Assembly: GCF_011947225.1 (NCBI RefSeq)
Contig: NZ_JAATVW010000001.1
Span: 62,001-126,000 of the forward strand
Direction: 5' to 3'
DNA: 64,000 nt
Origin: Planosporangium flavigriseum
GTDB taxonomy: Bacteria > Actinomycetota > Actinomycetes > Mycobacteriales > Micromonosporaceae
Shown: one piece after another, positions 1-64,000 of the stretch
Layout: every line of letters starts with the position of its first letter
How positions within the stretch are numbered: position 1 is the stretch's first letter
Made by a program: the position numbers and the translations under genes
Notes under the pieces: model-generated
The model's input: the letters and a program-made list of their open reading frames with translations, nothing else
Databases searched by the model: none
What the model was told of the DNA's origin: nothing

Positions 1-1200
1 CTTCCCGTGCTCGAGGCGTTCGAAGGCCGACAGCGTGTACTGGTCGGGCATCGTGCCCAGCGTGAACGACGGACCGTGGTACCCGAGGTGCTGGGCGGCG
101 TACACCTGGTCGTAGCGGTACAGCGCACCCTCGGGCCAGGCGCCCGCGGTGCCCGGCATGACGGCGACCGTCCGCCAGTTCGCGCGCCGGAAGGCACTGG
201 TGAGGGTCAGCCGGTCGCTCGACACGAAGTGCTGGTAGCGCTGCTGGGTGTGGGTCCACAGGCCGGACTGGAGCGTGGCGTGGGCGAGCCAACTGCCGCC
301 GCCGTACGTCGACGAGGTGAGGAAGGCGCTCCGGGACGCGAACCCGGCGGCGCTCAGTTCGCGGGTACCGGCGTCGAGTACCGGATCGACGATCGCCGCG
401 AGCCGCGGGTCCCCGATGGCGGAGCGACCGTAGCTCTCGACGAACGTGACGATGACGTCCTTGCCGCGCAGCGCGGTCAGCAGCTGGTCGCCGGGGGTGT
501 CCCGGAAGGCGTCGCGGGCGATCTCCCCGGCGAACACCTGCGGGTCCCGCAGGCTCACGCGCGCCTGCCGCGCGCCGTCGTAGGCGAAGGCGGCCGCGCT
601 CCGCGAGGCGACCGGCACCCCCGGCACGACCTGCACGCCGAGGAGGGCGCAGACGCCCCAGGCGACGCCGAGCACCGCGAGGGTACGGGTGGCGGCGGTC
701 CGGCGCCGGAACACGACGCGGGTCAGGCGCCGCACCGCCAGCGACAGGAGAATGAGCACGGCGACGGCGAGAAGCACGGCGGCCACCGCGGCGGCGATGG
801 CGCCGAACCGGCCGGTCGACCGCGCGAGGGTACCGACGGCGTCGTCGAGCAGGCCCCAGTCGAGCACCGGGTCGAACGGACGGCCGAGCGCCGCGAAGAA
901 GCCCACGGAGATGATTTTCAGGACGGTCAGCAGGCCGAGGGTCACGCCGGCGACGGCGGTCGCCGGCCGCCGTACCCGTGCCGGGAGGGCGAGCAGGAGC
1001 GCGGCGCCGAAGAGCGCCTCCCCCGGGATGCGTACGAACGCACCGGGCGTGATCCGACCGAGCTGGTCCGGCGCGACGAGCGCGACGAACACGAGCAGTC
1101 CGGCCAGGACGGTGGCCACCCGGGCTGCGGTTGCCCGTACCCGGATCAGCCGGTCACGGTCGCGAGCAGGCGAACGGGGCGTCTGGTTTTCGGGCGGCAC
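1..1200 (-). CDS. Sulfatase/phosphoglycerol-transferase-like membrane protein (3' end missing)
   Basis: The reading frame is open to base 1, so the C-terminus lies outside the window; 400 codons are visible. About four hydrophobic segments fill the first 150 residues. They are followed by an extracytoplasmic domain with GKDVIVTFVESYGRS, the N-terminal signature of the alkaline-phosphatase/LtaS-like sulfatase fold, and the STYGGGSWLAH region where the nucleophile Thr/Ser of such enzymes lies. The family hydrolyses or transfers phosphate or sulfate esters on envelope substrates. I chose GTG at 1200 (AAGG just upstream), which overlaps ribA by 47 bp; starts further in are possible. As last visible gene of the pterin-like operon it may modify the exported product. 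The fold is fairly certain, the substrate is not. Confidence 0.72.
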   Translation of the reverse strand, partial: MPPENQTPRSPARDRDRLIRVRATAARVATVLAGLLVFVALVAPDQLGRITPGAFVRIPGEALFGAALLLALPARVRRPATAVAGVTLGLLTVLKIISVGFFAALGRPFDPVLDWGLLDDAVGTLARSTGRFGAIAAAVAAVLLAVAVLILLSLAVRRLTRVVFRRRTAATRTLAVLGVAWGVCALLGVQVVPGVPVASRSAAAFAYDGARQARVSLRDPQVFAGEIARDAFRDTPGDQLLTALRGKDVIVTFVESYGRSAIGDPRLAAIVDPVLDAGTRELSAAGFASRSAFLTSSTYGGGSWLAHATLQSGLWTHTQQRYQHFVSSDRLTLTSAFRRANWRTVAVMPGTAGAWPEGALYRYDQVYAAQHLGYHGPSFTLGTMPDQYTLSAFERLEHGK

Positions 1201-1816
1201 GGTTGGCCTTCGCCTCCAGGTAGCCGGCATTGGCCGGGGACACGTACAGGCCGGTCGGCACGCGCTCGGTCAACGTCACCCCGAGCCGGCTGAGCTGTTC
1301 GACCTTGTCCGGGTTGTTGGTCAGCAGCGCGCAGCGCTCCACGCCGAGGGCGGCGAGCATCTGGGCGGCTGCGGTGTAGTCGCGCTCGTCCTCGCCATGT
1401 CCGAGGGCGAGGTTCGCCTCGTAGGTGTCCAGACCGGCGTCCTGGAGCGCGTACGCGTCGAGCTTGGCGTACAGGCCGATGCCTCGGCCCTCCTGTCGCA
1501 GGTAGAGCAGGAAGCCGCCGACACCCGCAATGCGTTCGACCGCTTCGCGCAGTTGGGGGCCGCAGTCGCACCGCTGGCTGCCGAACACGTCCCCGGTCAT
1601 GCACTCGCTGTGCGGGCGGACCAGCGGTGCTGGCCCGCCGGCCGCGCGCCGGTCCGGCGGCCCCGCCCAGTCGCCAAGGCCGAGGGCGAGATGCTCCCGC
1701 CCGTCCACCAGCCCGTTGAAGGAGAACACGCGCGCGGTCGTGCCGTATCCGTCGGGGAACCGGATCGGCACCGTCACCTGCGTCCGGACCGTTGCGACCG
1801 GCAGTGTCTCGTACAT
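1154..1816 (-). CDS. ribA: GTP cyclohydrolase II
   Basis: 220 aa, the usual length of monofunctional RibA. The enzyme opens GTP, normally giving 2,5-diamino-6-ribosylamino-4(3H)-pyrimidinone 5'-phosphate, formate and pyrophosphate. Visible motifs are HSECMTGDVFGS with RCDCG (zinc Cys72, Cys83, Cys85), LRQEGRGIGLYAKL (residues 106-119) and LLTNNPDK. Tyr122 in DAYALQD matches the E. coli active-site Tyr105. An AGGAGGAG ribosome site precedes ATG 1816. There is no ribB/ribD/ribH neighbour. It sits with a pterin-synthase homologue, a glycosyltransferase and a methyltransferase, so it probably feeds a dedicated pathway and not riboflavin. As I recall, the S. coelicolor paralogue SCO6655, from a comparable context, has Met at this position and makes the formylated intermediate. 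Confidence 0.93.
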   Translation of the reverse strand: MYETLPVATVRTQVTVPIRFPDGYGTTARVFSFNGLVDGREHLALGLGDWAGPPDRRAAGGPAPLVRPHSECMTGDVFGSQRCDCGPQLREAVERIAGVGGFLLYLRQEGRGIGLYAKLDAYALQDAGLDTYEANLALGHGEDERDYTAAAQMLAALGVERCALLTNNPDKVEQLSRLGVTLTERVPTGLYVSPANAGYLEAKANRAARKPDAPFACSRP

Positions 1817-1828
1817 TCATCTCCTCCT

Positions 1829-2893
1829 TCAGACGGGCATCCGCCGCAGCCGGCTGATCTGCGGTGCCAGCAGCACGCAGGCACCGGGCAGGCTCGAGAC
1901 GAGCACCAGGGCCCCGTACACCACGGCGGCTGCGACTCCCTGTGCGACGGTCAGCCCGGCGGCGCCGAACGCCCACGCGGCCACCCCTTCGCGCGGCCCC
2001 CAGCCGCCGACGTTCAGCGGCAGCCCCATGGCGAGCAGCGCCAGCAACGTCAGCGGCACCAGCTGGGACAGGGGCGCGCTCGATCCCGCGGCGCGTGCGG
2101 CGATGACGAACGTCGCCAGGTGGCCCGCCACGACCACGACCGAGGCGAGCACGATGCCCGGCCAGTTTCGGCGCGCGAGCAGCCCGTCGCGGATGTCCGT
2201 CTTCAGCGTGCGCAGCGCCCGCGGCAGGCGCTTCGCGCGTTGCGGGCGTGCCCGCACCAGGAGTGCGGCACCGAGACCGGCGGCCACCGCGGCCGCGATC
2301 GCGGCCGGCAGGTACGGCCGCACCGGCGACGGGCAGACGAGCAGCACGATGATCGCCAGCGCGGCCTGGACGACCTGACCGGCGGAGCGTTCCCACACCA
2401 CTGCCCGGATGCCGCGGCCGACGTCGCCGGCGTCCCGGCCGTGGCGCACCGCTCGATGGACGTCGCCCACCACCCCGCCGGGAAGGGTCGCGTTGAGGAA
2501 CACCGACCGGTAGCAATGGGCCGCGGCGGTGCGCAGCGGCAACCGCACCCCGAGGCCACGGGCGACCAGGCTCCACCGCCAGGCGCAGCAGAACGTGGTC
2601 AGTACGCCGATGCCGAGCGCCGCCGCGAGCACGCCGGCGTCGATCACGCGCAGCCCCCGCAGGAACGGACCGGCGCCCAGCCGCCACAGCAGAAAACCGA
2701 GGATGGCCGCCCCGCCGAGCGGCCGGGCCCAGGACCAGAACGACCGCTTCCCCGGCTGTGTCCGGGACGGGGCCTGGAGCGTCAGTGTCGACTCGCTGCG
2801 CAAGGAGCCTCCTTCGAAGAGCATCTCCTTGCCAGCACGCACTGCCGTGGTAACGGGTTCACGCACAGCCGGTTCGCGTACAGCCGGGTTCAT
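1829..2893 (-). CDS. Lysylphosphatidylglycerol-synthase TM-domain family (flippase-like) protein
   Basis: 354 aa. After about 50 polar residues there are roughly six to eight hydrophobic segments, including AILGFLLWRLG, AGVLAAALGIGVLTTF, a long LPAAIAAAVAAGLGAALLV stretch and LVPLTLLALLAMGLP. Family-like features are AWRWSLVARGLG, NATLPGGVVGDVHRA and LPLNVGGWGPREG, typical of the UPF0104/LPG_synthase_TM family. Members without a catalytic domain are thought to move or bind lipid-linked substrates, but their roles are mostly unproven. Its ATG overlaps the methyltransferase stop in an ATGA, and ribA follows 12 bp after its own stop, so translation is coupled. Export or membrane anchoring of the operon product is my inference. 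Confidence 0.78.
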   Translation of the reverse strand: MNPAVREPAVREPVTTAVRAGKEMLFEGGSLRSESTLTLQAPSRTQPGKRSFWSWARPLGGAAILGFLLWRLGAGPFLRGLRVIDAGVLAAALGIGVLTTFCCAWRWSLVARGLGVRLPLRTAAAHCYRSVFLNATLPGGVVGDVHRAVRHGRDAGDVGRGIRAVVWERSAGQVVQAALAIIVLLVCPSPVRPYLPAAIAAAVAAGLGAALLVRARPQRAKRLPRALRTLKTDIRDGLLARRNWPGIVLASVVVVAGHLATFVIAARAAGSSAPLSQLVPLTLLALLAMGLPLNVGGWGPREGVAAWAFGAAGLTVAQGVAAAVVYGALVLVSSLPGACVLLAPQISRLRRMPV

Positions 2894-3699
2894 GGGCAGC
2901 CCGCCAGGAGGTCGTGGTGGCCGACCACGACGCCGAGCCGGCCCGCGGCGATCTCGGTCCGCCGGCGTGCCGCGTAATTTTTCGTCCTGCCGGTCAGCTC
3001 GGGCCGCTGCTCGCACGCCGCGCCCAGCCAGCCGTCGAACCACTCGGCCGCCAGGTCGGCCTGGTCCGGGCCGAGCCGCCACGGAGTGGACCGGACCACG
3101 ACGCCGACCCCACGCTCGCGGAACGCGCCGACGCACGCGTCGGCGGCGTCCGGACCGAGCAGCGTCCGGCCGCCGGTCGTGCGGCGCTGGTGCGCGTTGA
3201 ACGCGTCGGCGACCGCCGCGTCCAGCGGATCGGGCGGCGTGAGCTCCACCTGGCCGATCACCGAGAGGGTCAGCAACGCCGGGCATCCGGCACCGGCACA
3301 CGCCGCCACGACCCGCTCGACCTCGTCGGCGGTCAGCATGTCCAGCAGCGCGGAAGCGGTGATCAGGGCGGCGCCGTCGAGGTCGGCCGGGGTCAGCCGG
3401 GTGATGTCGCGCTGCCGCGTCTCGACGGTGACGGGGGCGCCGTCGGCGGCGGCGATCGGCTCGGCGGTGGCGCGCGCCAGCAGGTCGGCGTCGCGGTCGT
3501 ACAGGACCCAGTGCTGGGGGCCGGGCAACCGCGGGGCCACCCAACGGGTCATCGATCCGGTACCACTACCGAGGTCGTGGATGACCGGACGCGGGCTGCC
3601 CGCCAGGTGCCGGCGGACCGGCTCGACGAGCTCGGGCGCGCGGGCCGCGGCGTCGGCGGCCTCCCGCAGCGCGAGCCAGTCGACGAAGGCGCGGGTCAT
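2890..3699 (-). CDS. Class I SAM-dependent methyltransferase
   Basis: 269 aa cytoplasmic protein. The Rossmann SAM-binding motif I is clear in VIHDLGSGTGSMTRWV, followed by an acidic motif (WVLYDRDADLL) and motif III (LITASALLDMLT). It should transfer a methyl group from S-adenosylmethionine to an O, N or C atom of a small molecule. Start ATG 3699 overlaps the glycosyltransferase stop (ATGA), and its stop overlaps the next start the same way. The acceptor is not readable from the sequence; context suggests the pyrimidine- or pterin-derived, possibly glycosylated intermediate. Confidence 0.82.
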   Translation of the reverse strand: MTRAFVDWLALREAADAAARAPELVEPVRRHLAGSPRPVIHDLGSGTGSMTRWVAPRLPGPQHWVLYDRDADLLARATAEPIAAADGAPVTVETRQRDITRLTPADLDGAALITASALLDMLTADEVERVVAACAGAGCPALLTLSVIGQVELTPPDPLDAAVADAFNAHQRRTTGGRTLLGPDAADACVGAFRERGVGVVVRSTPWRLGPDQADLAAEWFDGWLGAACEQRPELTGRTKNYAARRRTEIAAGRLGVVVGHHDLLAGCP

Positions 3700-4730
3700 G
3701 CCGCCGCCTCCCGCAGGGTTCCGGCGATCCGCCCGGACGTGACCGCCCAACCGGCCAGCGTGGCGCGGCGGGCGCGGGCGGAGCGTCGCAGCCGCCGCCG
3801 CAGCTCCGGCTCGGTGAGCCACCGGCGGAGCGCGTCGGCCACCGCGGCGGGGTCCTCGGGCTGGACGAGGAGGCCCGGCAGGCTGCCGTCCGGCGCGCGA
3901 CCCAGGGCTTCGGGCAGCCCGTTCGCGGCCGTCGCCAGTACGGGGATCCCCCGGGCGAGGGCCTCGGTGACCACCATCCCGTACGTCTCGCCGCGCGACG
4001 CCAGTACCAGCAGGTCGGCGGCGGCGTACGCGGCGTCGAGCGCGTGGCCGGTACGCGGGCCGACCAGGCGGACGCGGCCGGCCAGGTCGTAGCCGTCGAG
4101 CCGGCCGCGCAGCCGCTCGACGAAGCCGGGATCGCGGTTCAGCGCCCCGACGCACCCGCAGTCCCAGGTGAGGTCGGCGACCTTCGCGAGGGCGTCGGCC
4201 AGCACGTCGTGCCCCTTGGGCGGCGTGACGGCCGCGACGCAGAGCAGCCGCGAGCCGGCGTCCGACCCGGGTACGAGCGGCGCGGCATCCACCCCGGGCG
4301 TGGCGACGTGCACCCGGTCCGCGGGCAGCCGATAGCGGTCGAGCAGCCGGCGACGGGTCCAGGCGCTGGTGGCGATGACCGCGCGCGCCGCCGCCAAGGC
4401 CGCACCCTCGGCAGCGTCCTCGGTCGGCAGGTGCACCAGCACGACCAGGCGCAGCCGGCGCGCCTCGGGTACCAGTACGTCCGGCACCGCCGACGCGACC
4501 AGTCCGTCGAGCAGGACGACCGCGCCGTCCGGCAGCCGGTCGAGGACGCGGGCCAGGTTTGTGCACTCCGCGGCGGACGGCCGTGGCCAGGCGCCGGGCA
4601 CGGCGTGCTCGCGTAACCGCCAGCCGGCCGCGGCGAGCCCCCGGCAGACCTGGCGGTCGTACGCGTTGCCGCCGCTCGGCGTCGCCGGATCGTCGATGTC
4701 GTTCGGCAGGACGACGTGGACTTCGGTCAT
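3696..4730 (-). CDS. GT4-family glycosyltransferase
   Basis: 344 aa, GT-B fold. The C-terminal half shows [16 protein letters not shown], the [27 protein letters not shown] block with the ExxxxxxxE-type nucleotide-sugar site, and [16 protein letters not shown], all typical of retaining GT4 enzymes. It would move a sugar from an NDP-sugar onto an acceptor on the cytoplasmic side. ATG 4730 overlaps the stop of the pterin-synthase homologue, and its own stop overlaps the methyltransferase start. Neither donor nor acceptor can be deduced. Confidence 0.86.
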
Positions 4731-5125
4731 AGCGACCGTTCGTAGCTCGCCCAGGCGATATGGGATTCGTGCAGCGTGACGGCGATCCCGGCCAGTCCCC
4801 GGGCGCCTTCGCCCAGCGCGCCGGCGTGTACCCGCTCGGCGAGGCGGTCTGCGATCACCTTCGCGAGCGCCTCGGTCGACGTGTTCACGCCGGCGAACTC
4901 GGCCTCGTCGTCGAGGTTGCGGTAGGTGAACTGGCCGAGGACGTCGTTCAGCTGCTGGCTCGCTAGGCCGATGTCGACGACGAGGTTGTCGGCGTCGAGT
5001 TCGGCGCGCCGGAACGCCGCGTCGACCACGTACGTCGCGCCGTGGAGCCGCTGCGCGGGTCCGAAGACCTCGCCGCGGAAGCTGTGGGCGATCATCATGT
5101 GATCGCGTACGGTCACGCTGAACAC
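4727..5125 (-). CDS. 6-pyruvoyltetrahydropterin synthase/QueD homologue lacking zinc ligands
   Basis: 132 aa from GTG 5125, which lies 5 nt after the reductase stop with GGAG upstream; an upstream in-frame ATG at 5161 would add 12 residues overlapping that gene. The T-fold pattern is clear: MIAHSF (His14), [18 protein letters not shown] and TLHESHIAW. Authentic PTPS/QueD proteins bind zinc with three histidines and carry CxxxHGH. Here His14 and His28 remain, the third ligand is Ala30, and the catalytic Cys position is Ala24. I recall a structurally characterised S. coelicolor homologue (SCO6650) reported to lack zinc and the catalytic triad and to be inactive as PTPS. It probably binds a pterin-like compound in a different reaction. 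Confidence 0.85.
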
Positions 5126-5130
5126 GTCGA

Positions 5131-6111
5131 TCAATCTCCGTCGTAAGTGATCAGATGGCACAGCCCGGGCAGGTCGCCCGTGGCCAGTCGCGCGAAAACG
5201 TCGGGTAGCTGGTCGAAGCGGAGCTCATTCGTGATCAGCGCGTCGAACGCCGGATCTTTCAGTAGTTCCAGGGCGAGGGCCAGGCGGTCGGCGAACGTAC
5301 GACTCCCCCGCCGGGCCGGCGAGACGGTACCGACCTGGCTGCTGCGGATGGTCAGCCGTCCGGAGTGGAACTCGCCGCCCAGCGACAGGCTGACGGCGCG
5401 GTCGCCGTACCAGCTCAGTTCGATGACCGTGCCTTCCGGCGCGAGCAGTTCGAGCGAGCGCTGGAGCCCGGCCGAGGTTGCGCTCGCGTGTACGACGAGG
5501 TCCCGGCCTTCGTGAGCATCGGCCGGCAGCGCGAACTCCACCCCGAGCGCGGCGGCGACGCCGGCCCGGGCCGGGTCGGCGTCGACGAGCTGGACATGTA
5601 CCCCGGGAAACCGCGCGGCGACGGCCGCGACACAGCAGCCGACCATGCCGGCGCCGACCACCGTGATCCGGTCGCCGACGAGCGGCGCGGCGTCCCACAG
5701 CGCGTTCACCGCCGTTTCCACCGTGCCTGCGAGGACGGCCCGGGCGGGCGGGACGCCGTCGGGTACCGCGATCACGGCGCTGGCCGGGACGACGTACGCG
5801 GTCTGGTGCGGGTACAGGCAGAAGACGGTACGGCCGAGCAACTCCGGCGGGCCGGCCTCGACCACGCCCACGTTGAGGTAGCCGTACTTCACCGGCCAGG
5901 GGAAGTCGCCCTCCTGGAACGGCGCGCGCATCACGGCGTACTGGCTCGCGGGCACCCCGCCGGCGAAGACCAGGGTCTCGGTGCCCCGGCTGATGCCGGA
6001 GTGCACGGTGCGGACTCCGACCTCGTCGGGGCCGGGGGCGGGCAGCGTCACCGCCCGGATCTCGCCCGCGCCGGGCGAGCCGATCCAGAAGGCGTACGCC
6101 TCGCGCCTCAT
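5131..6111 (-). CDS. Medium-chain dehydrogenase/reductase (zinc-alcohol-dehydrogenase-like)
   Basis: 326 aa from ATG 6111, preceded by a strong GAGGAGG; an in-frame ATG at 6183 has no such site. The cofactor domain has [18 protein letters not shown] followed by [11 protein letters not shown], a NAD(P)-binding Rossmann motif. The N-terminal GroES-like part reads [16 protein letters not shown], where classical enzymes have the zinc-binding Cys, so it belongs to the MDR branch without the usual zinc cysteines. It is first in the seven-gene operon and likely reduces or oxidises the pathway intermediate. The promoter must lie in the 94-bp gap shared with the divergent phosphatidyltransferase. Confidence 0.82.
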
Positions 6112-6205
6112 CGGCGACCTCCTCACCTTCTTCCCTCGGTGAACCGGATGGTCGATTCTTGCGTGTACTCGATCAAGTTGCACCCCCCCTAGTCACGGAG
6201 GTCCG

Positions 6206-6988
6206 GTGCCCGCGGTTCGAACCGGTCCGGTAATCGGACTGAGTGTCCAGGTTGTCCTGCTGGCAGCCCTGGCCCTGCCCACCGGCCTGAGCGCCGCGGG
6301 ATGGCTGACGGGCGTCGGGTACGGGCTGGTCGTCTGCGCCGCGCTGTCCCGGGGCCTGTCCCGGTCGGGCGCCCGCGTCCTCGGGCCGGCCGACCGGGTG
6401 ACGCTGACCCGGGCCACGCTCGTCGGCGGCGTCGCGGCGCTGACGGTTGACTCCTTCGGCCGGCCGGCACCGGTGGCGACGATGGTCGTACTCGCAAGCG
6501 TGGCGCTCGTGCTCGACGCGGTCGACGGCTGGGTGGCGCGGCGTACGGGCACCGTCTCCGCACTCGGCGCGCGCTTCGACATGGAGGTCGACGCGTTCCT
6601 CATCCTGGTGCTCAGCATCCACCTCGCGCCCTCGGCCGGGCTGTGGGTACTCGTGATCGGCGCGATGCGGTACGCCTTCGTGGTGGCGGGCTGGCTGCTG
6701 CCCTGGATGCGCGCAGCGTTACCGCCGCGCTACTGGCGGAAGGTCGTCGCGGCTGCCCAGGGCGTCGTCCTCGTCATCGCCACCGCCGGCGTACTGCCCC
6801 GGCCCTTGACCGTCGCCGCCCTGGCGGCAGCGCTGGCCCTGCTCGTCGAGTCCTTCGGCCACGACGTCCGGTGGCTGTGGCATCACCATCAGTCCGCCCA
6901 GCCGCTGTTGATGCCCCACTCGTCCTGCTCGCCATTGACGCGGAGCGACCCCGAGATGATGATCAGCGCGAAGGAGGCACGGACGTGA
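6206..6988 (+). CDS. CDP-alcohol phosphatidyltransferase family protein
   Basis: 260 aa integral membrane protein. The diagnostic motif DG-xx-AR-x8-G-xxx-D-xxx-D is complete: Asp107, Gly108, Ala111, Arg112, Gly121, Asp125 and Asp129. These residues hold two divalent ions and the CDP group and catalyse displacement of CMP by an alcohol. Several hydrophobic segments follow. GTG 6206 has GGAGGT six bases upstream. It is divergent from the reductase gene, and its stop overlaps the HAD gene (GTGA). It could attach a phosphatidyl- or phospho-alcohol group to the product of the opposite operon. The substrate alcohol is unknown. Confidence 0.9.
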   Translation: MPAVRTGPVIGLSVQVVLLAALALPTGLSAAGWLTGVGYGLVVCAALSRGLSRSGARVLGPADRVTLTRATLVGGVAALTVDSFGRPAPVATMVVLASVALVLDAVDGWVARRTGTVSALGARFDMEVDAFLILVLSIHLAPSAGLWVLVIGAMRYAFVVAGWLLPWMRAALPPRYWRKVVAAAQGVVLVIATAGVLPRPLTVAALAAALALLVESFGHDVRWLWHHHQSAQPLLMPHSSCSPLTRSDPEMMISAKEART

Positions 6989-7653
6989 GTCAATTCGAGG
7001 CCGTGCTGTTCGACGCGGGTGACACCCTGATCCGGCTCTCCGGCAACGGGGAGACGTTGCTGCACCGGGCGGCGGCCAACCTCGGGGTCGACCCGCTCGA
7101 CCCGGAGGAGGTCGCGCAGGTGTGGCGGCGGGTGCTCGACCGCAGCAGTACGGCCGATGAACTGGCCAAAGGCCGTGACCTGTCGAACGCCCGGCACCGG
7201 GAGGTGTGGACCGCGCTGTACGGCGCGGCCGGCTGCGAACGGCTCGCTGCCGGACTGAGCGACGAGTTGTACGAGCTCACCGTCGACGCCGGGTCCTGGG
7301 AAGCCTTCCCGGACACCGTTCCGACCCTGAGCGCCCTGCACGAGCGGGGGCTGCGGATCGGCGTCGTCAGCGACACCGGCTTCGACCTGCGCCCGGCGAT
7401 GGATCTGCTGGGACTGTCGCCGTTCCTGGACACCGTCGTGATGTCGTTCCAGTACGGCGTCTGCAAGCCCGCCGCGAAGCCCTTCCTCACCGCCTGCGAC
7501 CAGCTACAGGTCGATCCGGAGCGGACCCTCATGGTCGGCGACAACCCGCTGACCGACTCCGGCGCGGTGACCACCGGCATGCACGTGCTCCTGCTGCCGC
7601 CACCCGCGCAGAGCGGCCCGCGAGGGCTCGGGCACGTCCTGTCGCTGGTTTGA
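6985..7653 (+). CDS. HAD-superfamily phosphatase
   Basis: 222 aa from GTG 6985 (AAGGAGG upstream), overlapping the previous stop by four bases. HAD motifs are complete: VLFDAGDTL with nucleophile Asp10 and acid/base Asp13, motif II VVSDTG, motif III Lys in CKPAAKP, and motif IV VGDNPLTDSGA. A helical cap lies between residues 20 and 95. It should hydrolyse a phosphate monoester in the cytoplasm. Coupling to the phosphatidyltransferase suggests dephosphorylation of the same pathway's intermediate, but HAD specificity cannot be read from sequence. Confidence 0.87.
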   Translation: MSQFEAVLFDAGDTLIRLSGNGETLLHRAAANLGVDPLDPEEVAQVWRRVLDRSSTADELAKGRDLSNARHREVWTALYGAAGCERLAAGLSDELYELTVDAGSWEAFPDTVPTLSALHERGLRIGVVSDTGFDLRPAMDLLGLSPFLDTVVMSFQYGVCKPAAKPFLTACDQLQVDPERTLMVGDNPLTDSGAVTTGMHVLLLPPPAQSGPRGLGHVLSLV

Positions 7654-7676
7654 GCCGGTACGCCTCAGTCTGGATC

Positions 7677-7727
7677 TTGACACCTTAGGACGGTCGCCCT
7701 AATGTGTCACATAGGACATTCGCCCTA
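7677..7727 (+). promoter_or_regulatory. TetR promoter with twin operators
   Basis: A near-ideal promoter: TTGACA at 7677-7682, 17-bp spacer, TAATGT at 7700-7705. Two copies of the imperfect palindrome TAGGACNNTCGCCCTA lie at 7686-7701 and 7712-7727, 26 bp apart. The first fills the spacer and touches the -10 box, the second covers the start of transcription. This layout fits autorepression by the TetR-family protein encoded 49 bp downstream. Confidence 0.8.
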
Positions 7728-7775
7728 CAGGCGGCCACGTGCCGTCGGGTCCGATCGACCGAGGAGACGAGCGCG

Positions 7776-8342
7776 GTGAACGGAGCGGCGACCCGAGCCA
7801 GGATCATCGACGCGGCGGACCAGTTGTTCTACCGGCACGGATACGAGCACACGTCATTCGCCGTCATCGCGGATGCGGTTCAGATCTCGCGCGGGAACTT
7901 CTACCACCACTTCAAGTCCAAAGACCACATCCTGGGCGCGGTGATCGAGGCCCGCCTCGCCGCCACCCGGCAGCTGCTGGACCAATGGGAAACCGAGGAC
8001 GCCGACCCCGCCGGGCGCATCAAGAAGTTCATCCACATCGTGGTGGCCAACCAGGTCGACATCCAGAACTACGGATGCCCTGTCGGCACCCTGACGGCCG
8101 AGCTGGCAAAGCTCGACCACCCCTCCCGGGCCGCGGCCACCAGCCTGTTCACGCTTTACCGGGAGTGGTTGCGCGATCAGTTCGCGTTGCTCGGACACGC
8201 GGACCGGGCCGACGCGCTGGCGATGCACGTACTCGCCTTCAGCCAGGGCATCGCCACGCTGTCGAACGCCTTTCGCGACGAGGAGCTCGTCCAGCGAGAG
8301 GTGCAGCAGTTGTGCGACTGGCTGAGCTTTCTCCTCCCCTGA
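7776..8342 (+). CDS. TetR/AcrR-family transcriptional regulator
   Basis: 188 aa from GTG 7776 (GAGGAG upstream). The N-terminal helix-turn-helix is typical: TRARIIDAADQLFYRHGYEH, then FAVIADAVQISRGNFYHHFKSKDHIL. The C-terminal ligand domain contains NYGCPVGTLTAELAKLD, common in a TetR subgroup often placed near small oxidoreductases. It sits behind a promoter with two matching operators, so it probably represses itself. The downstream exporter has its own riboswitch-controlled leader, so the TetR target may lie elsewhere. Confidence 0.9.
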   Translation: MNGAATRARIIDAADQLFYRHGYEHTSFAVIADAVQISRGNFYHHFKSKDHILGAVIEARLAATRQLLDQWETEDADPAGRIKKFIHIVVANQVDIQNYGCPVGTLTAELAKLDHPSRAAATSLFTLYREWLRDQFALLGHADRADALAMHVLAFSQGIATLSNAFRDEELVQREVQQLCDWLSFLLP

Positions 8343-8523
8343 GGCATCCCACCCGAGCACGTCGCTACCCGGCCCGGACGGCAGGCCACGATGCGCCTGG
8401 AGCGCCAGCGCGCCCGATTTCCCGGCCAGGGCCCTGGTCCACCTCGCACATTGCCCGCTTGCCTGGGGTGTTGTCGATCACGATCGAACGGGCGGGCGCC
8501 GCGCGACTGGTAGATTTCTAGAT

Positions 8524-8657
8524 CACGAAGGGGAGTAGCCCCCAACGTCGTGGTCGACATACTGACGCGTTCGTACGCGTCCGGCCCGACGGCCTCATCG
8601 ATGGGGCGGGCGAGACCTTCGGCTTATGGCTATGCAAAGCCGGGCCGAGGTTTCGTC
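8524..8657 (+). ncRNA. yybP-ykoY-type manganese riboswitch
   Basis: The leader of the GDT1-family gene carries the conserved blocks of this class: GGGGAGTAG at 8530-8538, a GACATACTG block at 8556-8564, and a 3' region with GAGACCTTCGGC, TATGGCTATGC and GCCGGGCCGAGG. ACGAA (8525-8529) can pair with TTCGT (8652-8656) to close P1. The variable arm lies between. The class senses Mn2+ and activates exporters in other bacteria. The rest of the 353-bp gap before the gene (8343-8523) shows no gene. A TAGATT at 8511-8516 could be the -10 box, but no good -35 is visible. Confidence 0.88.
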
Positions 8658-8695
8658 GACACGGAATCCGACCCGGCACGACCGGGAAGGATTAC

Positions 8696-9283
8696 ATGAG
8701 CGGGTTCCTCACCGCCCTGGCGGTTAGTTTCGCTGTCATCTTCGTCGCTGAACTCGGTGACAAGTCTCAGCTGATGGCCATGACGTTCGCCACCAGGTTC
8801 AAGCCCTTGCCGGTGCTCATCGGCATCACCATCGCCACAGCGGTGGTACACGCTGTTTCCGTCGGGATCGGCTACGGGCTCGGCGCGACGCTGCCCACCG
8901 GCTGGATCGCACTGATCGCCGGCCTGTCGTTCCTCGCCTTCGGCGCGTGGACGCTGCGCGGCGATTCCCTCACGGACGAGGAAAAGTCGAAGGCCGAACG
9001 CACCACCCGAGGCGCGGTCGTCGCGGTGAGCGTGGCGTTCTTCCTCGCGGAGCTGGGCGACAAGACCATGCTGGCGACCATCACCCTGGCAACCCAGCAC
9101 GGCTGGTTCGGAACGTGGCTGGGCTCGACCGTCGGCATGGTCGCCGCCGACGCGCTCGCGATCCTGGTCGGGCGGGCGCTCGGCAAGCGCCTGCCGGAGA
9201 AGGCGATCAAGTACGGCGCGGCGGCGCTGTTCGCCATCTTCGGGGTGTGGCTCCTCGTAGACGCAATCGGCCAGCTCACCTGA
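8696..9283 (+). CDS. GDT1/TMEM165 (UPF0016) family cation exporter, likely Mn2+
   Basis: 195 aa membrane protein with two homologous halves, each carrying the family signature: ELGDKS at residues 19-24 and ELGDKT near 119. Six hydrophobic segments are apparent, with a charged loop (TDEEKSKAER) between the halves. Family members export Mn2+ or Ca2+ in exchange for protons. The upstream manganese riboswitch makes Mn2+ detoxification the best reading. It is a single-gene unit ending at a strong hairpin. Confidence 0.9.
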   Translation: MSGFLTALAVSFAVIFVAELGDKSQLMAMTFATRFKPLPVLIGITIATAVVHAVSVGIGYGLGATLPTGWIALIAGLSFLAFGAWTLRGDSLTDEEKSKAERTTRGAVVAVSVAFFLAELGDKTMLATITLATQHGWFGTWLGSTVGMVAADALAILVGRALGKRLPEKAIKYGAAALFAIFGVWLLVDAIGQLT

Positions 9284-9301
9284 CAGCGGCCGATCGCCGT
9301 C

Positions 9302-9345
9302 GACAGCGGTGGGTGTCGCTGGAACCAGCGACACCCACCGCTGTC
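9302..9345. terminator. Bidirectional hairpin terminator
   Basis: A perfect inverted repeat with 21-bp arms and AA between them separates the convergent exporter and DUF2470 genes. No U-tract follows on either strand, which is usual for actinomycete terminators. It starts 18 bp after the exporter stop and ends 10 bp before the DUF2470 stop. Confidence 0.85.
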
Positions 9346-9355
9346 TGCAGTGGCA

Positions 9356-10063
9356 TCAGTGCCCGATCGAGCGCCGGCAACGCCCAGCGCGGGCGAGTAG
9401 TTCGCGCATGCGCTCCGCCGCCTGGTGGGCCTGCTCCAGCGGATTCGCGAAGGGCAGTCGCACATCCCGATCGTGGCTGGCAAACTCCAGCCGCAAGACG
9501 ACGCCGAAGCGGTCGAGCCGTACGGGCTGGATGCGCCGAACGCCGTGCAGGCGGTGTGGCGGTACCAGGCGTGACAGGCTCTCTATCGCCTGCGGATGGC
9601 CGTCGACGAGGTGGCACAGCAGCTCCGCCTCAGCGACGGCAAGAGGATCCGGCCGGGCGGACGCGAAATCGGCCGGACCGATGTCGGTGGCGCCGTGCGG
9701 TTCGACGAGTTCAGCGGCGGCGAGGTCGAGCACCGCGAGTTGCTCGGCGCCGCTTGTCACGGCCGGGTCGTCTCCCGAACTCAGCCAACCGGTGAGCGTT
9801 GCGCGGCAGCGGACACGATTGCGCACAGCGACGGGGGCGACATCGGTCAGCTCGATCATCGCGACGAGCTCCCCCTGGTGCAGGAGCTCTTGGGCAAGGC
9901 AGCTGCCGTTGGGGAACTCCAGCATCAGCCGGCCGGTGTCGTCGACGTGATGCCGGCCGACGAGGTCGGCGTGATGACCGGGGGTCCGCAGTCGCAGCGA
10001 TGAGGCCGCGACGAGCAACGAGCGCAGCCGCTCGGCAGGCTCGGGGTCAGGCTTGCGGGACAT
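9356..10063 (-). CDS. DUF2470 domain protein (HugZ/PNPOx-like), iron-regulated
   Basis: 235 aa. The N-terminal half resembles the split-barrel PNPOx-like domain (LRTPGHHADLVGRHHVDD). The C-terminal half matches DUF2470: EAELLCHLVDGHPQAIESL, RIQPVRLDRFGVVLRLEF and DRDVRLPFANPL. Related proteins bind or degrade haem. An iron box lies 13 bp before the ATG, so expression is probably repressed by a DtxR/IdeR-type protein when iron is plentiful, in line with iron or haem acquisition. It stands alone. Confidence 0.82.
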   Translation of the reverse strand: MSRKPDPEPAERLRSLLVAASSLRLRTPGHHADLVGRHHVDDTGRLMLEFPNGSCLAQELLHQGELVAMIELTDVAPVAVRNRVRCRATLTGWLSSGDDPAVTSGAEQLAVLDLAAAELVEPHGATDIGPADFASARPDPLAVAEAELLCHLVDGHPQAIESLSRLVPPHRLHGVRRIQPVRLDRFGVVLRLEFASHDRDVRLPFANPLEQAHQAAERMRELLARAGRCRRSIGH

Positions 10064-10075
10064 GGCACCTCCGAC

Positions 10076-10094
10076 TTAGGTTAGGCTCACCTTA
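10076..10094 (-). promoter_or_regulatory. DtxR/IdeR iron box
   Basis: TTAGGTTAGGCTCACCTTA matches 17 of 19 positions of the consensus TTAGGTTAGGCTAACCTAA. It lies 13-31 bp upstream of the DUF2470 start, in the position expected to block the promoter. Confidence 0.85.
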
Positions 10095-10247
10095 GTTGAA
10101 GGCCACGACATGGGCCAGCCACGACCCGAGGTCCGACTGCCGGAGCGGGCGGAGGTGCCGGTCGTCTACAACGAACAGCCCGTCGTCGGGCGCAACTCCC
10201 GCCGATTCACCGGCTACCTGGATCGTCCGCCCCGAGGGTGGTTGAGG

Positions 10248-11102
10248 CTAGGGAAGCGACGCCTGGACCCGGCCGTCCACCACGCGGGTACGCAACAGCG
10301 GCTGGTCGGTCGCGGCCGGTCCGCGCACGACAACACCGTCGGCCAGCCGGAACGTACTGCCGTGCCAGGGGCATACCACGCAGTCGGCGCCGCCCACGCG
10401 GGTCAGCTCGCCGTCGCCGAGCGGCCCGGTGTGGTGGCCGCACCGTTCGATCATCACGGTCACCCCGTCGCCGAGACGCGTGACAAGCACCGGCACGTCG
10501 CCGATGCGGGCCACCATCGGCTTTCCCTCGGTCAGCTCGGCGTGCTCGCACAGGTCGTGCCAGCCCTCGGGGATCTGCCGCAGAAACGGCTCGGCCTGGT
10601 TGACCCCGGCGGCCTGCCGGAAGCTCAGATGGCCGCCGACGTAGGCGCCGAGGCTCGCCGTGCCCAGTCCGGCGTACGCCAGCCACCTCCCGCGTCGGCC
10701 GTTGCCGGTCAGCCGCGCGGCCAGGGAGCCGGCGTACAGGCCGAGCGCGATCGCGTTGGCGGCCGCGTGCACGAGGCCGACGCGGCGCTGCTTGCGCGAC
10801 AGCGACGCCCAGTCGGTCAATCCGGCGACGGCGGCCGGCACAGCGGTTGCGGTTCCGACGCCCACCAGTACCGTCGCCGCTTTTCCGGTGCCGGGAAGCG
10901 CGTCCAGCACGGCGGCGCTCATCCAGGCGCCGACGGGCAGTTGGACGGCCGCGGGGTGCAGCGGGTGGCCGAGCCACACGCCGTGCAGCGCGTCCCGTAC
11001 CCGATCCGGCAGCACGGCCCGCACCCCGCGCCGCAGCGGATCGCCTACCCGGTCCAGTGCGCCGGCCATTTCCACCCGGTCCAGCAGCTTCCGCATCGCC
11101 AT
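10248..11102 (-). CDS. Rieske [2Fe-2S] protein with DUF2231 membrane domain
   Basis: 284 aa from ATG 11102 (AAAGG 7 bp upstream); ATG 11096 is an alternative. The N-terminal 170 residues are a DUF2231 membrane domain: LGHPLHPAAVQLPVGAW, then four hydrophobic segments. The C-terminal domain has both Rieske boxes, CGHHTGPL and CPWHGSTF, which supply two Cys and two His to a 2Fe-2S cluster. It is probably a membrane electron carrier. No oxygenase or cytochrome partner is adjacent. A hairpin overlaps its ribosome-binding region. Confidence 0.9.
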   Translation of the reverse strand: MAMRKLLDRVEMAGALDRVGDPLRRGVRAVLPDRVRDALHGVWLGHPLHPAAVQLPVGAWMSAAVLDALPGTGKAATVLVGVGTATAVPAAVAGLTDWASLSRKQRRVGLVHAAANAIALGLYAGSLAARLTGNGRRGRWLAYAGLGTASLGAYVGGHLSFRQAAGVNQAEPFLRQIPEGWHDLCEHAELTEGKPMVARIGDVPVLVTRLGDGVTVMIERCGHHTGPLGDGELTRVGGADCVVCPWHGSTFRLADGVVVRGPAATDQPLLRTRVVDGRVQASLP

Positions 11103-11110
11103 GGCGTGCC

Positions 11111-11136
11111 TTTGCCCGCCGCGAGCGGCGGGCAAA
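11111..11136 (-). repeat. Intergenic hairpin touching the Rieske ribosome site
   Basis: A perfect inverted repeat (TTTGCCCGCC, 6-bp loop, GGCGGGCAAA) lies between the pirin stop and the Rieske start. On the minus strand the distal arm ends in CAAAGG, the putative ribosome site. It could be a terminator or a structure that limits Rieske translation. Confidence 0.6.
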
Positions 11137-11148
11137 CAGCGACTGTTG

Positions 11149-12039
11149 TCAGCGGCCGTACTTCAGCCGCGCCTGGCGCGGCACCTGGCCGAATTTTCCG
11201 GCGTGGAAGTCCGTGAACGCCTGCGCGATCTCGGTGCGCTTGTTCATTACGAACGGGCCGCCCATCGCGACCGGCTCGCGGATCGGCCGGCCACTGTAGA
11301 TCATTACCTTGCTCTGCTCGTCCCGGTCGGGGGCGGCCACCTTCAGCAGACTATCCGCTGCGGTGCGGCCGCTGGGGTCGGACCAGGCGGTCTGCCCAGC
11401 CTGGACGGTCCGGCCAGCGACGATGACCTCGCCGGAGATCACGTAGGCGAAGGCCCGGTGGTTGGCCGGCAGTGGGTACTCGGTCGACGCGCCGGGATCG
11501 AGCGTGACGATCGCGCCCTGTACCGGCCAGTGGTTGAGCGCCGGCCCGGTGACCCCGGCGATCGTGCCGGAGACGACGTCGATCACCACGCCCGGCAGCG
11601 TCAGGCGCGGCCGGCCGGTGGCCAGCACATCCTGGTAGCGGGTGGCGGCCATCTTGGAGCGGGCGGGCAGGTTCAGCCACAGTTGCAGCGTGTGGGCGTG
11701 CTCGTTCCGGAAAGCGAGCTCACGGTGGATGATGCCGCGCCCGGCCGTCATCCACTGGACGTCTCCGGCCTGGAGCGCGCCGGCGTTGCCGAGGTTGTCG
11801 CCGTGTTCGAGGACGCCGTCGAGCACCGTGGTGACCGTCTCCAGGCCGCGGTGCGGGTGCCACTCGAACCCGGGCTCGGAGAACCAGTCCTCCGACAGCA
11901 GCAGGAACGGGTCGGTCAGCGACGGGTCGACCGGCGCGATGATGAGCGCCTTGTCGTCGACCTGGGCGTCCGGGCCGAAGTGCTGCTTGGTCGTCACCCG
12001 TGACACGGTGCGACCCTGGGCGAGCGTGGGAGTACCCAT
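11149..12039 (-). CDS. Pirin family protein
   Basis: 296 aa bicupin from ATG 12039 (GAGGACGG upstream); an ATG at 12075 would extend it into the operator region. The N-terminal cupin shows HPHRGLETVT, GDVQWMTAGRGIIHRE and LQLWLNLP, including the metal-binding His/His/His/Glu pattern. The C-terminal half has the usual GPFVMN motif. Pirins bind iron and some are quercetinases or redox sensors. It is divergent from a MarR regulator with two palindromes between them, so it is the likely target of that regulator. Confidence 0.92.
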   Translation of the reverse strand: MGTPTLAQGRTVSRVTTKQHFGPDAQVDDKALIIAPVDPSLTDPFLLLSEDWFSEPGFEWHPHRGLETVTTVLDGVLEHGDNLGNAGALQAGDVQWMTAGRGIIHRELAFRNEHAHTLQLWLNLPARSKMAATRYQDVLATGRPRLTLPGVVIDVVSGTIAGVTGPALNHWPVQGAIVTLDPGASTEYPLPANHRAFAYVISGEVIVAGRTVQAGQTAWSDPSGRTAADSLLKVAAPDRDEQSKVMIYSGRPIREPVAMGGPFVMNKRTEIAQAFTDFHAGKFGQVPRQARLKYGR

Positions 12040-12064
12040 GATGTGCCGTCCTCGATTCGTTTGC

Positions 12065-12108
12065 TGACGCGTCAATAATCTACCGCCGGGAATGCTGACG
12101 TGTCAGCA
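12065..12108. promoter_or_regulatory. MarR operators between pirin and marR
   Basis: Two related palindromes lie in the 91-bp divergent gap: TGACGCGTCA core at 12065-12074 and TGCTGACGTGTCAGCA at 12093-12108. Their centres are 31 bp apart, about three helix turns. They are well placed for one MarR-type repressor to control both promoters. Confidence 0.75.
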
Positions 12109-12130
12109 ATCTGCGCGGTAATGTGACCCG

Positions 12131-12592
12131 GTGAGCAACCCGAGGTGGCTGGACGAGCGCGCGGCGCGCATGTGGCGCGCGTTCCACGAGATGCGCCGCC
12201 ACCTGGACAAGGCGATCGAGCGCCAGTTGGCCGACGCCGGGCTGTCCACCGCGGACTACAACCTGCTCGTCCCGCTCTCCGAAGCGCCCGGCGACGGACT
12301 GCGCGCGCGTGACCTCGCCAGCCACGTCGACTGGGACCGTAGCCGGCTGTCCCACCAGCTTCGCCGCATGGAGCAACGGGGACTCATCACCCGCCGGGAC
12401 TGCCCGACCGACGCCCGGGGCACGATGATCATGTTGACCCCGGCCGGGAGGAGAGCCGTCGAGGCGGCCGCCCCCGGGCACGTCGAAACCGTCCGCCGCC
12501 ACTTCGTCGACCTCCTCAGCCCGGAGGAGATCGACACCCTCACCGCGATCTCGACGCGGGTCCGCGACAGCGGCGCGGACATCGCCCCCTGA
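12131..12592 (+). CDS. MarR-family transcriptional regulator
   Basis: 153 aa winged-helix protein. The recognition region DLASHVDWDRSRLSHQLRRM and the wing RRDCPTDARGTMIMLTPAG are typical MarR features, and C-terminal helices supply the dimer interface. GTG 12131 is the only sensible start. It is divergent from the pirin gene and flanked by matching palindromes, suggesting ligand- or oxidant-relieved repression of pirin and of itself. No Cys-based sensor is obvious. Confidence 0.92.
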   Translation: MSNPRWLDERAARMWRAFHEMRRHLDKAIERQLADAGLSTADYNLLVPLSEAPGDGLRARDLASHVDWDRSRLSHQLRRMEQRGLITRRDCPTDARGTMIMLTPAGRRAVEAAAPGHVETVRRHFVDLLSPEEIDTLTAISTRVRDSGADIAP

Positions 12593-12595
12593 CCG

Positions 12596-12997
12596 TCAGC
12601 GTTCGACCGTCCGGGCCACCCGGCGAGACGGCTTGAAGGCGTACAGGTCGACGGTGGCGGGCGGATCGGCGATGCCGGGCCCGCCGGCGCCCACCCAGGC
12701 GGTGATGTCGTCGACCGCGCCGTCGTCGAGGACGAAGCCCAGCCACACCGGCCGCGCGCCGGCGCTCCGGCCGGCGGGCGAGGGGTTGATGACGACGACG
12801 TTCGAGTACTCGCAGACGTCCAGGCAGTCGCTGAGCCGGAGCTGCGCGACGCCGGCGAGCTTCGCGCGCAGCCGCGCCAACTGCGCGGCGTGGTCGACGC
12901 CCGGATGTTTGGCGGTGGTGCCACAGCAGCAGCCGCGGCAGACCGTCACCGTACATCTGGCCCCGGCGTCCCCGCCGCTCGAACGTGCGCGCTTCAC
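12596..12997 (-). CDS. Thioredoxin-fold (2Fe-2S) ferredoxin-like protein
   Basis: 133 aa. The motif VCRGCCCGTTAKHPG near the N-terminus and LSDCLDVCEYSNVVVINPS later provide the cysteines of a thioredoxin-like 2Fe-2S ferredoxin, and the C-terminal part is an alpha/beta domain. It is annotated widely in actinobacteria without a known partner. The GTG start at 12997 has only a weak ribosome site. The gene ends 3 bp before the marR stop in convergent orientation. Confidence 0.75.
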   Translation of the reverse strand: MKRARSSGGDAGARCTVTVCRGCCCGTTAKHPGVDHAAQLARLRAKLAGVAQLRLSDCLDVCEYSNVVVINPSPAGRSAGARPVWLGFVLDDGAVDDITAWVGAGGPGIADPPATVDLYAFKPSRRVARTVER

Positions 12998-13043
12998 GCC
13001 GACGACCGTACCGGTGCGGCAGTCAGCCGCGCACGGTAGGCAC

Positions 13044-13946
13044 CTACGGCAGGACCGCGCGTGCGGGGCCGGTCAGCACGACCGACCGGCTGAGATTGCG
13101 GGGCGAGTCGGGATTGAGGCCACGCGACTCCGCGAGCGCGACCGCCGCGCGCTGCGCGACGACCAGCGAAGCCAGCGGGTCCAGCGGAAGGTCCACCACC
13201 GTCGCGCCGACCGACCGCGCCTCCGCGGCGAGGGCCGGGTTGAGCGGACCGAACGACCACACGACGCTGCCGGGGCCGGACACGCTCATCGGCCCGTGGC
13301 GGTACTCGAGAGCGGGGTAAGCCTCCGTCCACGCCTGCGCCGCCTCCCGCAGCTTCAGGGCGGCCTCCTGGGCGAGACCGACCGTCCACCCCCGCCCGAC
13401 GAACGTCCACTGCGGCACGATGCCGGGGTCGACCGGCAGTTCGACGGCCAGTGCCCGGCCGGCGTCGGCCGCGGCGGCGGCCGCGCCGCCGTCGCCGGCG
13501 TGCGCGCGGAGCAGGGTGAGCGCCGTCGTGGCGAAGCGCGTCTGGACCACCGACCGCTCGTCGGCGAAGGGCAGCGCGATCACGTCGTCGGCCGCGGCAC
13601 CGACGGGCCCGTCCGGTACCGCGGTGAGCGCGACCGAGCGTCCGGCGAGACCACGGCCCAGAACGTGGACGACCTCAGAGGTCGTACCGGACCGCGTGAT
13701 CGCCACCATGACGTCGTAACGCCGCCCCGCCGGCAACTCGGACGCCGGGTAGGCGTCCGACCGGCCATGCCCCGCCCGTTCGCGTAGAGCGGCCGCCGCC
13801 TGCGCCATGTAGAGCGAGGTTCCGCAGCCGACGAAGCACACGTCCGCACCCTCGGCCGGCAACAGCTCGGCGACCTCAGGCGCGAGTTGCGCGGCACGCC
13901 GCCACAGGTCCGGTTGGGTTGCGATCTCCTCCGCGGTTGTGCTCAT
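13044..13946 (-). CDS. SIS-domain sugar isomerase/deaminase
   Basis: 300 aa with two SIS domains, like the isomerase half of GlmS and AgaS. Visible are VGCGTSLYMAQAAA, ITRSGTTSEVVHVL (phosphosugar-binding Ser/Thr cluster), FVGRGWTVGLAQEAALKLREAA and AYPALEYRHGP. It probably isomerises or deaminates an amino-sugar phosphate. It is divergent from a secreted hydrolase and near a ROK repressor, fitting local sugar use. No N-terminal glutaminase domain is present. Confidence 0.85.
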   Translation of the reverse strand: MSTTAEEIATQPDLWRRAAQLAPEVAELLPAEGADVCFVGCGTSLYMAQAAAALRERAGHGRSDAYPASELPAGRRYDVMVAITRSGTTSEVVHVLGRGLAGRSVALTAVPDGPVGAAADDVIALPFADERSVVQTRFATTALTLLRAHAGDGGAAAAAADAGRALAVELPVDPGIVPQWTFVGRGWTVGLAQEAALKLREAAQAWTEAYPALEYRHGPMSVSGPGSVVWSFGPLNPALAAEARSVGATVVDLPLDPLASLVVAQRAAVALAESRGLNPDSPRNLSRSVVLTGPARAVLP

Positions 13947-14059
13947 CGGCAGATGATCTGGCTAGTTTTACGCACCGTCAAGCGCTGTTTGCGGCTATCC
14001 AGGCAAGGTCACGGTGGCCTGGCGTGCGGACCCCTGGCGGGGACCGGCCGAGGGAAGTA

Positions 14060-14092
14060 AGTTACTCGAAAGTAATCAGTTTATTTAAACTT
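14060..14092 (+). promoter_or_regulatory. AT-rich operator-like element, copy 1
   Basis: The promoter region of the secreted hydrolase holds AGTTACTCGAAAGTAATC followed by AGTTTATTTAAACTT. It contains two small inverted repeats (TTACT-CGAA-AGTAA and AGTTTA-TT-TAAACT). It shares AGTTA, AAGTAATC and TTwAACTTA in the same order with the ROK-zwf intergenic region at 16937-16971. Confidence 0.55.
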
Positions 14093-14152
14093 AAGAGTGG
14101 CGTCGGGCGCGCGATGCTCCGGCCCCTCCTCCCCGCCGCGCAAGGAGCCAGC

Positions 14153-15682
14153 ATGCGCCGTCGCCCCGCCCGGCTCGCCGTCGCCGTCGTCGTCGCCGCC
14201 CTCGTTTCCGGTAACGCCGCGGCCGCGGCGGCCACCGCCGCCCCCGCACCGGGCTCCGTCGAGTACCTCGCCCGCGACACCCGGAACATCGCCGAGGCCT
14301 ACGGCCGGCAGACCGCGCCGGACGGCCAACTCTCGCTGGCGTACGGACTGGCCGAGGCCCAGTACATCGGCCCCGTCTACGCCGGCCAGCTCGCCGCCCA
14401 GGCCGCCACGCCCACCCGGCCGGCGCTCTCCCCGGGCCTGCTGGCGCCGGGCTGGAACAGCGGCAACCCGTACCGCAAAGACTGGGCCGGCACCCGCGGC
14501 ACGATCACCCCGGTCGCCTTCACCAACCGCTACGGCGCCCTGGTCCGCGGCGACGTCTTCGCGCCGCTGCCCGACGCCCGCGACCCCTACACCGGCCGCG
14601 CGCTTACGGCGCCGTACCCCGGCGTCGTCATCACCACCGGCTCGGTGCAGGGCAGCGAGCGGATGTACTGGTGGCTGGCGCAGGACCTCGCCGAGCGCGG
14701 GTACGTGGTGCTCACCTACGACGTCCAGGGCCAGGGCACCAGCGAGACGCTGCCCCACCAGAGCCCCATCGAGGACCTGCCCTACTGCAACCTCGCCGCC
14801 GCAGCGCCAACCGGCGAACAGAGCCCGTGCCCCGGCGTGCCGTCCCAGCAGACGGCGAACTTCGTCTACGGCACCGAGGACGCGATCGACTTCTTCCTCT
14901 CCACGCCCGGCGCGCCGTACCCCACCCCGTCCGCCGGCAGCGCCGATGTCGACGCGTACAACCCGATGTGGCGACTGTTCGACCGCTCGCCCGATCAGCA
15001 GACCGTCACGCCGGGCCGCACCACGCGGCTGGCGCTGGTCGGCCACTCGCTCGGCGCGCTCGCCGTCTCGTACGTGCAGGGCGTCGACGAGCGGGTCGCG
15101 GCGGTCGTCGCCCTCGACAAGCTCGCGACGCGGGCCGCGATCGGAAGCACCTCGCCACCGTTCGATGCCCAGGGCCCGCTGCGGCCGGTTGTCCCCGGCC
15201 TCGGGGTGCAGTCGGAGTACGGCTTCACCGTGGCGCCGTACTGGGCCAACCCCGGCCTGTTCGATCAGTCGGGGGTCGGGTCGCCGACGAGCGCGCCGGA
15301 CCCGTACCGGGAGGAGAAGACCGGGTACGCCGGCTGGAAGGCCGCCGGGGTGGACACGATGGTGGTCGTGCCGCGGGCGTCGACGCATCTGGAGTACACC
15401 GACATCCCGTACGTGCTGCCCGCCTCCCGGTACGGCCAGGACGTGGCCAGCCACTACACGCAGGCCTGGCTGGACAGGTACCTCAAGCACGACCCGGCGG
15501 CCGACGCCGCGCTGCTCGCGACGTCCTTCCGGTACCTGGAGCCGACCAGCAGCGGGGCGTGGCGGCCGGTGACGCTGAACCGGTCCGACCGGCTGTCGTT
15601 CTACTTCTGCTCCGGCTACGCCCTCACGACCGGCACCGGCCGACAGGTGAACGACGACATCGCGGGCGTCGGCTGCGCCTGA
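14153..15682 (+). CDS. Secreted alpha/beta hydrolase
   Basis: 509 aa from ATG 14153 with AAGGAG seven bases upstream. An Arg-rich start (MRRRPAR) and the hydrophobic run LAVAVVVAALVSGNAAAAAA make a signal peptide cleaved near ATAAPA. The hydrolase core shows GVVITTGSVQGSERMYWWLAQDLAERGYVVLTYDVQGQG, nucleophile elbow GHSLGA, and a late His in STHLEY. The substrate is unknown; the length and an insert of about 100 residues before the elbow exceed a minimal lipase. Its upstream element resembles that of the ROK/zwf operon. Confidence 0.85.
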   Translation: MRRRPARLAVAVVVAALVSGNAAAAAATAAPAPGSVEYLARDTRNIAEAYGRQTAPDGQLSLAYGLAEAQYIGPVYAGQLAAQAATPTRPALSPGLLAPGWNSGNPYRKDWAGTRGTITPVAFTNRYGALVRGDVFAPLPDARDPYTGRALTAPYPGVVITTGSVQGSERMYWWLAQDLAERGYVVLTYDVQGQGTSETLPHQSPIEDLPYCNLAAAAPTGEQSPCPGVPSQQTANFVYGTEDAIDFFLSTPGAPYPTPSAGSADVDAYNPMWRLFDRSPDQQTVTPGRTTRLALVGHSLGALAVSYVQGVDERVAAVVALDKLATRAAIGSTSPPFDAQGPLRPVVPGLGVQSEYGFTVAPYWANPGLFDQSGVGSPTSAPDPYREEKTGYAGWKAAGVDTMVVVPRASTHLEYTDIPYVLPASRYGQDVASHYTQAWLDRYLKHDPAADAALLATSFRYLEPTSSGAWRPVTLNRSDRLSFYFCSGYALTTGTGRQVNDDIAGVGCA

Positions 15683-15691
15683 CGGTAGCGG

Positions 15692-16915
15692 CTACGCCAG
15701 ATTCAGGTTCCGTGTCGCGTGGGTGGCCGCGTCGATGGCGGACGCGGAGGTGATCCAGTCGTTGATGAGGGCGGCGCAGCCGATGATGCCCTGACGGTCG
15801 GCGAACGTGCTGGCGACGATGCGCAACTGGCGGGTCGCGAGCGTGGTCGACCGCTGGTACACGGTCTCGCGCAGGCCCGCGACGAACGGCTCGTACGCGC
15901 TGGCCAGGTCGCCACCGATGACGACGACCTCGGGGTTGAGCAGGGTGACCGCGGCCGACAGCACCTCTCCGACGCGGCGGCCGGCATCCCGGATCATGCC
16001 GAGCGCCTCGGGGTCGCCCTTGAGCGCGATCGCCACCGCGTCGCGGACGTGCTTGACGTCGCGCCCCAGCCCCTGGAGCGCCTTGGCGATGGCCCATCCG
16101 CCGGCGACCGCTTCGACGCAGTTGGTCTGCCCGCACCGGCACCGCACGGGCGGTTCGACCGGGATCGGTACGTGACCGAGTTCACCAGCGGCGGACAGCG
16201 CACCGTGCTGCAGCACGCCGCCCATCACGATGCCGATGTTGATGCCGGTCGAGGCCTTGACCATGATCATGTCCGAGACGCCGCGGAGCGGACCGCGCCG
16301 TTCGGCGATCGTCATGACGTTGACGTCCTTCTCCACCAGGACGGGGACGTCCAGGTCGCGGCGGAACAGCTCGCGCAGCGGGATGCCGTCCCAGGCCGGT
16401 AGCGCGGCGGAGCTGACCATCGCGCCCGACTCGGGGTCGACGCTGCCCGGCACGCTGACGCCGATGCCGCGCACCTCGGACAGCTGACGCCCGCAGTCGG
16501 TGACCATCCGGTACAGCTGGTCCACCACCGGCGGCAGGCAGTGCTGCGGGCCGATCGTCTGATCGACCTCCATCGAGTGCTCGGCCAGCACGGAACCGCC
16601 CAGGTCGGCGACTGCCAGCTGGATCCGGCTCCGGCCCACGGACGCCGCCAGCACGACTCCACCCGCCGCGTTGAACCGCAGCCGGGCGGCCGGCCGCCCG
16701 CCGGTCGACTCGGCGCCCGACTCCTCGACGAGCAGCCCCAGCGCGAGTAACTGGCCGACCCGCGCGGTCACCGCGGTGCGCGACAGGCCGGTCGTCCGGC
16801 CGATGTCGGTGCGGCTCAGGCCACTCTCGGCCAGGACCAGCTGCATGATCTCACCGGCCGTGGGCGGGTGGTCGGCGAAGCGGCGGCGGTCGCCGGCGGC
16901 ATCGGAGAGTGTCAC
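15692..16915 (-). CDS. ROK-family transcriptional repressor
   Basis: 407 aa. It has an N-terminal winged helix (MQLVLAESGLSRTDIGRTTGLSRTAVTARVGQLLALGLL), then a sugar-kinase-like ROK domain with the zinc motif GHVPIPVEPPVRCRCGQTNC and MVKASTGINIGIVMGG. Such proteins release DNA on binding a sugar or sugar phosphate. It is divergent from zwf-edd-eda over a 146-bp AT-rich gap, so control of the Entner-Doudoroff operon is likely. Its stop lies 9 bp from the convergent hydrolase stop. Confidence 0.9.
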   Translation of the reverse strand: MTLSDAAGDRRRFADHPPTAGEIMQLVLAESGLSRTDIGRTTGLSRTAVTARVGQLLALGLLVEESGAESTGGRPAARLRFNAAGGVVLAASVGRSRIQLAVADLGGSVLAEHSMEVDQTIGPQHCLPPVVDQLYRMVTDCGRQLSEVRGIGVSVPGSVDPESGAMVSSAALPAWDGIPLRELFRRDLDVPVLVEKDVNVMTIAERRGPLRGVSDMIMVKASTGINIGIVMGGVLQHGALSAAGELGHVPIPVEPPVRCRCGQTNCVEAVAGGWAIAKALQGLGRDVKHVRDAVAIALKGDPEALGMIRDAGRRVGEVLSAAVTLLNPEVVVIGGDLASAYEPFVAGLRETVYQRSTTLATRQLRIVASTFADRQGIIGCAALINDWITSASAIDAATHATRNLNLA

Positions 16916-16936
16916 GAAAGAAGTACATCACCGCCG

Positions 16937-16971
16937 AGTTAGGTACGACAAGTAATCCGAATGGTTAACTT
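16937..16971. promoter_or_regulatory. AT-rich operator-like element, copy 2
   Basis: AGTTAGGTACGAC, then AAGTAATC and GGTTAACTTA, lie between the divergent ROK repressor and zwf genes. The element shares AGTTA, AAGTAATC and TTwAACTTA, in that order, with the hydrolase promoter at 14060-14092, suggesting a common regulator. Confidence 0.55.
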
Positions 16972-17061
16972 ATGTCTTCGAAGTGCGGAAGTCCTTGTGC
17001 TAGCCGTCGGAAGTGGCTTAACGTGACGGTGGTTTGTTCGGAAGAAGCGGTGGGTGCTGGA

Positions 17062-18537
17062 ATGTCCTTCACGCAAGTCGTCCCGTGCGACTTCGTCGTC
17101 TTCGGCGGTACCGGTGACCTGGCCATGCGCAAGCTGCTACCGGCCCTGTACCTGCGCGATGTCGACGGTCAACTGCCGCCCGCGTTCCGCATCGTCGGGG
17201 TGTCGCGCGCCGGGTTGGACAACGACGGCTACCGGGGAAAGGTCGAAGCCGAACTCGGTACGCACGTGCCGGCGGCGGCGCTGTCCGCCACCGCGGTCGC
17301 CTCGTTCCTGCGCCGGCTGCACTTCGTCAGCGCGGACGCCGCCGCCGGCAGCGGGGACTGGCAAAAGCTCGTCGACCTGCTGGCCGAAGCGCCGGACCGG
17401 ACTCGCGTGTTCTACCTGTCCTGCGCGCCTCGGCTGTACGGACCGATCAGCCGGACGCTGGCAAACAGCGGACTGGTCAGCGAGCAGTCCCGGGTGGTGC
17501 TGGAGAAGCCCATCGGGGTCGACCTGCAGTCGGCCCGCGACATCAACGACCAGGTCGGCGAGGTCTTCGCCGAGTCGCAGGTCTTCCGCATCGACCACTA
17601 CCTGGGCAAAGAGGCGGTACAGAACCTGCTTGTGCTGCGGTTCGCCAACATGCTGCTGGAACCACTGTGGAACGCCTCGGCGATCGACCATGTCCAGATC
17701 ACCGTGGCCGAGTCGCTCGGCGCGGGGCAGCGAGCTGGCTACTACGACGGTTCGGGCGCGCTCCGGGACATGGTGCAGAACCACCTGTTGCAGCTGCTCT
17801 GCCTGGTGGCCATGGAGCCGCCGGCGAGCGTGACCGACGACGGCGTCCGCTACGAGAAGCTGAAGGTCCTGCGCGCACTGCAGCCGGTGACCGGCCAGCT
17901 CGCGGCGACGCACACCGTACGGGCGCAGTACGAGGCCGGAGCGCTCGACGGCCGGCCGGTGCCCGGCTACCGCGACGAGCTGGACGGCGCCGAGAGCGAC
18001 ACGGAGACCTTCGTCGCGCTGAAGGCGGAGGTACACAACCTGCGCTGGCGCGGGGTTCCGTTCTATCTGCGGACCGGCAAGCGGCTCGATGCCCGGCGCT
18101 CCGAGATCGTGGTGGCGTTCAAGCCGGTCCCCCACTCGATCTGGCCGGGGCTGGAGCCGACGATGACCCCGAACCGGCTGGTCATCCGCCTGCAGCCGGA
18201 CGAGGGCGTACGGCTCCACATGCTGGCCAAACAGCCCGGCCCGGGCGGAATTCAACTCCGGCCGGTCAATCTCGGACTCAACTTCGCCGACCAGATCCCC
18301 GACCGCATCCCGGACGCGTACGAGCGGCTGCTGATGGACGTCGTACGGGGCAACCCCACGCTGTTCATGCGCCGCGACGAGGTCGAGGCGGCCTGGGTAT
18401 GGACCGAGTCCATCCTGCACGCCTGGCGCGACGGGCACGCCCCCGTGCACCGGTACCCGGCCGGCAGCGACGGCCCGACCGCCGCGCACACGCTGATCGA
18501 ATCCGATGGCCGCCACTGGAACGAGGACAACGCGTGA
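17062..18537 (+). CDS. zwf: Glucose-6-phosphate 1-dehydrogenase
   Basis: 491 aa. It oxidises glucose 6-phosphate to 6-phosphoglucono-lactone with NAD(P)+. The nucleotide motif [11 protein letters not shown] (residues 14-24), EKPIG and the substrate signature RIDHYLGKE (176-184) are intact. I start at ATG 17062; an in-frame GTG at 17050 after GGAAGAAG is an alternative. The frame opens earlier, but upstream ATG 16972 lies within the regulatory region and lacks a ribosome site. The stop overlaps edd (GTGA). No pgl gene is in the operon, so lactone opening must occur elsewhere or spontaneously. Confidence 0.95.
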
Positions 18538-20390
18538 ACGAACCGACGAACAGCACGGTGCACCCCGTTGTACAGGAGGTCACCGACCGGATCCGCCAGC
18601 GCAGCGCGGTGACCAGGGCGGCGTACCTCGACCGCATCGCGGCCGCGGCCGAGCAGGGCCCGGCCCGGTCCCGGCTGGCGTGCGGCAACTTCGCGCACGG
18701 GCTGGCCGCGATGGGTACGCCGGACAAGGAGGCGCTGCGCTCCTTCGTCAAGCCGAACGTCGCGATCGTGTCCGCGTACAACGACATGCTTTCGGCGCAC
18801 AAGCCGTTCGAGACGTACCCCGCGCTGTTGAAGCAGGCGCTCCGCGAGGCCGGCGGGATCGGGCAGTTCGCTGGCGGTGTCCCCGCGATGTGCGACGGCA
18901 TCACCCAGGGCCGCGACGGCATGCAGCTGTCGCTGTTCAGCCGGGACCTGATCGCGATGGCCACCGCGGTGGCGCTGTCCCATGACATGTTCGACGCGGC
19001 GCTGATGCTGGGCGTCTGCGACAAGATCGTCCCGGGTCTGGTCATCGGCGCGCTGGCCTTCGGGCACCTGCCCACGATCCTGGTGCCCGCCGGTCCGATG
19101 GCCTCCGGCCTGCCCAACAAGGAGAAGAGCCGGGTCCGGCAGCGGCACGCCGAGGGGCTGGCCAGCTCCGACGAACTGCTCGCCGCGGAGATGGCCTCCT
19201 ACCACTCCCCCGGCACGTGCACGTTCTACGGCACCGCGAACTCCAACCAGATGCTGATGGAGGTCATGGGCCTGCACCTGCCCGGCGCCAGCTTCGTGCA
19301 CCCGCACGACCCGCTGCGCGACGCGCTGACCCGCGGCGCGGCGGCCCAGGTCCTGCAGCTGACCGCGCTCACCGACACCTACACTCCGATCGGCCACGTC
19401 CTCGACGAGCGGGCCGTCGTCAACGGCGTGGTGGCGCTGCTGGCCACCGGCGGGTCGACCAACCACACGCTGCACCTACCGGCGATAGCGGCCGCGGCCG
19501 GCATCCAGCTGGACTGGGCGGACTTCGCCGACCTGTCCGCGGTCGTACCGCTGCTCACCCGGGTGTACCCCAACGGCCCCGCCGACGTGAACCACTTCCA
19601 CGCCGCTGGCGGCACCGCCTTCCTCATCGGGGAACTGCTCGACGCCGGCCTGCTGCACCCGGACGTACGGACCGTCGCCGGGCACGGGCTTTCCGCCTAC
19701 CGCCTCGCCCCGGCCCTCGAGGGCGATGAACTGATCTACGAGTCCGCGATGGCCGACAGCCTCGACCTCGACGTGCTGCGACCGGTGAGCAAGCCGTTCG
19801 CCGCCGAGGGGGGCTTGCGGATGCTGCGCGGCAACCTCGGCCGCGCCGTCATCAAGGTCTCTGCCGTCGCCGAACAGCACCACGTGGTGGAGGCGCCGGC
19901 CGCGGTCTTCGACGACCAGCACGACTTCCTGGCCGCCTTCGCCGCCGGTACGCTCGACCACGACTTCATCGCCGTCATCCGGTACCAGGGCCCGGCCGCC
20001 AACGGCATGCCGGAGCTGCACAAGCTCACCCCGGCGCTCGCCGTGCTGCAGGATCGCGGTCACCGGGTCGCACTGGTCACCGACGGGCGGATGTCCGGCG
20101 CCTCCGGCAAGGTCCCCGCCGCCATCCACCTCACCCCCGAGGCTGCGGCCGGCGGACCGATCGCGCGCATCCAGGACGGGGATCTGCTCCGCCTCGACGC
20201 CCGCGCCGGAACGCTCGAGCTCGCCGTCGGTGACGAGGAGCTCGCCGCCCGCGCCGTCGCGGACCAACCGCCGCAGCAGCAGGCCCCGTTCGGCACCGGA
20301 CGGGAACTGTTCGCCGCCTTCCGTCAGCACGTCGGCCCGGCCGAGTACGGTGCCAGCGTCATCCACTCCCGTCCGAAGGCCTTCGCATGA
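18534..20390 (+). CDS. edd: 6-phosphogluconate dehydratase
   Basis: 618 aa, standard IlvD/Edd length. It dehydrates 6-phosphogluconate to 2-keto-3-deoxy-6-phosphogluconate. Cluster cysteines appear in [20 protein letters not shown] and [13 protein letters not shown]. The C-terminal motif [23 protein letters not shown] is typical, and the phosphogluconate-type N-terminus ([21 protein letters not shown]) separates it from IlvD. GTG 18534 overlaps zwf and its stop overlaps eda by ATGA, so all three are translated together. Confidence 0.95.
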
Positions 20391-21010
20391 CCACGCTGAC
20401 CTCTGCCGACCTGCTCACCCTGAGCCCGGTGATCCCCGTCGTCGTCCTCGACGACGCCGACCGGGCGGTACCGCTCGCGCAAGCCCTGCTCGCCGGCGGC
20501 ATCCCAATCATCGAGATCACCCTGCGGACCCCCGCCGCGCTGGCCGCGATCAGCGCGATCGCCGAGCACGTGCCGGACATGGTCGTCGGCGCCGGTACCG
20601 TCACCAGCCCCGTTCACGTCGAGAAGGCCATCGCCGCCGGCTCGCGGTTCCTCGTCTCCCCGGGGACCACCGAGACGCTGCTCGACGCCATGGCCGGCAG
20701 CGGCGTGCCCTACCTGCCCGGCGTCGCCACGGTCTCCGAGGCGCTGCGCGTACTCGAGCGCGGGCAGCAGGAGATGAAGCTGTTCCCCGCCGAGGCCTCC
20801 GGCGGCCGGGCGTTCCTGCAGTCCCTCGCGTCGCCGCTGCCCGACGCCCGGTTCTGCCCGACCGGCGGGATCACGCCCGACACGGCGCCGCTGTACCGCG
20901 CGCTGCCCAACGTCGGCTGCGTCGGCGGCAGCTGGCTCACGCCGGCCAAACTGATCGCCGCCGCCGACTGGGCGCAGATCACGCAGCTCGCCACCGACGC
21001 ACTCCGCTGA
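20387..21010 (+). CDS. eda: KDPG aldolase
   Basis: 207 aa class I aldolase that splits 2-keto-3-deoxy-6-phosphogluconate into pyruvate and glyceraldehyde 3-phosphate. Schiff-base Lys131 ([12 protein letters not shown]) and Glu43 (IIEITLRT) are present, along with GAGTV and FCPTGGI for phosphate binding. ATG 20387 overlaps the edd stop. With zwf and edd it completes the Entner-Doudoroff route. A hairpin about 70 bp beyond the stop may end the operon. Confidence 0.95.
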
Positions 21011-21018
21011 CGAGGACC

Positions 21019-21285
21019 TCAGCGGCGGAGTAGCCCGCGAAGCCAGGACCGTACCCGGTCCCGGGCACTGCGGCGGGTCCGCTGACCGACCCAGGACGTG
21101 TCAAACACGCCGGGTCGGTCAGCGAGGACCGCGACCTCCGGGGCCGTGACCCGTACGGGCGCGGGCCCACCCGCGAAGCATCTGCACATCCCCTCGGGAT
21201 GCACGTGCCGCCATCCCCCGACTGCGGGGGCGGCGGCGCATGGCACCGGTTCGTCAGCTGCCTCGGTCAGCGGTGGACGGCTCAT
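21019..21285 (-). CDS. Doubtful small protein
   Basis: 88 codons from ATG 21285, with GAGGAG four bases upstream. The product has a short Cys-containing segment (GMCRCFAGG) and an Arg-rich C-terminus (RDRVRSWLRGLLRR). I recognise no family. Third-position GC is clearly lower than in neighbouring genes, and a probable eda terminator lies inside it. The rest of the 502-bp gap between eda and the STAS gene shows nothing else. Confidence 0.28.
   Translation of the reverse strand: MSRPPLTEAADEPVPCAAAPAVGGWRHVHPEGMCRCFAGGPAPVRVTAPEVAVLADRPGVFDTSWVGQRTRRSARDRVRSWLRGLLRR
21082..21122 (+). terminator. Probable terminator of the zwf-edd-eda operon
   Basis: CTGACCGACCC (21082-21092) pairs with GGGTCGGTCAG (21112-21122), and an inner GTGT/ACAC pair extends the stem. 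It lies 71 bp after the eda stop. It overlaps a doubtful small antisense reading frame. Confidence 0.55.
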
Positions 21286-21512
21286 GACGCTCCTCATCGA
21301 CGCGGGGGAAGACGGTCGATCGCGCCGTCGACAGCGTACGCACCCTGGCGGCGAAGCCACCTGTCGTCTTCTGGCCGCACCGCGTCGGCGCCCACCGCCG
21401 GTCATGTTCAGACCGGCCTACCAGCGACGCATCGTCCGTTCGTACGATATCCGGCATCCCCCTTGGGGCCTATGCCACCGCGCCGGGGCCGGAGCGGAGA
21501 GTCAGGAGCAGC

Positions 21513-21833
21513 ATGGCCGACATGTTGATCAACACCCGTGACGTCAGCGACGGCAGTACGGTGATCGAAATCCACGGGGAGGTCGACATCAGCTCGGCGC
21601 CCCGGCTCTGGCAGATCCTGGTCGACACCGCCACCGAGCTGACCCCGACCCGGGTCGTGGTCGATCTGCAGTATCTGACCTTCATCGACTCCACCGGGAT
21701 CGGCGCCCTGGTGGCCGGGCGCAATGCGGCTCAGGCCATCGGCGTCGGGTTCACCGTGCGCAATCCGAGTCCGTTCATCACGACGCAGCTGCGAGTGACG
21801 GGTCTGTACGACGTCCTGGTGAGTGACGGGTAG
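21513..21833 (+). CDS. STAS-domain anti-sigma factor antagonist
   Basis: 106 aa, SpoIIAA/RsbV-like. The pattern VIEIHGEVDISSAPRLWQIL, VVVDLQYLTFIDSTGIGALV is complete. The Ser of DSTGIG is the residue phosphorylated by partner anti-sigma kinases. A GGAG lies 8 bases upstream of ATG 21513. No kinase or sigma gene is adjacent, as is common for orphan STAS proteins in actinomycetes. It would act in the cytoplasm on stress or developmental sigma control. Confidence 0.92.
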   Translation: MADMLINTRDVSDGSTVIEIHGEVDISSAPRLWQILVDTATELTPTRVVVDLQYLTFIDSTGIGALVAGRNAAQAIGVGFTVRNPSPFITTQLRVTGLYDVLVSDG

Positions 21834-21870
21834 CCCGTACCGCGGGCGCGGGACCGAACCAGCCCAGCGG

Positions 21871-22161
21871 CTACCTGTCGCCGCTGCTGGCCTTGCGCCG
21901 CGAGTTCACCGCTTCCTTCACCGCCCTGGCCCTGTCCTGCACCCGGCGCTGCCAGCGGCGCGCCCACATGTACTCGGTGGCTAACAGCGCCAGGCCGGCG
22001 AGGATCGGTGGGATCGTCCACGGGCCGGGCAGCACGACCGCGGCCAGGCCGGCCACGATCAGGGTCCCGCCCATCACCGCGACGAGCGGCCGCCGCACCG
22101 AGGCCGGTAAGCCGGACAGCGCCTTCAGCGGGCGGGGACGGTCGTCGTTGATCTCGCGCAT
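21871..22161 (-). CDS. PGPGW-family small membrane protein
   Basis: 96 aa from ATG 22161; an upstream ATG at 22212 is possible but adds an untypical N-terminus. Two hydrophobic helices flank the signature LPGPWTIPPILAGLALLATEY, characteristic of the actinobacterial TMEM/PGPGW family. The C-terminal tail is strongly basic (RARAVKEAVNSRRK). The function is unknown. It is a monocistronic gene convergent with the STAS gene. Confidence 0.72.
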   Translation of the reverse strand: MREINDDRPRPLKALSGLPASVRRPLVAVMGGTLIVAGLAAVVLPGPWTIPPILAGLALLATEYMWARRWQRRVQDRARAVKEAVNSRRKASSGDR

Positions 22162-22244
22162 GACAGCCACTGTGCCAAATGCGCGCAATTCCACAGTCGG
22201 CACCCACCGCAATATCCAATGCCGACTACGTCACAGCCGCGCGC

Positions 22245-23360
22245 CTACCGCCACTCGCCGGTAGCGAGAAAGCGACGCATTGTCTCGGTGTACGGCGCCA
22301 GATCGAGCCCCTCGCCGACGACCCACTCGTCGTTGTAGTACGTGTGGGCGTAGCGTTCCCCGCCGTCGCACAGCAGCGTCACCACGCTGCCCACCTGCCC
22401 GGCGGCGCGCATGCCGGCGATGACGCTCAACGCGCCCCACAGGTTGGTGCCGGTCGAGCCACCCGCCCGCAGGCCGGTCACCTCGGCGAGCAGGCGCATC
22501 GCCGCGATCGAGGCCGCGTCGGGCACCTGGATCATCCGATCGATCACCGCCGGAATGAAGCTCGGCTCGCACCTCGGCCGGCCGATGCCTTCGATGCGCG
22601 ATGCCCGTCCGGTGGTCCGGGTCGGGTCATCGTCGACCCAGCTGTCGAAGAAGGCCGAGTTCTCCGGGTCCACCACGGCAAGGCTGGTGGCGTACCTGCG
22701 GTACCGCGCGTACCGCCCGATCGTGGCGCTGGTGCCGCCGGTACCCGCGCCTACGACGATCCAGCTCGGTACCGGATGCCGCTCCAGCGCCATCTGGTTG
22801 AAGACCGACTCGGCGATGTTGTTGTTGCCGCGCCAGTCGGTGGCCCGTTCGGCGAAGGTGAACTGGTCGAGGAAGTGGCCACCGGTCTCCCGAGCTATCC
22901 GGTGGGCCTCGCCGTACACGGCCGTCGGGTCGGTGACGAGGTGGCACCGGCCGCCGTGGAACTCGATCAGCGCGATCTTCTCCGGACTCGTCGACGCCGG
23001 CATGACCGCGACGAACGGCAGGCCGAGCAGCCGGGCGAAGTACGCCTCGGAGACCGCGGTGGACCCGCTCGATGCCTCCACGACCGTCACTCCCTCCCGG
23101 ATCCAGCCGTTGGCCAGTCCGTACAGAAAGAGCGAACGGGCCAGCCGGTGTTTCAGGCTGCCGGTGGGGTGTACCGACTCGTCCTTGAGGTACAGGTCGA
23201 TGCCCCACTCCGCCGGCAGCGGGAAGACATGCAGGTGGGTGTCTGCGGAGCGGTTCGCGTCCGCCTCGACTCGTCGAATCGCCTCGTCCACCCAGGCACG
23301 AGCGGACCCGCTGTACCGATCGACCGACCGGACCGGCTGGCTATCCAAGGCATGGCTCAC
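22245..23360 (-). CDS. PLP-dependent cysteine synthase-like enzyme (Cds1-type desulfhydrase)
   Basis: 371 aa fold-type II PLP enzyme. The PLP lysine is in [13 protein letters not shown] and the substrate loop is [16 protein letters not shown] glycine-rich phosphate site is [17 protein letters not shown], and [16 protein letters not shown] lies near the end. The extended N-terminus ([18 protein letters not shown]) and overall pattern match the mycobacterial Cds1 L-cysteine desulfhydrase subgroup better than CysK. It would release sulfide, ammonia and pyruvate from cysteine. It is divergent from motA. Confidence 0.82.
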
Positions 23361-23480
23361 GCGCTAGAGCGTAGTGGGAGATCCAATGGTCCCCAATTCC
23401 TCATCTTCGACCGAAGTCGACCGATACGCATGGTGCACAGAAGGCAAAATTGCAGCAGTTGACTGGTGCATGGAGCGCTG

Positions 23481-24251
23481 ATGGATCCGGCAAGCCTCAT
23501 CGGCGTCGGACTCGCGTTCGCCGCCATCCTCATAGCCATGACCCTGGAGGGCACTCCGGTGTCGGCCATCCTGCTGCCGGCGCCGCTCATCCTCGTCGTC
23601 TTCGGCACGGCCGGCGCCGGCATCGCCAGCGGCCTCATCCGCGACGCCCGCGGCACGATCAACCAGGCCAGGCGAGCGTTCCTCACCAAGCTCGGCAGGC
23701 CCGACGAACTGGTTGACGTTATGGTCAAACTCGCGGAGAAGGCTCGCCGCGAGGGCCTGCTCGCCCTCGAGAGCGCGCTGGACGACGTCGCCGACCCGTT
23801 CCTCAAACACGGTCTGCGACTGGCGATCGACGGGGCCACCTCCGAGGAGCTGCGCGAGATCCTCGAAGGTGAGGTCGACGCGAAGCGCATCGCCGACAGG
23901 TCAGCCGCGAGCATCTTCACCGACATGGGCGGCTTCGCGCCGACCATCGGCATCATCGGTACGGTCATCGGCCTCGTCCACGTACTGTCCAACCTCAGCC
24001 AGCCGGCGACCCTCGGCCCCCTCATCGCGGCCGCCTTCGTGGCGACGTTGTGGGGCATCCTGACCGCGAACGCGATCTTCCTACCGATCGGCAAACGGCT
24101 CAAGCGCCTGTCGGAGATCGAGTGCGACCAGATGGATCTGGTGATCGCCGGGATCGTCGACATCCAGGCCGGCGCCAACCCGCGACTGCTCGCCAAGAAA
24201 CTGCGCAGCCTGCTGCCTCCCGACAGCAACAAAAGCGCCAGAGCCGCCTAG
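23481..24251 (+). CDS. motA: Flagellar stator protein MotA
   Basis: 256 aa from ATG 23481 (GGAG upstream). Four hydrophobic segments are arranged as in MotA: N-terminal pair (DPASLIGVGLAFAAILIAMTLEG, ILVVFGTAGAGIASGLI), a cytoplasmic domain, then GGFAPTIGIIGTVIGLVHVL and LIAAAFVATLWGILTANAIFLPIGKRLK. It forms the proton- or sodium-driven stator with MotB. No motB follows; the next gene is a convergent phosphoesterase, so MotB must be encoded elsewhere. Its presence suggests motile cells or spores. Confidence 0.88.
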   Translation: MDPASLIGVGLAFAAILIAMTLEGTPVSAILLPAPLILVVFGTAGAGIASGLIRDARGTINQARRAFLTKLGRPDELVDVMVKLAEKARREGLLALESALDDVADPFLKHGLRLAIDGATSEELREILEGEVDAKRIADRSAASIFTDMGGFAPTIGIIGTVIGLVHVLSNLSQPATLGPLIAAAFVATLWGILTANAIFLPIGKRLKRLSEIECDQMDLVIAGIVDIQAGANPRLLAKKLRSLLPPDSNKSARAA

Positions 24252-24296
24252 CAACGACCAGGCCGGAGCGGGTCATCGGAGCCTGCCGCGGCGGGT

Positions 24297-24821
24297 TCAC
24301 GGCAGGTTCGGCAACGGCCACACCTCGCCGGTGGAGCTGTCGACGAGGGCGGCGCGGTCGATCCGCGCGGTGAGCGGCAGGATGTCGTACACGGTGGTGG
24401 CGACGAGGGGTAGCTGATCGAGCCGGGCCCGCGGGGCGACCGAGCAGTGCGGCAACCAGCCGCCCACCTCGTAGTGGGTGTGCACCACGGCGCCGGTATC
24501 CCGGACCGCCGCCAACACGACCTCCTGACGGGGCACGAGATCGGCCGGCACCCCGGGAACGAGACAGACCCGGCCACGGCGAAACGCACCGAGCGCGTCG
24601 AAGACCAACGGGAACGAGCCCCGGTCGGGCAGCGCAGCCACCGCCTCCCGCACCGCGTCGAGCCGCCACCGCAACAGCACCACATACGACAGGTGGGGAT
24701 GGTGCCGCCCGTGCGTGTGCGAGCGGAGCGTCGCCACGCCCCGCTGTTCGAGCTTGTCCCACAGGCTGCGCAGGGCGCGCTCGGTGCGGCCGTCGAAGAG
24801 CAGACACACGGCTAAGGCCAC
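24297..24821 (-). CDS. 2'-5' RNA ligase-like (2H phosphoesterase) protein
   Basis: 174 aa from GTG 24821. Two H-x-S motifs typical of 2H phosphoesterases are present: HPHLSYVVLLRWRLDAVREAV and WLPHCSVAPRA. Related enzymes act on cyclic phosphodiesters or nucleotide substrates in RNA or NAD metabolism. The start is uncertain because of a hydrophobic upstream extension in the same frame. It is convergent with motA and nothing nearby specifies the substrate. Confidence 0.72.
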   Translation of the reverse strand: MALAVCLLFDGRTERALRSLWDKLEQRGVATLRSHTHGRHHPHLSYVVLLRWRLDAVREAVAALPDRGSFPLVFDALGAFRRGRVCLVPGVPADLVPRQEVVLAAVRDTGAVVHTHYEVGGWLPHCSVAPRARLDQLPLVATTVYDILPLTARIDRAALVDSSTGEVWPLPNLP

Positions 24822-24894
24822 GAGCGACAGTATGCACAGGGCCGACCCGTACGCCCGCCGACGCCCGGAACAGGACGGCACCCATCACCATCGA

Positions 24895-24975
24895 TGGTTA
24901 GCAATAACATTATTAAGTCATTCTTAGCATTTACTTTAAACCGCTTTTTACGCCTTCCATTTTGGAACGTGCCTG
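24895..24975 (+). promoter_or_regulatory. AT-rich promoter region of the second STAS gene
   Basis: A patch of about 80 bp with exceptionally low GC for this window (for example TTATTAAGTCATTCTTAGC) lies upstream of the STAS gene at 25025. It probably contains its promoter, but I cannot assign -35 and -10 boxes with confidence. Confidence 0.4.
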
Positions 24976-25024
24976 ATCATCCTGTTCATACGTCCTGTGC
25001 GTCGGATGAGAAGGATGGCCGAAA

Positions 25025-25405
25025 ATGGACAACGTAGTCCCTGGAGATCAGGCAAAGCTCCAGATCGGGGTGGAGCCTGCCGGGCGCGACGAAGTCATCA
25101 TGACCGTAGGCGGCAAACTCGGCGCCGGGACCGCCCACCGACTCCGAACCGCGATCACGGCGATCCTCAACCGCGAGGGCGTCCGCACCATCGGCCTGGA
25201 CCTACGCCGGCTGAACTCCATCGACTCCACCGGCATCGGCACCATCGTGATCGCCCAACGCATCAGCGCGCAGGCAGGCGTTCGGCTCCGGCTGACCGCG
25301 GTCAGCGCCTTCGCCGCCCACCTCCTCAGCACGCTCGGCGTGGACGTCATGCACGGACTACCACCGGCCCACCTCAGTACCGCCGCCCTGGCCGGTGCTG
25401 ACTGA
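25025..25405 (+). CDS. STAS-domain anti-sigma factor antagonist
   Basis: 126 aa. Conserved features are VGGKLGAGTAHRLRTAITAIL and GLDLRRLNSIDSTGIGTIVIAQRI, with the phosphorylatable Ser of DSTGIG. It is more diverged than the STAS protein at 21513 and has a longer N-terminus. It sits behind an AT-rich region. A motility or stress link through the nearby motA is only positional. Confidence 0.88.
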   Translation: MDNVVPGDQAKLQIGVEPAGRDEVIMTVGGKLGAGTAHRLRTAITAILNREGVRTIGLDLRRLNSIDSTGIGTIVIAQRISAQAGVRLRLTAVSAFAAHLLSTLGVDVMHGLPPAHLSTAALAGAD

Positions 25406-25437
25406 GCCGACGCGCCTGGACGGCACCGCCGGCGACC

Positions 25438-26046
25438 TTACGGCCGGTACGCCCCTCGATCGCCCGACGAACTGATCACCCAGAGGACCTCCGACCGGCC
25501 CGGGCTGACGTTGACGACCCGGTGCGGGGTGTCACTGCAGAAAACGACCGAGTCGCCGGCTTCCAGGAGAAAGAGGTCCGAGGCGAGTTCCACCTTCACC
25601 GCGCCGGACGTGACGAGCAGCAACTCTTCGGAATCGCCGGGTGCGTATCGCGTCTCGCCGGTCGATCCGTTGGGCTCCAGTTTGATGGCGAACACCTCGA
25701 GACGCCGCAGCGGCTGCGGCGTCAGGAGGAACTTCATGGCGCTGCTGCCGAATGGCAACGTCGGCCGCCAGGACTCCCGCATGACACGTACGGCTGCGGT
25801 GGCGTTGGCGCTGAAGGCGTCCGCGAGAGTGATCCCCACAGCGCTCGTGATGAGGCGCAGCGAGGCGACACTCGCCTGGCTCAACCCCCGCTCGAATTGA
25901 CTCAGGAAGCTCTCCGACAGGCCAGTGGCCGCGGACAGCTGCCGCAGCGTCATCCGCCGGCGCATCCGGGCCGCGCGGATGGCGGTGCCGACCGAAGCCG
26001 GACCCACCGCCTCATCGGTGGCAATGGAGACCCCGTCATGCGCCAT
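25438..26046 (-). CDS. XRE-family regulator with C-terminal cupin
   Basis: 202 aa. The helix-turn-helix (AARMRRRMTLRQLSAATGLSESFLSQFERGLSQASVASLRLI) is followed by a cupin domain (EELLLVTSGAVKVEL, LEAGDSVVFCSDTPHRVVNVS). Proteins of this architecture sense a small ligand through the cupin. It is the last gene of the catabolic island, 9 bp after the acyl-CoA dehydrogenase stop, so it is co-transcribed and may provide feedback control in addition to the PucR protein at the island's head. Confidence 0.9.
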   Translation of the reverse strand: MAHDGVSIATDEAVGPASVGTAIRAARMRRRMTLRQLSAATGLSESFLSQFERGLSQASVASLRLITSAVGITLADAFSANATAAVRVMRESWRPTLPFGSSAMKFLLTPQPLRRLEVFAIKLEPNGSTGETRYAPGDSEELLLVTSGAVKVELASDLFLLEAGDSVVFCSDTPHRVVNVSPGRSEVLWVISSSGDRGAYRP

Positions 26047-26055
26047 AGCGCGCCG

Positions 26056-27696
26056 CTATCTGGGCGCATTGTCGACGAGGCCTCGCGCGATGACGCGCAG
26101 GGCGAGCGTCTCGTCGGCACCCTCGAAGAGCGAGAGGACGCGAGCGTCGAGGAAGAACCTCGATACCGGGTACTCCTCGGCGTAGCCGTATCCGCCGTGC
26201 ATCTGCTGTGCCTCCCGGGTCACCCACTCGGCCGCCCGGCAACTGAGGGACTTGACCATCGAGGCTTCGAGCTGTCCTCCGCCCGACGCGATCAGGCGGG
26301 CGCATGCGTACGTGTACGCCTGGCATCCGGCGAGGAGGAAGGCCATCCTGGCGAGCTTCACCTTCGTCAACTGGTAGTCGGCCAGGGCCGCGCCGAACAC
26401 GTGACGCTCCCGGGCGTAACCGGCGGCCGCCTCGAACGCCGCCCGCATGAGGCCGACCGCGCGCGCCGCCGTCTGCATCCGGCCGTTCGCAAAGGCCTTC
26501 ATCTGCAGGTAGAAGCCCTTGCCGAGCCCCGCCTCGCCGCCGATCAGGTTCGCCGCCGGCACGACGAAGTCTTCGAAACTGATCTCGAAACTGTGCATGC
26601 CCCGGTAGCCGATCGTCCTGATCGCCCGCGCCTCGATGCGTCCCCCGTGCTCGCCCTCGTAGCTCCAGGAATGTCCCGGGAAGGGCGGCTTCTCGATCAC
26701 GAACAGCGACAGTCCCCGGTGCTTGTCCTCGCGTGTGCCCGTTCGAGCCAGCAGCAGAAGCAGGTCGGCTCTACCGCTGAACGTCGACCACGTCTTGACC
26801 CCGCTGATCCGGTAGTAGTCGCCGTCGCGCGTCGCCCGGACCGTCAGATTGGCGACGTCGGAGCCGTAGTCCGGCTCCGTCACCGCCACGGCCACCATGA
26901 GGTCCCCGGCGGCGACCCCGGGCAGCCACCGGGCCGCCTGTTCCTTGACACCGCCGGTGAGGACGGCGGTGGCCAGGATCTCCGGTCGCGTGATGAACGG
27001 GCCGGCCAGTCCCATGGAGCCACGGGTGATCTCCTCGGTGGCCACGAGCATGGCGAGCAGATCGTCTTCGCTGTAGCCGGACGGCCCGCCCGACGCGGAA
27101 CCCCCGTACTCGGCCGGGATACCCATGCCGAACAGACCCAGGCGGGAGAACTCGCGGATGATCTCCTCGGGGATGTCGGTGTCCCGAGAGTGCACCTCTT
27201 CCGCCAGCGGGGCCACCTTCGTCGTGGCGAAGTCACGGAAGACGCGTCGCGCCAGGTCGAGTTCTTCCGGTAACGGAACCGACGGCAGCCCGACCGTTGC
27301 GACCTGCTCGCCTACCGCGCTGAGCAGCTGAGGTGACCGAGCCCGGGCGAGCGCCTCCGCCAGCTCTCCGCTGTGCCACGGAAGTCCGGTAGCGCTCCAG
27401 TGGCGCTCCCGCCCCTGCAGCATGGCGCCGATCTCCGCAACGACGTGCCCGGTGAACGCCGCCGTCAACATCTCCTGCAGCGGACCGGAGTCGCCCCAGG
27501 GGAGCATCGCCTCGGCCGCCCCGACGAGACACGCCGCCGCGGCCAGGTCGTACGCGTACGCCTGTTCGCGGTCCAGCGCCGCCAGATCGACGCGCCCGTC
27601 CGTTCCCCGGCAGTCGTTCGCCAGCCGCAGGATCCCCTGATCCACGACCGCCCGGGCGGCCGCGATCAACGCTCGTGTGTGCTCCATCGTCACCAT
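26056..27696 (-). CDS. Acyl-CoA dehydrogenase with N-terminal extension (methylsuccinyl-CoA dehydrogenase-like)
   Basis: 546 aa from ATG 27696, which shares its A with the preceding stop (TGATG); AGGAG lies five bases upstream. Residues about 160-546 are a normal FAD-dependent acyl-CoA dehydrogenase: VAVTEPDYGSDVANLTVRA, GVKTWSTFSGRADLLLLLART, QQMHGGYGYAEEYPVSRFFLDARVLSLFEGADE. The first 160 residues are an extra helical domain. This length and extension are what is described for (2S)-methylsuccinyl-CoA dehydrogenase of the ethylmalonyl-CoA pathway. With CoA-transferases beside it, a branched C5 acyl-CoA substrate is a reasonable inference. Related isovaleryl- or butyryl-type enzymes lack the extension. 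Confidence 0.8.
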   Translation of the reverse strand: MVTMEHTRALIAAARAVVDQGILRLANDCRGTDGRVDLAALDREQAYAYDLAAAACLVGAAEAMLPWGDSGPLQEMLTAAFTGHVVAEIGAMLQGRERHWSATGLPWHSGELAEALARARSPQLLSAVGEQVATVGLPSVPLPEELDLARRVFRDFATTKVAPLAEEVHSRDTDIPEEIIREFSRLGLFGMGIPAEYGGSASGGPSGYSEDDLLAMLVATEEITRGSMGLAGPFITRPEILATAVLTGGVKEQAARWLPGVAAGDLMVAVAVTEPDYGSDVANLTVRATRDGDYYRISGVKTWSTFSGRADLLLLLARTGTREDKHRGLSLFVIEKPPFPGHSWSYEGEHGGRIEARAIRTIGYRGMHSFEISFEDFVVPAANLIGGEAGLGKGFYLQMKAFANGRMQTAARAVGLMRAAFEAAAGYARERHVFGAALADYQLTKVKLARMAFLLAGCQAYTYACARLIASGGGQLEASMVKSLSCRAAEWVTREAQQMHGGYGYAEEYPVSRFFLDARVLSLFEGADETLALRVIARGLVDNAPR

Positions 27697-29744
27697 CACC
27701 TCTCCTGCCGCGTTGGCGACATCGCATGAAGGCCTGATCTGGCTGCCTTGGCCAGGCTGGCCGCCGGGTCTTCCATCGCCGCGACGTCTCCGGCGGTTTC
27801 GACCAGCGTGACGACCCGCGCGTCGGTGTCGAGCCCCTCGTCGGCCGCACCGGCGAGCACGAGGACGGGCAGTCCCCGCCGGAGCGACTCCCGTACGACA
27901 AGGCCGGGCGCCTTGCCCAGCAGCGAGGTCGCGTCGAACCGTCCCTCTCCGGTGACGACCAGGTCCGCCCAGTCCAGTTGCTCCGCCAGGCCCAGGCGTT
28001 CGGCGATCACGGACGCGCCATCCGACAGCACCGCCCCCGCCGCCGCGAGACCGCCGGCAAGGCCGCCAGCGGCGCCCGACCGCGGCAGATCCCACACGTC
28101 CACGCCGTACTTGGCCGACAACTCGTCCGCGATTCGCCGCAGCCGCCGGGTGAGCAGCGCTACCTGGCGGGCGTCGGCGCCCTTCTGCGGGCCGAAGACC
28201 CGTGCCGCGTCTTTGAACGGCGTCGCGACGTCGGTGATCACCCGAACCAGTCCCGGCCGGAAGGGGAGGTAGCCCGCCAGGGCCGCGAGCGCTCCCGCAC
28301 CGCCGTCCGTCGTCGCCGACCCGCCCATGCCCACGATGACCTCGTCGGCGCCGGCGTCGATAGCCTCCCGGATCAGCTCCCCGGTGCCGGCGCTCGTCGC
28401 CGCCCAGGCGTCGTTGGCGGCAGCCCCGCCGGCGACGACGAGACCGGAGGCCGCCGCCGACTCGAGGACGGCCAGACCGTCCACCAGCCGCCAGCCCGCC
28501 CGCACCGGCGTACCGAGTGGGCCCGTCACCACGGAGTACCGGTTCGGTCCGCCGAAGGCCTCGACGGTGCCCTCTCCCCCATCCGCCATCGGAAGCGTGC
28601 GCACCACCGCGCCCAGCCGCTCCGCCTCCGCCGCGATGACGTCGGCCGCCTCCCGCGACGTGAGCGTGCCCTTGAACTTGTCCGGCGCTAGGAGAACCCG
28701 CCACGGCGGCGACGACGGGTCCCCGGTAACCCCGCGACGGGCGAAGTCCTCGATCGCTTCGGCGCTGTACCCCAACTCGGCCAGTACCTCGCTGGTGTGC
28801 TCACCGAGCAACGGCGGCGGCGCCACGCGTACGGGCCACGACGGCGCGGCCGTGAACGGGCTCCGCAGTTGGGCGAGGTCCCCGACCGTCGGGTGGCGCA
28901 CCGGCACCGTGTGCGGGTTGGGCTCGGCGAACACCTCGGGGAGCGTGTTGACCGGGGCGCAGGCGACGCCGCTCGCGCGGAGCAGGGCCAGTGCCTCGTC
29001 GCGGGAGACGCCGGCCAGCTCCGACGCCACGTGCGGGCCGACGTCGGCGACGAGGAACGTACCGCCTCCACATGCGACGGCGCGCGACGCGTCGGAAGGC
29101 CGGCCCGCGAAGAGGTCGAGCTGGGCGAACATCTGCGCGCCGAGGAGGCTGACGTCGACGCTGCCGCCCATCCCGGAGCGCAGTCTGCGGTACAGGGCGG
29201 CCGTGATCCCGACCGCGGCGAGGCCACCACCCGCGAAGTCCGGCAGGCTCACCCCCATCCGGACCGGTGCCGCACCGTCGGCGAGTCCGGCCAGCATCGC
29301 GCCGCTGATCGCCTGGATGATCGGGTCGTTGGCCGGCTGGTCGGCGTACGGCCCGGTCTGGCCGAAGGCGGAGATGTGGCAGTAGAGCAGGTCGGAGTTG
29401 AGCCCCGCCACCTGCTCGTACCCCACGCCGAGGCGCTCGGCGGTACCGGGGCGCAGGTTGTGCACGAGCACGTCGGCCGTGCGGACCAGGCGGTGAACGA
29501 CCTCGCGCCCTTCGTCGGTCTTCAGGTCGAGCGCCAGGCTGCGCTTGTTCCGGTTGAAACCTAGGTAGATCGCGCTCTCGCCGCCGGCGAAGACGCTGCC
29601 CATGGTCCGGGCGATCTCGCCCCGCCCCGGTGGTTCGACCTTGATGACATTCGCGCCGAGATCCGCGAGCAGCATCGTGCACCAGGGACCGGCCACGAAG
29701 TGCGTAAGGTCCAGGACGGTGATGCCGGTGAACGGTGCCGTCAT
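27696..29744 (-). CDS. CaiB/BaiF CoA-transferase fused to glycerate kinase
   Basis: 682 aa. Residues 1-340 are a class III CoA-transferase: LDLTHFVAGPWCTMLLADLGA, FNRNKRSLALDLK and the catalytic Asp140 in ANDPIIQAISGAM. Residues 348-682 are a GarK/GlxK-type glycerate kinase: VLLAPDKFKGTLTSREAADVI, LPMADGGEGT, GMGGSATTDGG, LVVTGEGRFDATSLLGKAP. The joint is about eight residues (GDPSSPP) with no ATG or GTG in frame, so the kinase cannot start separately. The transferase part is about 50 residues shorter than the neighbouring full-length homologue, missing part of the small domain. It overlaps GH88 (ATGA) and the dehydrogenase (TGATG). I know of no characterised protein of this architecture. Confidence 0.85.
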   Translation of the reverse strand: MTAPFTGITVLDLTHFVAGPWCTMLLADLGANVIKVEPPGRGEIARTMGSVFAGGESAIYLGFNRNKRSLALDLKTDEGREVVHRLVRTADVLVHNLRPGTAERLGVGYEQVAGLNSDLLYCHISAFGQTGPYADQPANDPIIQAISGAMLAGLADGAAPVRMGVSLPDFAGGGLAAVGITAALYRRLRSGMGGSVDVSLLGAQMFAQLDLFAGRPSDASRAVACGGGTFLVADVGPHVASELAGVSRDEALALLRASGVACAPVNTLPEVFAEPNPHTVPVRHPTVGDLAQLRSPFTAAPSWPVRVAPPPLLGEHTSEVLAELGYSAEAIEDFARRGVTGDPSSPPWRVLLAPDKFKGTLTSREAADVIAAEAERLGAVVRTLPMADGGEGTVEAFGGPNRYSVVTGPLGTPVRAGWRLVDGLAVLESAAASGLVVAGGAAANDAWAATSAGTGELIREAIDAGADEVIVGMGGSATTDGGAGALAALAGYLPFRPGLVRVITDVATPFKDAARVFGPQKGADARQVALLTRRLRRIADELSAKYGVDVWDLPRSGAAGGLAGGLAAAGAVLSDGASVIAERLGLAEQLDWADLVVTGEGRFDATSLLGKAPGLVVRESLRRGLPVLVLAGAADEGLDTDARVVTLVETAGDVAAMEDPAASLAKAARSGLHAMSPTRQER

Positions 29745-30943
29745 ACCGTTCGCTTCTCCGGGCTCAAGGACAGCAGTCCCCAGTCGTCATGGAGCCGGCG
29801 GTAGAGCGCCTCGACGATCCAGTAGTTCCCGTACGGCATGACGTCCTCGAGTGGGAACCGCGAGATGCCCGCTCCGGCCTTCTCCGGGGGCAGCCGGCCC
29901 CAGCTGCTGTGCAGCAGGACGCCGCCCGGCGACAGGTAGTTCGCCAGCAGCTCGTCGACGATGGCCTCGCCGGCGGAGCGGGCCCAGGCCGCGGACTCGG
30001 GGTCCAGCCGCGCCAGCCGCAGCAACGCGTTGGCGGCGATGGTCGCGCTGCAGGAGTCCCGCGGGACGCCCGGCGCGGCGGGGTCGGCGAAGTCGTAGAA
30101 CGGGACGCTGTCGGCGGGCAGGTTCTCGACGTACCACCGGCAGACACGCCGTGCCACGTCGAGGAAGTGCGGGTCGCCGCTCGCCTCGTACACGTTGACG
30201 TAGTTGTGCAGGGCCCACGACTGCCCCCGCGCCCACGTCGACTCGTCGGAGTACCCCTGCATGTTCCACCGCCGGGCCGGCTCACCGGAGGCGAGGTCGA
30301 ACTCGATCGCCTGGTACGTGGATCCGTCCGGCCGGACGATCCCGTATCGCAGCAGGTTTGTGTTGTGGTCGACGGCGATCCGCGCCCCGCCCGGCCGGAA
30401 GCCGGCCGACCAGTAGAAGGGCAGCAGGTTGAGCCCCGTGTCGATCACCGCCCGGTTGACGCCGGGCACCTGGAAGAAGATCCCCAGTGGGGGGTCGAAG
30501 TTCTCCGCGTACCGGTCGACCGCGTCGAGCCCGGCCTCGACCAGCGCCGTGTCCTCCACGCAGCGGCTACCGAGGCAGACCGCGTAGAACAGGTCGCTGC
30601 CGGCGGCCGAGAACCCGGGTGGCCGCTGACGCAGGCGGTCGGCGACGGTACGCGTCAGCTTGCCGGCCGCCGCCGCGACCCTGTCGTCGCCGAAATGACG
30701 CGCCACGAGCCAGAGCCGGCCGGCGAGAAACCCGGTCCACTGGAACGTGGCCCACGCGTCCGGCCGGTACTCGGTGTCCAGCGTGTACCCGCCGGTGAGG
30801 TAGCTGAACTTCGGTACGGCGCCGGCAGGAGCCTGCTCCAGCAGGTCGAGTACGGGCTCGCAGCCGGAGCGCACCCGCTCCATGGCGCGACGTGCCGCAT
30901 CGACTCTCGCCATGTCCCGTTGGTCAACGGTCGCCTCTGCCAT
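29741..30943 (-). CDS. GH88 family unsaturated uronyl hydrolase
   Basis: 400 aa from ATG 30943 (AAAGGACGGG upstream); an in-frame ATG at 30997 lies in a repeat tract. (alpha/alpha)6-barrel hallmarks are visible: YLTGGYTLDTEYRPDAW, DTGLNLLPFYW with the catalytic Asp, ESTWARGQSWALHNYVNVY, RDSCSATIAANALLRLA and PYGNYWIVEALYR. GH88 enzymes hydrate the 4,5-double bond of unsaturated glucuronides or galacturonides left by lyases. No signal peptide is seen, so it acts in the cytoplasm. No polysaccharide lyase is nearby, making its role in this island unclear. Confidence 0.88.
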   Translation of the reverse strand: MAEATVDQRDMARVDAARRAMERVRSGCEPVLDLLEQAPAGAVPKFSYLTGGYTLDTEYRPDAWATFQWTGFLAGRLWLVARHFGDDRVAAAAGKLTRTVADRLRQRPPGFSAAGSDLFYAVCLGSRCVEDTALVEAGLDAVDRYAENFDPPLGIFFQVPGVNRAVIDTGLNLLPFYWSAGFRPGGARIAVDHNTNLLRYGIVRPDGSTYQAIEFDLASGEPARRWNMQGYSDESTWARGQSWALHNYVNVYEASGDPHFLDVARRVCRWYVENLPADSVPFYDFADPAAPGVPRDSCSATIAANALLRLARLDPESAAWARSAGEAIVDELLANYLSPGGVLLHSSWGRLPPEKAGAGISRFPLEDVMPYGNYWIVEALYRRLHDDWGLLSLSPEKRTV

Positions 30944-30962
30944 TCCCGTCCTTTTCTCGGTT

Positions 30963-31020
30963 GTTCCGCGATGCCCGCGCCGTTCCGCGACGCCCACGCC
31001 GTTCCGCGACGCCCGCTCAC
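30963..31020 (-). repeat. Three tandem 19-bp repeats
   Basis: GTTCCGCGACGCCCACGCC recurs three times head to tail with one to three mismatches, in the gap between the CaiB and GH88 genes. It lies upstream of the GH88 ribosome site. Simple slippage expansion is the likely origin. Confidence 0.75.
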
Positions 31021-31022
31021 GC

Positions 31023-32243
31023 TCACTCGACCGAGTCGCGCGCCGCGGCGGCGACCCCGGACGTCAACAGCCACGCGGTCAGCTCCGGCGAGAACCCGCA
31101 CTCGGCCAGTACGTCCACTGTGTGCTCACCGAGCAGCGGCGGAGCCGAGCGCACCGGCATCGCCGCTCCGTCGACGCGGATCGGGAGGCCGATGGTGTCG
31201 AGGTCACCCGCCGCGGGATGGCGCATCCGCTGGACGAGTTCGTTGTGGATCACCTGCGGGTCCGACAGCGCCTCACCCAGGTCGTTCACCGGACCGCACG
31301 GCACGCCGTGCGCGTGCATCCGCTCCAGCCACTCGTCCCGGTCGCGCTCCAGCAGGATCGGTTCCAGCAACGCGACCAGCTCCTCCCGGCGCCTCGTCCG
31401 TTCGACGTTCGTGGCGAAGTCCGGATGGTCGGCGAGTTCCGGTCGCCCGATCGCGAGGCACAGCTTCTGCCAGAACTTGTCGTTGATCGCCGCTATGTAC
31501 AGGTACCGGTCGCCCTTGCAGCGGTAGGCCTGGTAGGGCGCGAACCGCGGGTGCGCGCTGCCCAGGCGGGGCTGCTCCTCCCGGTTGATCAGGTACTCCT
31601 GGGCCCGCGGGCCGAGCGCGAAGACCTCCACGTCCAGCAGGTTCAGGTCCAGATGCGCGCCCCGGCCGGTACGCGTGCGGCCGACCACCGCGGCGAGGAT
31701 CGCGAACGCGGCCATCATGCCCGCGCCGAAGTCCGGGACGCTGACGCCCTGGCGCGCCGGGGGGCCGTCGGCGTCGCCGGTGATGCTCATGACGCCCGAC
31801 ATCGCCTGGATGATCGGATCGTTGCCGGGCATGTCCACGTACGGGCCGCTCTGGCCGAACGCGGAGATGGACGCGTACACGATGCCGGGGTTGACGGCAG
31901 CGGCCGTGTCGTAGTCGACGCCCAGCTCGGCGGTCTTTCCCGGCCGCAGGTTCTCGACCAGGATGTCGGCCGTCCCGACCAGCCGCTGGAGCACCTCGCG
32001 CGCCTCGGGGCGTTTGAGGTCGAGCGCGATGCTGCGCTTGTTGCGGTTGAGGGCGAGGAACACGGCGCTCTCCCCGCCGGCGTAGACGCTGCCCGCCTGC
32101 CGGGACATGTCTCCGCTACCGGGCCGCTCGACCTTCACGACGTCGGCGCCCAGGTCGGCGAGGACCATCGTGCACCAGGGCCCCGCCGCCAGGTGCGACA
32201 GGTCCAGGACGCGCAGCCCGGACAGCGGCAGGTTCGCGCTCAC
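31023..32243 (-). CDS. CaiB/BaiF CoA-transferase
   Basis: 406 aa, normal length for class III CoA-transferases. LDLSHLAAGPWCTMVLADLGADVVKVE, LNRNKRSIALDLK, the catalytic Asp142 in GNDPIIQAMSG, and HPRFAPYQAYRCKGDRYLYIAAINDKFWQ are present. It moves CoA between a donor such as succinyl-CoA and a carboxylic acid. Its ATG overlaps the aldolase stop. It is a close relative of the fused transferase downstream, so the two may act on successive acids or as a pair. Confidence 0.92.
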   Translation of the reverse strand: MSANLPLSGLRVLDLSHLAAGPWCTMVLADLGADVVKVERPGSGDMSRQAGSVYAGGESAVFLALNRNKRSIALDLKRPEAREVLQRLVGTADILVENLRPGKTAELGVDYDTAAAVNPGIVYASISAFGQSGPYVDMPGNDPIIQAMSGVMSITGDADGPPARQGVSVPDFGAGMMAAFAILAAVVGRTRTGRGAHLDLNLLDVEVFALGPRAQEYLINREEQPRLGSAHPRFAPYQAYRCKGDRYLYIAAINDKFWQKLCLAIGRPELADHPDFATNVERTRRREELVALLEPILLERDRDEWLERMHAHGVPCGPVNDLGEALSDPQVIHNELVQRMRHPAAGDLDTIGLPIRVDGAAMPVRSAPPLLGEHTVDVLAECGFSPELTAWLLTSGVAAAARDSVE

Positions 32244-32956
32244 GAAAAGTCTCCTCGCGTACGGGATTCAGCGGCTGCGACCGCCGGGACGTCGTGAATC
32301 CGCAGGGAGCGGTCGATCCATTCGCGGTCCCAGGTGCCTTCGGCGATCGCGCGGCTCTCGGCCTCCTCCGCGACGCGTTTCGCCTCGGCCGCCGCGATCA
32401 CGTCCTCGGCTCGGTGCCGCGGGATGACCGCGATCCCGCACTCGTCGCCGACCACGAGGTCGCCGTCCTCGATGACCACTCCGGCCAGGGAGACCGGGCA
32501 GCGCAGGTCACCGGGGCCGTCCTTGTAAGGCCCCAGCTGGCTGACGCCGACGGCGAAGACCGGCGGCGCGGCCGCCTCGAGGTCCGAGCGGTCCCGAACG
32601 GCGCCGTCGACGACGAGCGCGGCCAGGCCCTTCGTTCGCGCGTACTGACCCATCAGGCCCCCCAGGGTGGCGCGCTCCATCGTCCCCCCGGCCGCGACCA
32701 CGAGAACCTCGCCGGGGCGGGCGACGTCAAGGGCCTTGTGGACGACGAGGTTGTCCCCTGGTCGGGTCCGGACGGTCAAGGCCGGACCGGCCACCACCTG
32801 ACCGGCGGCGAGGCCGGTGATCGGGAGGATGCCGGGCGCCCCCGCCCACCGGCCGAAGACGTCGGAGATCAACGATGTCGACAGCCGCTCCGCGCGCTCG
32901 ATGAGGCCGCGCGGGGGTAACGGGGTGGCTGGGTGGACATAGCAGTCAGCAGGCAT
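32240..32956 (-). CDS. RraA/HMG-aldolase family protein
   Basis: 238 aa. The motif GGTMERATLGGLMGQYARTKGLAALVVDGAVRDRSDLE contains the Gly-rich pyruvate-binding loop and the Arg-Asp pair that bind metal and pyruvate in 4-hydroxy-4-methyl-2-oxoglutarate aldolases. VIEDGDLVVGDECGIAVIP is also typical. Such enzymes split 4-hydroxy-2-oxo acids to pyruvate and an oxo acid, or decarboxylate oxaloacetate. RNase-E inhibition (true RraA) is unlikely in this setting. It lies 34 bp after the hydroxyacid dehydrogenase stop and overlaps the CoA-transferase. Confidence 0.87.
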   Translation of the reverse strand: MPADCYVHPATPLPPRGLIERAERLSTSLISDVFGRWAGAPGILPITGLAAGQVVAGPALTVRTRPGDNLVVHKALDVARPGEVLVVAAGGTMERATLGGLMGQYARTKGLAALVVDGAVRDRSDLEAAAPPVFAVGVSQLGPYKDGPGDLRCPVSLAGVVIEDGDLVVGDECGIAVIPRHRAEDVIAAAEAKRVAEEAESRAIAEGTWDREWIDRSLRIHDVPAVAAAESRTRGDFS

Positions 32957-32990
32957 GCGCCTTCCTCACGCTCGCGTCAGAAAACTCTCG

Positions 32991-33956
32991 TCAGGAAACC
33001 GGATTGATGGGTGGGTCGCCGGCGAGCACGGACAGGACGTTCGCCACCGCCACCTCGCTCATCCGGCGGCGCGTCGACTCGGTCGCGCTGCCCACATGTG
33101 GCATCAGGACCACCCGTTCCCGCAGGTCGAGCAGCTCGCTCTCCACTTCGGGTTCACGCTCGAAGACGTCCAGCCCCGCTCCCGCGATCTCACCCGCCCG
33201 GAGCGCCCGGGCCAGTGCCCGCTCGTCGACGAGTGGGCCACGGGCGGTGTTCACCAGTACCGCGGTCGGTTTCATCGCCCGGAGCGCCGCGGCGGAGATG
33301 AGGTGCCGGGTCTCCGGTGTGAGCGGACAGTGCAGGCTCACGAAGTCCGACTGGGCGAGCAGCTCCGGCAGGCCCACGCGCCGGGCGCCGATCTCCGCGT
33401 CGTCCGCCGGATGCCCGGGTGACCGCCCCACGTACCGCACCGGCATGCCGAAGCCCAGGTGCGCACGTCGCGCGACCGCCCTGCCGATGCGGCCCATGCC
33501 GACGATGCCGATCGTCCTCCCGGAGACGTCCAGACCCATCGGGTGCTGCATCAGCTGCCACCCGGTGTACTCGCCGCGGCGCAGCATCGCGTCGCCCTCG
33601 GGTATCCGGCGGGCGACGGCCAGCATGAGCGCGAGAGTGAGATCGGCGGTCGCGTCCGTGAGGACGTCGGGGGTGTTGGTGACCGCGACTCCGGCACCGC
33701 TGGCCGCCGCCACGTCGATGTTGTCGTAACCGGTTGCCACGTTGGCCACCACGCGAAGCTGCGGGTTCGCCGTGAACACGGTCGCGTCGACCCGGTCGGT
33801 CAGGTGCGTGATGACCGCGGCGGCGCCGGCGCAGAGGTCGGCGAGCTCCTGCCCCCCGACGGGCCGGGCCTGGGCTGACTCGACGACGTCGAGGCCGGCG
33901 GAGCGCAGCTTCTCGCTGGCCTCCCGGTGAATGGGCTGCGTGACGACGACTCGCAT
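32991..33956 (-). CDS. D-2-hydroxyacid dehydrogenase (glyoxylate/hydroxypyruvate reductase-like)
   Basis: 321 aa. The NAD(P) motif GIVGMGRIGRAVARRA and the catalytic Arg (NTARGPLVDERAL), Glu (GAGLDVFEREP) and His (LMPHVGSAT) are all present. NVATGYDNIDVAAAS and the overall pattern are closest to glyoxylate/hydroxypyruvate reductases. Together with the glycerate kinase domain downstream it could take hydroxypyruvate to phosphoglycerate. It starts 3 bp after the aldehyde dehydrogenase stop. Confidence 0.9.
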   Translation of the reverse strand: MRVVVTQPIHREASEKLRSAGLDVVESAQARPVGGQELADLCAGAAAVITHLTDRVDATVFTANPQLRVVANVATGYDNIDVAAASGAGVAVTNTPDVLTDATADLTLALMLAVARRIPEGDAMLRRGEYTGWQLMQHPMGLDVSGRTIGIVGMGRIGRAVARRAHLGFGMPVRYVGRSPGHPADDAEIGARRVGLPELLAQSDFVSLHCPLTPETRHLISAAALRAMKPTAVLVNTARGPLVDERALARALRAGEIAGAGLDVFEREPEVESELLDLRERVVLMPHVGSATESTRRRMSEVAVANVLSVLAGDPPINPVS

Positions 33957-33959
33957 GCG

Positions 33960-35420
33960 TCAGATCACCGTGGGGCTGAGGTAGACGGTCTTCGTGTTCG
34001 TGAAGAAGTCCTGGTTGGTGGAGCCGATGGAGAACGCCCCGGAGCCGGAGTCCTTCACGCCACCGAACGGCACATGCGGTTGACTGATCGTCCCGTGGTT
34101 CACGTGCACCATGCCGGCCTGCACCCCCTGGGTGTACCGCATGGCCACGTCCAGACGCTCGCTGAAGACGACGGATGCGAGGCCGTAGTCGCAGTCGTTC
34201 GCGATCGAGATGGCTTCATCCACATCGGAGACCCGGAGCACGCTGATGACGGGGCCGAAGATCTCCTCGCGCGCCACGACCATGTCCCGGGTGACCCGGT
34301 CGAGGACGGTGGGCTCGACGTACAGTCCGTCGGGCAGGCTGCGCCGCGCCGTCGTCCGTACCGCCCCCTCCTCGAGGCCGGTCTCGATGTACCCGCTCAC
34401 CCGCTCGAACTGGGCCTTGTTGATGAGGGGCCCGACCTGGGTGTCGGGGTCGACTCCCGGGCCCACCCGGTAGGACGAGTACAGGCCGCTCAGGAGCTCG
34501 ACGACGTCGTCAGCGATCTCGTCCTGCACCAGGACCCGGCTCACGGCGGTGCAGCGCTGGCCGGTGGCCTGGATCGCGGCTGTCGCGATGTGGTCCACCG
34601 CGCGGCGCAGGTCGGCGGCGCTGTGTACGTACGCGGCGTTCTTTCCGCCGAGCTCGAGCTGCACCTTGCCCAAACGCCGCGCCACCGTCTCGGCGACGGT
34701 GCGCCCGACGCCCGTGGACCCGGTGAACGAGACGCCGTTGACCCTTCGATCCGCGATGAGCCGGGAGCCGACGCTGCTCCCCCGTCCACACACGACGTTG
34801 AGGACGCCCTCGGGTACCCCGGCGTCGCGCAGCAGCGTGGCCAGGGCCAGCGCCGTCAACGGCGTCTCGAGGGCCGGCTTCAGCACCACCGTGTTCCCCG
34901 CGACCAGCGCCGGCGCAATCTTGCGGATGGGCGCGACCGCGGGGAAGTTCCAGGGGGTGATGGCGGCGACCACACCGAGTGGCTCGCGCAGCGTGTAGAC
35001 CAGCTGGCCGGCCACGCGGCTGGGGATGGTGTCGCCCAGGATCCGCGTCCCCTCCCCGGCCGTGTAGTCCAGCTCGCCCCGGGCGCGTCCCAGCTCCGCG
35101 TAGGACTCGCTCAGCGGCTTGCCCATCTCGCGGGTCATGAGGAGGGCGAGCTCGTCGGCGTTCTCCGCGATCAACTCGCGCCACCGGCTCAACAGGTCGC
35201 CTCGCTCGGGCGCCGGGCGAGCCGCCCACTCGGCCGCCGCTGCCGCGGCAGCCGCGACCGCCGCGTCGACGTCTTCGTCCGTCGAGTCGGGAACGGCACC
35301 GACGACGCGGTCCTCCGCTGCCGGGTCCCGGCAGAGCACCTCGTCCCCCTTGCTGGCGAGCCACGTGTTGCCGATGAAGTTGGCCAGTTCTTTTCGTTCG
35401 GTTACTTCCCGGACGCTCAT
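33960..35420 (-). CDS. NAD(P)-dependent aldehyde dehydrogenase
   Basis: 486 aa, full length. Catalytic Cys290 (ATGQRCTAVSR) and Glu256 (LELGGKN) are in place, with TPWNFP and GSTGVGR for nucleotide binding and FGGVKDSGSG near the end. The pattern resembles succinate-semialdehyde, vanillin or benzaldehyde dehydrogenases. It probably oxidises the aldehyde produced by the class III aminotransferase of the island. It starts 10 bp after the ABC ATPase stop. Confidence 0.92.
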   Translation of the reverse strand: MSVREVTERKELANFIGNTWLASKGDEVLCRDPAAEDRVVGAVPDSTDEDVDAAVAAAAAAAAEWAARPAPERGDLLSRWRELIAENADELALLMTREMGKPLSESYAELGRARGELDYTAGEGTRILGDTIPSRVAGQLVYTLREPLGVVAAITPWNFPAVAPIRKIAPALVAGNTVVLKPALETPLTALALATLLRDAGVPEGVLNVVCGRGSSVGSRLIADRRVNGVSFTGSTGVGRTVAETVARRLGKVQLELGGKNAAYVHSAADLRRAVDHIATAAIQATGQRCTAVSRVLVQDEIADDVVELLSGLYSSYRVGPGVDPDTQVGPLINKAQFERVSGYIETGLEEGAVRTTARRSLPDGLYVEPTVLDRVTRDMVVAREEIFGPVISVLRVSDVDEAISIANDCDYGLASVVFSERLDVAMRYTQGVQAGMVHVNHGTISQPHVPFGGVKDSGSGAFSIGSTNQDFFTNTKTVYLSPTVI

Positions 35421-35430
35421 ATTTCGCTCC

Positions 35431-36192
35431 TCACAAGATCCTGCTCAGGAAGGCACGGGTGCGCTCCTCCCGAGGTTGCGCCAGCACCTCTCGCGCCGGC
35501 CCCGACTCCACGATCTGACCCGCGTCCATGAAGACCACCCGGTCTGCCACGTCGCGCGCGAAGCTCAACTCGTGGGTGGCGATGATCATCGTCATCCCGT
35601 GCCGTGCGAGGGTGCGGATGACGTCGAGTACCTCGCCGACGAGCTCGGGGTCGAGCGCACTGGTCGGCTCGTCGAAGAGCATCACCTTGGGGAGCATGGC
35701 CAGCGCACGCGCGATGGCGACCCGCTGCTGCTGCCCGCCGGACATCTCGGCCGGGTAGGAGTTGTGGAACGCCGCCAGCCCGACCTGTGCGAGCAGTTTT
35801 TCCGCACGCCGAACGGCCTCCTCGCGGGACTCGCGGCGAGCGAGCCGGGGCGCCAGCGCGACGTTTTCGAGCGCCGTCTTGTGCGCGAACAGGTTGAAGC
35901 TCTGGAAGACCATGCCGATGTCGGTGCGCTGCTTGGACAGCTGCGCCGGGCGCATCGGCGTCAGTCCACTCTTCTTGCGGACCACGCCCACCAGCTCGCC
36001 GTTCACGGTGACGGTTCCGCCGTTCGGGCGCTCCAGGTGGTTGATGCAGCGCAGCAGCGTGCTCTTGCCCGATCCGGAGGGTCCGATCAGGCAGACGACC
36101 TCGCCGGCCTGGACGGTCAGATCCAGACCGTGCAGGACCTCCGTGTCGCCGAACCGCTTCCGGATCTTCTTCGCGATCACCATCTCGGTCAT
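35431..36192 (-). CDS. Polar amino-acid-type ABC transporter ATPase
   Basis: 253 aa from ATG 36192, overlapping the permease stop. Walker A GPSGSGKST, Q-loop VFQSFNLFAHKTALENV, signature MSGGQQQRVAIARAL, Walker B VMLFDEPTSALD and switch His (ATHELSFARD) are complete, as in GlnQ/HisP. It energises the importer with the adjacent permease and binding protein. Import of an amino acid, opine or related amine is likely from the family. Confidence 0.93.
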   Translation of the reverse strand: MTEMVIAKKIRKRFGDTEVLHGLDLTVQAGEVVCLIGPSGSGKSTLLRCINHLERPNGGTVTVNGELVGVVRKKSGLTPMRPAQLSKQRTDIGMVFQSFNLFAHKTALENVALAPRLARRESREEAVRRAEKLLAQVGLAAFHNSYPAEMSGGQQQRVAIARALAMLPKVMLFDEPTSALDPELVGEVLDVIRTLARHGMTMIIATHELSFARDVADRVVFMDAGQIVESGPAREVLAQPREERTRAFLSRIL

Positions 36193-37205
36193 CGATTTCC
36201 TCCCGACTCGCCGCCGAGCATCCGTTCGCCTTCGGGTGGGCCCTCCAGCTGGTACGCCGTCGCCCGATCCCCGGCTCGATCGCTCACCTTCGGATTGCGG
36301 AATCCCTTGCCGAAGTGCTTTTCGATGTAGTGCTGCACGATGCTCAGGATCGTCGTCAGGATGAGGTACCAGATGCTCGCGACGATCAGCATCGGAATCG
36401 TCTGGAAAGTACGCGCGTAAATCAGTTCGGCGGTGTAGAGCAACTCGGGAACGGCCAGGACGCTGACCATCGAGGAGTACTTCAACATACCGATGATCTC
36501 GTTGAAGCCCGGGGGAATGATCACGCGCATGGCCTGCGGCATGATCACCGTTCGCAGCGTCTGTGTCCGGCTCAGCCCGAGCGCGCTGGCCGCCTCCACC
36601 TGACCGTGGTGAATCGACAGGATCCCGGCGCGGACGACCTCCGAGAAGTAGGCGCCCGCATTGAGTCCGAGGCCGAGGATCGCCGCGGTGAAGGGCGTGA
36701 TCACCGAGTTCGAGTCCACACTGAAGAACGTCGGGCCCCCGAACGGCACCCCCACGCTGATGGACCGGTACAGCGCGCCCAGGTTGAACCAGAAGAGCAG
36801 CTGAACCAGCAGGGGCGTGCCCCGGAAGAACCAGACGAACGCGCGGCTGACGGCTGCCGGCAGGTAGGCGCCCGATAGGTTCATGACGGCCAGCAGCGCC
36901 CCCAACGCGTACCCCACGACGGCACTGATGGCCGTCAGTTCGAGAGTACGCGCCAGGCCCGTCAGGATCGGCCGGGAGAACATGTAGTCGCCGACGACGT
37001 CCCATTGGAAGTTACTGTTCCGGGCGACAGAGATAGCCATCTGAATGCCGATGAGGACGAGTACGGCGCTCACGGCCCAGTGGGCTGGCGTCTGTGCCCG
37101 AAGGAGCCTCCGGACTCGCCCAGGGGGCGTTATGACGTCGTCATCGTCGACCGGCGAGACACGTTCGGACCGATCAGCTTCGGGATTCGTCAGTTTTGGT
37201 TGCAT
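36189..37205 (-). CDS. Amino-acid ABC transporter permease
   Basis: 338 aa, His/Glu/Gln/Arg/opine family. After a 50-residue acidic and basic N-terminal tail come about six helices with LTGLARTLELTAISAVVGYALGALLAV and the EAA loop EAASALGLSRTQTLRTVIMPQAMR, which docks on the ATPase. The C-terminal 50-residue cytoplasmic tail is unusual in length. Only one permease gene is present, so it probably forms a homodimer. Confidence 0.92.
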   Translation of the reverse strand: MQPKLTNPEADRSERVSPVDDDDVITPPGRVRRLLRAQTPAHWAVSAVLVLIGIQMAISVARNSNFQWDVVGDYMFSRPILTGLARTLELTAISAVVGYALGALLAVMNLSGAYLPAAVSRAFVWFFRGTPLLVQLLFWFNLGALYRSISVGVPFGGPTFFSVDSNSVITPFTAAILGLGLNAGAYFSEVVRAGILSIHHGQVEAASALGLSRTQTLRTVIMPQAMRVIIPPGFNEIIGMLKYSSMVSVLAVPELLYTAELIYARTFQTIPMLIVASIWYLILTTILSIVQHYIEKHFGKGFRNPKVSDRAGDRATAYQLEGPPEGERMLGGESGGNR

Positions 37206-37305
37206 CGGACAGCTGCCCCTTCGCGGCTAGAGACGATCCAGATTGAGCGGCCGGTGCTCCACGGACCTCCCTGGAGCACCGGCTCGCACCCGGCGAATAT
37301 CGCCC

Positions 37306-38238
37306 CTAGGGTTTGATCTTTCCGGCGTTGATCGTGGCTGCCGGGATGGCCGCGTCGGCGATGCCCCACTTCTCGAGGATCTTCTTGTACTCGCCGCTGT
37401 CGATCAGGCTCTGCAGCGCGGCGTGCAGCGCCTTGGCGAGCTCGAGATTGTCCTTGGCCACCTGGATGCCGATGGGGAGCTGGAGGTACTTGGGCCCGAC
37501 GATCTCGATCTTCTGGCCCTCCTTGACCCGGTACGTCTGCCCGAACGTGCTGTCCAGCGTCGCGTCCACCCGGCCAGAGGTCAGCGCGAGGGCCGACTGG
37601 TCGGCGCTCTTGAAGGCGCTCCAGTCGATCTTCGGCTTGCCCGCCTTCACGCACTCGGCGGACGCCGTATCCAGCAGATCCTGGACGACCGGCGACCCCG
37701 CCAGCGCTCCGACCCTCTTGCCACAGGCGGTGTCGAGTCCCTGGATGTTCGCGGGGTTGCCGGGGATGACGGTCAGCCTGGACGACTGGAACGCGTAGTC
37801 CACGAGGGTGACGACGGCCTGGTTCTTGTCGGTGTCCGTGGTGCCGCCGAGTGCCATCGGCACCCGAGCGCTCTGAAGTTCAGGGATCAAGGAGGCGAAG
37901 GACGTGTCCTTGTAGTTGAACTTGGTGCCGAGGGCCCCCGCTATCGCGTTCAGGAGGTCGACGTGGAAGCCGATGATCTTGCGGTCCTTGTCCATGTAGC
38001 TCATCGGCGGGTAGTCGGTGACGATAGCCACGTCGATGCTGTCTTTGCCGCGGAGGTCGGCCGGCAGCTTGGAGTTGAGGGCGCCGCCACCCGCCGACGA
38101 TCCGGCGGACGCGGTGTCCGACGAACCACCGGAGTTGCTCTCCGTCGATGAGGCGCAGGCGCTCGCCAGAGCGGCCGTGACGGCTAAGAAGGCTGCGCAG
38201 AAGATTGCCCGACGAGGTCGGGTTGCGGAAGTGGTCAC
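37306..38238 (-). CDS. Amino-acid-type ABC transporter solute-binding lipoprotein
   Basis: 310 aa from GTG 38238 (AAGGAG five bases upstream). A basic start, a hydrophobic run and ALASACASS form a loose lipobox, followed by a Ser/Gly-rich linker. The SBP_bac_3 domain shows VAIVTDYPPMSYMDKDRKIIGFHVDLLNAIAGALG and the hinge/lobe motifs ending YKKILEKWGI. It should capture the substrate of the island outside the membrane. The 175-bp gap before it may hold an internal promoter. Confidence 0.9.
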   Translation of the reverse strand: MTTSATRPRRAIFCAAFLAVTAALASACASSTESNSGGSSDTASAGSSAGGGALNSKLPADLRGKDSIDVAIVTDYPPMSYMDKDRKIIGFHVDLLNAIAGALGTKFNYKDTSFASLIPELQSARVPMALGGTTDTDKNQAVVTLVDYAFQSSRLTVIPGNPANIQGLDTACGKRVGALAGSPVVQDLLDTASAECVKAGKPKIDWSAFKSADQSALALTSGRVDATLDSTFGQTYRVKEGQKIEIVGPKYLQLPIGIQVAKDNLELAKALHAALQSLIDSGEYKKILEKWGIADAAIPAATINAGKIKP

Positions 38239-38413
38239 ATGAACTCCTTGACGAAGAGTGCGTTGGCGATGGGACGTAAGCGGTTCTCCACCTGGTCTCG
38301 TCATTGCTTGCGGGAGAACGCGAGGCGCCAGCGCGGCGCCAGCTATTCGGGGTAAGCGGCCAACGACGTTCCCGCGCCGCTCAAGCGACGGCTCCGTCAG
38401 GCCCGGGGGATCG

Positions 38414-40024
38414 TCAGGTCCGCGCTAGTTCGTCATTCCAGAGTTCACCTCCGTCCGCCCTTCCCCCGACAACGGTGAGAACGCTGGTCACGCTCTCCAG
38501 TTCGGACTCTCTAACCGAGAACGGGTCCTTGTTCAGGACGGCGAGGTCCGCGAGCTTGCCCGGCACGAGGGATCCACGGTCGTGCTCGAGGAAGGTGGCC
38601 ACCGCGGCGTCGACGGTGAAGGAACGCAGCGCCTCGGCGACGCTTATCCGCTGGCCCGCGTCGATCTCCGTGCCGTGCTGGTTCCTTCGCTCGACCATCC
38701 GCTGCATCGTGAACCAGGGATTGCACGCCCGTGGCTGAGCGCCTGCCGTATCCGAGTTGCCGGGCGGCCGGGTGCCCGCCTCCAGCAATGTGCGCAGCCC
38801 GTACTTCTGGACGCCCGGCGGGATCCGCCGGTCCGGGTCGTCCGGCTCGGCGTACAGGAAACTGGGGTTCGGCGCGGGAATGCCGCCGCACCGCACCAGC
38901 CGCTGGAGGCTTCGCGCGTCGTAGATCTCGTTGCCGAAGTGCTCGATCCTGGTGCGGTGGTCGACCCCGGGGTTCGCCCGGACGGCCTGCTCGATCGCAC
39001 TGATCGTCATCTCCTGGGCGAGATCGCCGATGGCGTGCACCCACACCTGGGTGCCGGCGGCCACGGCCGCCGTAATCTCGCGCGCGAGCCCCTGCGGCGT
39101 TCTCGTCGGCAGGCCCCACTGGTCGCCCCGCGAGCCCAGGCCCGTCGAGCGGAAGGCGCCGTCCCGTCCGCCGTCGACGAAGATCTTGATGGCGGACAGC
39201 CGGAGCATCGGGCCGCCGAACCCCGTACGCAGCCCCGTGCGTACGAACTCGGGCGTCCGGATGAGCGGCTGGTGCCCTGGCTCGGCGGTGAACGCCAGGC
39301 CGATGCGGGGCAGCACCGCGGGAGAGCCGGCAAGCCGGGTGTAGGCGCCGACCCCTGCCGCACTGGCGGCGATGTCGTGGATCGTCGTCACGCCGTGCTG
39401 GAGGAACAGCTCCCGCGCCGTCTCGGCGATCTCGTCCGCGAGGGCGTCCCCCATGGGCGAGGGCCAGTTCAGCAGATCCCAGCCCTCTTCGATCAGTCCG
39501 GTCGGATGACCGCCCGCACCGTGGTGGATCCGCACGCCCGGTGGCGCCACCGTCGTCCGGTCGATGCCGGCGAGCTCCAGGGCGCACGAGTTCAACTGGA
39601 ACTTGTGCATCGTCCACCGGACGGCGACCGGGTTGTCCGGCGCGGTCTTGTCGAGCTCAGCCCGGTCCGGGAAGTCCTGACCGAAAGTGCCCTGCATGAC
39701 GATCCACGTGCCGGGCGCGGAGCCGGCCACCTTTTCCCGTACCTGGCCGAGGACCTCGGCGCGGGAGAGACCGCGTACGTCCGTCCAGCGGTGCCTGGCG
39801 TACGCGGCCAACTCCAGATGGGTGTGCGCGTCGATCAGGCCGGGCACGACGGTGCGCCCACCGAGGTCGATGACCCTCGTGTCGTCGTGGGCGGTGCGCA
39901 GCAGGTCGCCGTCACTGCCGACGGCCAGAATCCGGTCTCCACGGATGGCGATCGCCGAGGCGGCAGGGGTGTCGTCTGCCATCGTGACGATCCGACCGTT
40001 CCGCAGCACCACGTCGGCGCGCAT
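38414..40024 (-). CDS. YtcJ-like amidohydrolase
   Basis: 536 aa from ATG 40024, sharing its first base with the monooxygenase stop (TGATG). The metal site is VVPGLIDAHTHLELAAY; VWVHAIGDLAQEMTI, RIEHFGNEI and a late GSLVPGKLADLAVLNKDPF complete the amidohydrolase_3 pattern. These enzymes hydrolyse amides, carbamates or cyclic ureides with bound metal. No signal peptide is present. It may release an amine for the aminotransferase. Confidence 0.88.
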   Translation of the reverse strand: MRADVVLRNGRIVTMADDTPAASAIAIRGDRILAVGSDGDLLRTAHDDTRVIDLGGRTVVPGLIDAHTHLELAAYARHRWTDVRGLSRAEVLGQVREKVAGSAPGTWIVMQGTFGQDFPDRAELDKTAPDNPVAVRWTMHKFQLNSCALELAGIDRTTVAPPGVRIHHGAGGHPTGLIEEGWDLLNWPSPMGDALADEIAETARELFLQHGVTTIHDIAASAAGVGAYTRLAGSPAVLPRIGLAFTAEPGHQPLIRTPEFVRTGLRTGFGGPMLRLSAIKIFVDGGRDGAFRSTGLGSRGDQWGLPTRTPQGLAREITAAVAAGTQVWVHAIGDLAQEMTISAIEQAVRANPGVDHRTRIEHFGNEIYDARSLQRLVRCGGIPAPNPSFLYAEPDDPDRRIPPGVQKYGLRTLLEAGTRPPGNSDTAGAQPRACNPWFTMQRMVERRNQHGTEIDAGQRISVAEALRSFTVDAAVATFLEHDRGSLVPGKLADLAVLNKDPFSVRESELESVTSVLTVVGGRADGGELWNDELART

Positions 40025-41175
40025 CAGTCGGTTTCTGGGCCCGTGATCGCGTTCGACCGGGGAGCGGGAGCGTACGTGCCGCCCCGCCACCAGAACTCCC
40101 AGGCCTGGGAGGTCACCGGAACGACCGAGAGAAAGTGGAAAAACTTCGCGCGCGCGCCGAGCAGCGGCGCCGGCCAGTAGTAGCCGGTGTGGCTGTACAG
40201 CGTGGTGAGCTTCTGGACCCGGTCGGCAGCCGGCCGCACCCGCCTTTCCCAGTCGAGCAGCGCGCTGGGCACGTCCCGGGATTCGGCGACCGTCCGCGCC
40301 AGCTCCCACGCCGCGACCATGGCGAGCCCGGCGCCCTGGCCGAGGTTCGGCGGCTGGGCGTGCGCGGCATCGCCGATCATCGCCACGCGCCCGTCAACCC
40401 AACGCTTGCACACGACGTGCTCGTGCACGTGGTGGACCCCGGCATCGTCGGTGATGCGGTCGAACACGTGCCCCAGCTGGGGGAAGAACGTGCTCCAGTA
40501 CTCGGTGTCGACCGGCAGCCGGCGGAGTTGGCGGTCCTGCTCAGGGCCGATCATGAAGACGTACGTTTGGTCAGGCGAGCAGGGGGCGACGCCGATCCGC
40601 TTGTTACCGGCCCAGTACTCGGTCCCCATCGGCTCTTCCTGCCGGGGGATCAGCAGGCGCGTCGCCCCGTCCTCCATGGTCCGGTAGGACTTGGTCAGGC
40701 CGAGCGACTCCCGCACCCTCGACCGCACACCGTCCGCGCCGATGACAAGGTCGGCGCGCACTTGGGAACCATCGGCGAAGACCAGGACGCCCTCGGGCTT
40801 CGCCGCGACCACCATCTTGTCGGTGACCAGTTCGACGCCGGCGTCGACCGCCGCCTCCCGCAGACTGTTGTGCAGTTCCCGACGGAGAACCGTGATCATT
40901 CTTTCCTCGGTGAACCGCCGGTTGACGATGACTTCCCCGCGCTCGTCAACGATGCGGGCCGCCTTCAGGGGGACGCCGTTCGCGATCACCTTGTCCAGGA
41001 CACCCAACTGCTCCAGGACGGGGAGGCTGTTCTCCTTGAGGTAGATGCCCGCACCGAACTCGCGCGGATCCTTGCTCCGCTCGAACACGGTCACCTTCAC
41101 CCCGCGACGTGCCAGGGCCAAGCCCGCGGTGAGCCCGGCTATACCGGCACCAGCCACTACCGCCTCAGTCGTCAT
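40024..41175 (-). CDS. FAD-dependent monooxygenase (aromatic hydroxylase-like)
   Basis: 383 aa from ATG 41175 (GGGAG upstream). The three group A flavin motifs are present: VVAGAGIAGLTAGLALARRG, LVIGADGVRSRVRESLG (DG motif) and GRVAMIGDAAHAQPPNLGQGAGLAM (GD motif). It resembles salicylate and 3-hydroxybenzoate hydroxylases using NAD(P)H and O2. This is the main hint that the island's substrate has an aromatic or heteroaromatic ring. It overlaps the amidohydrolase start by one base. Confidence 0.9.
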   Translation of the reverse strand: MTTEAVVAGAGIAGLTAGLALARRGVKVTVFERSKDPREFGAGIYLKENSLPVLEQLGVLDKVIANGVPLKAARIVDERGEVIVNRRFTEERMITVLRRELHNSLREAAVDAGVELVTDKMVVAAKPEGVLVFADGSQVRADLVIGADGVRSRVRESLGLTKSYRTMEDGATRLLIPRQEEPMGTEYWAGNKRIGVAPCSPDQTYVFMIGPEQDRQLRRLPVDTEYWSTFFPQLGHVFDRITDDAGVHHVHEHVVCKRWVDGRVAMIGDAAHAQPPNLGQGAGLAMVAAWELARTVAESRDVPSALLDWERRVRPAADRVQKLTTLYSHTGYYWPAPLLGARAKFFHFLSVVPVTSQAWEFWWRGGTYAPAPRSNAITGPETD

Positions 41176-41242
41176 TGCGCTCCCACTCCTGCCGTCCACT
41201 GTGCTTACTTGGTTTGATCGGGCCCACTACCGTCATCACGCG

Positions 41243-42532
41243 TCACGGGACCGTGACTTCATCCAGAGCGTCTGCGATGACCTCCGTGATGTGGGCGAAG
41301 TATTCGGAACTGATCGTCAGAGGTGGCGAAATCGCCAGCGAGGTGATCAGCGGTCGGATCAGGACGCCGCGCCGGCGGGCCGCGAGGTGCAGCTTCCCCA
41401 GCACGCCCGGGTCCCTGGCCAGCACGTCCGGATGAATCTCGACCGCGGACAGGACGCCGATTCCTCCCCGGACCTCGGTGACCGCGTCGTGCCCGGTTAG
41501 TTCGAGCAGCGCCGTGTGCAGTTCGGTCTCGAGTTTCAGGGCCCGGTCAAGGAGGTTCTCGGCCTCCATGATGTCGAGGTTCGCCATCGCCGCGGCGGCA
41601 CATGTCGCGTGGCCCGCGTACGTCTGTCCGTGCCGGAAGGGGCGCCCCGGCTCGTCCCAGAACGGCGCGGCCACGTCGCCCGACGCGACCACCCCGCCGA
41701 GCGGCAGGTATCCGCTGGTGACGCCCTTGGCAAAAGTGATCATGTCGGGGCGCAGGCCCCAGCGCTCAACCCCGTACCAGGTTCCGAGCCGGCCGAAGCC
41801 GCAGATCACGGCGTCCGCGACGAACAGCACCCCGTACTGCTCGCAGATGCCGGCCACGGCCTCCAGGTAGCCCGGTGCGGGCGGCACGACCCCGCCGGCC
41901 CCGATCACCGGTTCGGCGATGAACGCGGCCACCCGGTCCGCCCCCAGCCGCTCGATCTCCGCGCGGAGCGCCGCCGCGTCGTTGTTGGCCACCCGACTGG
42001 CCGTCGGGAAGACTCCGTCGAAGCCGTTGCGGTTGGCGTCAATTCCCCCGAGCCCGGTGCCGATTCCATGCATACCGTGGTACGAGCCAACCCGGCTGAT
42101 GACGTGAGTGCGCTCCGGCCGTCCCTGATGCCGCCAGTACGTCAGGGCGATCTTCACCGCGGTGTCGACCGAGTCACCGCCGCCCGAGGTGAGAAACACC
42201 TTGGCGTCAGCCATCGGCGCGTACCCCGCCAGCCGGTGCGCGAGCTCTCTCGCCGGGGTGTTCGAGTAGTCCCCGAATACCGAGTAGGCTTCGAGCCGCG
42301 TCAGCTGAGCCGCGACAGCCTCGGCGATTTCCCGCCGCCCATGTCCGATGTTGCAGTACCAGAGTGATGCGGTCGCATCGAGGTATCGCCGGCCTTCGGT
42401 GTCGTATACCCAGACGTCGTCAGCACGGTCCACGATGAACTCGTCGCGGCGCACCGCGTGCATGTCGGCGAAGGGATGCCAGAGCGCGGTGTCGCCCTGA
42501 GCGCCCTTCGTTTGACCATCGGGTAGCCGCAC
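41243..42532 (-). CDS. Class III (omega-type) aminotransferase
   Basis: 429 aa from GTG 42532, which has a strong AAGGAGG five bases upstream; an in-frame ATG at 42595 would add 21 residues. PLP motifs are FLTSGGGDSVDTAVKIAL, SRVGSYHGMHGIGTG, FVADAVICGFGRLG and Lys in MITFAKGVTSGYLPLGG. Such enzymes convert terminal amines to aldehydes with pyruvate or 2-oxoglutarate. It is the first enzyme gene after the PucR regulator and probably starts the long transcript. Confidence 0.92.
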   Translation of the reverse strand: MRLPDGQTKGAQGDTALWHPFADMHAVRRDEFIVDRADDVWVYDTEGRRYLDATASLWYCNIGHGRREIAEAVAAQLTRLEAYSVFGDYSNTPARELAHRLAGYAPMADAKVFLTSGGGDSVDTAVKIALTYWRHQGRPERTHVISRVGSYHGMHGIGTGLGGIDANRNGFDGVFPTASRVANNDAAALRAEIERLGADRVAAFIAEPVIGAGGVVPPAPGYLEAVAGICEQYGVLFVADAVICGFGRLGTWYGVERWGLRPDMITFAKGVTSGYLPLGGVVASGDVAAPFWDEPGRPFRHGQTYAGHATCAAAAMANLDIMEAENLLDRALKLETELHTALLELTGHDAVTEVRGGIGVLSAVEIHPDVLARDPGVLGKLHLAARRRGVLIRPLITSLAISPPLTISSEYFAHITEVIADALDEVTVP

Positions 42533-42650
42533 TACTTCCTCCTTGGTGCCGTTTTCTGAGTGGCCACCAGTTTGCGCGAGCACCAAGGAATCCATATTTG
42601 GAGATTGTCAAAAGAGTCGCGGCCGCGATCGTGCGATGCGAGAAGCTGAC

Positions 42651-44225
42651 TCAAACGTATCCACGGGCGGAGAGCGCCGCGTAGAGGCTCAAGACAGTCT
42701 CCGGGCGCCGCAGCGGCGCCCCGATGCGCTCTTCTACTTTGGATAGCCGATAGCGCAGCGAATTGGGGTGCAGGTGCAGGCTGTTCGCCGCGCGAAGAAT
42801 GTCCTGCTCCGCGGCCAGGTACGCGATAACCGCCTCCAGCAGTAACTGCTGATCCGTCAGCGGCGCCAGCACCCGCTCGCACATCTCCTCGAAATCACCG
42901 CCTGACGCGGTGCCGATGAGCCAGTGCGCCAGTGGCAGGGACGTGAACCGCGCGACAAGACTCTTGGCGCGGTCAGATCGATGGCGTACCAGCGCGAAAC
43001 GTGCGTCCGCAACGGATCGGCGAAAGGCGCGGACTCCATTCACCGGGCGCCCGATCCCGACCAACCGGCCGAGCGACGTGGCGAAGTCGTACACCTGATC
43101 CTCATTGCCCTGCATGAGAACGATCCACTCTGTTCTGTTCTTGAGAACGAGATAGGGTGCTTTTGTCTCGTTGAACGCGCGAACCACGTACCGCCACGGC
43201 TCCGGAGCGACGTCCCGATCACCCGGAATCACCAGCGCGAAAGCCGGCTCGCTGAAGCTGATCCCCAGGTCCCGGGCCCGTATCTCCAGGTCGTCCTGGC
43301 CCCGGGGAGCCTCCAGCGAGTCCTCACCGGTCGCGGACTCCTGCAGCGCCTGGGCCAGCAGTTGCGCGCCCAGGATCTCGCGGCGCTGCGGACCGGACTC
43401 CCGGCTCATCGTGACCAGACCCAACAGCCGCGCCGCGGACTGTGCGACGACCATGGTCGTAGGCTTCGCATCCCCGGCACGCGGCAGCGACACCGCCAGC
43501 CATCCGGTCGTACGTTCCCCGGAACGAATGGGCAGCACGAGCAGCCGCCCGGTGCTCGTCGACACCTCGCTCGGCGCGGTTGACGGGACGCGCCTCAGCA
43601 GCTTACTCAGGTCCTTGGGCTCGACGAACCCCTCGGCGAAGAGCGGCGTCCCGTCGACGTCCAGGATCGCGACTCCGAGACGGAGCAGAGAACTCAACCG
43701 GGTCAGGATCAAACTCTCCGGCGCCTGCTGCCCCACCCCCAGGTCCGCACTCCCGGCCACGTCGAGCAGGTAGTCCTGGGTCGCCATCACCCGCCGGACG
43801 ACTTCGGGATCCTCCGCGAGCACGACCCGTTGCACGAACGTGACCACCGAGCGCAAAGGGATCTCGAACGGGATCGAGAAGATCGGGAAACCCAGCCGCT
43901 CGCCCTCCTCGACCATGGCGGGCGGCACGTTCTTGGTGGCTACCCCGGTGCTGTACCCGAGCGCGGCCATTCCGCCCTCGCTCAGATCACGCACCAGCGC
44001 CCGCTGCGCGTCCGCGCGACCTCGCAGCCGGATCCCTGTCGTCAGCATGATCCAGTCACGGGGCACCCATGACGACGGATTCTCGGTCTCCATGGCGTGC
44101 GCGCCGGCGACCGGGCGGAGAAGACCCTGTTCCGCCCCTGTCAGGAGCTGCGTCTTGAACTCCGGGTGGGCCAGGAGATCTCCGAGCAGGAAAGCGCCCT
44201 CTGTAGCATTTGACCGCTTCGTCAC
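42651..44225 (-). CDS. PucR-family transcriptional regulator
   Basis: 524 aa from GTG 44225 (GGGAG upstream); the frame is open further up but without a ribosome site. It has the N-terminal PucR ligand domain (WIMLTTGIRL, GMAALGYSTGVATKNVPPAMVEEGERLGFPIFSIP), a middle GGDEF-like region, and a C-terminal helix-turn-helix (LRAANSLHLHPNSLRYRLSKVEERIGAPL). PucR proteins activate purine, amino-acid or amine catabolism in response to the substrate. It heads the island in the same direction, 118 bp before the aminotransferase. Confidence 0.92.
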   Translation of the reverse strand: MTKRSNATEGAFLLGDLLAHPEFKTQLLTGAEQGLLRPVAGAHAMETENPSSWVPRDWIMLTTGIRLRGRADAQRALVRDLSEGGMAALGYSTGVATKNVPPAMVEEGERLGFPIFSIPFEIPLRSVVTFVQRVVLAEDPEVVRRVMATQDYLLDVAGSADLGVGQQAPESLILTRLSSLLRLGVAILDVDGTPLFAEGFVEPKDLSKLLRRVPSTAPSEVSTSTGRLLVLPIRSGERTTGWLAVSLPRAGDAKPTTMVVAQSAARLLGLVTMSRESGPQRREILGAQLLAQALQESATGEDSLEAPRGQDDLEIRARDLGISFSEPAFALVIPGDRDVAPEPWRYVVRAFNETKAPYLVLKNRTEWIVLMQGNEDQVYDFATSLGRLVGIGRPVNGVRAFRRSVADARFALVRHRSDRAKSLVARFTSLPLAHWLIGTASGGDFEEMCERVLAPLTDQQLLLEAVIAYLAAEQDILRAANSLHLHPNSLRYRLSKVEERIGAPLRRPETVLSLYAALSARGYV

Positions 44226-44495
44226 GACCGCTCCCGGGTGGACATGGGGACCATATGGAGATGCCGTCCATGGCGAGTTCCAGCCGAGGGTCGACTGCGA
44301 CACCCGGACCGCCAAGGCAAGCGCGCACCCAGGTCACCGCATACGCAGGCCAGGCCGCCGCCGCACCCGACCACCGGTGGCGGAACTTTAAAGATCAACG
44401 ATTACTGCGCGCAAGACCCGGGCGACGTCGGGCCGCTAGCCTTCTCACCGTTAGAGCCGCGCCGAGTTCACGCTCGGTGACGTAGAAATGAACCG

Positions 44496-45641
44496 TCACA
44501 CCGGCGTCGCGGTTGGGGCTGATCGACGGCCGGTTTCGCTGATCTCGCGTTCCAGGTCCGCGGCGCGGAGCGTGCGGCGCGTGGCGGCCGTGATCGCGGC
44601 GGCCAGCGCGGCGAGTACCGCGAAGACGGAGATCGCCGACACCGGCCCTGGCAACCTCACCAGCCCGTACACCGCGGCGGACGCCACCGCCGCCGCCGGA
44701 ATCGTCGCCACCCAGGCCACCGCCATCGCGCCGAACGTGTTCCAGCGCACCGCGCCCTTCGCCACGCCGACGCCGGTGACCGCGCCGGCGACCGTGTGGG
44801 TGGTGGACACGGGCGCGCCGAGCGCGGTGGAGGTGAACAGCGCCGTCGCGGCCGAGGCCTCCGCGGCGAAGCCGTCCGCCGGGCGCAACCGGGTGATGCG
44901 GGTGCCGAGCGTACGCACGATGCGCCACCCGCCCGAGAGGGTGCCGGCGGCGATCGCGGCATGTGCCGCCAGTACCACCCAGAGCGGGATCCGCAGCTTG
45001 TCCCCGGACTGGTGCAGGTATCCGTTGGCGATGAGCAGGGCGACGATGACGCCCATCGTCTTCTGCGCGTCATTGGTGCCGTGCCCGAGCGAGACGGCGG
45101 CCGACGACAGCAGTTGCAGGCCCTTGATCGGTCGTCCGCTGCCGTCGGACCTGGTGACCCGCAGGATGCCTTGGACCATGAGCACCAGCAGGACGGCCAG
45201 GATCAGCCCGGCCAGTGGCGAGATAACCATGAACAGGGCTGCCTTGCGCACGCTGCCCCAGTGGATCGCGCTCAGCCCGCCGGCCGCGATGCCCGCCCCG
45301 ACCAGGCCGCCGATCAGCGCGTGCGACGACGAGGTCGGCAGCCCCATCCACCACGACAGGTAGTTCCACGTCACCGCGCCGAGCAGGGCCGAGAAGACCA
45401 CGGCCGTACCGGCGACGCCGAGCTTGACGGTCTGGCCGATCGTGTTGGCCACGGCCGTACCGAAGAACAGGAACGCGATGAAGTTGAACAGCGCCGCCCA
45501 CGCGACGGCCCAGCGCGGACGCAGGACGCCGGTGGCCACGACGGTCGAGATCGAGTTCGCGGAGTCGTGAAAGCCGTTCGTGTAGTCGAAAACCAGCGCG
45601 AGGACGACGACACCGATGGTCGCCGCGAGCATCAGCGACAT
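44496..45641 (-). CDS. pit: Pit-family inorganic phosphate transporter
   Basis: 381 aa, ten or more hydrophobic segments. Both PHO4 signature copies are seen: FDYTNGFHDSANSISTVVATGVL near the start and LGHGTNDAQKTMGVIVALL in the middle, as well as GLPTSSSHALIGGLVGAG and GAPVSTTHTVAGAVTGVG. It imports metal-phosphate with protons. No PhoU-like gene is adjacent. The 270-bp gap down to PucR shows no gene. Confidence 0.93.
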   Translation of the reverse strand: MSLMLAATIGVVVLALVFDYTNGFHDSANSISTVVATGVLRPRWAVAWAALFNFIAFLFFGTAVANTIGQTVKLGVAGTAVVFSALLGAVTWNYLSWWMGLPTSSSHALIGGLVGAGIAAGGLSAIHWGSVRKAALFMVISPLAGLILAVLLVLMVQGILRVTRSDGSGRPIKGLQLLSSAAVSLGHGTNDAQKTMGVIVALLIANGYLHQSGDKLRIPLWVVLAAHAAIAAGTLSGGWRIVRTLGTRITRLRPADGFAAEASAATALFTSTALGAPVSTTHTVAGAVTGVGVAKGAVRWNTFGAMAVAWVATIPAAAVASAAVYGLVRLPGPVSAISVFAVLAALAAAITAATRRTLRAADLEREISETGRRSAPTATPV

Positions 45642-45675
45642 CCCTGGCGCCTTCCCTGCGCAGATGACCGGATGG

Positions 45676-45822
45676 CTAACAGCCGAGGAACATCCCCCAC
45701 CCGTTCCGGTATCCCAGCAGACGCAGCCGGCTCGCCTGCTCGGAGGTTTCGACGCCTTCGGCGACGACGTCCAGGCGCAGAGCCTTCGCCACGTGGATCA
45801 CGGCGGTGGCGATGGTGGGCCG
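45676..45822 (-). pseudogene. EAL-domain remnant
   Basis: Directly after the stop of the hydroquinone-reductase-like gene, in the same frame, the minus strand encodes TAVIHVAKALRLDVVAEGVE, then TSEQASRLRLLGYRNGWGMF and a TAG at 45678. This is the C-terminal signature of EAL cyclic-di-GMP phosphodiesterases (VVAEGVET). No start codon or upstream EAL domain exists, so it is a relic about 48 codons long. Confidence 0.8.
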
Positions 45823-46863
45823 TCAGCGTCGGGATGCCCAGCCGGCAGGTGTGTGCTCTGCCGAAACCGTTTCGTCTGGTTTCGGTGGCTGCGGCGGGGT
45901 TCCGGCGCCGAAGGGGCGTCCGCCGAGCGCTTCCCGGCGATGTGGGCTCAGCCATCCCGCCAGGTCGGGGCCGACCGGCACGATGCCACTCGGGTTGATG
46001 TCCCGGTGCATCTCGTAGTAGTGGCGCTTGATGTGGTCGAAGTCGATGGTGTCACCGAAGCCGGGCGTCTGAAACAGATCGCGGGCGTACGCCCACAGCA
46101 CGGGCATCTCGGTGAGCTTGCTCCGGTTGCATCTGAAGTGGTTGTGGTAGACGGCGTCGAAGCGCACGAGGGTGGTGAACAGCCTGACGTCGGCCTCGGT
46201 GATGGTGTCGCCGACGAGATAACGCTGCCGCTCGAGGCGGGTGGCGAGCCAGTCGAGCCGGTCGAACAGGCGACGGTAGGCCGCCTCGTACGCCTCCTGG
46301 GTGCCGGCGAAGCCGCACCGGTACACGCCGTTGTTGACGTCGGCGAACACGACGCGGTTGACGTCGTCGATCTCGTCGCGCAGGCGTTCGGGGTACAGGT
46401 CGGGCGCGCCTGGTCGGTGGTGGGCCCGCCACTCGGTGGACAGGTCGAGGGTGATCTGCGCGTAGTCGTTCGTGACGACCTGGCCGGAGGGAACGTCGAC
46501 GAGCGCCGGGACGGTGATGCCCCGCTCGTAGCCGGGGAAGCGAGCGAAGTAGGCGTCCTGGATCCGCTCGATGCCCAGCACCGGGTCGCGCCCGCCGGGG
46601 TCGAGGTCGAACGTCCAACTCCGCTTGTCGTGGGTCGGCCCGCACACGCCCATGGACAGCGCGTCCTCCAGACCCAGGAGGCGGCGAACGATGATCGCTC
46701 GGTTCGCCCACGGGCAGGCCCGGCTGACCACCAGGCGATACCGCCCGGCCTCCACCGGGTACCCGTCGCGCCCGTCGGCGGTGATACGGGTGGTGATGTA
46801 GTTCGAATCCCGCTTGAACTCGCCGGCCGGTCTCGCGTCGCCGCCGGTTGCCGTCTCGACCAT
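45823..46863 (-). CDS. Glutathionyl-hydroquinone reductase-like GST (YqjG/ECM4 family)
   Basis: 346 aa from ATG 46863. Catalytic Cys in SRACPWANRAIIVRRLLGLE, the domain-linking TVPALVDVPSGQVVTNDYAQI, and the C-terminal helical domain YLVGDTITEADVRLFTTLVRFDAVYHNHFRCN define the Xi-class GSTs. They reduce S-conjugated hydroquinones. Actinomycetes use mycothiol, so the physiological thiol here is uncertain. A Pro-rich tail of about 30 residues is not typical of the family and abuts an EAL fragment. Confidence 0.9.
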   Translation of the reverse strand: MVETATGGDARPAGEFKRDSNYITTRITADGRDGYPVEAGRYRLVVSRACPWANRAIIVRRLLGLEDALSMGVCGPTHDKRSWTFDLDPGGRDPVLGIERIQDAYFARFPGYERGITVPALVDVPSGQVVTNDYAQITLDLSTEWRAHHRPGAPDLYPERLRDEIDDVNRVVFADVNNGVYRCGFAGTQEAYEAAYRRLFDRLDWLATRLERQRYLVGDTITEADVRLFTTLVRFDAVYHNHFRCNRSKLTEMPVLWAYARDLFQTPGFGDTIDFDHIKRHYYEMHRDINPSGIVPVGPDLAGWLSPHRREALGGRPFGAGTPPQPPKPDETVSAEHTPAGWASRR

Positions 46864-46945
46864 GGTGCTAGTTTTCCCGGTTCTGTCGGCGGGTATGCAG
46901 GGCACCCCCCGACCGGCGGGGTGCCGGCCACCCCTGGCCAGGGGT

Positions 46946-47200
46946 CTACCCGCCACCGATATTGCCGAGCATCAATGCCGCGGCCACAGCCAGGAGGAAT
47001 CCCAAGACGATCAGGTCCAACGTCCGGGCCCATGCGGTCTTTCCCGCCGCCGCAGCCGTACTCTTCGCCCCGGCCAGATCCCGCCACGCCCGCCGGCACA
47101 CCGCATACAACCAGCCCCCTCCGAACCCGATAACGAGCCCGGCGTAAAGGCCACCGACGGTGACATGCAGCGAGGAGTCCATCGCTATGGGTGCATCCAT
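46946..47200 (-). CDS. Small two-helix membrane protein
   Basis: 84 aa with hydrophobic segments at VGGLYAGLVIGFGGGWLYAV and LIVLGFLLAVAAALMLGNIG, joined by a basic loop. ATG 47200 or ATG 47182 may be the start. I recognise no family. It is 82 bp upstream of the hydroquinone-reductase gene on the same strand and may be transcribed with it. Confidence 0.5.
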   Translation of the reverse strand: MDAPIAMDSSLHVTVGGLYAGLVIGFGGGWLYAVCRRAWRDLAGAKSTAAAAGKTAWARTLDLIVLGFLLAVAAALMLGNIGGG

Positions 47201-47589
47201 CGACGCACACTGTAGGGCGCGAGGCTCGCAGTGTCACCGGCCACTGCACGAAGTTGCCATTCGGCGAACCACCGCGCCGCGGACATCTCCACCTGGAGAC
47301 GGTCGCGCCACCAGCGTCGCATGCCCCGTGACCTGGTCGGCGGCACGGGCCTCGGTAGTCAGAGACCCCATAGGGAGGTCTCCACACGGAGATGTCGCGG
47401 CAACATGATCTGCGCGACGATGACGGCTTAAGCCCTCGCCACGACGCCCGGCCGACGATCCACACCCCGAATCCTCGGCCAGCACCGCCCACCGTGCCCG
47501 CTGACCTACCCCACCTCGGCTTGGTATCGCCGCGCTCCGGACTCCCCGGTCCGACGTCGCTCACCTCGCTCCGAAAGAGACCGCCCGCC
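47201..47589. promoter_or_regulatory. Divergent intergenic region with two related palindromes
   Basis: No gene is visible in these 389 bp. A 14-bp palindrome TCTCCACCTGGAGA lies at 47286-47299, and a related one, GTCTCCACACGGAGATGTC, lies at 47378-47396 in inverse orientation. A further GAGACC/GGTCTC pair flanks 47362-47380. The repeats resemble binding sites for a dimeric regulator controlling one or both divergent units. Confidence 0.4.
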
Positions 47590-48063
47590 ATGTACGACAT
47601 CCCTCGCCCGACCGGCCAGGCATCAAGAACGCACGGGGCCGACAGCCCCGCCGCTGGAACTGCGCCGGTGCATCGACCGACCGGGGTAGCGCCGGTGCCT
47701 CCGCTCGCGTCCCGTCCTGGACAGCAACCGCCAGCGGCGCCCGACGGGCGACACCGCTACGGCGCGAGCGCCGAGCTTGGCTATCAGCGATCACCTGACA
47801 CGTGGGGGCTGCGGGAGCCGGTCCGCGATGCCGGTTCTGGGCACCGGCACACCAATACCGCAATCCAGCGCCACAACGGCCGTAGCGGGTGGCACTTGCT
47901 GCTGCTCGTACCGATCGTCATGTCGCTGCTCGTCCCTTTCTACAACCGCATGGAGCCGGAGTTCGGCGGTATGCCGTTCTTCTACTGGTTTCCCCTGTCA
48001 CTGAACCTGCTCGCCACGGCATGCATGTTGACCGTGCACCTCGCGACGAAGCGAGGGCGGTGA
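47590..48063 (+). CDS. DUF3311 protein with disordered N-terminus
   Basis: 157 aa. The last 60 residues hold the small two-helix DUF3311 domain (LLLLVPIVMSLLVPFYNRMEP, GMPFFYWFPLSLNLLATACML). Such proteins regularly precede sodium:solute symporters and are probably accessory subunits. About 95 residues before it are Pro/Arg-rich and look disordered, so the true start may be further downstream. Third-position GC in the extension is similar to coding DNA. The symporter follows 3 bp after the stop. Confidence 0.75.
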   Translation: MYDIPRPTGQASRTHGADSPAAGTAPVHRPTGVAPVPPLASRPGQQPPAAPDGRHRYGASAELGYQRSPDTWGLREPVRDAGSGHRHTNTAIQRHNGRSGWHLLLLVPIVMSLLVPFYNRMEPEFGGMPFFYWFPLSLNLLATACMLTVHLATKRGR

Positions 48064-48066
48064 CCA

Positions 48067-49770
48067 ATGCCCCGGCTTCAAGACCACTACACGCAGTTGG
48101 TCATCTTCATGATCCTTTTCGCGACGGTGACCGTGCTCGGGTTCGCCAGCTCCCGGTGGCGCCGGCCGCAGTCGATGGATTCGCTGGACGAGTGGGGGTT
48201 GGGCGGGCGCAGCTTCGGCTCCTGGAACACCTGGTTCCTGCTCGGCGGCGACCTCTACACCGCGTACACCTTCGTGGCGCTGCCGGCTCTGATGTACGGC
48301 GCCGGCGCGGTGGGCTTCTTCGCCGTGCCGTACACGGTCATGGCCTATCCGCTGCTCTTCCTACCGCTGTTGCGGTTATGGTCGGTGTCGCACGTACACG
48401 GGTTCGTCACCACCGCCGACTTCGTGCGTGCCCGGTTCGGCTCGCCCACCCTTGCCCTGCTCGTGGCGCTGACCGGGATCGCCGCCACCATTCCGTACGT
48501 CGCACTGAACATGGTCGGCATCGAGGCGGTGTTCAAGACCATGGGCGTGACCGGGCCGTGGCCGGTCACCCTCGCCTTCGTGGTACTGGCCCTCTACACC
48601 TACCACGCCGGGCTGCGCGCGCCCGCACTGATCGCGCTCGTCAAGGACGCCCTGGTCTGCTTCACGATCGTCGCGGCGGTCCTGGTGCTGCCGTTCACCC
48701 AGGGCGGCTGGGGAAACGTGTTCCAGCGCGCCGCCGCCAGGTTCGACGAGACGTCGTCCGCATTCGACGGGCTACTACTGAACTCCAACCAGCAGCTCAA
48801 CTTCATCACCCTGGCGATCGGCTCGGCTCTGGGCATATTCATGTACCCACACGCCACGACCGGGTTTCTGGCAGCCCGCAGCCGGACGACCATCAAACAC
48901 AACATGATCGCCCTCCCGGTGTTCTCGATCCTGCTCGGGCTGCTCTGCCTGCTCGGCTACATCGCCCTGACGGAGGGCATCCAGCCGGTCGGCGCCGACG
49001 CCGCGCACGGTAAGGTCGGCGACCTCAACACCGTGGTTCCGCGGTTGTTCGACCGGATCGGGCCGCCCTGGTTCACCGGAGTGGCGTTCGCGACGATCGG
49101 TATCGCGGCTCTGGTGCCGTCCGCCATCATGGCGATCGGTGCCGCGAACCTGTTCACCCGCAGCGTCTACCGGGAGTTCATCCACCCCAGGGCGAGCGCC
49201 GCGGAGGAAGCGCGAGTGAGCAAGCTGGTCTCGCTGCTGGTGAAGTTCGGGGCGGTGTCGCTCATCCTCTTTCTCGACCCCCAGTTCTCCATCGACGTGC
49301 AGCTCATCGGAGGGGTCGTCATCATGCAGGTGGTACCTGCGGTCTTCCTCGGCCTCTACACCCGGTGGCTGCACCGTTGGGGACTGGTGGCCGGCCTGGT
49401 CGCCGGCCTGGTCGCCGGCATCGTCATGATCTACCAGATTCCCCAGCGGGGCGGCCCGAACGGCGCCACCATCGTCCGGCCCCACTGGGGCGGCTCCTCC
49501 TATCCACTGTGGCACTTCGGCTTTGACACGAAAGTGACGGTCTATGCCGGCTTCGCGGCTTTGCTGATTAATCTCGCCGTCGCCGTCGCCGCCACTGTCG
49601 TACTCCGGATCGCTGGCGTCCCGGCGGGACATGACCGCACGCGTCCGGAGGACTACACCGCCGACGCGGCCGATCCGCGAGCCGACGAACTCCCCGCACC
49701 CCTCGGTGGCGAGGGAGCCGTTGCTGCCCGGTTCGGAGGCGAGGGGGCCGGCGCTGCGCGGTTTGGATAA
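48067..49770 (+). CDS. Sodium:solute symporter (monocarboxylate/MctP-like)
   Basis: 567 aa, about 13 helices. SSS-family features are WGLGGRSFGSWNTWFLLGGD, TAYTFVALPALMYG, FGSPTLALLVALTGI and FMYPHATTGFLAARS. Pairing with DUF3311 is typical of the MctP/short-chain-acid branch. A tandem DNA repeat gives LVAGLVAGLVAG in one helix, and the C-terminal tail ends in repeated GGEGAxAARFG units, suggesting slippage. A two-component system follows and may control it. Confidence 0.88.
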   Translation: MPRLQDHYTQLVIFMILFATVTVLGFASSRWRRPQSMDSLDEWGLGGRSFGSWNTWFLLGGDLYTAYTFVALPALMYGAGAVGFFAVPYTVMAYPLLFLPLLRLWSVSHVHGFVTTADFVRARFGSPTLALLVALTGIAATIPYVALNMVGIEAVFKTMGVTGPWPVTLAFVVLALYTYHAGLRAPALIALVKDALVCFTIVAAVLVLPFTQGGWGNVFQRAAARFDETSSAFDGLLLNSNQQLNFITLAIGSALGIFMYPHATTGFLAARSRTTIKHNMIALPVFSILLGLLCLLGYIALTEGIQPVGADAAHGKVGDLNTVVPRLFDRIGPPWFTGVAFATIGIAALVPSAIMAIGAANLFTRSVYREFIHPRASAAEEARVSKLVSLLVKFGAVSLILFLDPQFSIDVQLIGGVVIMQVVPAVFLGLYTRWLHRWGLVAGLVAGLVAGIVMIYQIPQRGGPNGATIVRPHWGGSSYPLWHFGFDTKVTVYAGFAALLINLAVAVAATVVLRIAGVPAGHDRTRPEDYTADAADPRADELPAPLGGEGAVAARFGGEGAGAARFG

Positions 49771-49926
49771 GCCCCCGCGGACGCCGCCGAAGATCTCCTC
49801 CATCCGGAGGTACCACGCAGCAGGCGGGCGGGTTAAGAATGACGCCTCAGGGTGCCCCACCAACCCGCCGCCGGCCAGTACCTGCCGGCTCCGGCAGTTG
49901 GATCTTCGATCGGAGGCCGTGGCCAG

Positions 49927-51072
49927 ATGTCCGATGCGGGTTGCCGCAGAAACGGTCGTCCCCGGCTCGACGTGCTTGCCGAGCTGAACGAGGAGTACAC
50001 CGAAATCCTGGCGCTGCTCGACCACCACACGGCGATGCGCCGCCTGTCGTCCGCCGTGCCGAAGTTGACGGGTGTTGAGGTCGCCTTCGTCGGCTCGCCC
50101 CGTGGCTCGCAACAGCTCGTACTCGGCGATTTCGTGAACGACTACACCGGCGTGGCCAACGGGCTCGTCGTGCCAGCCGGCGCAGGTCTGGGCGGCAAGG
50201 TCCTGATGGCTCGCCGCCCGCTGTGGGTCAGCGACTATCGGGAATCGCCCGAAATCGGCCTGGACTTCATGCCCCACGTAACCGCCGAGGGGGTGCACGC
50301 GATGATCGCCGCGCCGATCCTCCACGACGGCCGCCTACTCGGTGTGCTTTACGGCGCCGACCGATACAGGCACCGTTTCGACGACCGCACCATTCACGCC
50401 TTTGAGCAGGTAGCGGCGAGGATGGCCGCCGCTCAGGTCATCGCCGAGCGCTCCCGGCACGCCGCCGAGGTGGCCGCCCACGAGGAACGCCGCCGGATGG
50501 CCCTCGAACTGCACGACACCGTTGGCGCGATGCTGTTCACTCTGGGAGCCGGCATCCGGCGACTGCACGACGAGCCAAACCTCGACGACACGGTACGCGC
50601 CCGACTGGCCATGATCGACCAGCAGGCCAGCGAAGCCATCGCGGCTCTGCGCGGGTCTCTCCACGTGCTCAGTGCGCCACCCGAGCAGGTTGCCCTGGGC
50701 GTCGCACTGCGCGAACACTGCCGGGCGTTCTCCGAGCGTACCGGCGTCATCGCCCGGATGATCACCCTGACCGAGCTACCTGGCCTCGCCCCCGCCCGCC
50801 TCCGCGCGCTCGCCGACGCTGCGCGGGAGGCGCTGCTCAACGCGGAAAAGCACGCCCGGGCGCAATCCGTGGTGGTCAGCGCCTTCGCGACCCGCGACGG
50901 CGTCATGGTCACCGTCTCCGACGACGGCGAGGGCATCGCCGCCGACCAGACCTGCCATGACGGGCTTGGGCTGGCTGCGGTCACCGATCGGCTCGCGCGA
51001 GTCGGTGGCACGCTCGGCGTCACCGAAAACGACGACGGTGGGGTGACGGTGCAGGCCTGGGTACCCGCATGA
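49927..51072 (+). CDS. GAF-domain sensor histidine kinase (NarL type)
   Basis: 381 aa from ATG 49927 (GGAGG upstream); ATG 49852 is an alternative. There is no membrane segment. Residues about 30-180 form a GAF domain (GLVVPAGAGLGGKVLMARRPLWVSDY, IAAPILHDGRLLGVLYGADR). They are followed by HisKA_3 with the phospho-acceptor His in EERRRMALELHDTVGAML and a compact ATPase domain (REALLNAEKHARA, VSDDGEGI). It senses a soluble cue and phosphorylates the next gene's product, whose start overlaps its stop. Confidence 0.9.
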   Translation: MSDAGCRRNGRPRLDVLAELNEEYTEILALLDHHTAMRRLSSAVPKLTGVEVAFVGSPRGSQQLVLGDFVNDYTGVANGLVVPAGAGLGGKVLMARRPLWVSDYRESPEIGLDFMPHVTAEGVHAMIAAPILHDGRLLGVLYGADRYRHRFDDRTIHAFEQVAARMAAAQVIAERSRHAAEVAAHEERRRMALELHDTVGAMLFTLGAGIRRLHDEPNLDDTVRARLAMIDQQASEAIAALRGSLHVLSAPPEQVALGVALREHCRAFSERTGVIARMITLTELPGLAPARLRALADAAREALLNAEKHARAQSVVVSAFATRDGVMVTVSDDGEGIAADQTCHDGLGLAAVTDRLARVGGTLGVTENDDGGVTVQAWVPA

Positions 51073-51701
51073 GTACTCCAGCCCTACGCGTCCTGGTCGT
51101 CGACGACCATCCGGTGGTCCTCGACGGGGTGGCGCTGGCCCTCCAGCGCACCATGTTCGTCACGGTCGCCGGCTACGCCCGCAGCGCTTCAGAAGCGATC
51201 GAAGCAGCGCGCCAATCCCATCCTGACGTGGTCCTGCTCGACCTGCGGCTACCCGACATGCTGGCCCCCGAGACGATCCGAGCGCTGCTGGCCCAGGATC
51301 CCACGATCAAGATCATCATATTTACCGCGTACCCCGACCACGCCGCACTGGATGCCGCCCTCGCCGCCGGAGCACACGGCGCCGTCGTAAAGGACATCGA
51401 GCAGGCCGATCTGGTCGACGCGATCCGGCGGGTCGCCGCCGGCGAACGTGTGGTCTACGCCAACACCGGGCACGACGGAGGAGACATCCTCCACCGTAAG
51501 CTGCGCGAGCATGGGCTGACCCGCCGCGAGTACGAGATCCTCCGCCATGTGGCGATGGGCCAGACCAACCCCGAAATCGCTACAGCGCTCGGATTGACCC
51601 GCAACACGGTCAAGACGTACTTGCAACGGACCATGCAGAAGCTCGGCGCCCACAACCGGGTGGAAGCTCTGGCGCGCGCCAACCAGCTCGGCATTCTCTG
51701 A
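51069..51701 (+). CDS. NarL/LuxR-family response regulator
   Basis: 210 aa. The receiver has VVDDHPVV with the acidic pair, Asp58 (VVLLDLRLPD) and Lys in GAVVKDIE. The LuxR-type helix-turn-helix LTRREYEILRHVAMGQTNPEIATALGLTRNTVKTYLQRTMQKLGAHNRVEA fills the C-terminus. ATGA overlap with the kinase confirms the pair. The symporter upstream is the nearest possible target. Confidence 0.94.
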   Translation: MSTPALRVLVVDDHPVVLDGVALALQRTMFVTVAGYARSASEAIEAARQSHPDVVLLDLRLPDMLAPETIRALLAQDPTIKIIIFTAYPDHAALDAALAAGAHGAVVKDIEQADLVDAIRRVAAGERVVYANTGHDGGDILHRKLREHGLTRREYEILRHVAMGQTNPEIATALGLTRNTVKTYLQRTMQKLGAHNRVEALARANQLGIL

Positions 51702-51825
51702 CCGTGCCGGCGAGCGGCGACCTCCACAGGTCCGCCAATTGAGACGCGCCTAAGCTGCTAGAACAGGATTTCGCCAGGTATGGGAGTTGCTTGCCAGCAC
51801 TCACCATAGATAGAACGGAACGCCG

Positions 51826-53040
51826 GTGAATCAACCAGGATCAGCCGAATGGCGCACTGCCGAAGCGGCCCGGCTTATCGCGTTCGCGCGGGGCAGCGCC
51901 CTGCCTGAAGGCGGATTCGGCTGGCTCGACGTCAATGGCGCGGTCGACCCGTCCCTGCCGCGCCCGCTCTACGCCAACGCCCGGATGACCTACGTCTTCG
52001 CGCTGGCGCATCTGCTCGGCGTACCTGACACCGTGCAACTCAGTGAGTCCGGCGTCCGAGCGATGATGACCGAGTACGCCGACGCCGAGCACGGCGGCTG
52101 GTTCACCAGCCTGGACTTCCACGGCACCATCATCGACGCCACGAAGATGAGCTACGCGCATGCTCACGTGTTGTTGGCCGGCGCGAGTGCGGTCGTCGCC
52201 GGCGTGCCCGGCGCACAGGACGCGTTCGCCGCGGTGACTGACGTGATCGAGAAGCGGTTCTGGTCCGACGAGGAAGGGTGCGCGCTGGAATCGTGGAGCC
52301 CCGACTTCACCGAGCTGGAGCCCTACCGCGGCGCCAACAGCAACATGCATTCGCTGGAGGCCTACCTCGTGGCGGCGGATGCGAGCGGCAACGCGGTCTG
52401 GCGTGAGCGCGCGCTCTCCATTGCCACCAAGATCGTAAACGGCCACGCCCGGGCTCATGAGTGGCGAGTCCCCGAGCACTACGACGAATCCTGGCGCCCG
52501 ATCCTCGACTACAACAGCGACCGTCGCGACGACCAGTTCCGCCCGTACGGCGCCACCCCCGGACACTCCTTCGAGTGGGCACGTCTGCTGCTCAACCTCG
52601 AAGCCGCACTCCCTGCCGCGCCACCGTGGATGCTTGAAGCGGCCACCGGATTGTTCGACGTCGCCGTCGCTGACGGCTGGCGTCCGGACGGCCGCCCGGG
52701 CATCGTCTACACCGTCGACATGGACGGAACCCCTGTGGTCACCAGACGCCTGCACTGGGTGATGTGTGAAGCCGTTCTGGCTGCCGACGCACTGCACCGG
52801 CGCACCGGCGACGCGCGCTTTGCCGAGCTCGGCGCGCGGTGGTGGGACGAGATCGAGCGGTTCTACGTCGACCGGATCGGCGGAAGCTGGTGGCACGAAC
52901 TGAGCACCGACCTGCAGCCGGCGTCCTCGACCTGGTCCGGCAAGGCGGACGTCTACCACATCTTCCAGTCCGTGCTGTTCCCGTCGCTGCCGCTGGCGCC
53001 GACTGCGGCGACCGCCTTGAAGCAGCGCGGAGCGCGCTGA
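51826..53040 (+). CDS. AGE-family sugar epimerase/isomerase
   Basis: 404 aa (alpha/alpha)6 barrel. Family motifs are YANARMTYVFALAHLLG, SYAHAHVLLAGASA, RGANSNMHSLEAYLVAADA and GATPGHSFEWARLLLNLEAAL, carrying the conserved catalytic histidines and Arg. It matches the YihS/mannose-isomerase branch, which interconverts aldoses and ketoses, including sulfoquinovose in some bacteria. No sulfosugar gene is nearby. Start GTG 51826 has a poor ribosome site. It ends at a strong hairpin. Confidence 0.88.
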   Translation: MNQPGSAEWRTAEAARLIAFARGSALPEGGFGWLDVNGAVDPSLPRPLYANARMTYVFALAHLLGVPDTVQLSESGVRAMMTEYADAEHGGWFTSLDFHGTIIDATKMSYAHAHVLLAGASAVVAGVPGAQDAFAAVTDVIEKRFWSDEEGCALESWSPDFTELEPYRGANSNMHSLEAYLVAADASGNAVWRERALSIATKIVNGHARAHEWRVPEHYDESWRPILDYNSDRRDDQFRPYGATPGHSFEWARLLLNLEAALPAAPPWMLEAATGLFDVAVADGWRPDGRPGIVYTVDMDGTPVVTRRLHWVMCEAVLAADALHRRTGDARFAELGARWWDEIERFYVDRIGGSWWHELSTDLQPASSTWSGKADVYHIFQSVLFPSLPLAPTAATALKQRGAR

Positions 53041-53056
53041 ACCAACGGCGCAGCGC

Positions 53057-53086
53057 GGATGTGCAGCCGTCAACGGCTGCACATCC
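53057..53086. terminator. Bidirectional hairpin terminator
   Basis: Perfect 13-bp arms (GGATGTGCAGCCG / CGGCTGCACATCC) with a 4-base loop lie between the convergent isomerase and oxidoreductase genes, 17 bp after one stop and 6 bp before the other. Confidence 0.85.
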
Positions 53087-53091
53087 CCGTG

Positions 53092-54165
53092 TCACATTCG
53101 GACGGTCACGCCTTCGTCCGCACTGCGTCGAGCCGCCTCGATAACGGCCAGGACCTCGATCGCCTCGTCGATCGTCACCGGCGGCGGCGCCCCATTGCGC
53201 AGCGCGTCCCGGATTTCGCGATAGAAGTCCTGGTACGCCCCAGCCTCGGTGGGAATCGAGCGCCCGCTACCGGGCTCGCCGAGCTGGCCCCAGGCCGCTT
53301 CGGGCTCCACACCCCAGCCTGGGTCGCGCGGCGTGCCACCGCTGCGCAGGGCGTCCTCCTGCACATCCATTCCGTACTTGACGTATGAGCCTGCCGACCC
53401 GAGGACTCGAAGGCGCGGACCAAAATCGGCAGCGACGGCCGAGGCCCACAGGTGCGAACGGACGCCGTTTGCGTGGGTCAGGGCGAGGAAGACATCGTCG
53501 TCGACCTTCGCACCGGCTCGCACCCCGCCCACCTCGGCGTACACGCTGTCGACCGGGCCGAACAGCACCAGTGCCTGGTCGATGAGGTGGCTGCCGAGGT
53601 CGTACAGCAGGCCCCCCGCGACGTCGCTGCCCGGCTGCTCGCGCCATCTGGACGCGTCGACCTGCGGGCGCCACCGCTCGTAGCGGGACTCGAACCGGTG
53701 CACGGTCCCGAGCAGCCCCTGCGCGAGGAGCGCGCGAAGGGTGCGGGCGTCGCCATCCCACCGGCGATTGTGGTACACGCTGATGAGCAGGTTGTTCTTC
53801 ACGGCGGCGGCGCGCAGTTGGGATGCGGCGGCGACCGTCGCAGCCACGGGCTTGTCGATGACAACCGGCAGGCCGGCACCGAGCGCTGCGAGACCGATCG
53901 GCACGTGCGAACTGTTCGGGCTGGCGACCACAACCAGATCGATGTCGTCCCGCCTACGCAACAGCTCGTCGACGGTCGGCACGACGGTGACGTCGGGGTA
54001 CCGCTCACGGGCGGCCGCGGCCCGTTCGTCGTTGCTGGTTACCACCGTGGTGAGCGCAAGTCCGTCGGTCGCGGCGATGAGGGGTGCGTGAAAGGCCGAT
54101 CCGGCCAGCCCGTAGCCGACGACGGCGGTACGTACTGGTCCCCCGCTGGTGGCGGTGTCGAACAT
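53092..54165 (-). CDS. Gfo/Idh/MocA-family oxidoreductase
   Basis: 357 aa. The N-terminal Rossmann domain has VVGYGLAGSAFHAPLI and VVIDKPVAAT (the catalytic EKP-type Lys). The C-terminal domain has VYHNRRWDGDARTL, GGLLYDLGSHLIDQAL and WASAVAADFGPRLRVLGSAGSY, as in the YdgJ/inositol-dehydrogenase-like group. It oxidises or reduces a sugar or inositol with NAD(P). It is downstream of a DUF1479 gene and convergent with the isomerase, fitting a small sugar pathway. Confidence 0.92.
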   Translation of the reverse strand: MFDTATSGGPVRTAVVGYGLAGSAFHAPLIAATDGLALTTVVTSNDERAAAARERYPDVTVVPTVDELLRRRDDIDLVVVASPNSSHVPIGLAALGAGLPVVIDKPVAATVAAASQLRAAAVKNNLLISVYHNRRWDGDARTLRALLAQGLLGTVHRFESRYERWRPQVDASRWREQPGSDVAGGLLYDLGSHLIDQALVLFGPVDSVYAEVGGVRAGAKVDDDVFLALTHANGVRSHLWASAVAADFGPRLRVLGSAGSYVKYGMDVQEDALRSGGTPRDPGWGVEPEAAWGQLGEPGSGRSIPTEAGAYQDFYREIRDALRNGAPPPVTIDEAIEVLAVIEAARRSADEGVTVRM

Positions 54166-54224
54166 TCCCGCTCCCCCACTCCGTTACGCCGACGGTGGCG
54201 GACGATGCAGCGTACTCGTGACGC

Positions 54225-55523
54225 TCAGTCGAGGCCGAGGCCGCGCCGTCCGGTGTCGTTGAGGTCGTCGACCTGGAAGCGGTTGGCCCACGTGCGCTCG
54301 TAGTGCTCCGCCGGGAAGTCGCCGGGACTGGAACCGGTGCGGAAGGCTTCCCGGACGTTGGCCGCGTACCGCTCGTTGCGGGGGCACCAGGGGGCGGCGG
54401 GGATGTACATGACGTTGCCCCAACCCTGCTGGTTCTTCACCGGCGCCACGCTGTGGATCATGTCGCAGTGCCACCACACCGAGTCGCCCGCCGTGACGTC
54501 CGGGATACCGGTCAGGGCCTGCATGAGCAGCGGGTGCCACTTCTCGTTGGCCGGGAAGACCTGATTGACGGTGACACCGCACATGTCGTCGTCGGGCACG
54601 TCGGCCAGCAGCGGGCGCAGCATGAGGTAGGCCATGGCGGCCGGGATCGGGACGGTGTGCAGCACGCCCTGGTCGTGGTCCATGTCGGACAGTGCGGTCC
54701 AGCCCTGGAAGGTGCGGAAGGCCGAGCACATCGTCGTACCGGGGTACTGCGGTCCGGCGGTGCGGTAGGCCGGGTCCCAGGGGTCGTACTGCTCGACGGT
54801 GCCGTCGAACAGGTGGCGGAACGCCTGCTGGTAGGCCTCGGTCATCCACAGGTCGAGGGTGCCGGGGTCGAGGTGGGTGCCGAGCCCGCCCGAGTCGGCG
54901 CCCTCCGGGCGGCGGCGGATGCGGTCCGGGTACAGCGAGTCGCGGTTGGGGTCGAACCACCGCTCCCCCTCGGACTCGTGCTGCCACTGGCTGTTGAGGA
55001 ACGCCTGTACCCGCGCCATCCGGTCGCTCTGCCGCGCCTGCATCTGCGCGGGCGACCAGTAGATCGGGTAGATCTCGGGCTTGGAGCCCACGCTGCCGAA
55101 GAAGTCGTCGCCGGGGCCGCGGTAGTTCTCGAAGAACTTGTTGCCCTCGACGTAGTCGACGATGTCGCGGTCCCACGCCAGGGCCTGCTCCCGCTCGAAG
55201 TGCCCGCGCACGACGAGGCAGCCACGCCGGCGCAGCAACGCCCGCGCCTCGTCCGACACCGTGCCGGCCTCGATGTCGGCGTAGTCGATGACCGGCCAGA
55301 TCGACTCACCCCGCGCCCGGGCGGCGGCGATCTCGTCGACCTCGGCCTTGATCCGCTGCTCGACGACGGCGAAGACCTCCTCGACCGACCGGCCCGAGGC
55401 GGCGACCCGGGCCCGCAGCGCCGCCTTGATCTGCCTGATCGCGGCCGGGAGGTCCGCCGGCGTCTGCTCCCAGTGCGGCAGCGGGGGAAGCGCGACCTTT
55501 TCGAGTACGGGCTGGACTGACAT
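54225..55523 (-). CDS. DUF1479 (YbiU-like) Fe(II)/2-oxoglutarate dioxygenase-type protein
   Basis: 432 aa. GTHLDPGTLDLW supplies a His-x-Asp and DSVWWHCDMIHSVAPVKNQQG the distal His of a 2-His-1-carboxylate iron site. LRRRGCLVVRGHF and the FFENYRGPGDDFF region are typical of DUF1479. The natural substrate of this family is not established. AAGGAG precedes ATG 55523. It is divergent from a ROK repressor with a palindromic operator between them. Confidence 0.87.
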   Translation of the reverse strand: MSVQPVLEKVALPPLPHWEQTPADLPAAIRQIKAALRARVAASGRSVEEVFAVVEQRIKAEVDEIAAARARGESIWPVIDYADIEAGTVSDEARALLRRRGCLVVRGHFEREQALAWDRDIVDYVEGNKFFENYRGPGDDFFGSVGSKPEIYPIYWSPAQMQARQSDRMARVQAFLNSQWQHESEGERWFDPNRDSLYPDRIRRRPEGADSGGLGTHLDPGTLDLWMTEAYQQAFRHLFDGTVEQYDPWDPAYRTAGPQYPGTTMCSAFRTFQGWTALSDMDHDQGVLHTVPIPAAMAYLMLRPLLADVPDDDMCGVTVNQVFPANEKWHPLLMQALTGIPDVTAGDSVWWHCDMIHSVAPVKNQQGWGNVMYIPAAPWCPRNERYAANVREAFRTGSSPGDFPAEHYERTWANRFQVDDLNDTGRRGLGLD

Positions 55524-55581
55524 CGCGGCGCTCCTTCTAGTCAGCTCTCCTAACTTGAAGTCAATGTAGGGGCGTCCAACT

Positions 55582-55606
55582 TTCTAGGCAAGGGTCCTGC
55601 CTAGAA
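55582..55606. promoter_or_regulatory. Palindromic ROK operator
   Basis: TTCTAGGCA, seven bases, TGCCTAGAA: perfect 9-bp arms in the 91-bp gap between the DUF1479 gene and the divergent ROK gene, ending 9 bp before the ROK start. It is ideally placed for repression of both. Confidence 0.8.
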
Positions 55607-55614
55607 TTGATTTC

Positions 55615-56781
55615 GTGGATCCGGCCAAGCCCTCGCTGGAGCTGCTGCGTTCGTTGACGGACCAGCACGTCCTGCGCGCCCTGATGCAGCACAGGCGGCT
55701 GACGCGAGCCGAACTGGCCGCCGAGACCGGCATCTCGAAGCCGACCGTGGGCGAGAGTGTGCGCCGGCTGACCGAGGCCGGCGTAGTGGTGGACACCGGG
55801 GAACGCACCCCCGGCGGCCGTGGACGTGGCCGGGTGGGCTCGTACTACGCCCTGGCTGCCGACGCCGGCACCGCCCTGGCCGTCAGCATCGCACCCGAAG
55901 GGATCGTGGCCGAATGCGTTGACGCCTACGGCGACACCGTATCGCGCGCGGAACAGAAGATCGGCAGACCGGCCCGCCCCCAGGAGGTCGCGGCCGCGTT
56001 GCGGACCGCCGTCGCGGAAGCCCGGCACAGCGCCGGACCGACCCCGCACCTGGCGGTCGTGAGCGCCGCCGACCCGGTCCATCGCACCACCGGCCGGATG
56101 GTTCAGCTACCCGACTCGCCGTTCCTGCTCGGCGAGCTCGATCCCGTCGAGATCCTGGCAGCGCACGTCGACGGCCCGGTCACCGTCGACAACGACGTGA
56201 ACTGGGCAGCGCAGGCCGAACGCAACAACGCCGGCGCCACCACGTTGACCGACTTCGCGTACGTCTTCCTCGGCGAGGGCCTGGGCTGCGCGATCGTCAG
56301 TGACGGCGAGGTCAGACGCGGGCGCACCGGTCTCGCCGGCGAGCTCGCCCACCTCGTCACCGTCGGCCCGAGCGGCCAGGCGACCCGCCTCATCGAGGTG
56401 TTCGGCGAACTCGGTCTCCGGCAGTCCGACTCCACCGCGATCGACGTCGACCGCCTCCTCGCCGCCGCCACCGGCACCGACCCCCGGGCACTGGCTACCC
56501 GCCACGCGCTGGGCCAGGCCGTGAGCGGGATCCTCGCCGCCCTCGGCGCGCTCGCCGACCCGGAGGTGGTCATCGTCGGCGGCCCCTGGGGCAGCCACCC
56601 CGCCATCCTTGACACCATCGCCGCGGCCGCGACGCAGCTTCCCCGGCACGTCCCCGTCCGAGCCGCGGAGCTGATGGTCGAGCCGTCGCTGACCGGCGCG
56701 CGGAGCGACGCACTCAATCGACTACGCGCCGTCATCGTCGCGGCAGCAATCGGATATTCGCCGCCGACCCCGGCATCCTGA
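55615..56781 (+). CDS. ROK-family transcriptional repressor
   Basis: 388 aa from GTG 55615. Winged helix: HVLRALMQHRRLTRAELAAETGISKPTVGESVRRLTEAGV. ROK domain: VTVDNDVNWAAQAERN and AYVFLGEGLGCAIVSDGEVRRGRTGLAGELAHLVTVG. The usual Cys-rich zinc motif after GELAHL is missing, so the sugar-binding loop is altered. It probably represses itself and the divergent DUF1479-oxidoreductase unit through the palindrome beside its start. The mms transporter lies 295 bp downstream. Confidence 0.9.
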   Translation: MDPAKPSLELLRSLTDQHVLRALMQHRRLTRAELAAETGISKPTVGESVRRLTEAGVVVDTGERTPGGRGRGRVGSYYALAADAGTALAVSIAPEGIVAECVDAYGDTVSRAEQKIGRPARPQEVAAALRTAVAEARHSAGPTPHLAVVSAADPVHRTTGRMVQLPDSPFLLGELDPVEILAAHVDGPVTVDNDVNWAAQAERNNAGATTLTDFAYVFLGEGLGCAIVSDGEVRRGRTGLAGELAHLVTVGPSGQATRLIEVFGELGLRQSDSTAIDVDRLLAAATGTDPRALATRHALGQAVSGILAALGALADPEVVIVGGPWGSHPAILDTIAAAATQLPRHVPVRAAELMVEPSLTGARSDALNRLRAVIVAAAIGYSPPTPAS

Positions 56782-56999
56782 TCCTCGCGGCCCACCCTCG
56801 ACTCCGGCGCACCCGATCGCCGGAGCAGGTGCGGGGTGGCACCGCCCGGAGATGACTCTCGGGAAACAGACGTCGACGCTCACATTGCCAAGTTGTGACC
56901 TGATGGGGACCACGTGCCCCTTGTGAAGCGTCTGCGCGGTCGAATAAGTTCGGCGCCACAACAAAAACCGAGCCGCCCACGAGCGCTCCCGGAGGCAAC

Positions 57000-57080
57000 A
57001 TGACATTGATGACGTGGCGCGGAACCCAAAAATCTGGAGCCGTCCACCAGACCGCTCCCGATCAGGGAGACGGCCGATGA
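57000..57080 (+). CDS. 26-aa leader peptide coupled to mmsA
   Basis: ATG 57000 has a near-perfect GGAGG five bases upstream and opens a 26-codon frame ([13 protein letters not shown]...) whose TGA overlaps the mmsA ATG in an ATGA. Translation of mmsA would therefore be coupled to it. The peptide shows no known motif. The remaining upstream DNA (56782-56999) has two TTGTGA repeats 28 bp apart and no gene. Confidence 0.5.
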
Positions 57081-58624
57081 GTGAAGCTCCCGTACTCCTG
57101 GAGATGCGCTCCATCACGAAGGAGTTCCCCGGCGTCAAGGCACTGTCGGACGTCAACCTGGCCGTCCGCGCCGGGGAGATCCACGCGATCTGCGGGGAGA
57201 ACGGCGCCGGCAAGTCCACCCTCATGAAGGTGCTCAGCGGCGTTTATCCATACGGCTCATACGCCGGGGAGATCGTCTACCAGGGGCAGGAGGTCCGGTT
57301 CTCCGACATCCGGGCCAGCGAGCGCGCCGGCATCGTGATCATCCACCAGGAACTGGCCCTGGTCCCAGGCATGTCGATCACCGAGAACATCTTCCTGGGC
57401 AACGAGCCCCGTCGACTCGGCCGGATCGACTGGAAGTCCGCCAACCGCAAGGCGGCCGAACTGATGAAGCTGGTCGGCCTCAACGAGGACCCGGACACCC
57501 TGATCAAGGACATCGGCGTCGGCAAGCAGCAACTGGTCGAGATCGCCAAGGCGTTCGCCAAGGACGTGAAGCTCCTCATCCTCGACGAGCCCACCGCGGC
57601 GCTCAACGAGAACGATTCGCAACACCTGCTCAACCTGCTCCGCGGGTTCAGGGAGCGCGGCATCACCTCGATCATGATCTCGCACAAGCTGAACGAGATC
57701 GAGCAGATCGCCGACTCCATCACCATCATCCGCGACGGCCGGACCATCGAGACCCTGGACGTCAAGGGCCAGGGGATCAACGAGGACCGGATCGTCCGCG
57801 GCATGGTCGGCCGGGAACTCAGCAGCCGGTTCCCGGACCACACCCCGAACATCGGCGAGGTCTTCTTCGAGGTCAGCGACTGGTGGGTACGCCACCCGGT
57901 CTCGGCTGAGCGGATGGTGTGCAAGGGCTCCAGCTTCAACGTGCGCCGCGGCGAGATCGTGGGCTTCGCCGGCCTGATGGGCGCCGGCCGCACCGAGTTG
58001 GCGATGAGCATCTTCGGCCGCTCCTACGGCACGTACCTCTCCGGCCGGATCGTCAAGGACGGCAAGGAGATCGAGCTGAAGAACGTGGCCGACGCGATCG
58101 CGCACGGTCTGGCGTACGTCAGCGAGGACCGCAAGGCGGTCGGCCTGAACCTGCTCGACGACATCAAGACGTCGGTGGTGGCCGCGAAGCTGTCCAAGAT
58201 CTCCAAGGCCGGCGTCGTCGACAAGGCCAAGGAGTACCAGGCGGCCGAGGGGTACCGAACCAGCCTCCGGATCAAGACCCCCACCGTCGACGAGGGCGTC
58301 GTCAAGCTCTCCGGCGGCAACCAGCAGAAAGTCGTCCTGGGCAAGTGGATGTTCACCGACCCGGACCTGCTCATCCTCGATGAACCCACCCGGGGCATCG
58401 ACGTGGGCGCGAAGTACGAGATCTACGGAATCATCCAGCGGCTCGCCGACCAGGGCAAAGGCGTCATCGTCATCTCCTCGGAGCTACCCGAGCTGATCGG
58501 CCTGTGCGACCGCATCTACACCGTGTTCGAAGGGACCATCACCGGCAGCATCGAGCGCCGGGACGCCGACCCGGAGACCCTCATGAAGTTGATGACCTCG
58601 ACCAAGAAGATGCAGATGTCATGA
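57077..58624 (+). CDS. mmsA: Multiple-monosaccharide ABC transporter ATPase
   Basis: 515 aa from ATG 57077. Two ATPase domains are typical of sugar importers. The first has Walker [10 protein letters not shown], signature [16 protein letters not shown] and Walker [12 protein letters not shown]. The second has a degenerate Walker A ([11 protein letters not shown]), [15 protein letters not shown] and [20 protein letters not shown]. It matches MmsA/GguA, which powers uptake of xylose, arabinose, galactose or glucose. Overlaps join it to the leader peptide and to mmsB. Confidence 0.94.
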
Positions 58625-59922
58625 GCCGATTCGCAGAACTCAGAAAGCACCTCTTCGGGGGTACCACCTCCAACGCCCGGCAGTTCGGCATGATCTTCAC
58701 CCTGGTGGGGATCGTCGCGCTGTTCGAGATCCTGACCAACGGGCTGACGCTGAACTCCGGCAACCTCATCACGCTGGTGAGCCAGTACTCGTACATCCTG
58801 ATCCTGGCCATCGGCATGCTCATGGTCATCGTGGCCGGCCACATCGACCTGTCGGTCGGCTCCGTCGCCGCGTTCGTCGGCATCGTCGTGGCCAAGTCCA
58901 TGCACACGTACCACCTGCCGTGGCCGGCGGCGATCCTGCTCGGCCTGGTGGTCGGCGCGCTGATCGGCGCCTGGCAGGGCTTCTGGGTGGCGTACGTCGG
59001 CGTGCCGGCGTTCATCGTGACCCTCGCCGGCATGATGCTGTTCCGCGGCGGCAACCAGGCGATCGGCAACGCCGAGACGATCGCGGTGCCGCAGGGGTTC
59101 CGCAACATCGGCGCGGGTTACCTCTGGGAGGTCGGCCCGGACACCGGGTACAACAACCTGACGCTGCTGCTGGGCCTGCTCGCCTGCGCGGCGGTCGTGG
59201 TCCGCGAGTGGCGCGCCCGCAAGACGCGCCAGGATCTGGGCGCCGAGCCCGCGCCGCTGTGGGTCTCCGGCCTCCGGCTGGCGATCATCCTCGCGGTGAT
59301 CGTCTTCGCCACGCTGCGCTTCGCCGGCGGCCGGGTGGGCACGAGCTTCCCGATCTCCGGCATCATCCTCGCCGTCCTGGTGCTGATCTACTCGTTCATC
59401 ACCCGCAACACCGCCGGCGGCCGGCACATCTACGCGGTCGGCGGCAACTCCCGCGCTGCGGAACTGTCCGGCGTCAAGCTCCGCCGGGTCAACTTCCTGG
59501 TCATGGTCAACATGTCCGCCCTCGCGGCGCTCGCCGGCATGATCTTCATTGCCCGGGCCTCGGCCTCCGGCCCGCAGGACGGCCTCAACTGGGAACTGGA
59601 CGCGATCTCCGCCGTCTTCATCGGCGGCGCGGCCGTCTCCGGCGGTCTCGGCACCATCAGCGGGTCGATCGTCGGCGGCCTGGTCATGGCCGTGCTCAAC
59701 AACGGCCTGCAACTGCTCGGCGTCGGCTCGGACCAGGTGCAGATCATCAAGGGCCTGGTACTGCTGCTGGCGGTCGCGCTCGATGTGTACAACAAGCGCC
59801 AGGGCCGATTCTCCGTGATCGACTCGATCATGCGCCCGTTCCGCGGCTCCACCCCCATCCCCGTCACCCCCACCCCCACCCCCACGGGCACCGAGCCCGC
59901 CAAGACCCCGGTGGCCGGCTGA
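58621..59922 (+). CDS. mmsB: Multiple-monosaccharide ABC transporter permease
   Basis: 433 aa with about ten helices. [45 protein letters not shown] and [36 protein letters not shown] are characteristic of the BPD_transp_2 sugar permeases and MmsB in particular. The C-terminal cytoplasmic tail is a Pro/Thr repeat ([11 protein letters not shown]). ATG 58621 overlaps the mmsA stop. Confidence 0.94.
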
Positions 59923-59985
59923 CGGTCATAGCCAGCGGGGCGGAACTCATCCACCCCGGAACTTTTCGAAGAAGGGCACCTGTAC

Positions 59986-61104
59986 ATGCGTAAGTTAGTC
60001 GTCCGGGGCGTCGCGGCCGGCGCGATCGCCCTGCTGGCCCTGACGGGCTGCTCCTCGCGCAACTCCAACGACAGCGGCTCCGACAGCGGCTCCGGCAGCG
60101 GGGACGCCGCTAAGGGCGGCTTCGCGGCCGACTCGCTGATCGGCGTCTCTCTGCCCACGAAGACCTCGGAGAACTGGGTGCTCGCGGGCGACCTGTTCAC
60201 CAACGGGCTCAAGGAAGCCGGCTTCAAGTCCGACGTGCAGTACGCCACCGGCGGCGTCTCCGAGCAGCAGTCGCAGATCTCCGCCATGGTCACCAAGGGC
60301 GCCAAGGTGATCGTCATTGGCGCGATCGACGCCGCCCAGCTCGCCACCCAGGTCGAGGCCGCCAAGCAGGCCGGCGCCACGGTCATCGCGTACGACCGGC
60401 TGCTCAAGAACACCAACGCGGTCGACTACTACGTGGCCTACGACAACTTCAAGGTCGGCCAGCTGCAGGGCGAGGCGCTGCTGAAGGGCATGAAGGCCAA
60501 GAAGCCGACCGGCCCGTACACCATCGAGCTGTTCGCCGGCTCGCCGGACGACAACAACTCCGGCGTGTTCTTCAACGGCGCGATGGACGTCCTCAAGCCG
60601 GAGATCGACAAGGGCAACGTGGTCGTCGGCTCCGGCCAGACCGACGTCAAGCAGGTCTCCACCCAGAGCTGGAAGGCCGAGAACGCGCAGCAGCGGATGG
60701 ACTCGCTGATGACCTCGACCTACAGCTCGGGCGCCAAGACGCTGGACGGCGTGCTGTCCCCGAACGACACCCTGGCCCGCGCGATCATCACCTCGGTGAA
60801 GGGCGCTGGCAAGCCGGTGCCGGTCGTGACCGGCCAGGACTCCGAGGTGGAGTCGGTCAAGTCCATCATGGCGGGCGAGCAGTACTCGACCATCAACAAG
60901 GACACCCGCAACCTGGTCAAGCAGACCATCCAGATGGTCAAGGACCTGCAAGCCGGTAAGAAGGCCGAGGTCAACGACGAGAAGTCGTACAACAACGGCG
61001 TCAAGGTCGTCCCGTCGTACCTGCTGCCGCCGGTCATCGTGACCAAGGAGAACGCTGCGCAGTCGTACGCCAACGACCCGAAGCTGGCTCCGCTCACCAA
61101 GTAA
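59986..61104 (+). CDS. chvE: Sugar-binding lipoprotein of the multiple-monosaccharide transporter
   Basis: 372 aa. Signal peptide MRKLVVRGVAAGAIALLAL with canonical lipobox LTGC, then a Ser/Gly linker. The periplasmic-binding-protein fold follows: IGVSLPTKTSENWVLAGDLF, TKGAKVIVIGAIDAA, ATVIAYDRLLKNTNAVDYYVAYDN and IELFAGSPDDNNSGVFFNGA, matching ChvE/MmsC. It delivers monosaccharides to MmsAB. The order ATPase-permease-binding protein puts the usually abundant receptor last, 63 bp after mmsB. Confidence 0.94.
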   Translation: MRKLVVRGVAAGAIALLALTGCSSRNSNDSGSDSGSGSGDAAKGGFAADSLIGVSLPTKTSENWVLAGDLFTNGLKEAGFKSDVQYATGGVSEQQSQISAMVTKGAKVIVIGAIDAAQLATQVEAAKQAGATVIAYDRLLKNTNAVDYYVAYDNFKVGQLQGEALLKGMKAKKPTGPYTIELFAGSPDDNNSGVFFNGAMDVLKPEIDKGNVVVGSGQTDVKQVSTQSWKAENAQQRMDSLMTSTYSSGAKTLDGVLSPNDTLARAIITSVKGAGKPVPVVTGQDSEVESVKSIMAGEQYSTINKDTRNLVKQTIQMVKDLQAGKKAEVNDEKSYNNGVKVVPSYLLPPVIVTKENAAQSYANDPKLAPLTK

Positions 61105-61133
61105 CAGGCTCCACACCAAAGCTAGGCACGCTC

Positions 61134-61167
61134 GTGGGTCCCCGGAGACTGTGCTCCGGGGACCCAC
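61134..61167 (+). terminator. Terminator of the mms operon
   Basis: Perfect 14-bp arms (GTGGGTCCCCGGAG / CTCCGGGGACCCAC) with a 6-base loop, 29 bp after the chvE stop and 36 bp before the next ROK gene. Confidence 0.88.
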
Positions 61168-61203
61168 GACCGTCATGAGCTGTCCCGCCAATCGGAAGGA
61201 TCC

Positions 61204-62484
61204 ATGGTCACTCCCCCGGACCAGAGGCAGGACAGGACGGCTCCCGCCGCCGGCGCCCGGCCCGCGACGGGGGCCGCCGCCAGCCTCGAGGCCGTACGCC
61301 GGCGCAACCTCGGCGCACTGCTGCGGTACGTGCACATCCACGGCGCCACCTCGCGCGCCGAGTTGACCGGCCGGCTCGGCCTCAACCGCAGCACGATCGG
61401 CGCCCTCACTGCCGAACTGGTCGCCGCCGGACTCGTCACCGAGGCGGTCCCCGCGCACAACCACGGCGCGGGACGACCGTCGCTGGTCGTCCGGCCGTGT
61501 TCGGAGCGGGTCTTCGCGTACGCGTACAGCGTCGAGGTGGACCACCTGCGGTCCGCCCGGGTGGGGCTGGGCGGGATCGTGCTGGATCGTCGTGACCTGC
61601 CCCGCCCACCAGGGACGCCGCTGCCTGACGCCCTGGAGCCGCTCGCCGAGCTGGCGCGCGGGCTGCGGGGCGATGCGCCGGACGACGCGCTCTGCGTCGG
61701 CACCGGCGTTGCCGTCGCCGGCGTGCTGCGACAGGCGGACGGAACACTGGCCGCGAGTCCGCGCGTCACCGGGGCCGTGCTACAGGCGCGGCTCGGCGGC
61801 GACCGCGCTCCGCTGGTGGGCGACGTGGCCGATCTGGCAGCGCTGGCGGAGTACGTCCGAGGCGCGGCGATGAACCTACGCAACGTCATCTACCTGTACG
61901 GCGACGCCAGCATCGGCGGCGGCATCATCGCCGACGGGCGACAGATCACCGGGCGCGGCTGCGAGGTCGGCCACATGGTGGTCAACCCGAACGGGCAGCC
62001 GTGCTGGTGTGGCTCGCGCGGTTGCTGGGAGACCGAGGTGGGCGAGCACGCCCTGCTCCGGCACGCCGGGCGCGACGGCGTGACCGGCCGGGACGGCATG
62101 ACCGGGCGCGACGGCATGACCGGCCGGGACGCCGTGCTGGCCGTCATCGACGCCGCCGTCCGCGGGGACCCAACCGCCCGGACCGCCGTCCGGCACGTGG
62201 CCGACTGGCTCGGCTTCGGCGTGGCGAACCTCGTCAACATCGTCAACCCCGAGGCCGTCCTCTTCGGAGGCACGCTCCGCAGCCTCTACCTGGCGGATGT
62301 GGCCCAGGTGCACGGCCGCCTCGACGGTATGGTGCTGCCCGCGTGCCGGGAACGCGTCCGGCTGCGCACCCCAACCTTCGGTGACGACGCGCCGCTCATG
62401 GGAGCCGCTGAGCTGACCTTCGAACGACTGCTCCAGGATCCGCTCGAAGCCACCACGGGCGACGCTCCGGCGCGCCCGTGTTAG
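61204..62484 (+). CDS. ROK-family transcriptional regulator
   Basis: 426 aa. A disordered 27-residue start is followed by a winged helix (LGALLRYVHIHGATSRAELTGRLGLNRSTIGALTAELVAAGLV). The ROK domain has YLYGDASIGGGIIADGRQITGRGCEVGHMVVNPNGQ and the zinc motif CWCGSRGCWETEVG. A tandem repeat inserts GRDGVTGRDGMTGRDGMTGRD into the sugar-binding domain. It follows the mms transporter and probably controls it in response to sugar. Confidence 0.92.
   Translation: MVTPPDQRQDRTAPAAGARPATGAAASLEAVRRRNLGALLRYVHIHGATSRAELTGRLGLNRSTIGALTAELVAAGLVTEAVPAHNHGAGRPSLVVRPCSERVFAYAYSVEVDHLRSARVGLGGIVLDRRDLPRPPGTPLPDALEPLAELARGLRGDAPDDALCVGTGVAVAGVLRQADGTLAASPRVTGAVLQARLGGDRAPLVGDVADLAALAEYVRGAAMNLRNVIYLYGDASIGGGIIADGRQITGRGCEVGHMVVNPNGQPCWCGSRGCWETEVGEHALLRHAGRDGVTGRDGMTGRDGMTGRDAVLAVIDAAVRGDPTARTAVRHVADWLGFGVANLVNIVNPEAVLFGGTLRSLYLADVAQVHGRLDGMVLPACRERVRLRTPTFGDDAPLMGAAELTFERLLQDPLEATTGDAPARPC
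62071..62133 (+). repeat. 18-bp in-frame tandem repeat inside the ROK gene
   Basis: The unit CGGGACGGCATGACCGGG occurs three times plus a partial copy, with C/G swaps. It encodes G-R-D-G-(V/M)-T repeats. Copy number could vary by replication slippage without shifting the frame. Confidence 0.85.
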
Positions 62485-62526
62485 CTTTCGGCCTGCTAGA
62501 CCTGGCAAGGGAGAGGCGGTACGGCG

Positions 62527-63426
62527 GTGCGGTTCGGACTTTTCGGCACGGGCCCCTGGGCCCATATGACCCACGCGCCGGCTCTCGCCGCGCATCCCGG
62601 CGTCGAGTTCGTCGGAGTCTGGGGCCGCAATCCGGACAAGGCCGAGGCGCTGGCGGGTGAGTACGGCGTGCGGGCCTACCCGACGGTCGACGGCCTGATC
62701 GCCGACGTGGATGCGATCGCCGTGGCCCTGCCGCCGGACGTGCAGGCGCCGATCGCCCTGGCGGCGGCACGCGCCCGCAAGCACCTGCTGCTCGACAAGC
62801 CGGTCGCGCTCACCGTGGCGGAGGCCGACGCGATCGCCGCGGCGGTGGCCGAGGGCCGCCTCGCGTCCGCGGTCTTCTTCACCCGGCGCTTCGTGCCGCA
62901 GCTGCAGGAGTTCCTCGAGCAGACCCGGAAGACGGGTGGCTGGGTCGAGGCCCGCGTCCACCACGTCGGTTCGATCTACGAGGAGGGCAACCCGTTCGGG
63001 GCGTCGCCGTGGCGCCGCGAGCGCGGTGGCCTGTGGGACGTCGGCCCGCACGCTCTCGCACTGGTGCTCCCGGTGCTCGGCCCGGTGACCGAGGTGACCG
63101 CGATGGTGGGCCCACGCGACATGACCCACCTGCTGCTACGGCACGCGTCGGAGGCGATCAGCACGTTGACGCTCTCGGTCGACACGCCGCCGGCCGCCGC
63201 ACGGCAGGAGGCCGTCTTCGCGGGCAAGGCGGGCGTCGTCGCGGTGCCGGCCATGCGGTGGGAACCGGTCCAGGCGTTCACGCGCATGCTCGACGAGCTG
63301 CTCGCCGCCGCGGACGGCGGGCCGCAACCGCAGCTCGACGTGCGGTTCGGGGCAGCGGTCACCGCGGTCCTGGCCGCCGCCGAGGAGGCAGCAAGGACCG
63401 GCCGGACGGTCCGGCTCACCGCCTAG
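62527..63426 (+). CDS. Gfo/Idh/MocA-family oxidoreductase
   Basis: 299 aa from GTG 62527. Rossmann motif FGLFGTGPWAHMTHAPAL, VGVWGRNPDKAEALA, catalytic LLDKPVALTVAEADAIA and C-terminal GGLWDVGPHALALVLPVLG are present. It is shorter than the usual 330-380 residues, with a compact C-terminal domain. It probably oxidises a sugar imported by the mms system. It is 42 bp after the ROK gene and likely co-transcribed. Confidence 0.9.
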   Translation: MRFGLFGTGPWAHMTHAPALAAHPGVEFVGVWGRNPDKAEALAGEYGVRAYPTVDGLIADVDAIAVALPPDVQAPIALAAARARKHLLLDKPVALTVAEADAIAAAVAEGRLASAVFFTRRFVPQLQEFLEQTRKTGGWVEARVHHVGSIYEEGNPFGASPWRRERGGLWDVGPHALALVLPVLGPVTEVTAMVGPRDMTHLLLRHASEAISTLTLSVDTPPAAARQEAVFAGKAGVVAVPAMRWEPVQAFTRMLDELLAAADGGPQPQLDVRFGAAVTAVLAAAEEAARTGRTVRLTA

Positions 63427-63491
63427 CCGTCGTCTCGCCAATCAACTTGGACAGTTCATACGCTGATGTGGGCACCGGGTAAGGAAACACT

Positions 63492-64000
63492 GTGATCGAC
63501 CTGGATGGACTCGCAAGGTACGAGGGGCGTCCGCTGTATCTGTTCGTCGGCATCGACACAGCTGGCTCGCGGGTCCACCAGGCGTTCCCGCATTGGGCGA
63601 AGCGGATCGGGCTGGACGCTGATCTGCAGGGCCTCGATCTTCCGGAGGCTGCGGGGCCGGCCACGTGGGAGCGGCTGGTCACCACGATGCGGGACAATCC
63701 GTCGGTACACGGCGCCGTGATAACCAGCCACAAGCTCCGGATCTACCGCCACGCCAGCCATCTGATGGATGTGACCGAGCCCCTCGTCGCGCTCACCCAC
63801 GAAGTCAACTCGCTGGACACCCGCGGCCCGGTACGCGCGTTCGCTCGCGACGCCCAGTCCCTCGACGTCCTCCTCAACGGCCCGGTCGAGCACGTCGCAG
63901 ACGGCCGCCCGATCGTCTGCCTCGGATCCGGAGGCGCGGCGATCGCCCTGCTGCTGGCGACCCAGACCGACCTGTTGTCCCCGCGCGACCACCGGCCGGA
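63492..64000 (+). CDS. Shikimate dehydrogenase-like protein (3' end missing)
   Basis: GTG 63492 has AAGGA seven bases upstream, and the frame stays open to the window edge (169 codons). YLFVGIDTAGSRVHQAFPHWAK and GAVITSHKLRIYRHASHL resemble the substrate domain of the AroE superfamily, with the catalytic Lys in SHK; VCLGSGGAAIALLLA starts the nucleotide-binding domain. The GIDTAGS start differs from the GxPxxxS of true AroE, so a quinate-, inositol- or sugar-derived substrate is more likely. Confidence 0.78.
   Translation, partial: MIDLDGLARYEGRPLYLFVGIDTAGSRVHQAFPHWAKRIGLDADLQGLDLPEAAGPATWERLVTTMRDNPSVHGAVITSHKLRIYRHASHLMDVTEPLVALTHEVNSLDTRGPVRAFARDAQSLDVLLNGPVEHVADGRPIVCLGSGGAAIALLLATQTDLLSPRDHRP

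Follow-up and report, generated by a model that had tools for sequence, protein, structure and literature searches.

The window analysed here, a stretch of 64,000 nucleotides from Planosporangium flavigriseum (contig NZ_JAATVW010000001.1), carries on its minus strand an open reading frame of 682 codons (27696..29744; ATG at 29744, stop codon at 27696-27698) which, by Pfam and in an AlphaFold model, joins a short family III CoA-transferase to a GK-I glycerate kinase. The plus strand opposite is closed. Pfam places CoA_transf_3 (E 7e-82; best stretch residues 6-207, followed by a second stretch) ahead of Gly_kinase (E 4e-77, beginning at residue 350), and the two are separated by an eight-residue linker, GDPSSPPW (residues 341-348; 28701..28724). 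Read in frame, the codons leading into the joint are GGG GTT ACC GGG GAC CCG TCG TCG CCG CCG TGG, and those leading out of it are CGG GTT CTC CTA GCG CCG GAC AAG; no ATG, GTG, or TTG stands among them. The closest in-frame start-like codon on the 5' side is a TTG within the C-terminal part of the CoA-transferase, some 25 codons before the first arginine of the kinase. A separately initiated kinase was considered and rejected on both sides, as the joint itself offers no start, the upstream TTG would add an extension of ~25 residues, and the downstream GTG already sits past the KFKGT motif. When modeled by AlphaFold as a monomer, the whole fused chain gives a mean pLDDT of 93 and a pTM of 0.75, with lower pLDDT at the linker, a part of the model not to be over-read given that the N-terminal ~38 residues of stand-alone kinases came out misplaced in the structure alignment. 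Foldseek matches the first half to SUGCT, FRC, YfdW, and BbsEF, and the second to the GK-I structures 3cwc and 1to6.

The fused frame belongs to an apparent 15-gene run on the minus strand (25438-44315), which takes in a PucR-type regulator, a class III aminotransferase, an FAD monooxygenase, an amidohydrolase, and an ABC transporter of the polar amino acid type, and then catabolic genes; several relatives have a tripartite tricarboxylate transporter in place of the ABC transporter. At the downstream end, an acyl-CoA dehydrogenase (26056..27696; Pfam) begins on the last base of the fused frame, and an HTH-cupin regulator (25438..26046; Pfam) closes the operon. The dehydrogenase carries a ~110-residue N-terminal extension ahead of its first Pfam domain, common to the Pseudonocardia loci L031 and L032. 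On the upstream side, a protein resembling GH88 unsaturated glucuronyl hydrolases (29741..30997) overlaps the fused frame by 4 nt; it is recognized by phmmer (3wux/1vd5, E 1e-23) and has no Pfam or NCBIfam match. Beyond it lie a full-length family III CoA-transferase (31023..32243), an RraA-like aldolase family protein (32240..32956; Pfam), a D-2-hydroxyacid dehydrogenase of the glyoxylate/hydroxypyruvate reductase-like kind (32991..33956), and an aldehyde dehydrogenase closest to the α-ketoglutaric semialdehyde dehydrogenase models, albeit below cut-off (33960..35420), the last two assigned from profile matches. The other joints around the fused frame are likewise overlaps of 1-4 nt. The GH88-like gene also stands between a long and a short CoA-transferase in L031, L032, L033, L036, L047, L053, and L058, and it is near an acyl-CoA dehydrogenase in every such relative, odd company for a glycosidase. 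As it was found in no other genome among 355 of the host family, the gene cluster was probably acquired horizontally.

The CoA-transferase half (residues 1-340; 28725..29744) scores 275.8 bits against PF02515, for which the gathering cut-off is 23.3. Its Asp169, in the motif GVSLPDF (codon at 29238..29240), aligns to the catalytic aspartate of solved homologues, is the equivalent of FRC Asp169, and is invariant in the family alignment. With FRC, YfdE/YfdW, and SUGCT, all of family III, it has in common the fold, the catalytic aspartate, and the N-terminal large-domain sequence, its best PDB match being SUGCT (9br6/9br7), and all the specificity equivalog models of family III fall far below cut-off. 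Unlike those enzymes, it has a halved small domain and a fused kinase. Counted between the LLxAQ and PVNTL motifs, the small domain spans 55 residues as opposed to 107 in the neighboring full-length paralogue, so that 52 are missing and the small domain between the two large-domain parts is incomplete. The original prediction had described just such a protein, with about 50 small-domain residues lacking, a short linker, no start codon at the joint, both catalytic signatures intact, and a full kinase, and all of this is borne out, "full" being understood as complete for a compact clade of kinases (see below).

Is this truncation a consequence of the fusion? That explanation was ruled out by comparison with unfused orthologues, of which there are two each in Pseudonocardia, Saccharopolyspora, and Serinicoccus and one each in Brevibacterium and Jiangella. 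Taken together these retain 97, 95, 81, 76, 76, 38, 22, and 22 small-domain residues, some being far more eroded than the fused protein, so the small domain is eroding independently of any fusion. An incomplete small domain common to unfused orthologues weakens the view of this protein as a canonical stand-alone member of the family, not its homology to it. Nor is the suggestion that the transferase half acquired a new role upon fusion supported, as its unfused orthologues are also eroded and a full-length sister CoA-transferase is encoded nearby. The two Saccharopolyspora proteins (L036 9959-10975 and L038 2162-3106), with 22 small-domain residues left, keep the catalytic aspartate.

Such erosion, down to 22 residues in Saccharopolyspora, could also be read as decay, with the transferase half reduced to a non-catalytic passenger or structural scaffold and only the kinase of consequence; moreover, the short clade has the longer branches of the two in the CoA-transferase tree. 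We nonetheless consider this decidedly unlikely, because the catalytic aspartate lies within RMGVSLPDF or RMAVSLPDF in all nine short proteins despite identities of only ~50-60%, and because the long and short proteins are retained together as a pair.

It is this pairing that suggests what the short protein most likely is. The long and short CoA-transferases form sister clades (support 100/99) apart from the 12 other CoA-transferases in the tree, and each of the window's two proteins is sister to Pseudonocardia within its own clade. The gene order long CoA-transferase, GH88-like protein, short CoA-transferase recurs in seven relatives in addition to the window; in an eighth (L038), the contig begins beyond the point where the long gene would be expected. 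Two homologous genes are thus kept together in one operon, and since the full-length sister is found upstream of the short one wherever the contig reaches far enough (window plus seven relatives), the most likely role for the short protein is that of a subunit in a heteromeric family III CoA-transferase, as judged from gene context and phylogeny. Both subunits keep the catalytic aspartate, and so the short one could instead act as a homodimer.

A related arrangement is known for BbsEF, the succinyl-CoA:(R)-benzylsuccinate CoA-transferase (9fn0), in which, here too, two family III proteins are encoded together and an acyl-CoA dehydrogenase is next in the pathway, the order there being CoA-transferase, acyl-CoA dehydrogenase, and hydratase (PMC10818641). 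By analogy with BbsEF, the two-subunit enzyme may have arisen by an old duplication. On the other hand, neither BbsE nor BbsF is shortened or fused, their full-length chains having 405-408 residues, whereas the short chain in the window is truncated and fused, and its heteromeric state is a prediction. The closer parallels are the unfused short-transferase operons of Pseudonocardia, Brevibacterium, Saccharopolyspora, Serinicoccus, and Jiangella, which likewise combine the long CoA-transferase, the GH88-like protein, the short CoA-transferase, and the acyl-CoA dehydrogenase, with RraA in several; the short transferase gene is near RraA in Pseudonocardia, Brevibacterium, and Saccharopolyspora. 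Unlike that of the window, the short CoA-transferase of those operons ends with its own stop codon, and the flanking DNA retrieved for these loci (up to 10 kb) contains no GK-I kinase of the present type.

The kinase half (residues 349-682; 27699..28700) is complete, as seen by Pfam, alignment, and tree. It scores 260 bits against PF02595 (cut-off 23.3) and 212.5 against TIGR00045 (curated cut-off 168.45), and it contains APDKFKGT, P-ADGGEG, GGSATTDGG, PQKGA, GAAGGL, TGEG, and GK. The motifs that more than 93% of the kinase homologues share are all kept except for a single alanine, here a serine in LTSREAAD. While conserved motifs are common to this kinase and the GK-I enzymes GarK and GlxK (PF02595, TIGR00045), it belongs to a compact actinobacterial clade of ~330 aa, shorter than the ~375 aa of the GarK/GlxK type, and unlike them it has an N-terminal fusion. 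The genome encodes a second, conventional GK-I enzyme at 480 kb of contig C1. The closest relative of the fused kinase is that of Nocardioides sp. PD653-B2 (L034; support 97/87), which adjoins a D-2-hydroxyacid dehydrogenase, an RraA-like protein, and an aldehyde dehydrogenase, the very trio standing upstream in the window's operon. Given this placement of the sister kinase, the operon appears to be a mosaic: two modules seem to have come together, the kinase being drawn from another one than the transferase, and the fusion lies where they meet. The Nocardioides locus itself (3329-11014) presents an Ldh_2-type dehydrogenase, a hydroxyacid dehydrogenase, a GntR regulator, RraA, an alcohol dehydrogenase, an aldehyde dehydrogenase, and this closest kinase in a row, possibly an undescribed sugar-acid pathway.

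A domain-architecture search for the CoA-transferase/glycerate kinase pair returned the host genome only among the best 80 of 470 candidate stretches in GTDB 220. No second fusion was found in 301 family and 395 class genomes, in 22 genomes of the Jiangella family, or in plasmids, and a literature search found nothing relevant on such a fusion, on a link between GH88 and CoA-transferases, or on small-domain loss. The protein is a new combination of known parts, unique within what was searched.

How the joint arose appears to turn on a single base. In the TGG codon of Trp348 (28701..28703), one G decides between the fused frame and a separate kinase started by GTG. Removal of one G yields GTG CGG GTT CTC CTA GCG CCG, that is, M-RVLLAP(DKFKG), which is the start point of most homologues, and it turns the transferase frame into PPCGFS-stop, with a TAG four codons on (28688..28690) that is also the end of an alternative-frame ORF (28688..29230) in the ORF list. 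Because a one-base deletion restores this GTG/TAG overlap, and overlaps are normal in the operon, we read the fused frame as a former overlapping gene pair that has become continuous, most simply through the insertion of a single base, and hold this view to be, on balance, probably correct. Only 1.6% of the 5439 codon boundaries in the operon give a start and a stop within six codons after a one-base deletion, which favors this origin; a chance match at that rate is, all the same, not decisive. No relative was found in which the two genes are neighbors without being fused, so the supposed ancestor of the fusion is not seen.

Two readings of the join are then left: a fusion of very recent date, or an error of one base in the assembly, by which a spurious G would have merged two overlapping genes, the kinase starting at GTG and the transferase ending at TAG. 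The textbook gene pair restored by one base, with its start at the homologue offset and its stop four codons later (1.6% expected), speaks for an error, as do the draft state of the assembly (85 contigs) and the absence of the fusion from every other genome searched (best 80 of 470 stretches in GTDB 220, 301 family and 395 class genomes, 22 Jiangella-family genomes, and plasmids). Comparison of the same contig with a same-genus genome, on the other hand, reveals no genuine frameshift in 146 orthologues (170 kb), which sets an upper bound of about 2e-5 per base on the indel rate; the insertion site is a GG rather than a long homopolymer; and a random indel would rarely hit an overlap of two genes and also be in the phase that fuses them. 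We therefore regard an assembly error as a real but rather unlikely explanation. A frameshift-prone assembly was set aside, the eight first-pass candidates all being antisense or N-terminal shadow ORFs, and the one candidate of a stricter pass again a shadow extension.

Supposing that the protein is real, do its halves act together? The original prediction held that the fusion implies CoA activation and glycerate phosphorylation serving one pathway. The shared pathway is plausible from gene context, as both halves are encoded in one tight operon with an RraA-type aldolase, a D-2-hydroxyacid dehydrogenase, and an aldehyde dehydrogenase; the fusion itself adds little to the argument. A stronger version would have a selected bifunctional enzyme, coupling CoA transfer to glycerate phosphorylation by channeling or regulation. 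The catalytic signatures kept in both halves agree with this, as does an operon encoding enzymes able to link the two reactions. It is nonetheless highly improbable, since no fused relative that selection might have preserved was found among the best 80 of 470 stretches in GTDB 220 or in the family, class, and Jiangella-family genomes and plasmids searched, no pathway that we can draw puts the two reactions one directly after the other, and the pTM of 0.75 with lower linker pLDDT gives no sign of a fixed interface.

What can be drawn, with each step taken from protein families, is the following. The substrate would be taken up by the ABC transporter of the polar amino acid type, as suggested by gene context. 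The transferase half would pair with the product of 31023..32243, the long subunit supplying the complete small domain, and, with an acyl-CoA as donor, the pair would load CoA onto a carboxylate, which the neighboring acyl-CoA dehydrogenase might then desaturate. Cleavage of the RraA type followed by reduction by the hydroxypyruvate/glyoxylate reductase-like dehydrogenase could lead to D-glycerate, to be phosphorylated by the kinase half, as if unfused, to 2-phosphoglycerate. The tether most likely would hold both halves at equal dose and be otherwise neutral; channeling is not claimed. The relationship of the GH88-like protein to unsaturated glucuronyl hydrolases (E 1e-23) suggests, speculatively, an enol-ether intermediate. 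Put together, a real bifunctional protein would operate in an undescribed catabolic route, in which a carboxylic acid is activated by a heteromeric CoA-transferase, one subunit of which has little small domain left, and is turned into an enol ether by the acyl-CoA dehydrogenase; the GH88-like protein would then hydrate and cleave this ether in the manner of unsaturated glucuronyl hydrolases, and a C3 fragment would reach 2-phosphoglycerate via the tethered kinase. This full scheme we consider doubtful.

If the fusion is real, the host possesses a CoA-transferase/glycerate kinase architecture seen in no other genome searched (GTDB 220, best 80 of 470 stretches, and the family, class, and Jiangella-family genomes and plasmids), one with a simple one-base origin and possibly caught soon after the event; should it prove an assembly error, it neatly illustrates how a single base can create a false multi-domain enzyme. 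The more interesting and more useful lead is the conserved family III CoA-transferase pair, one subunit of which has repeatedly lost its small domain. This long/short pair, bound up in scattered actinobacteria with the GH88-like protein and with an acyl-CoA dehydrogenase, makes both a specific heteromer and a catabolic pathway testable.
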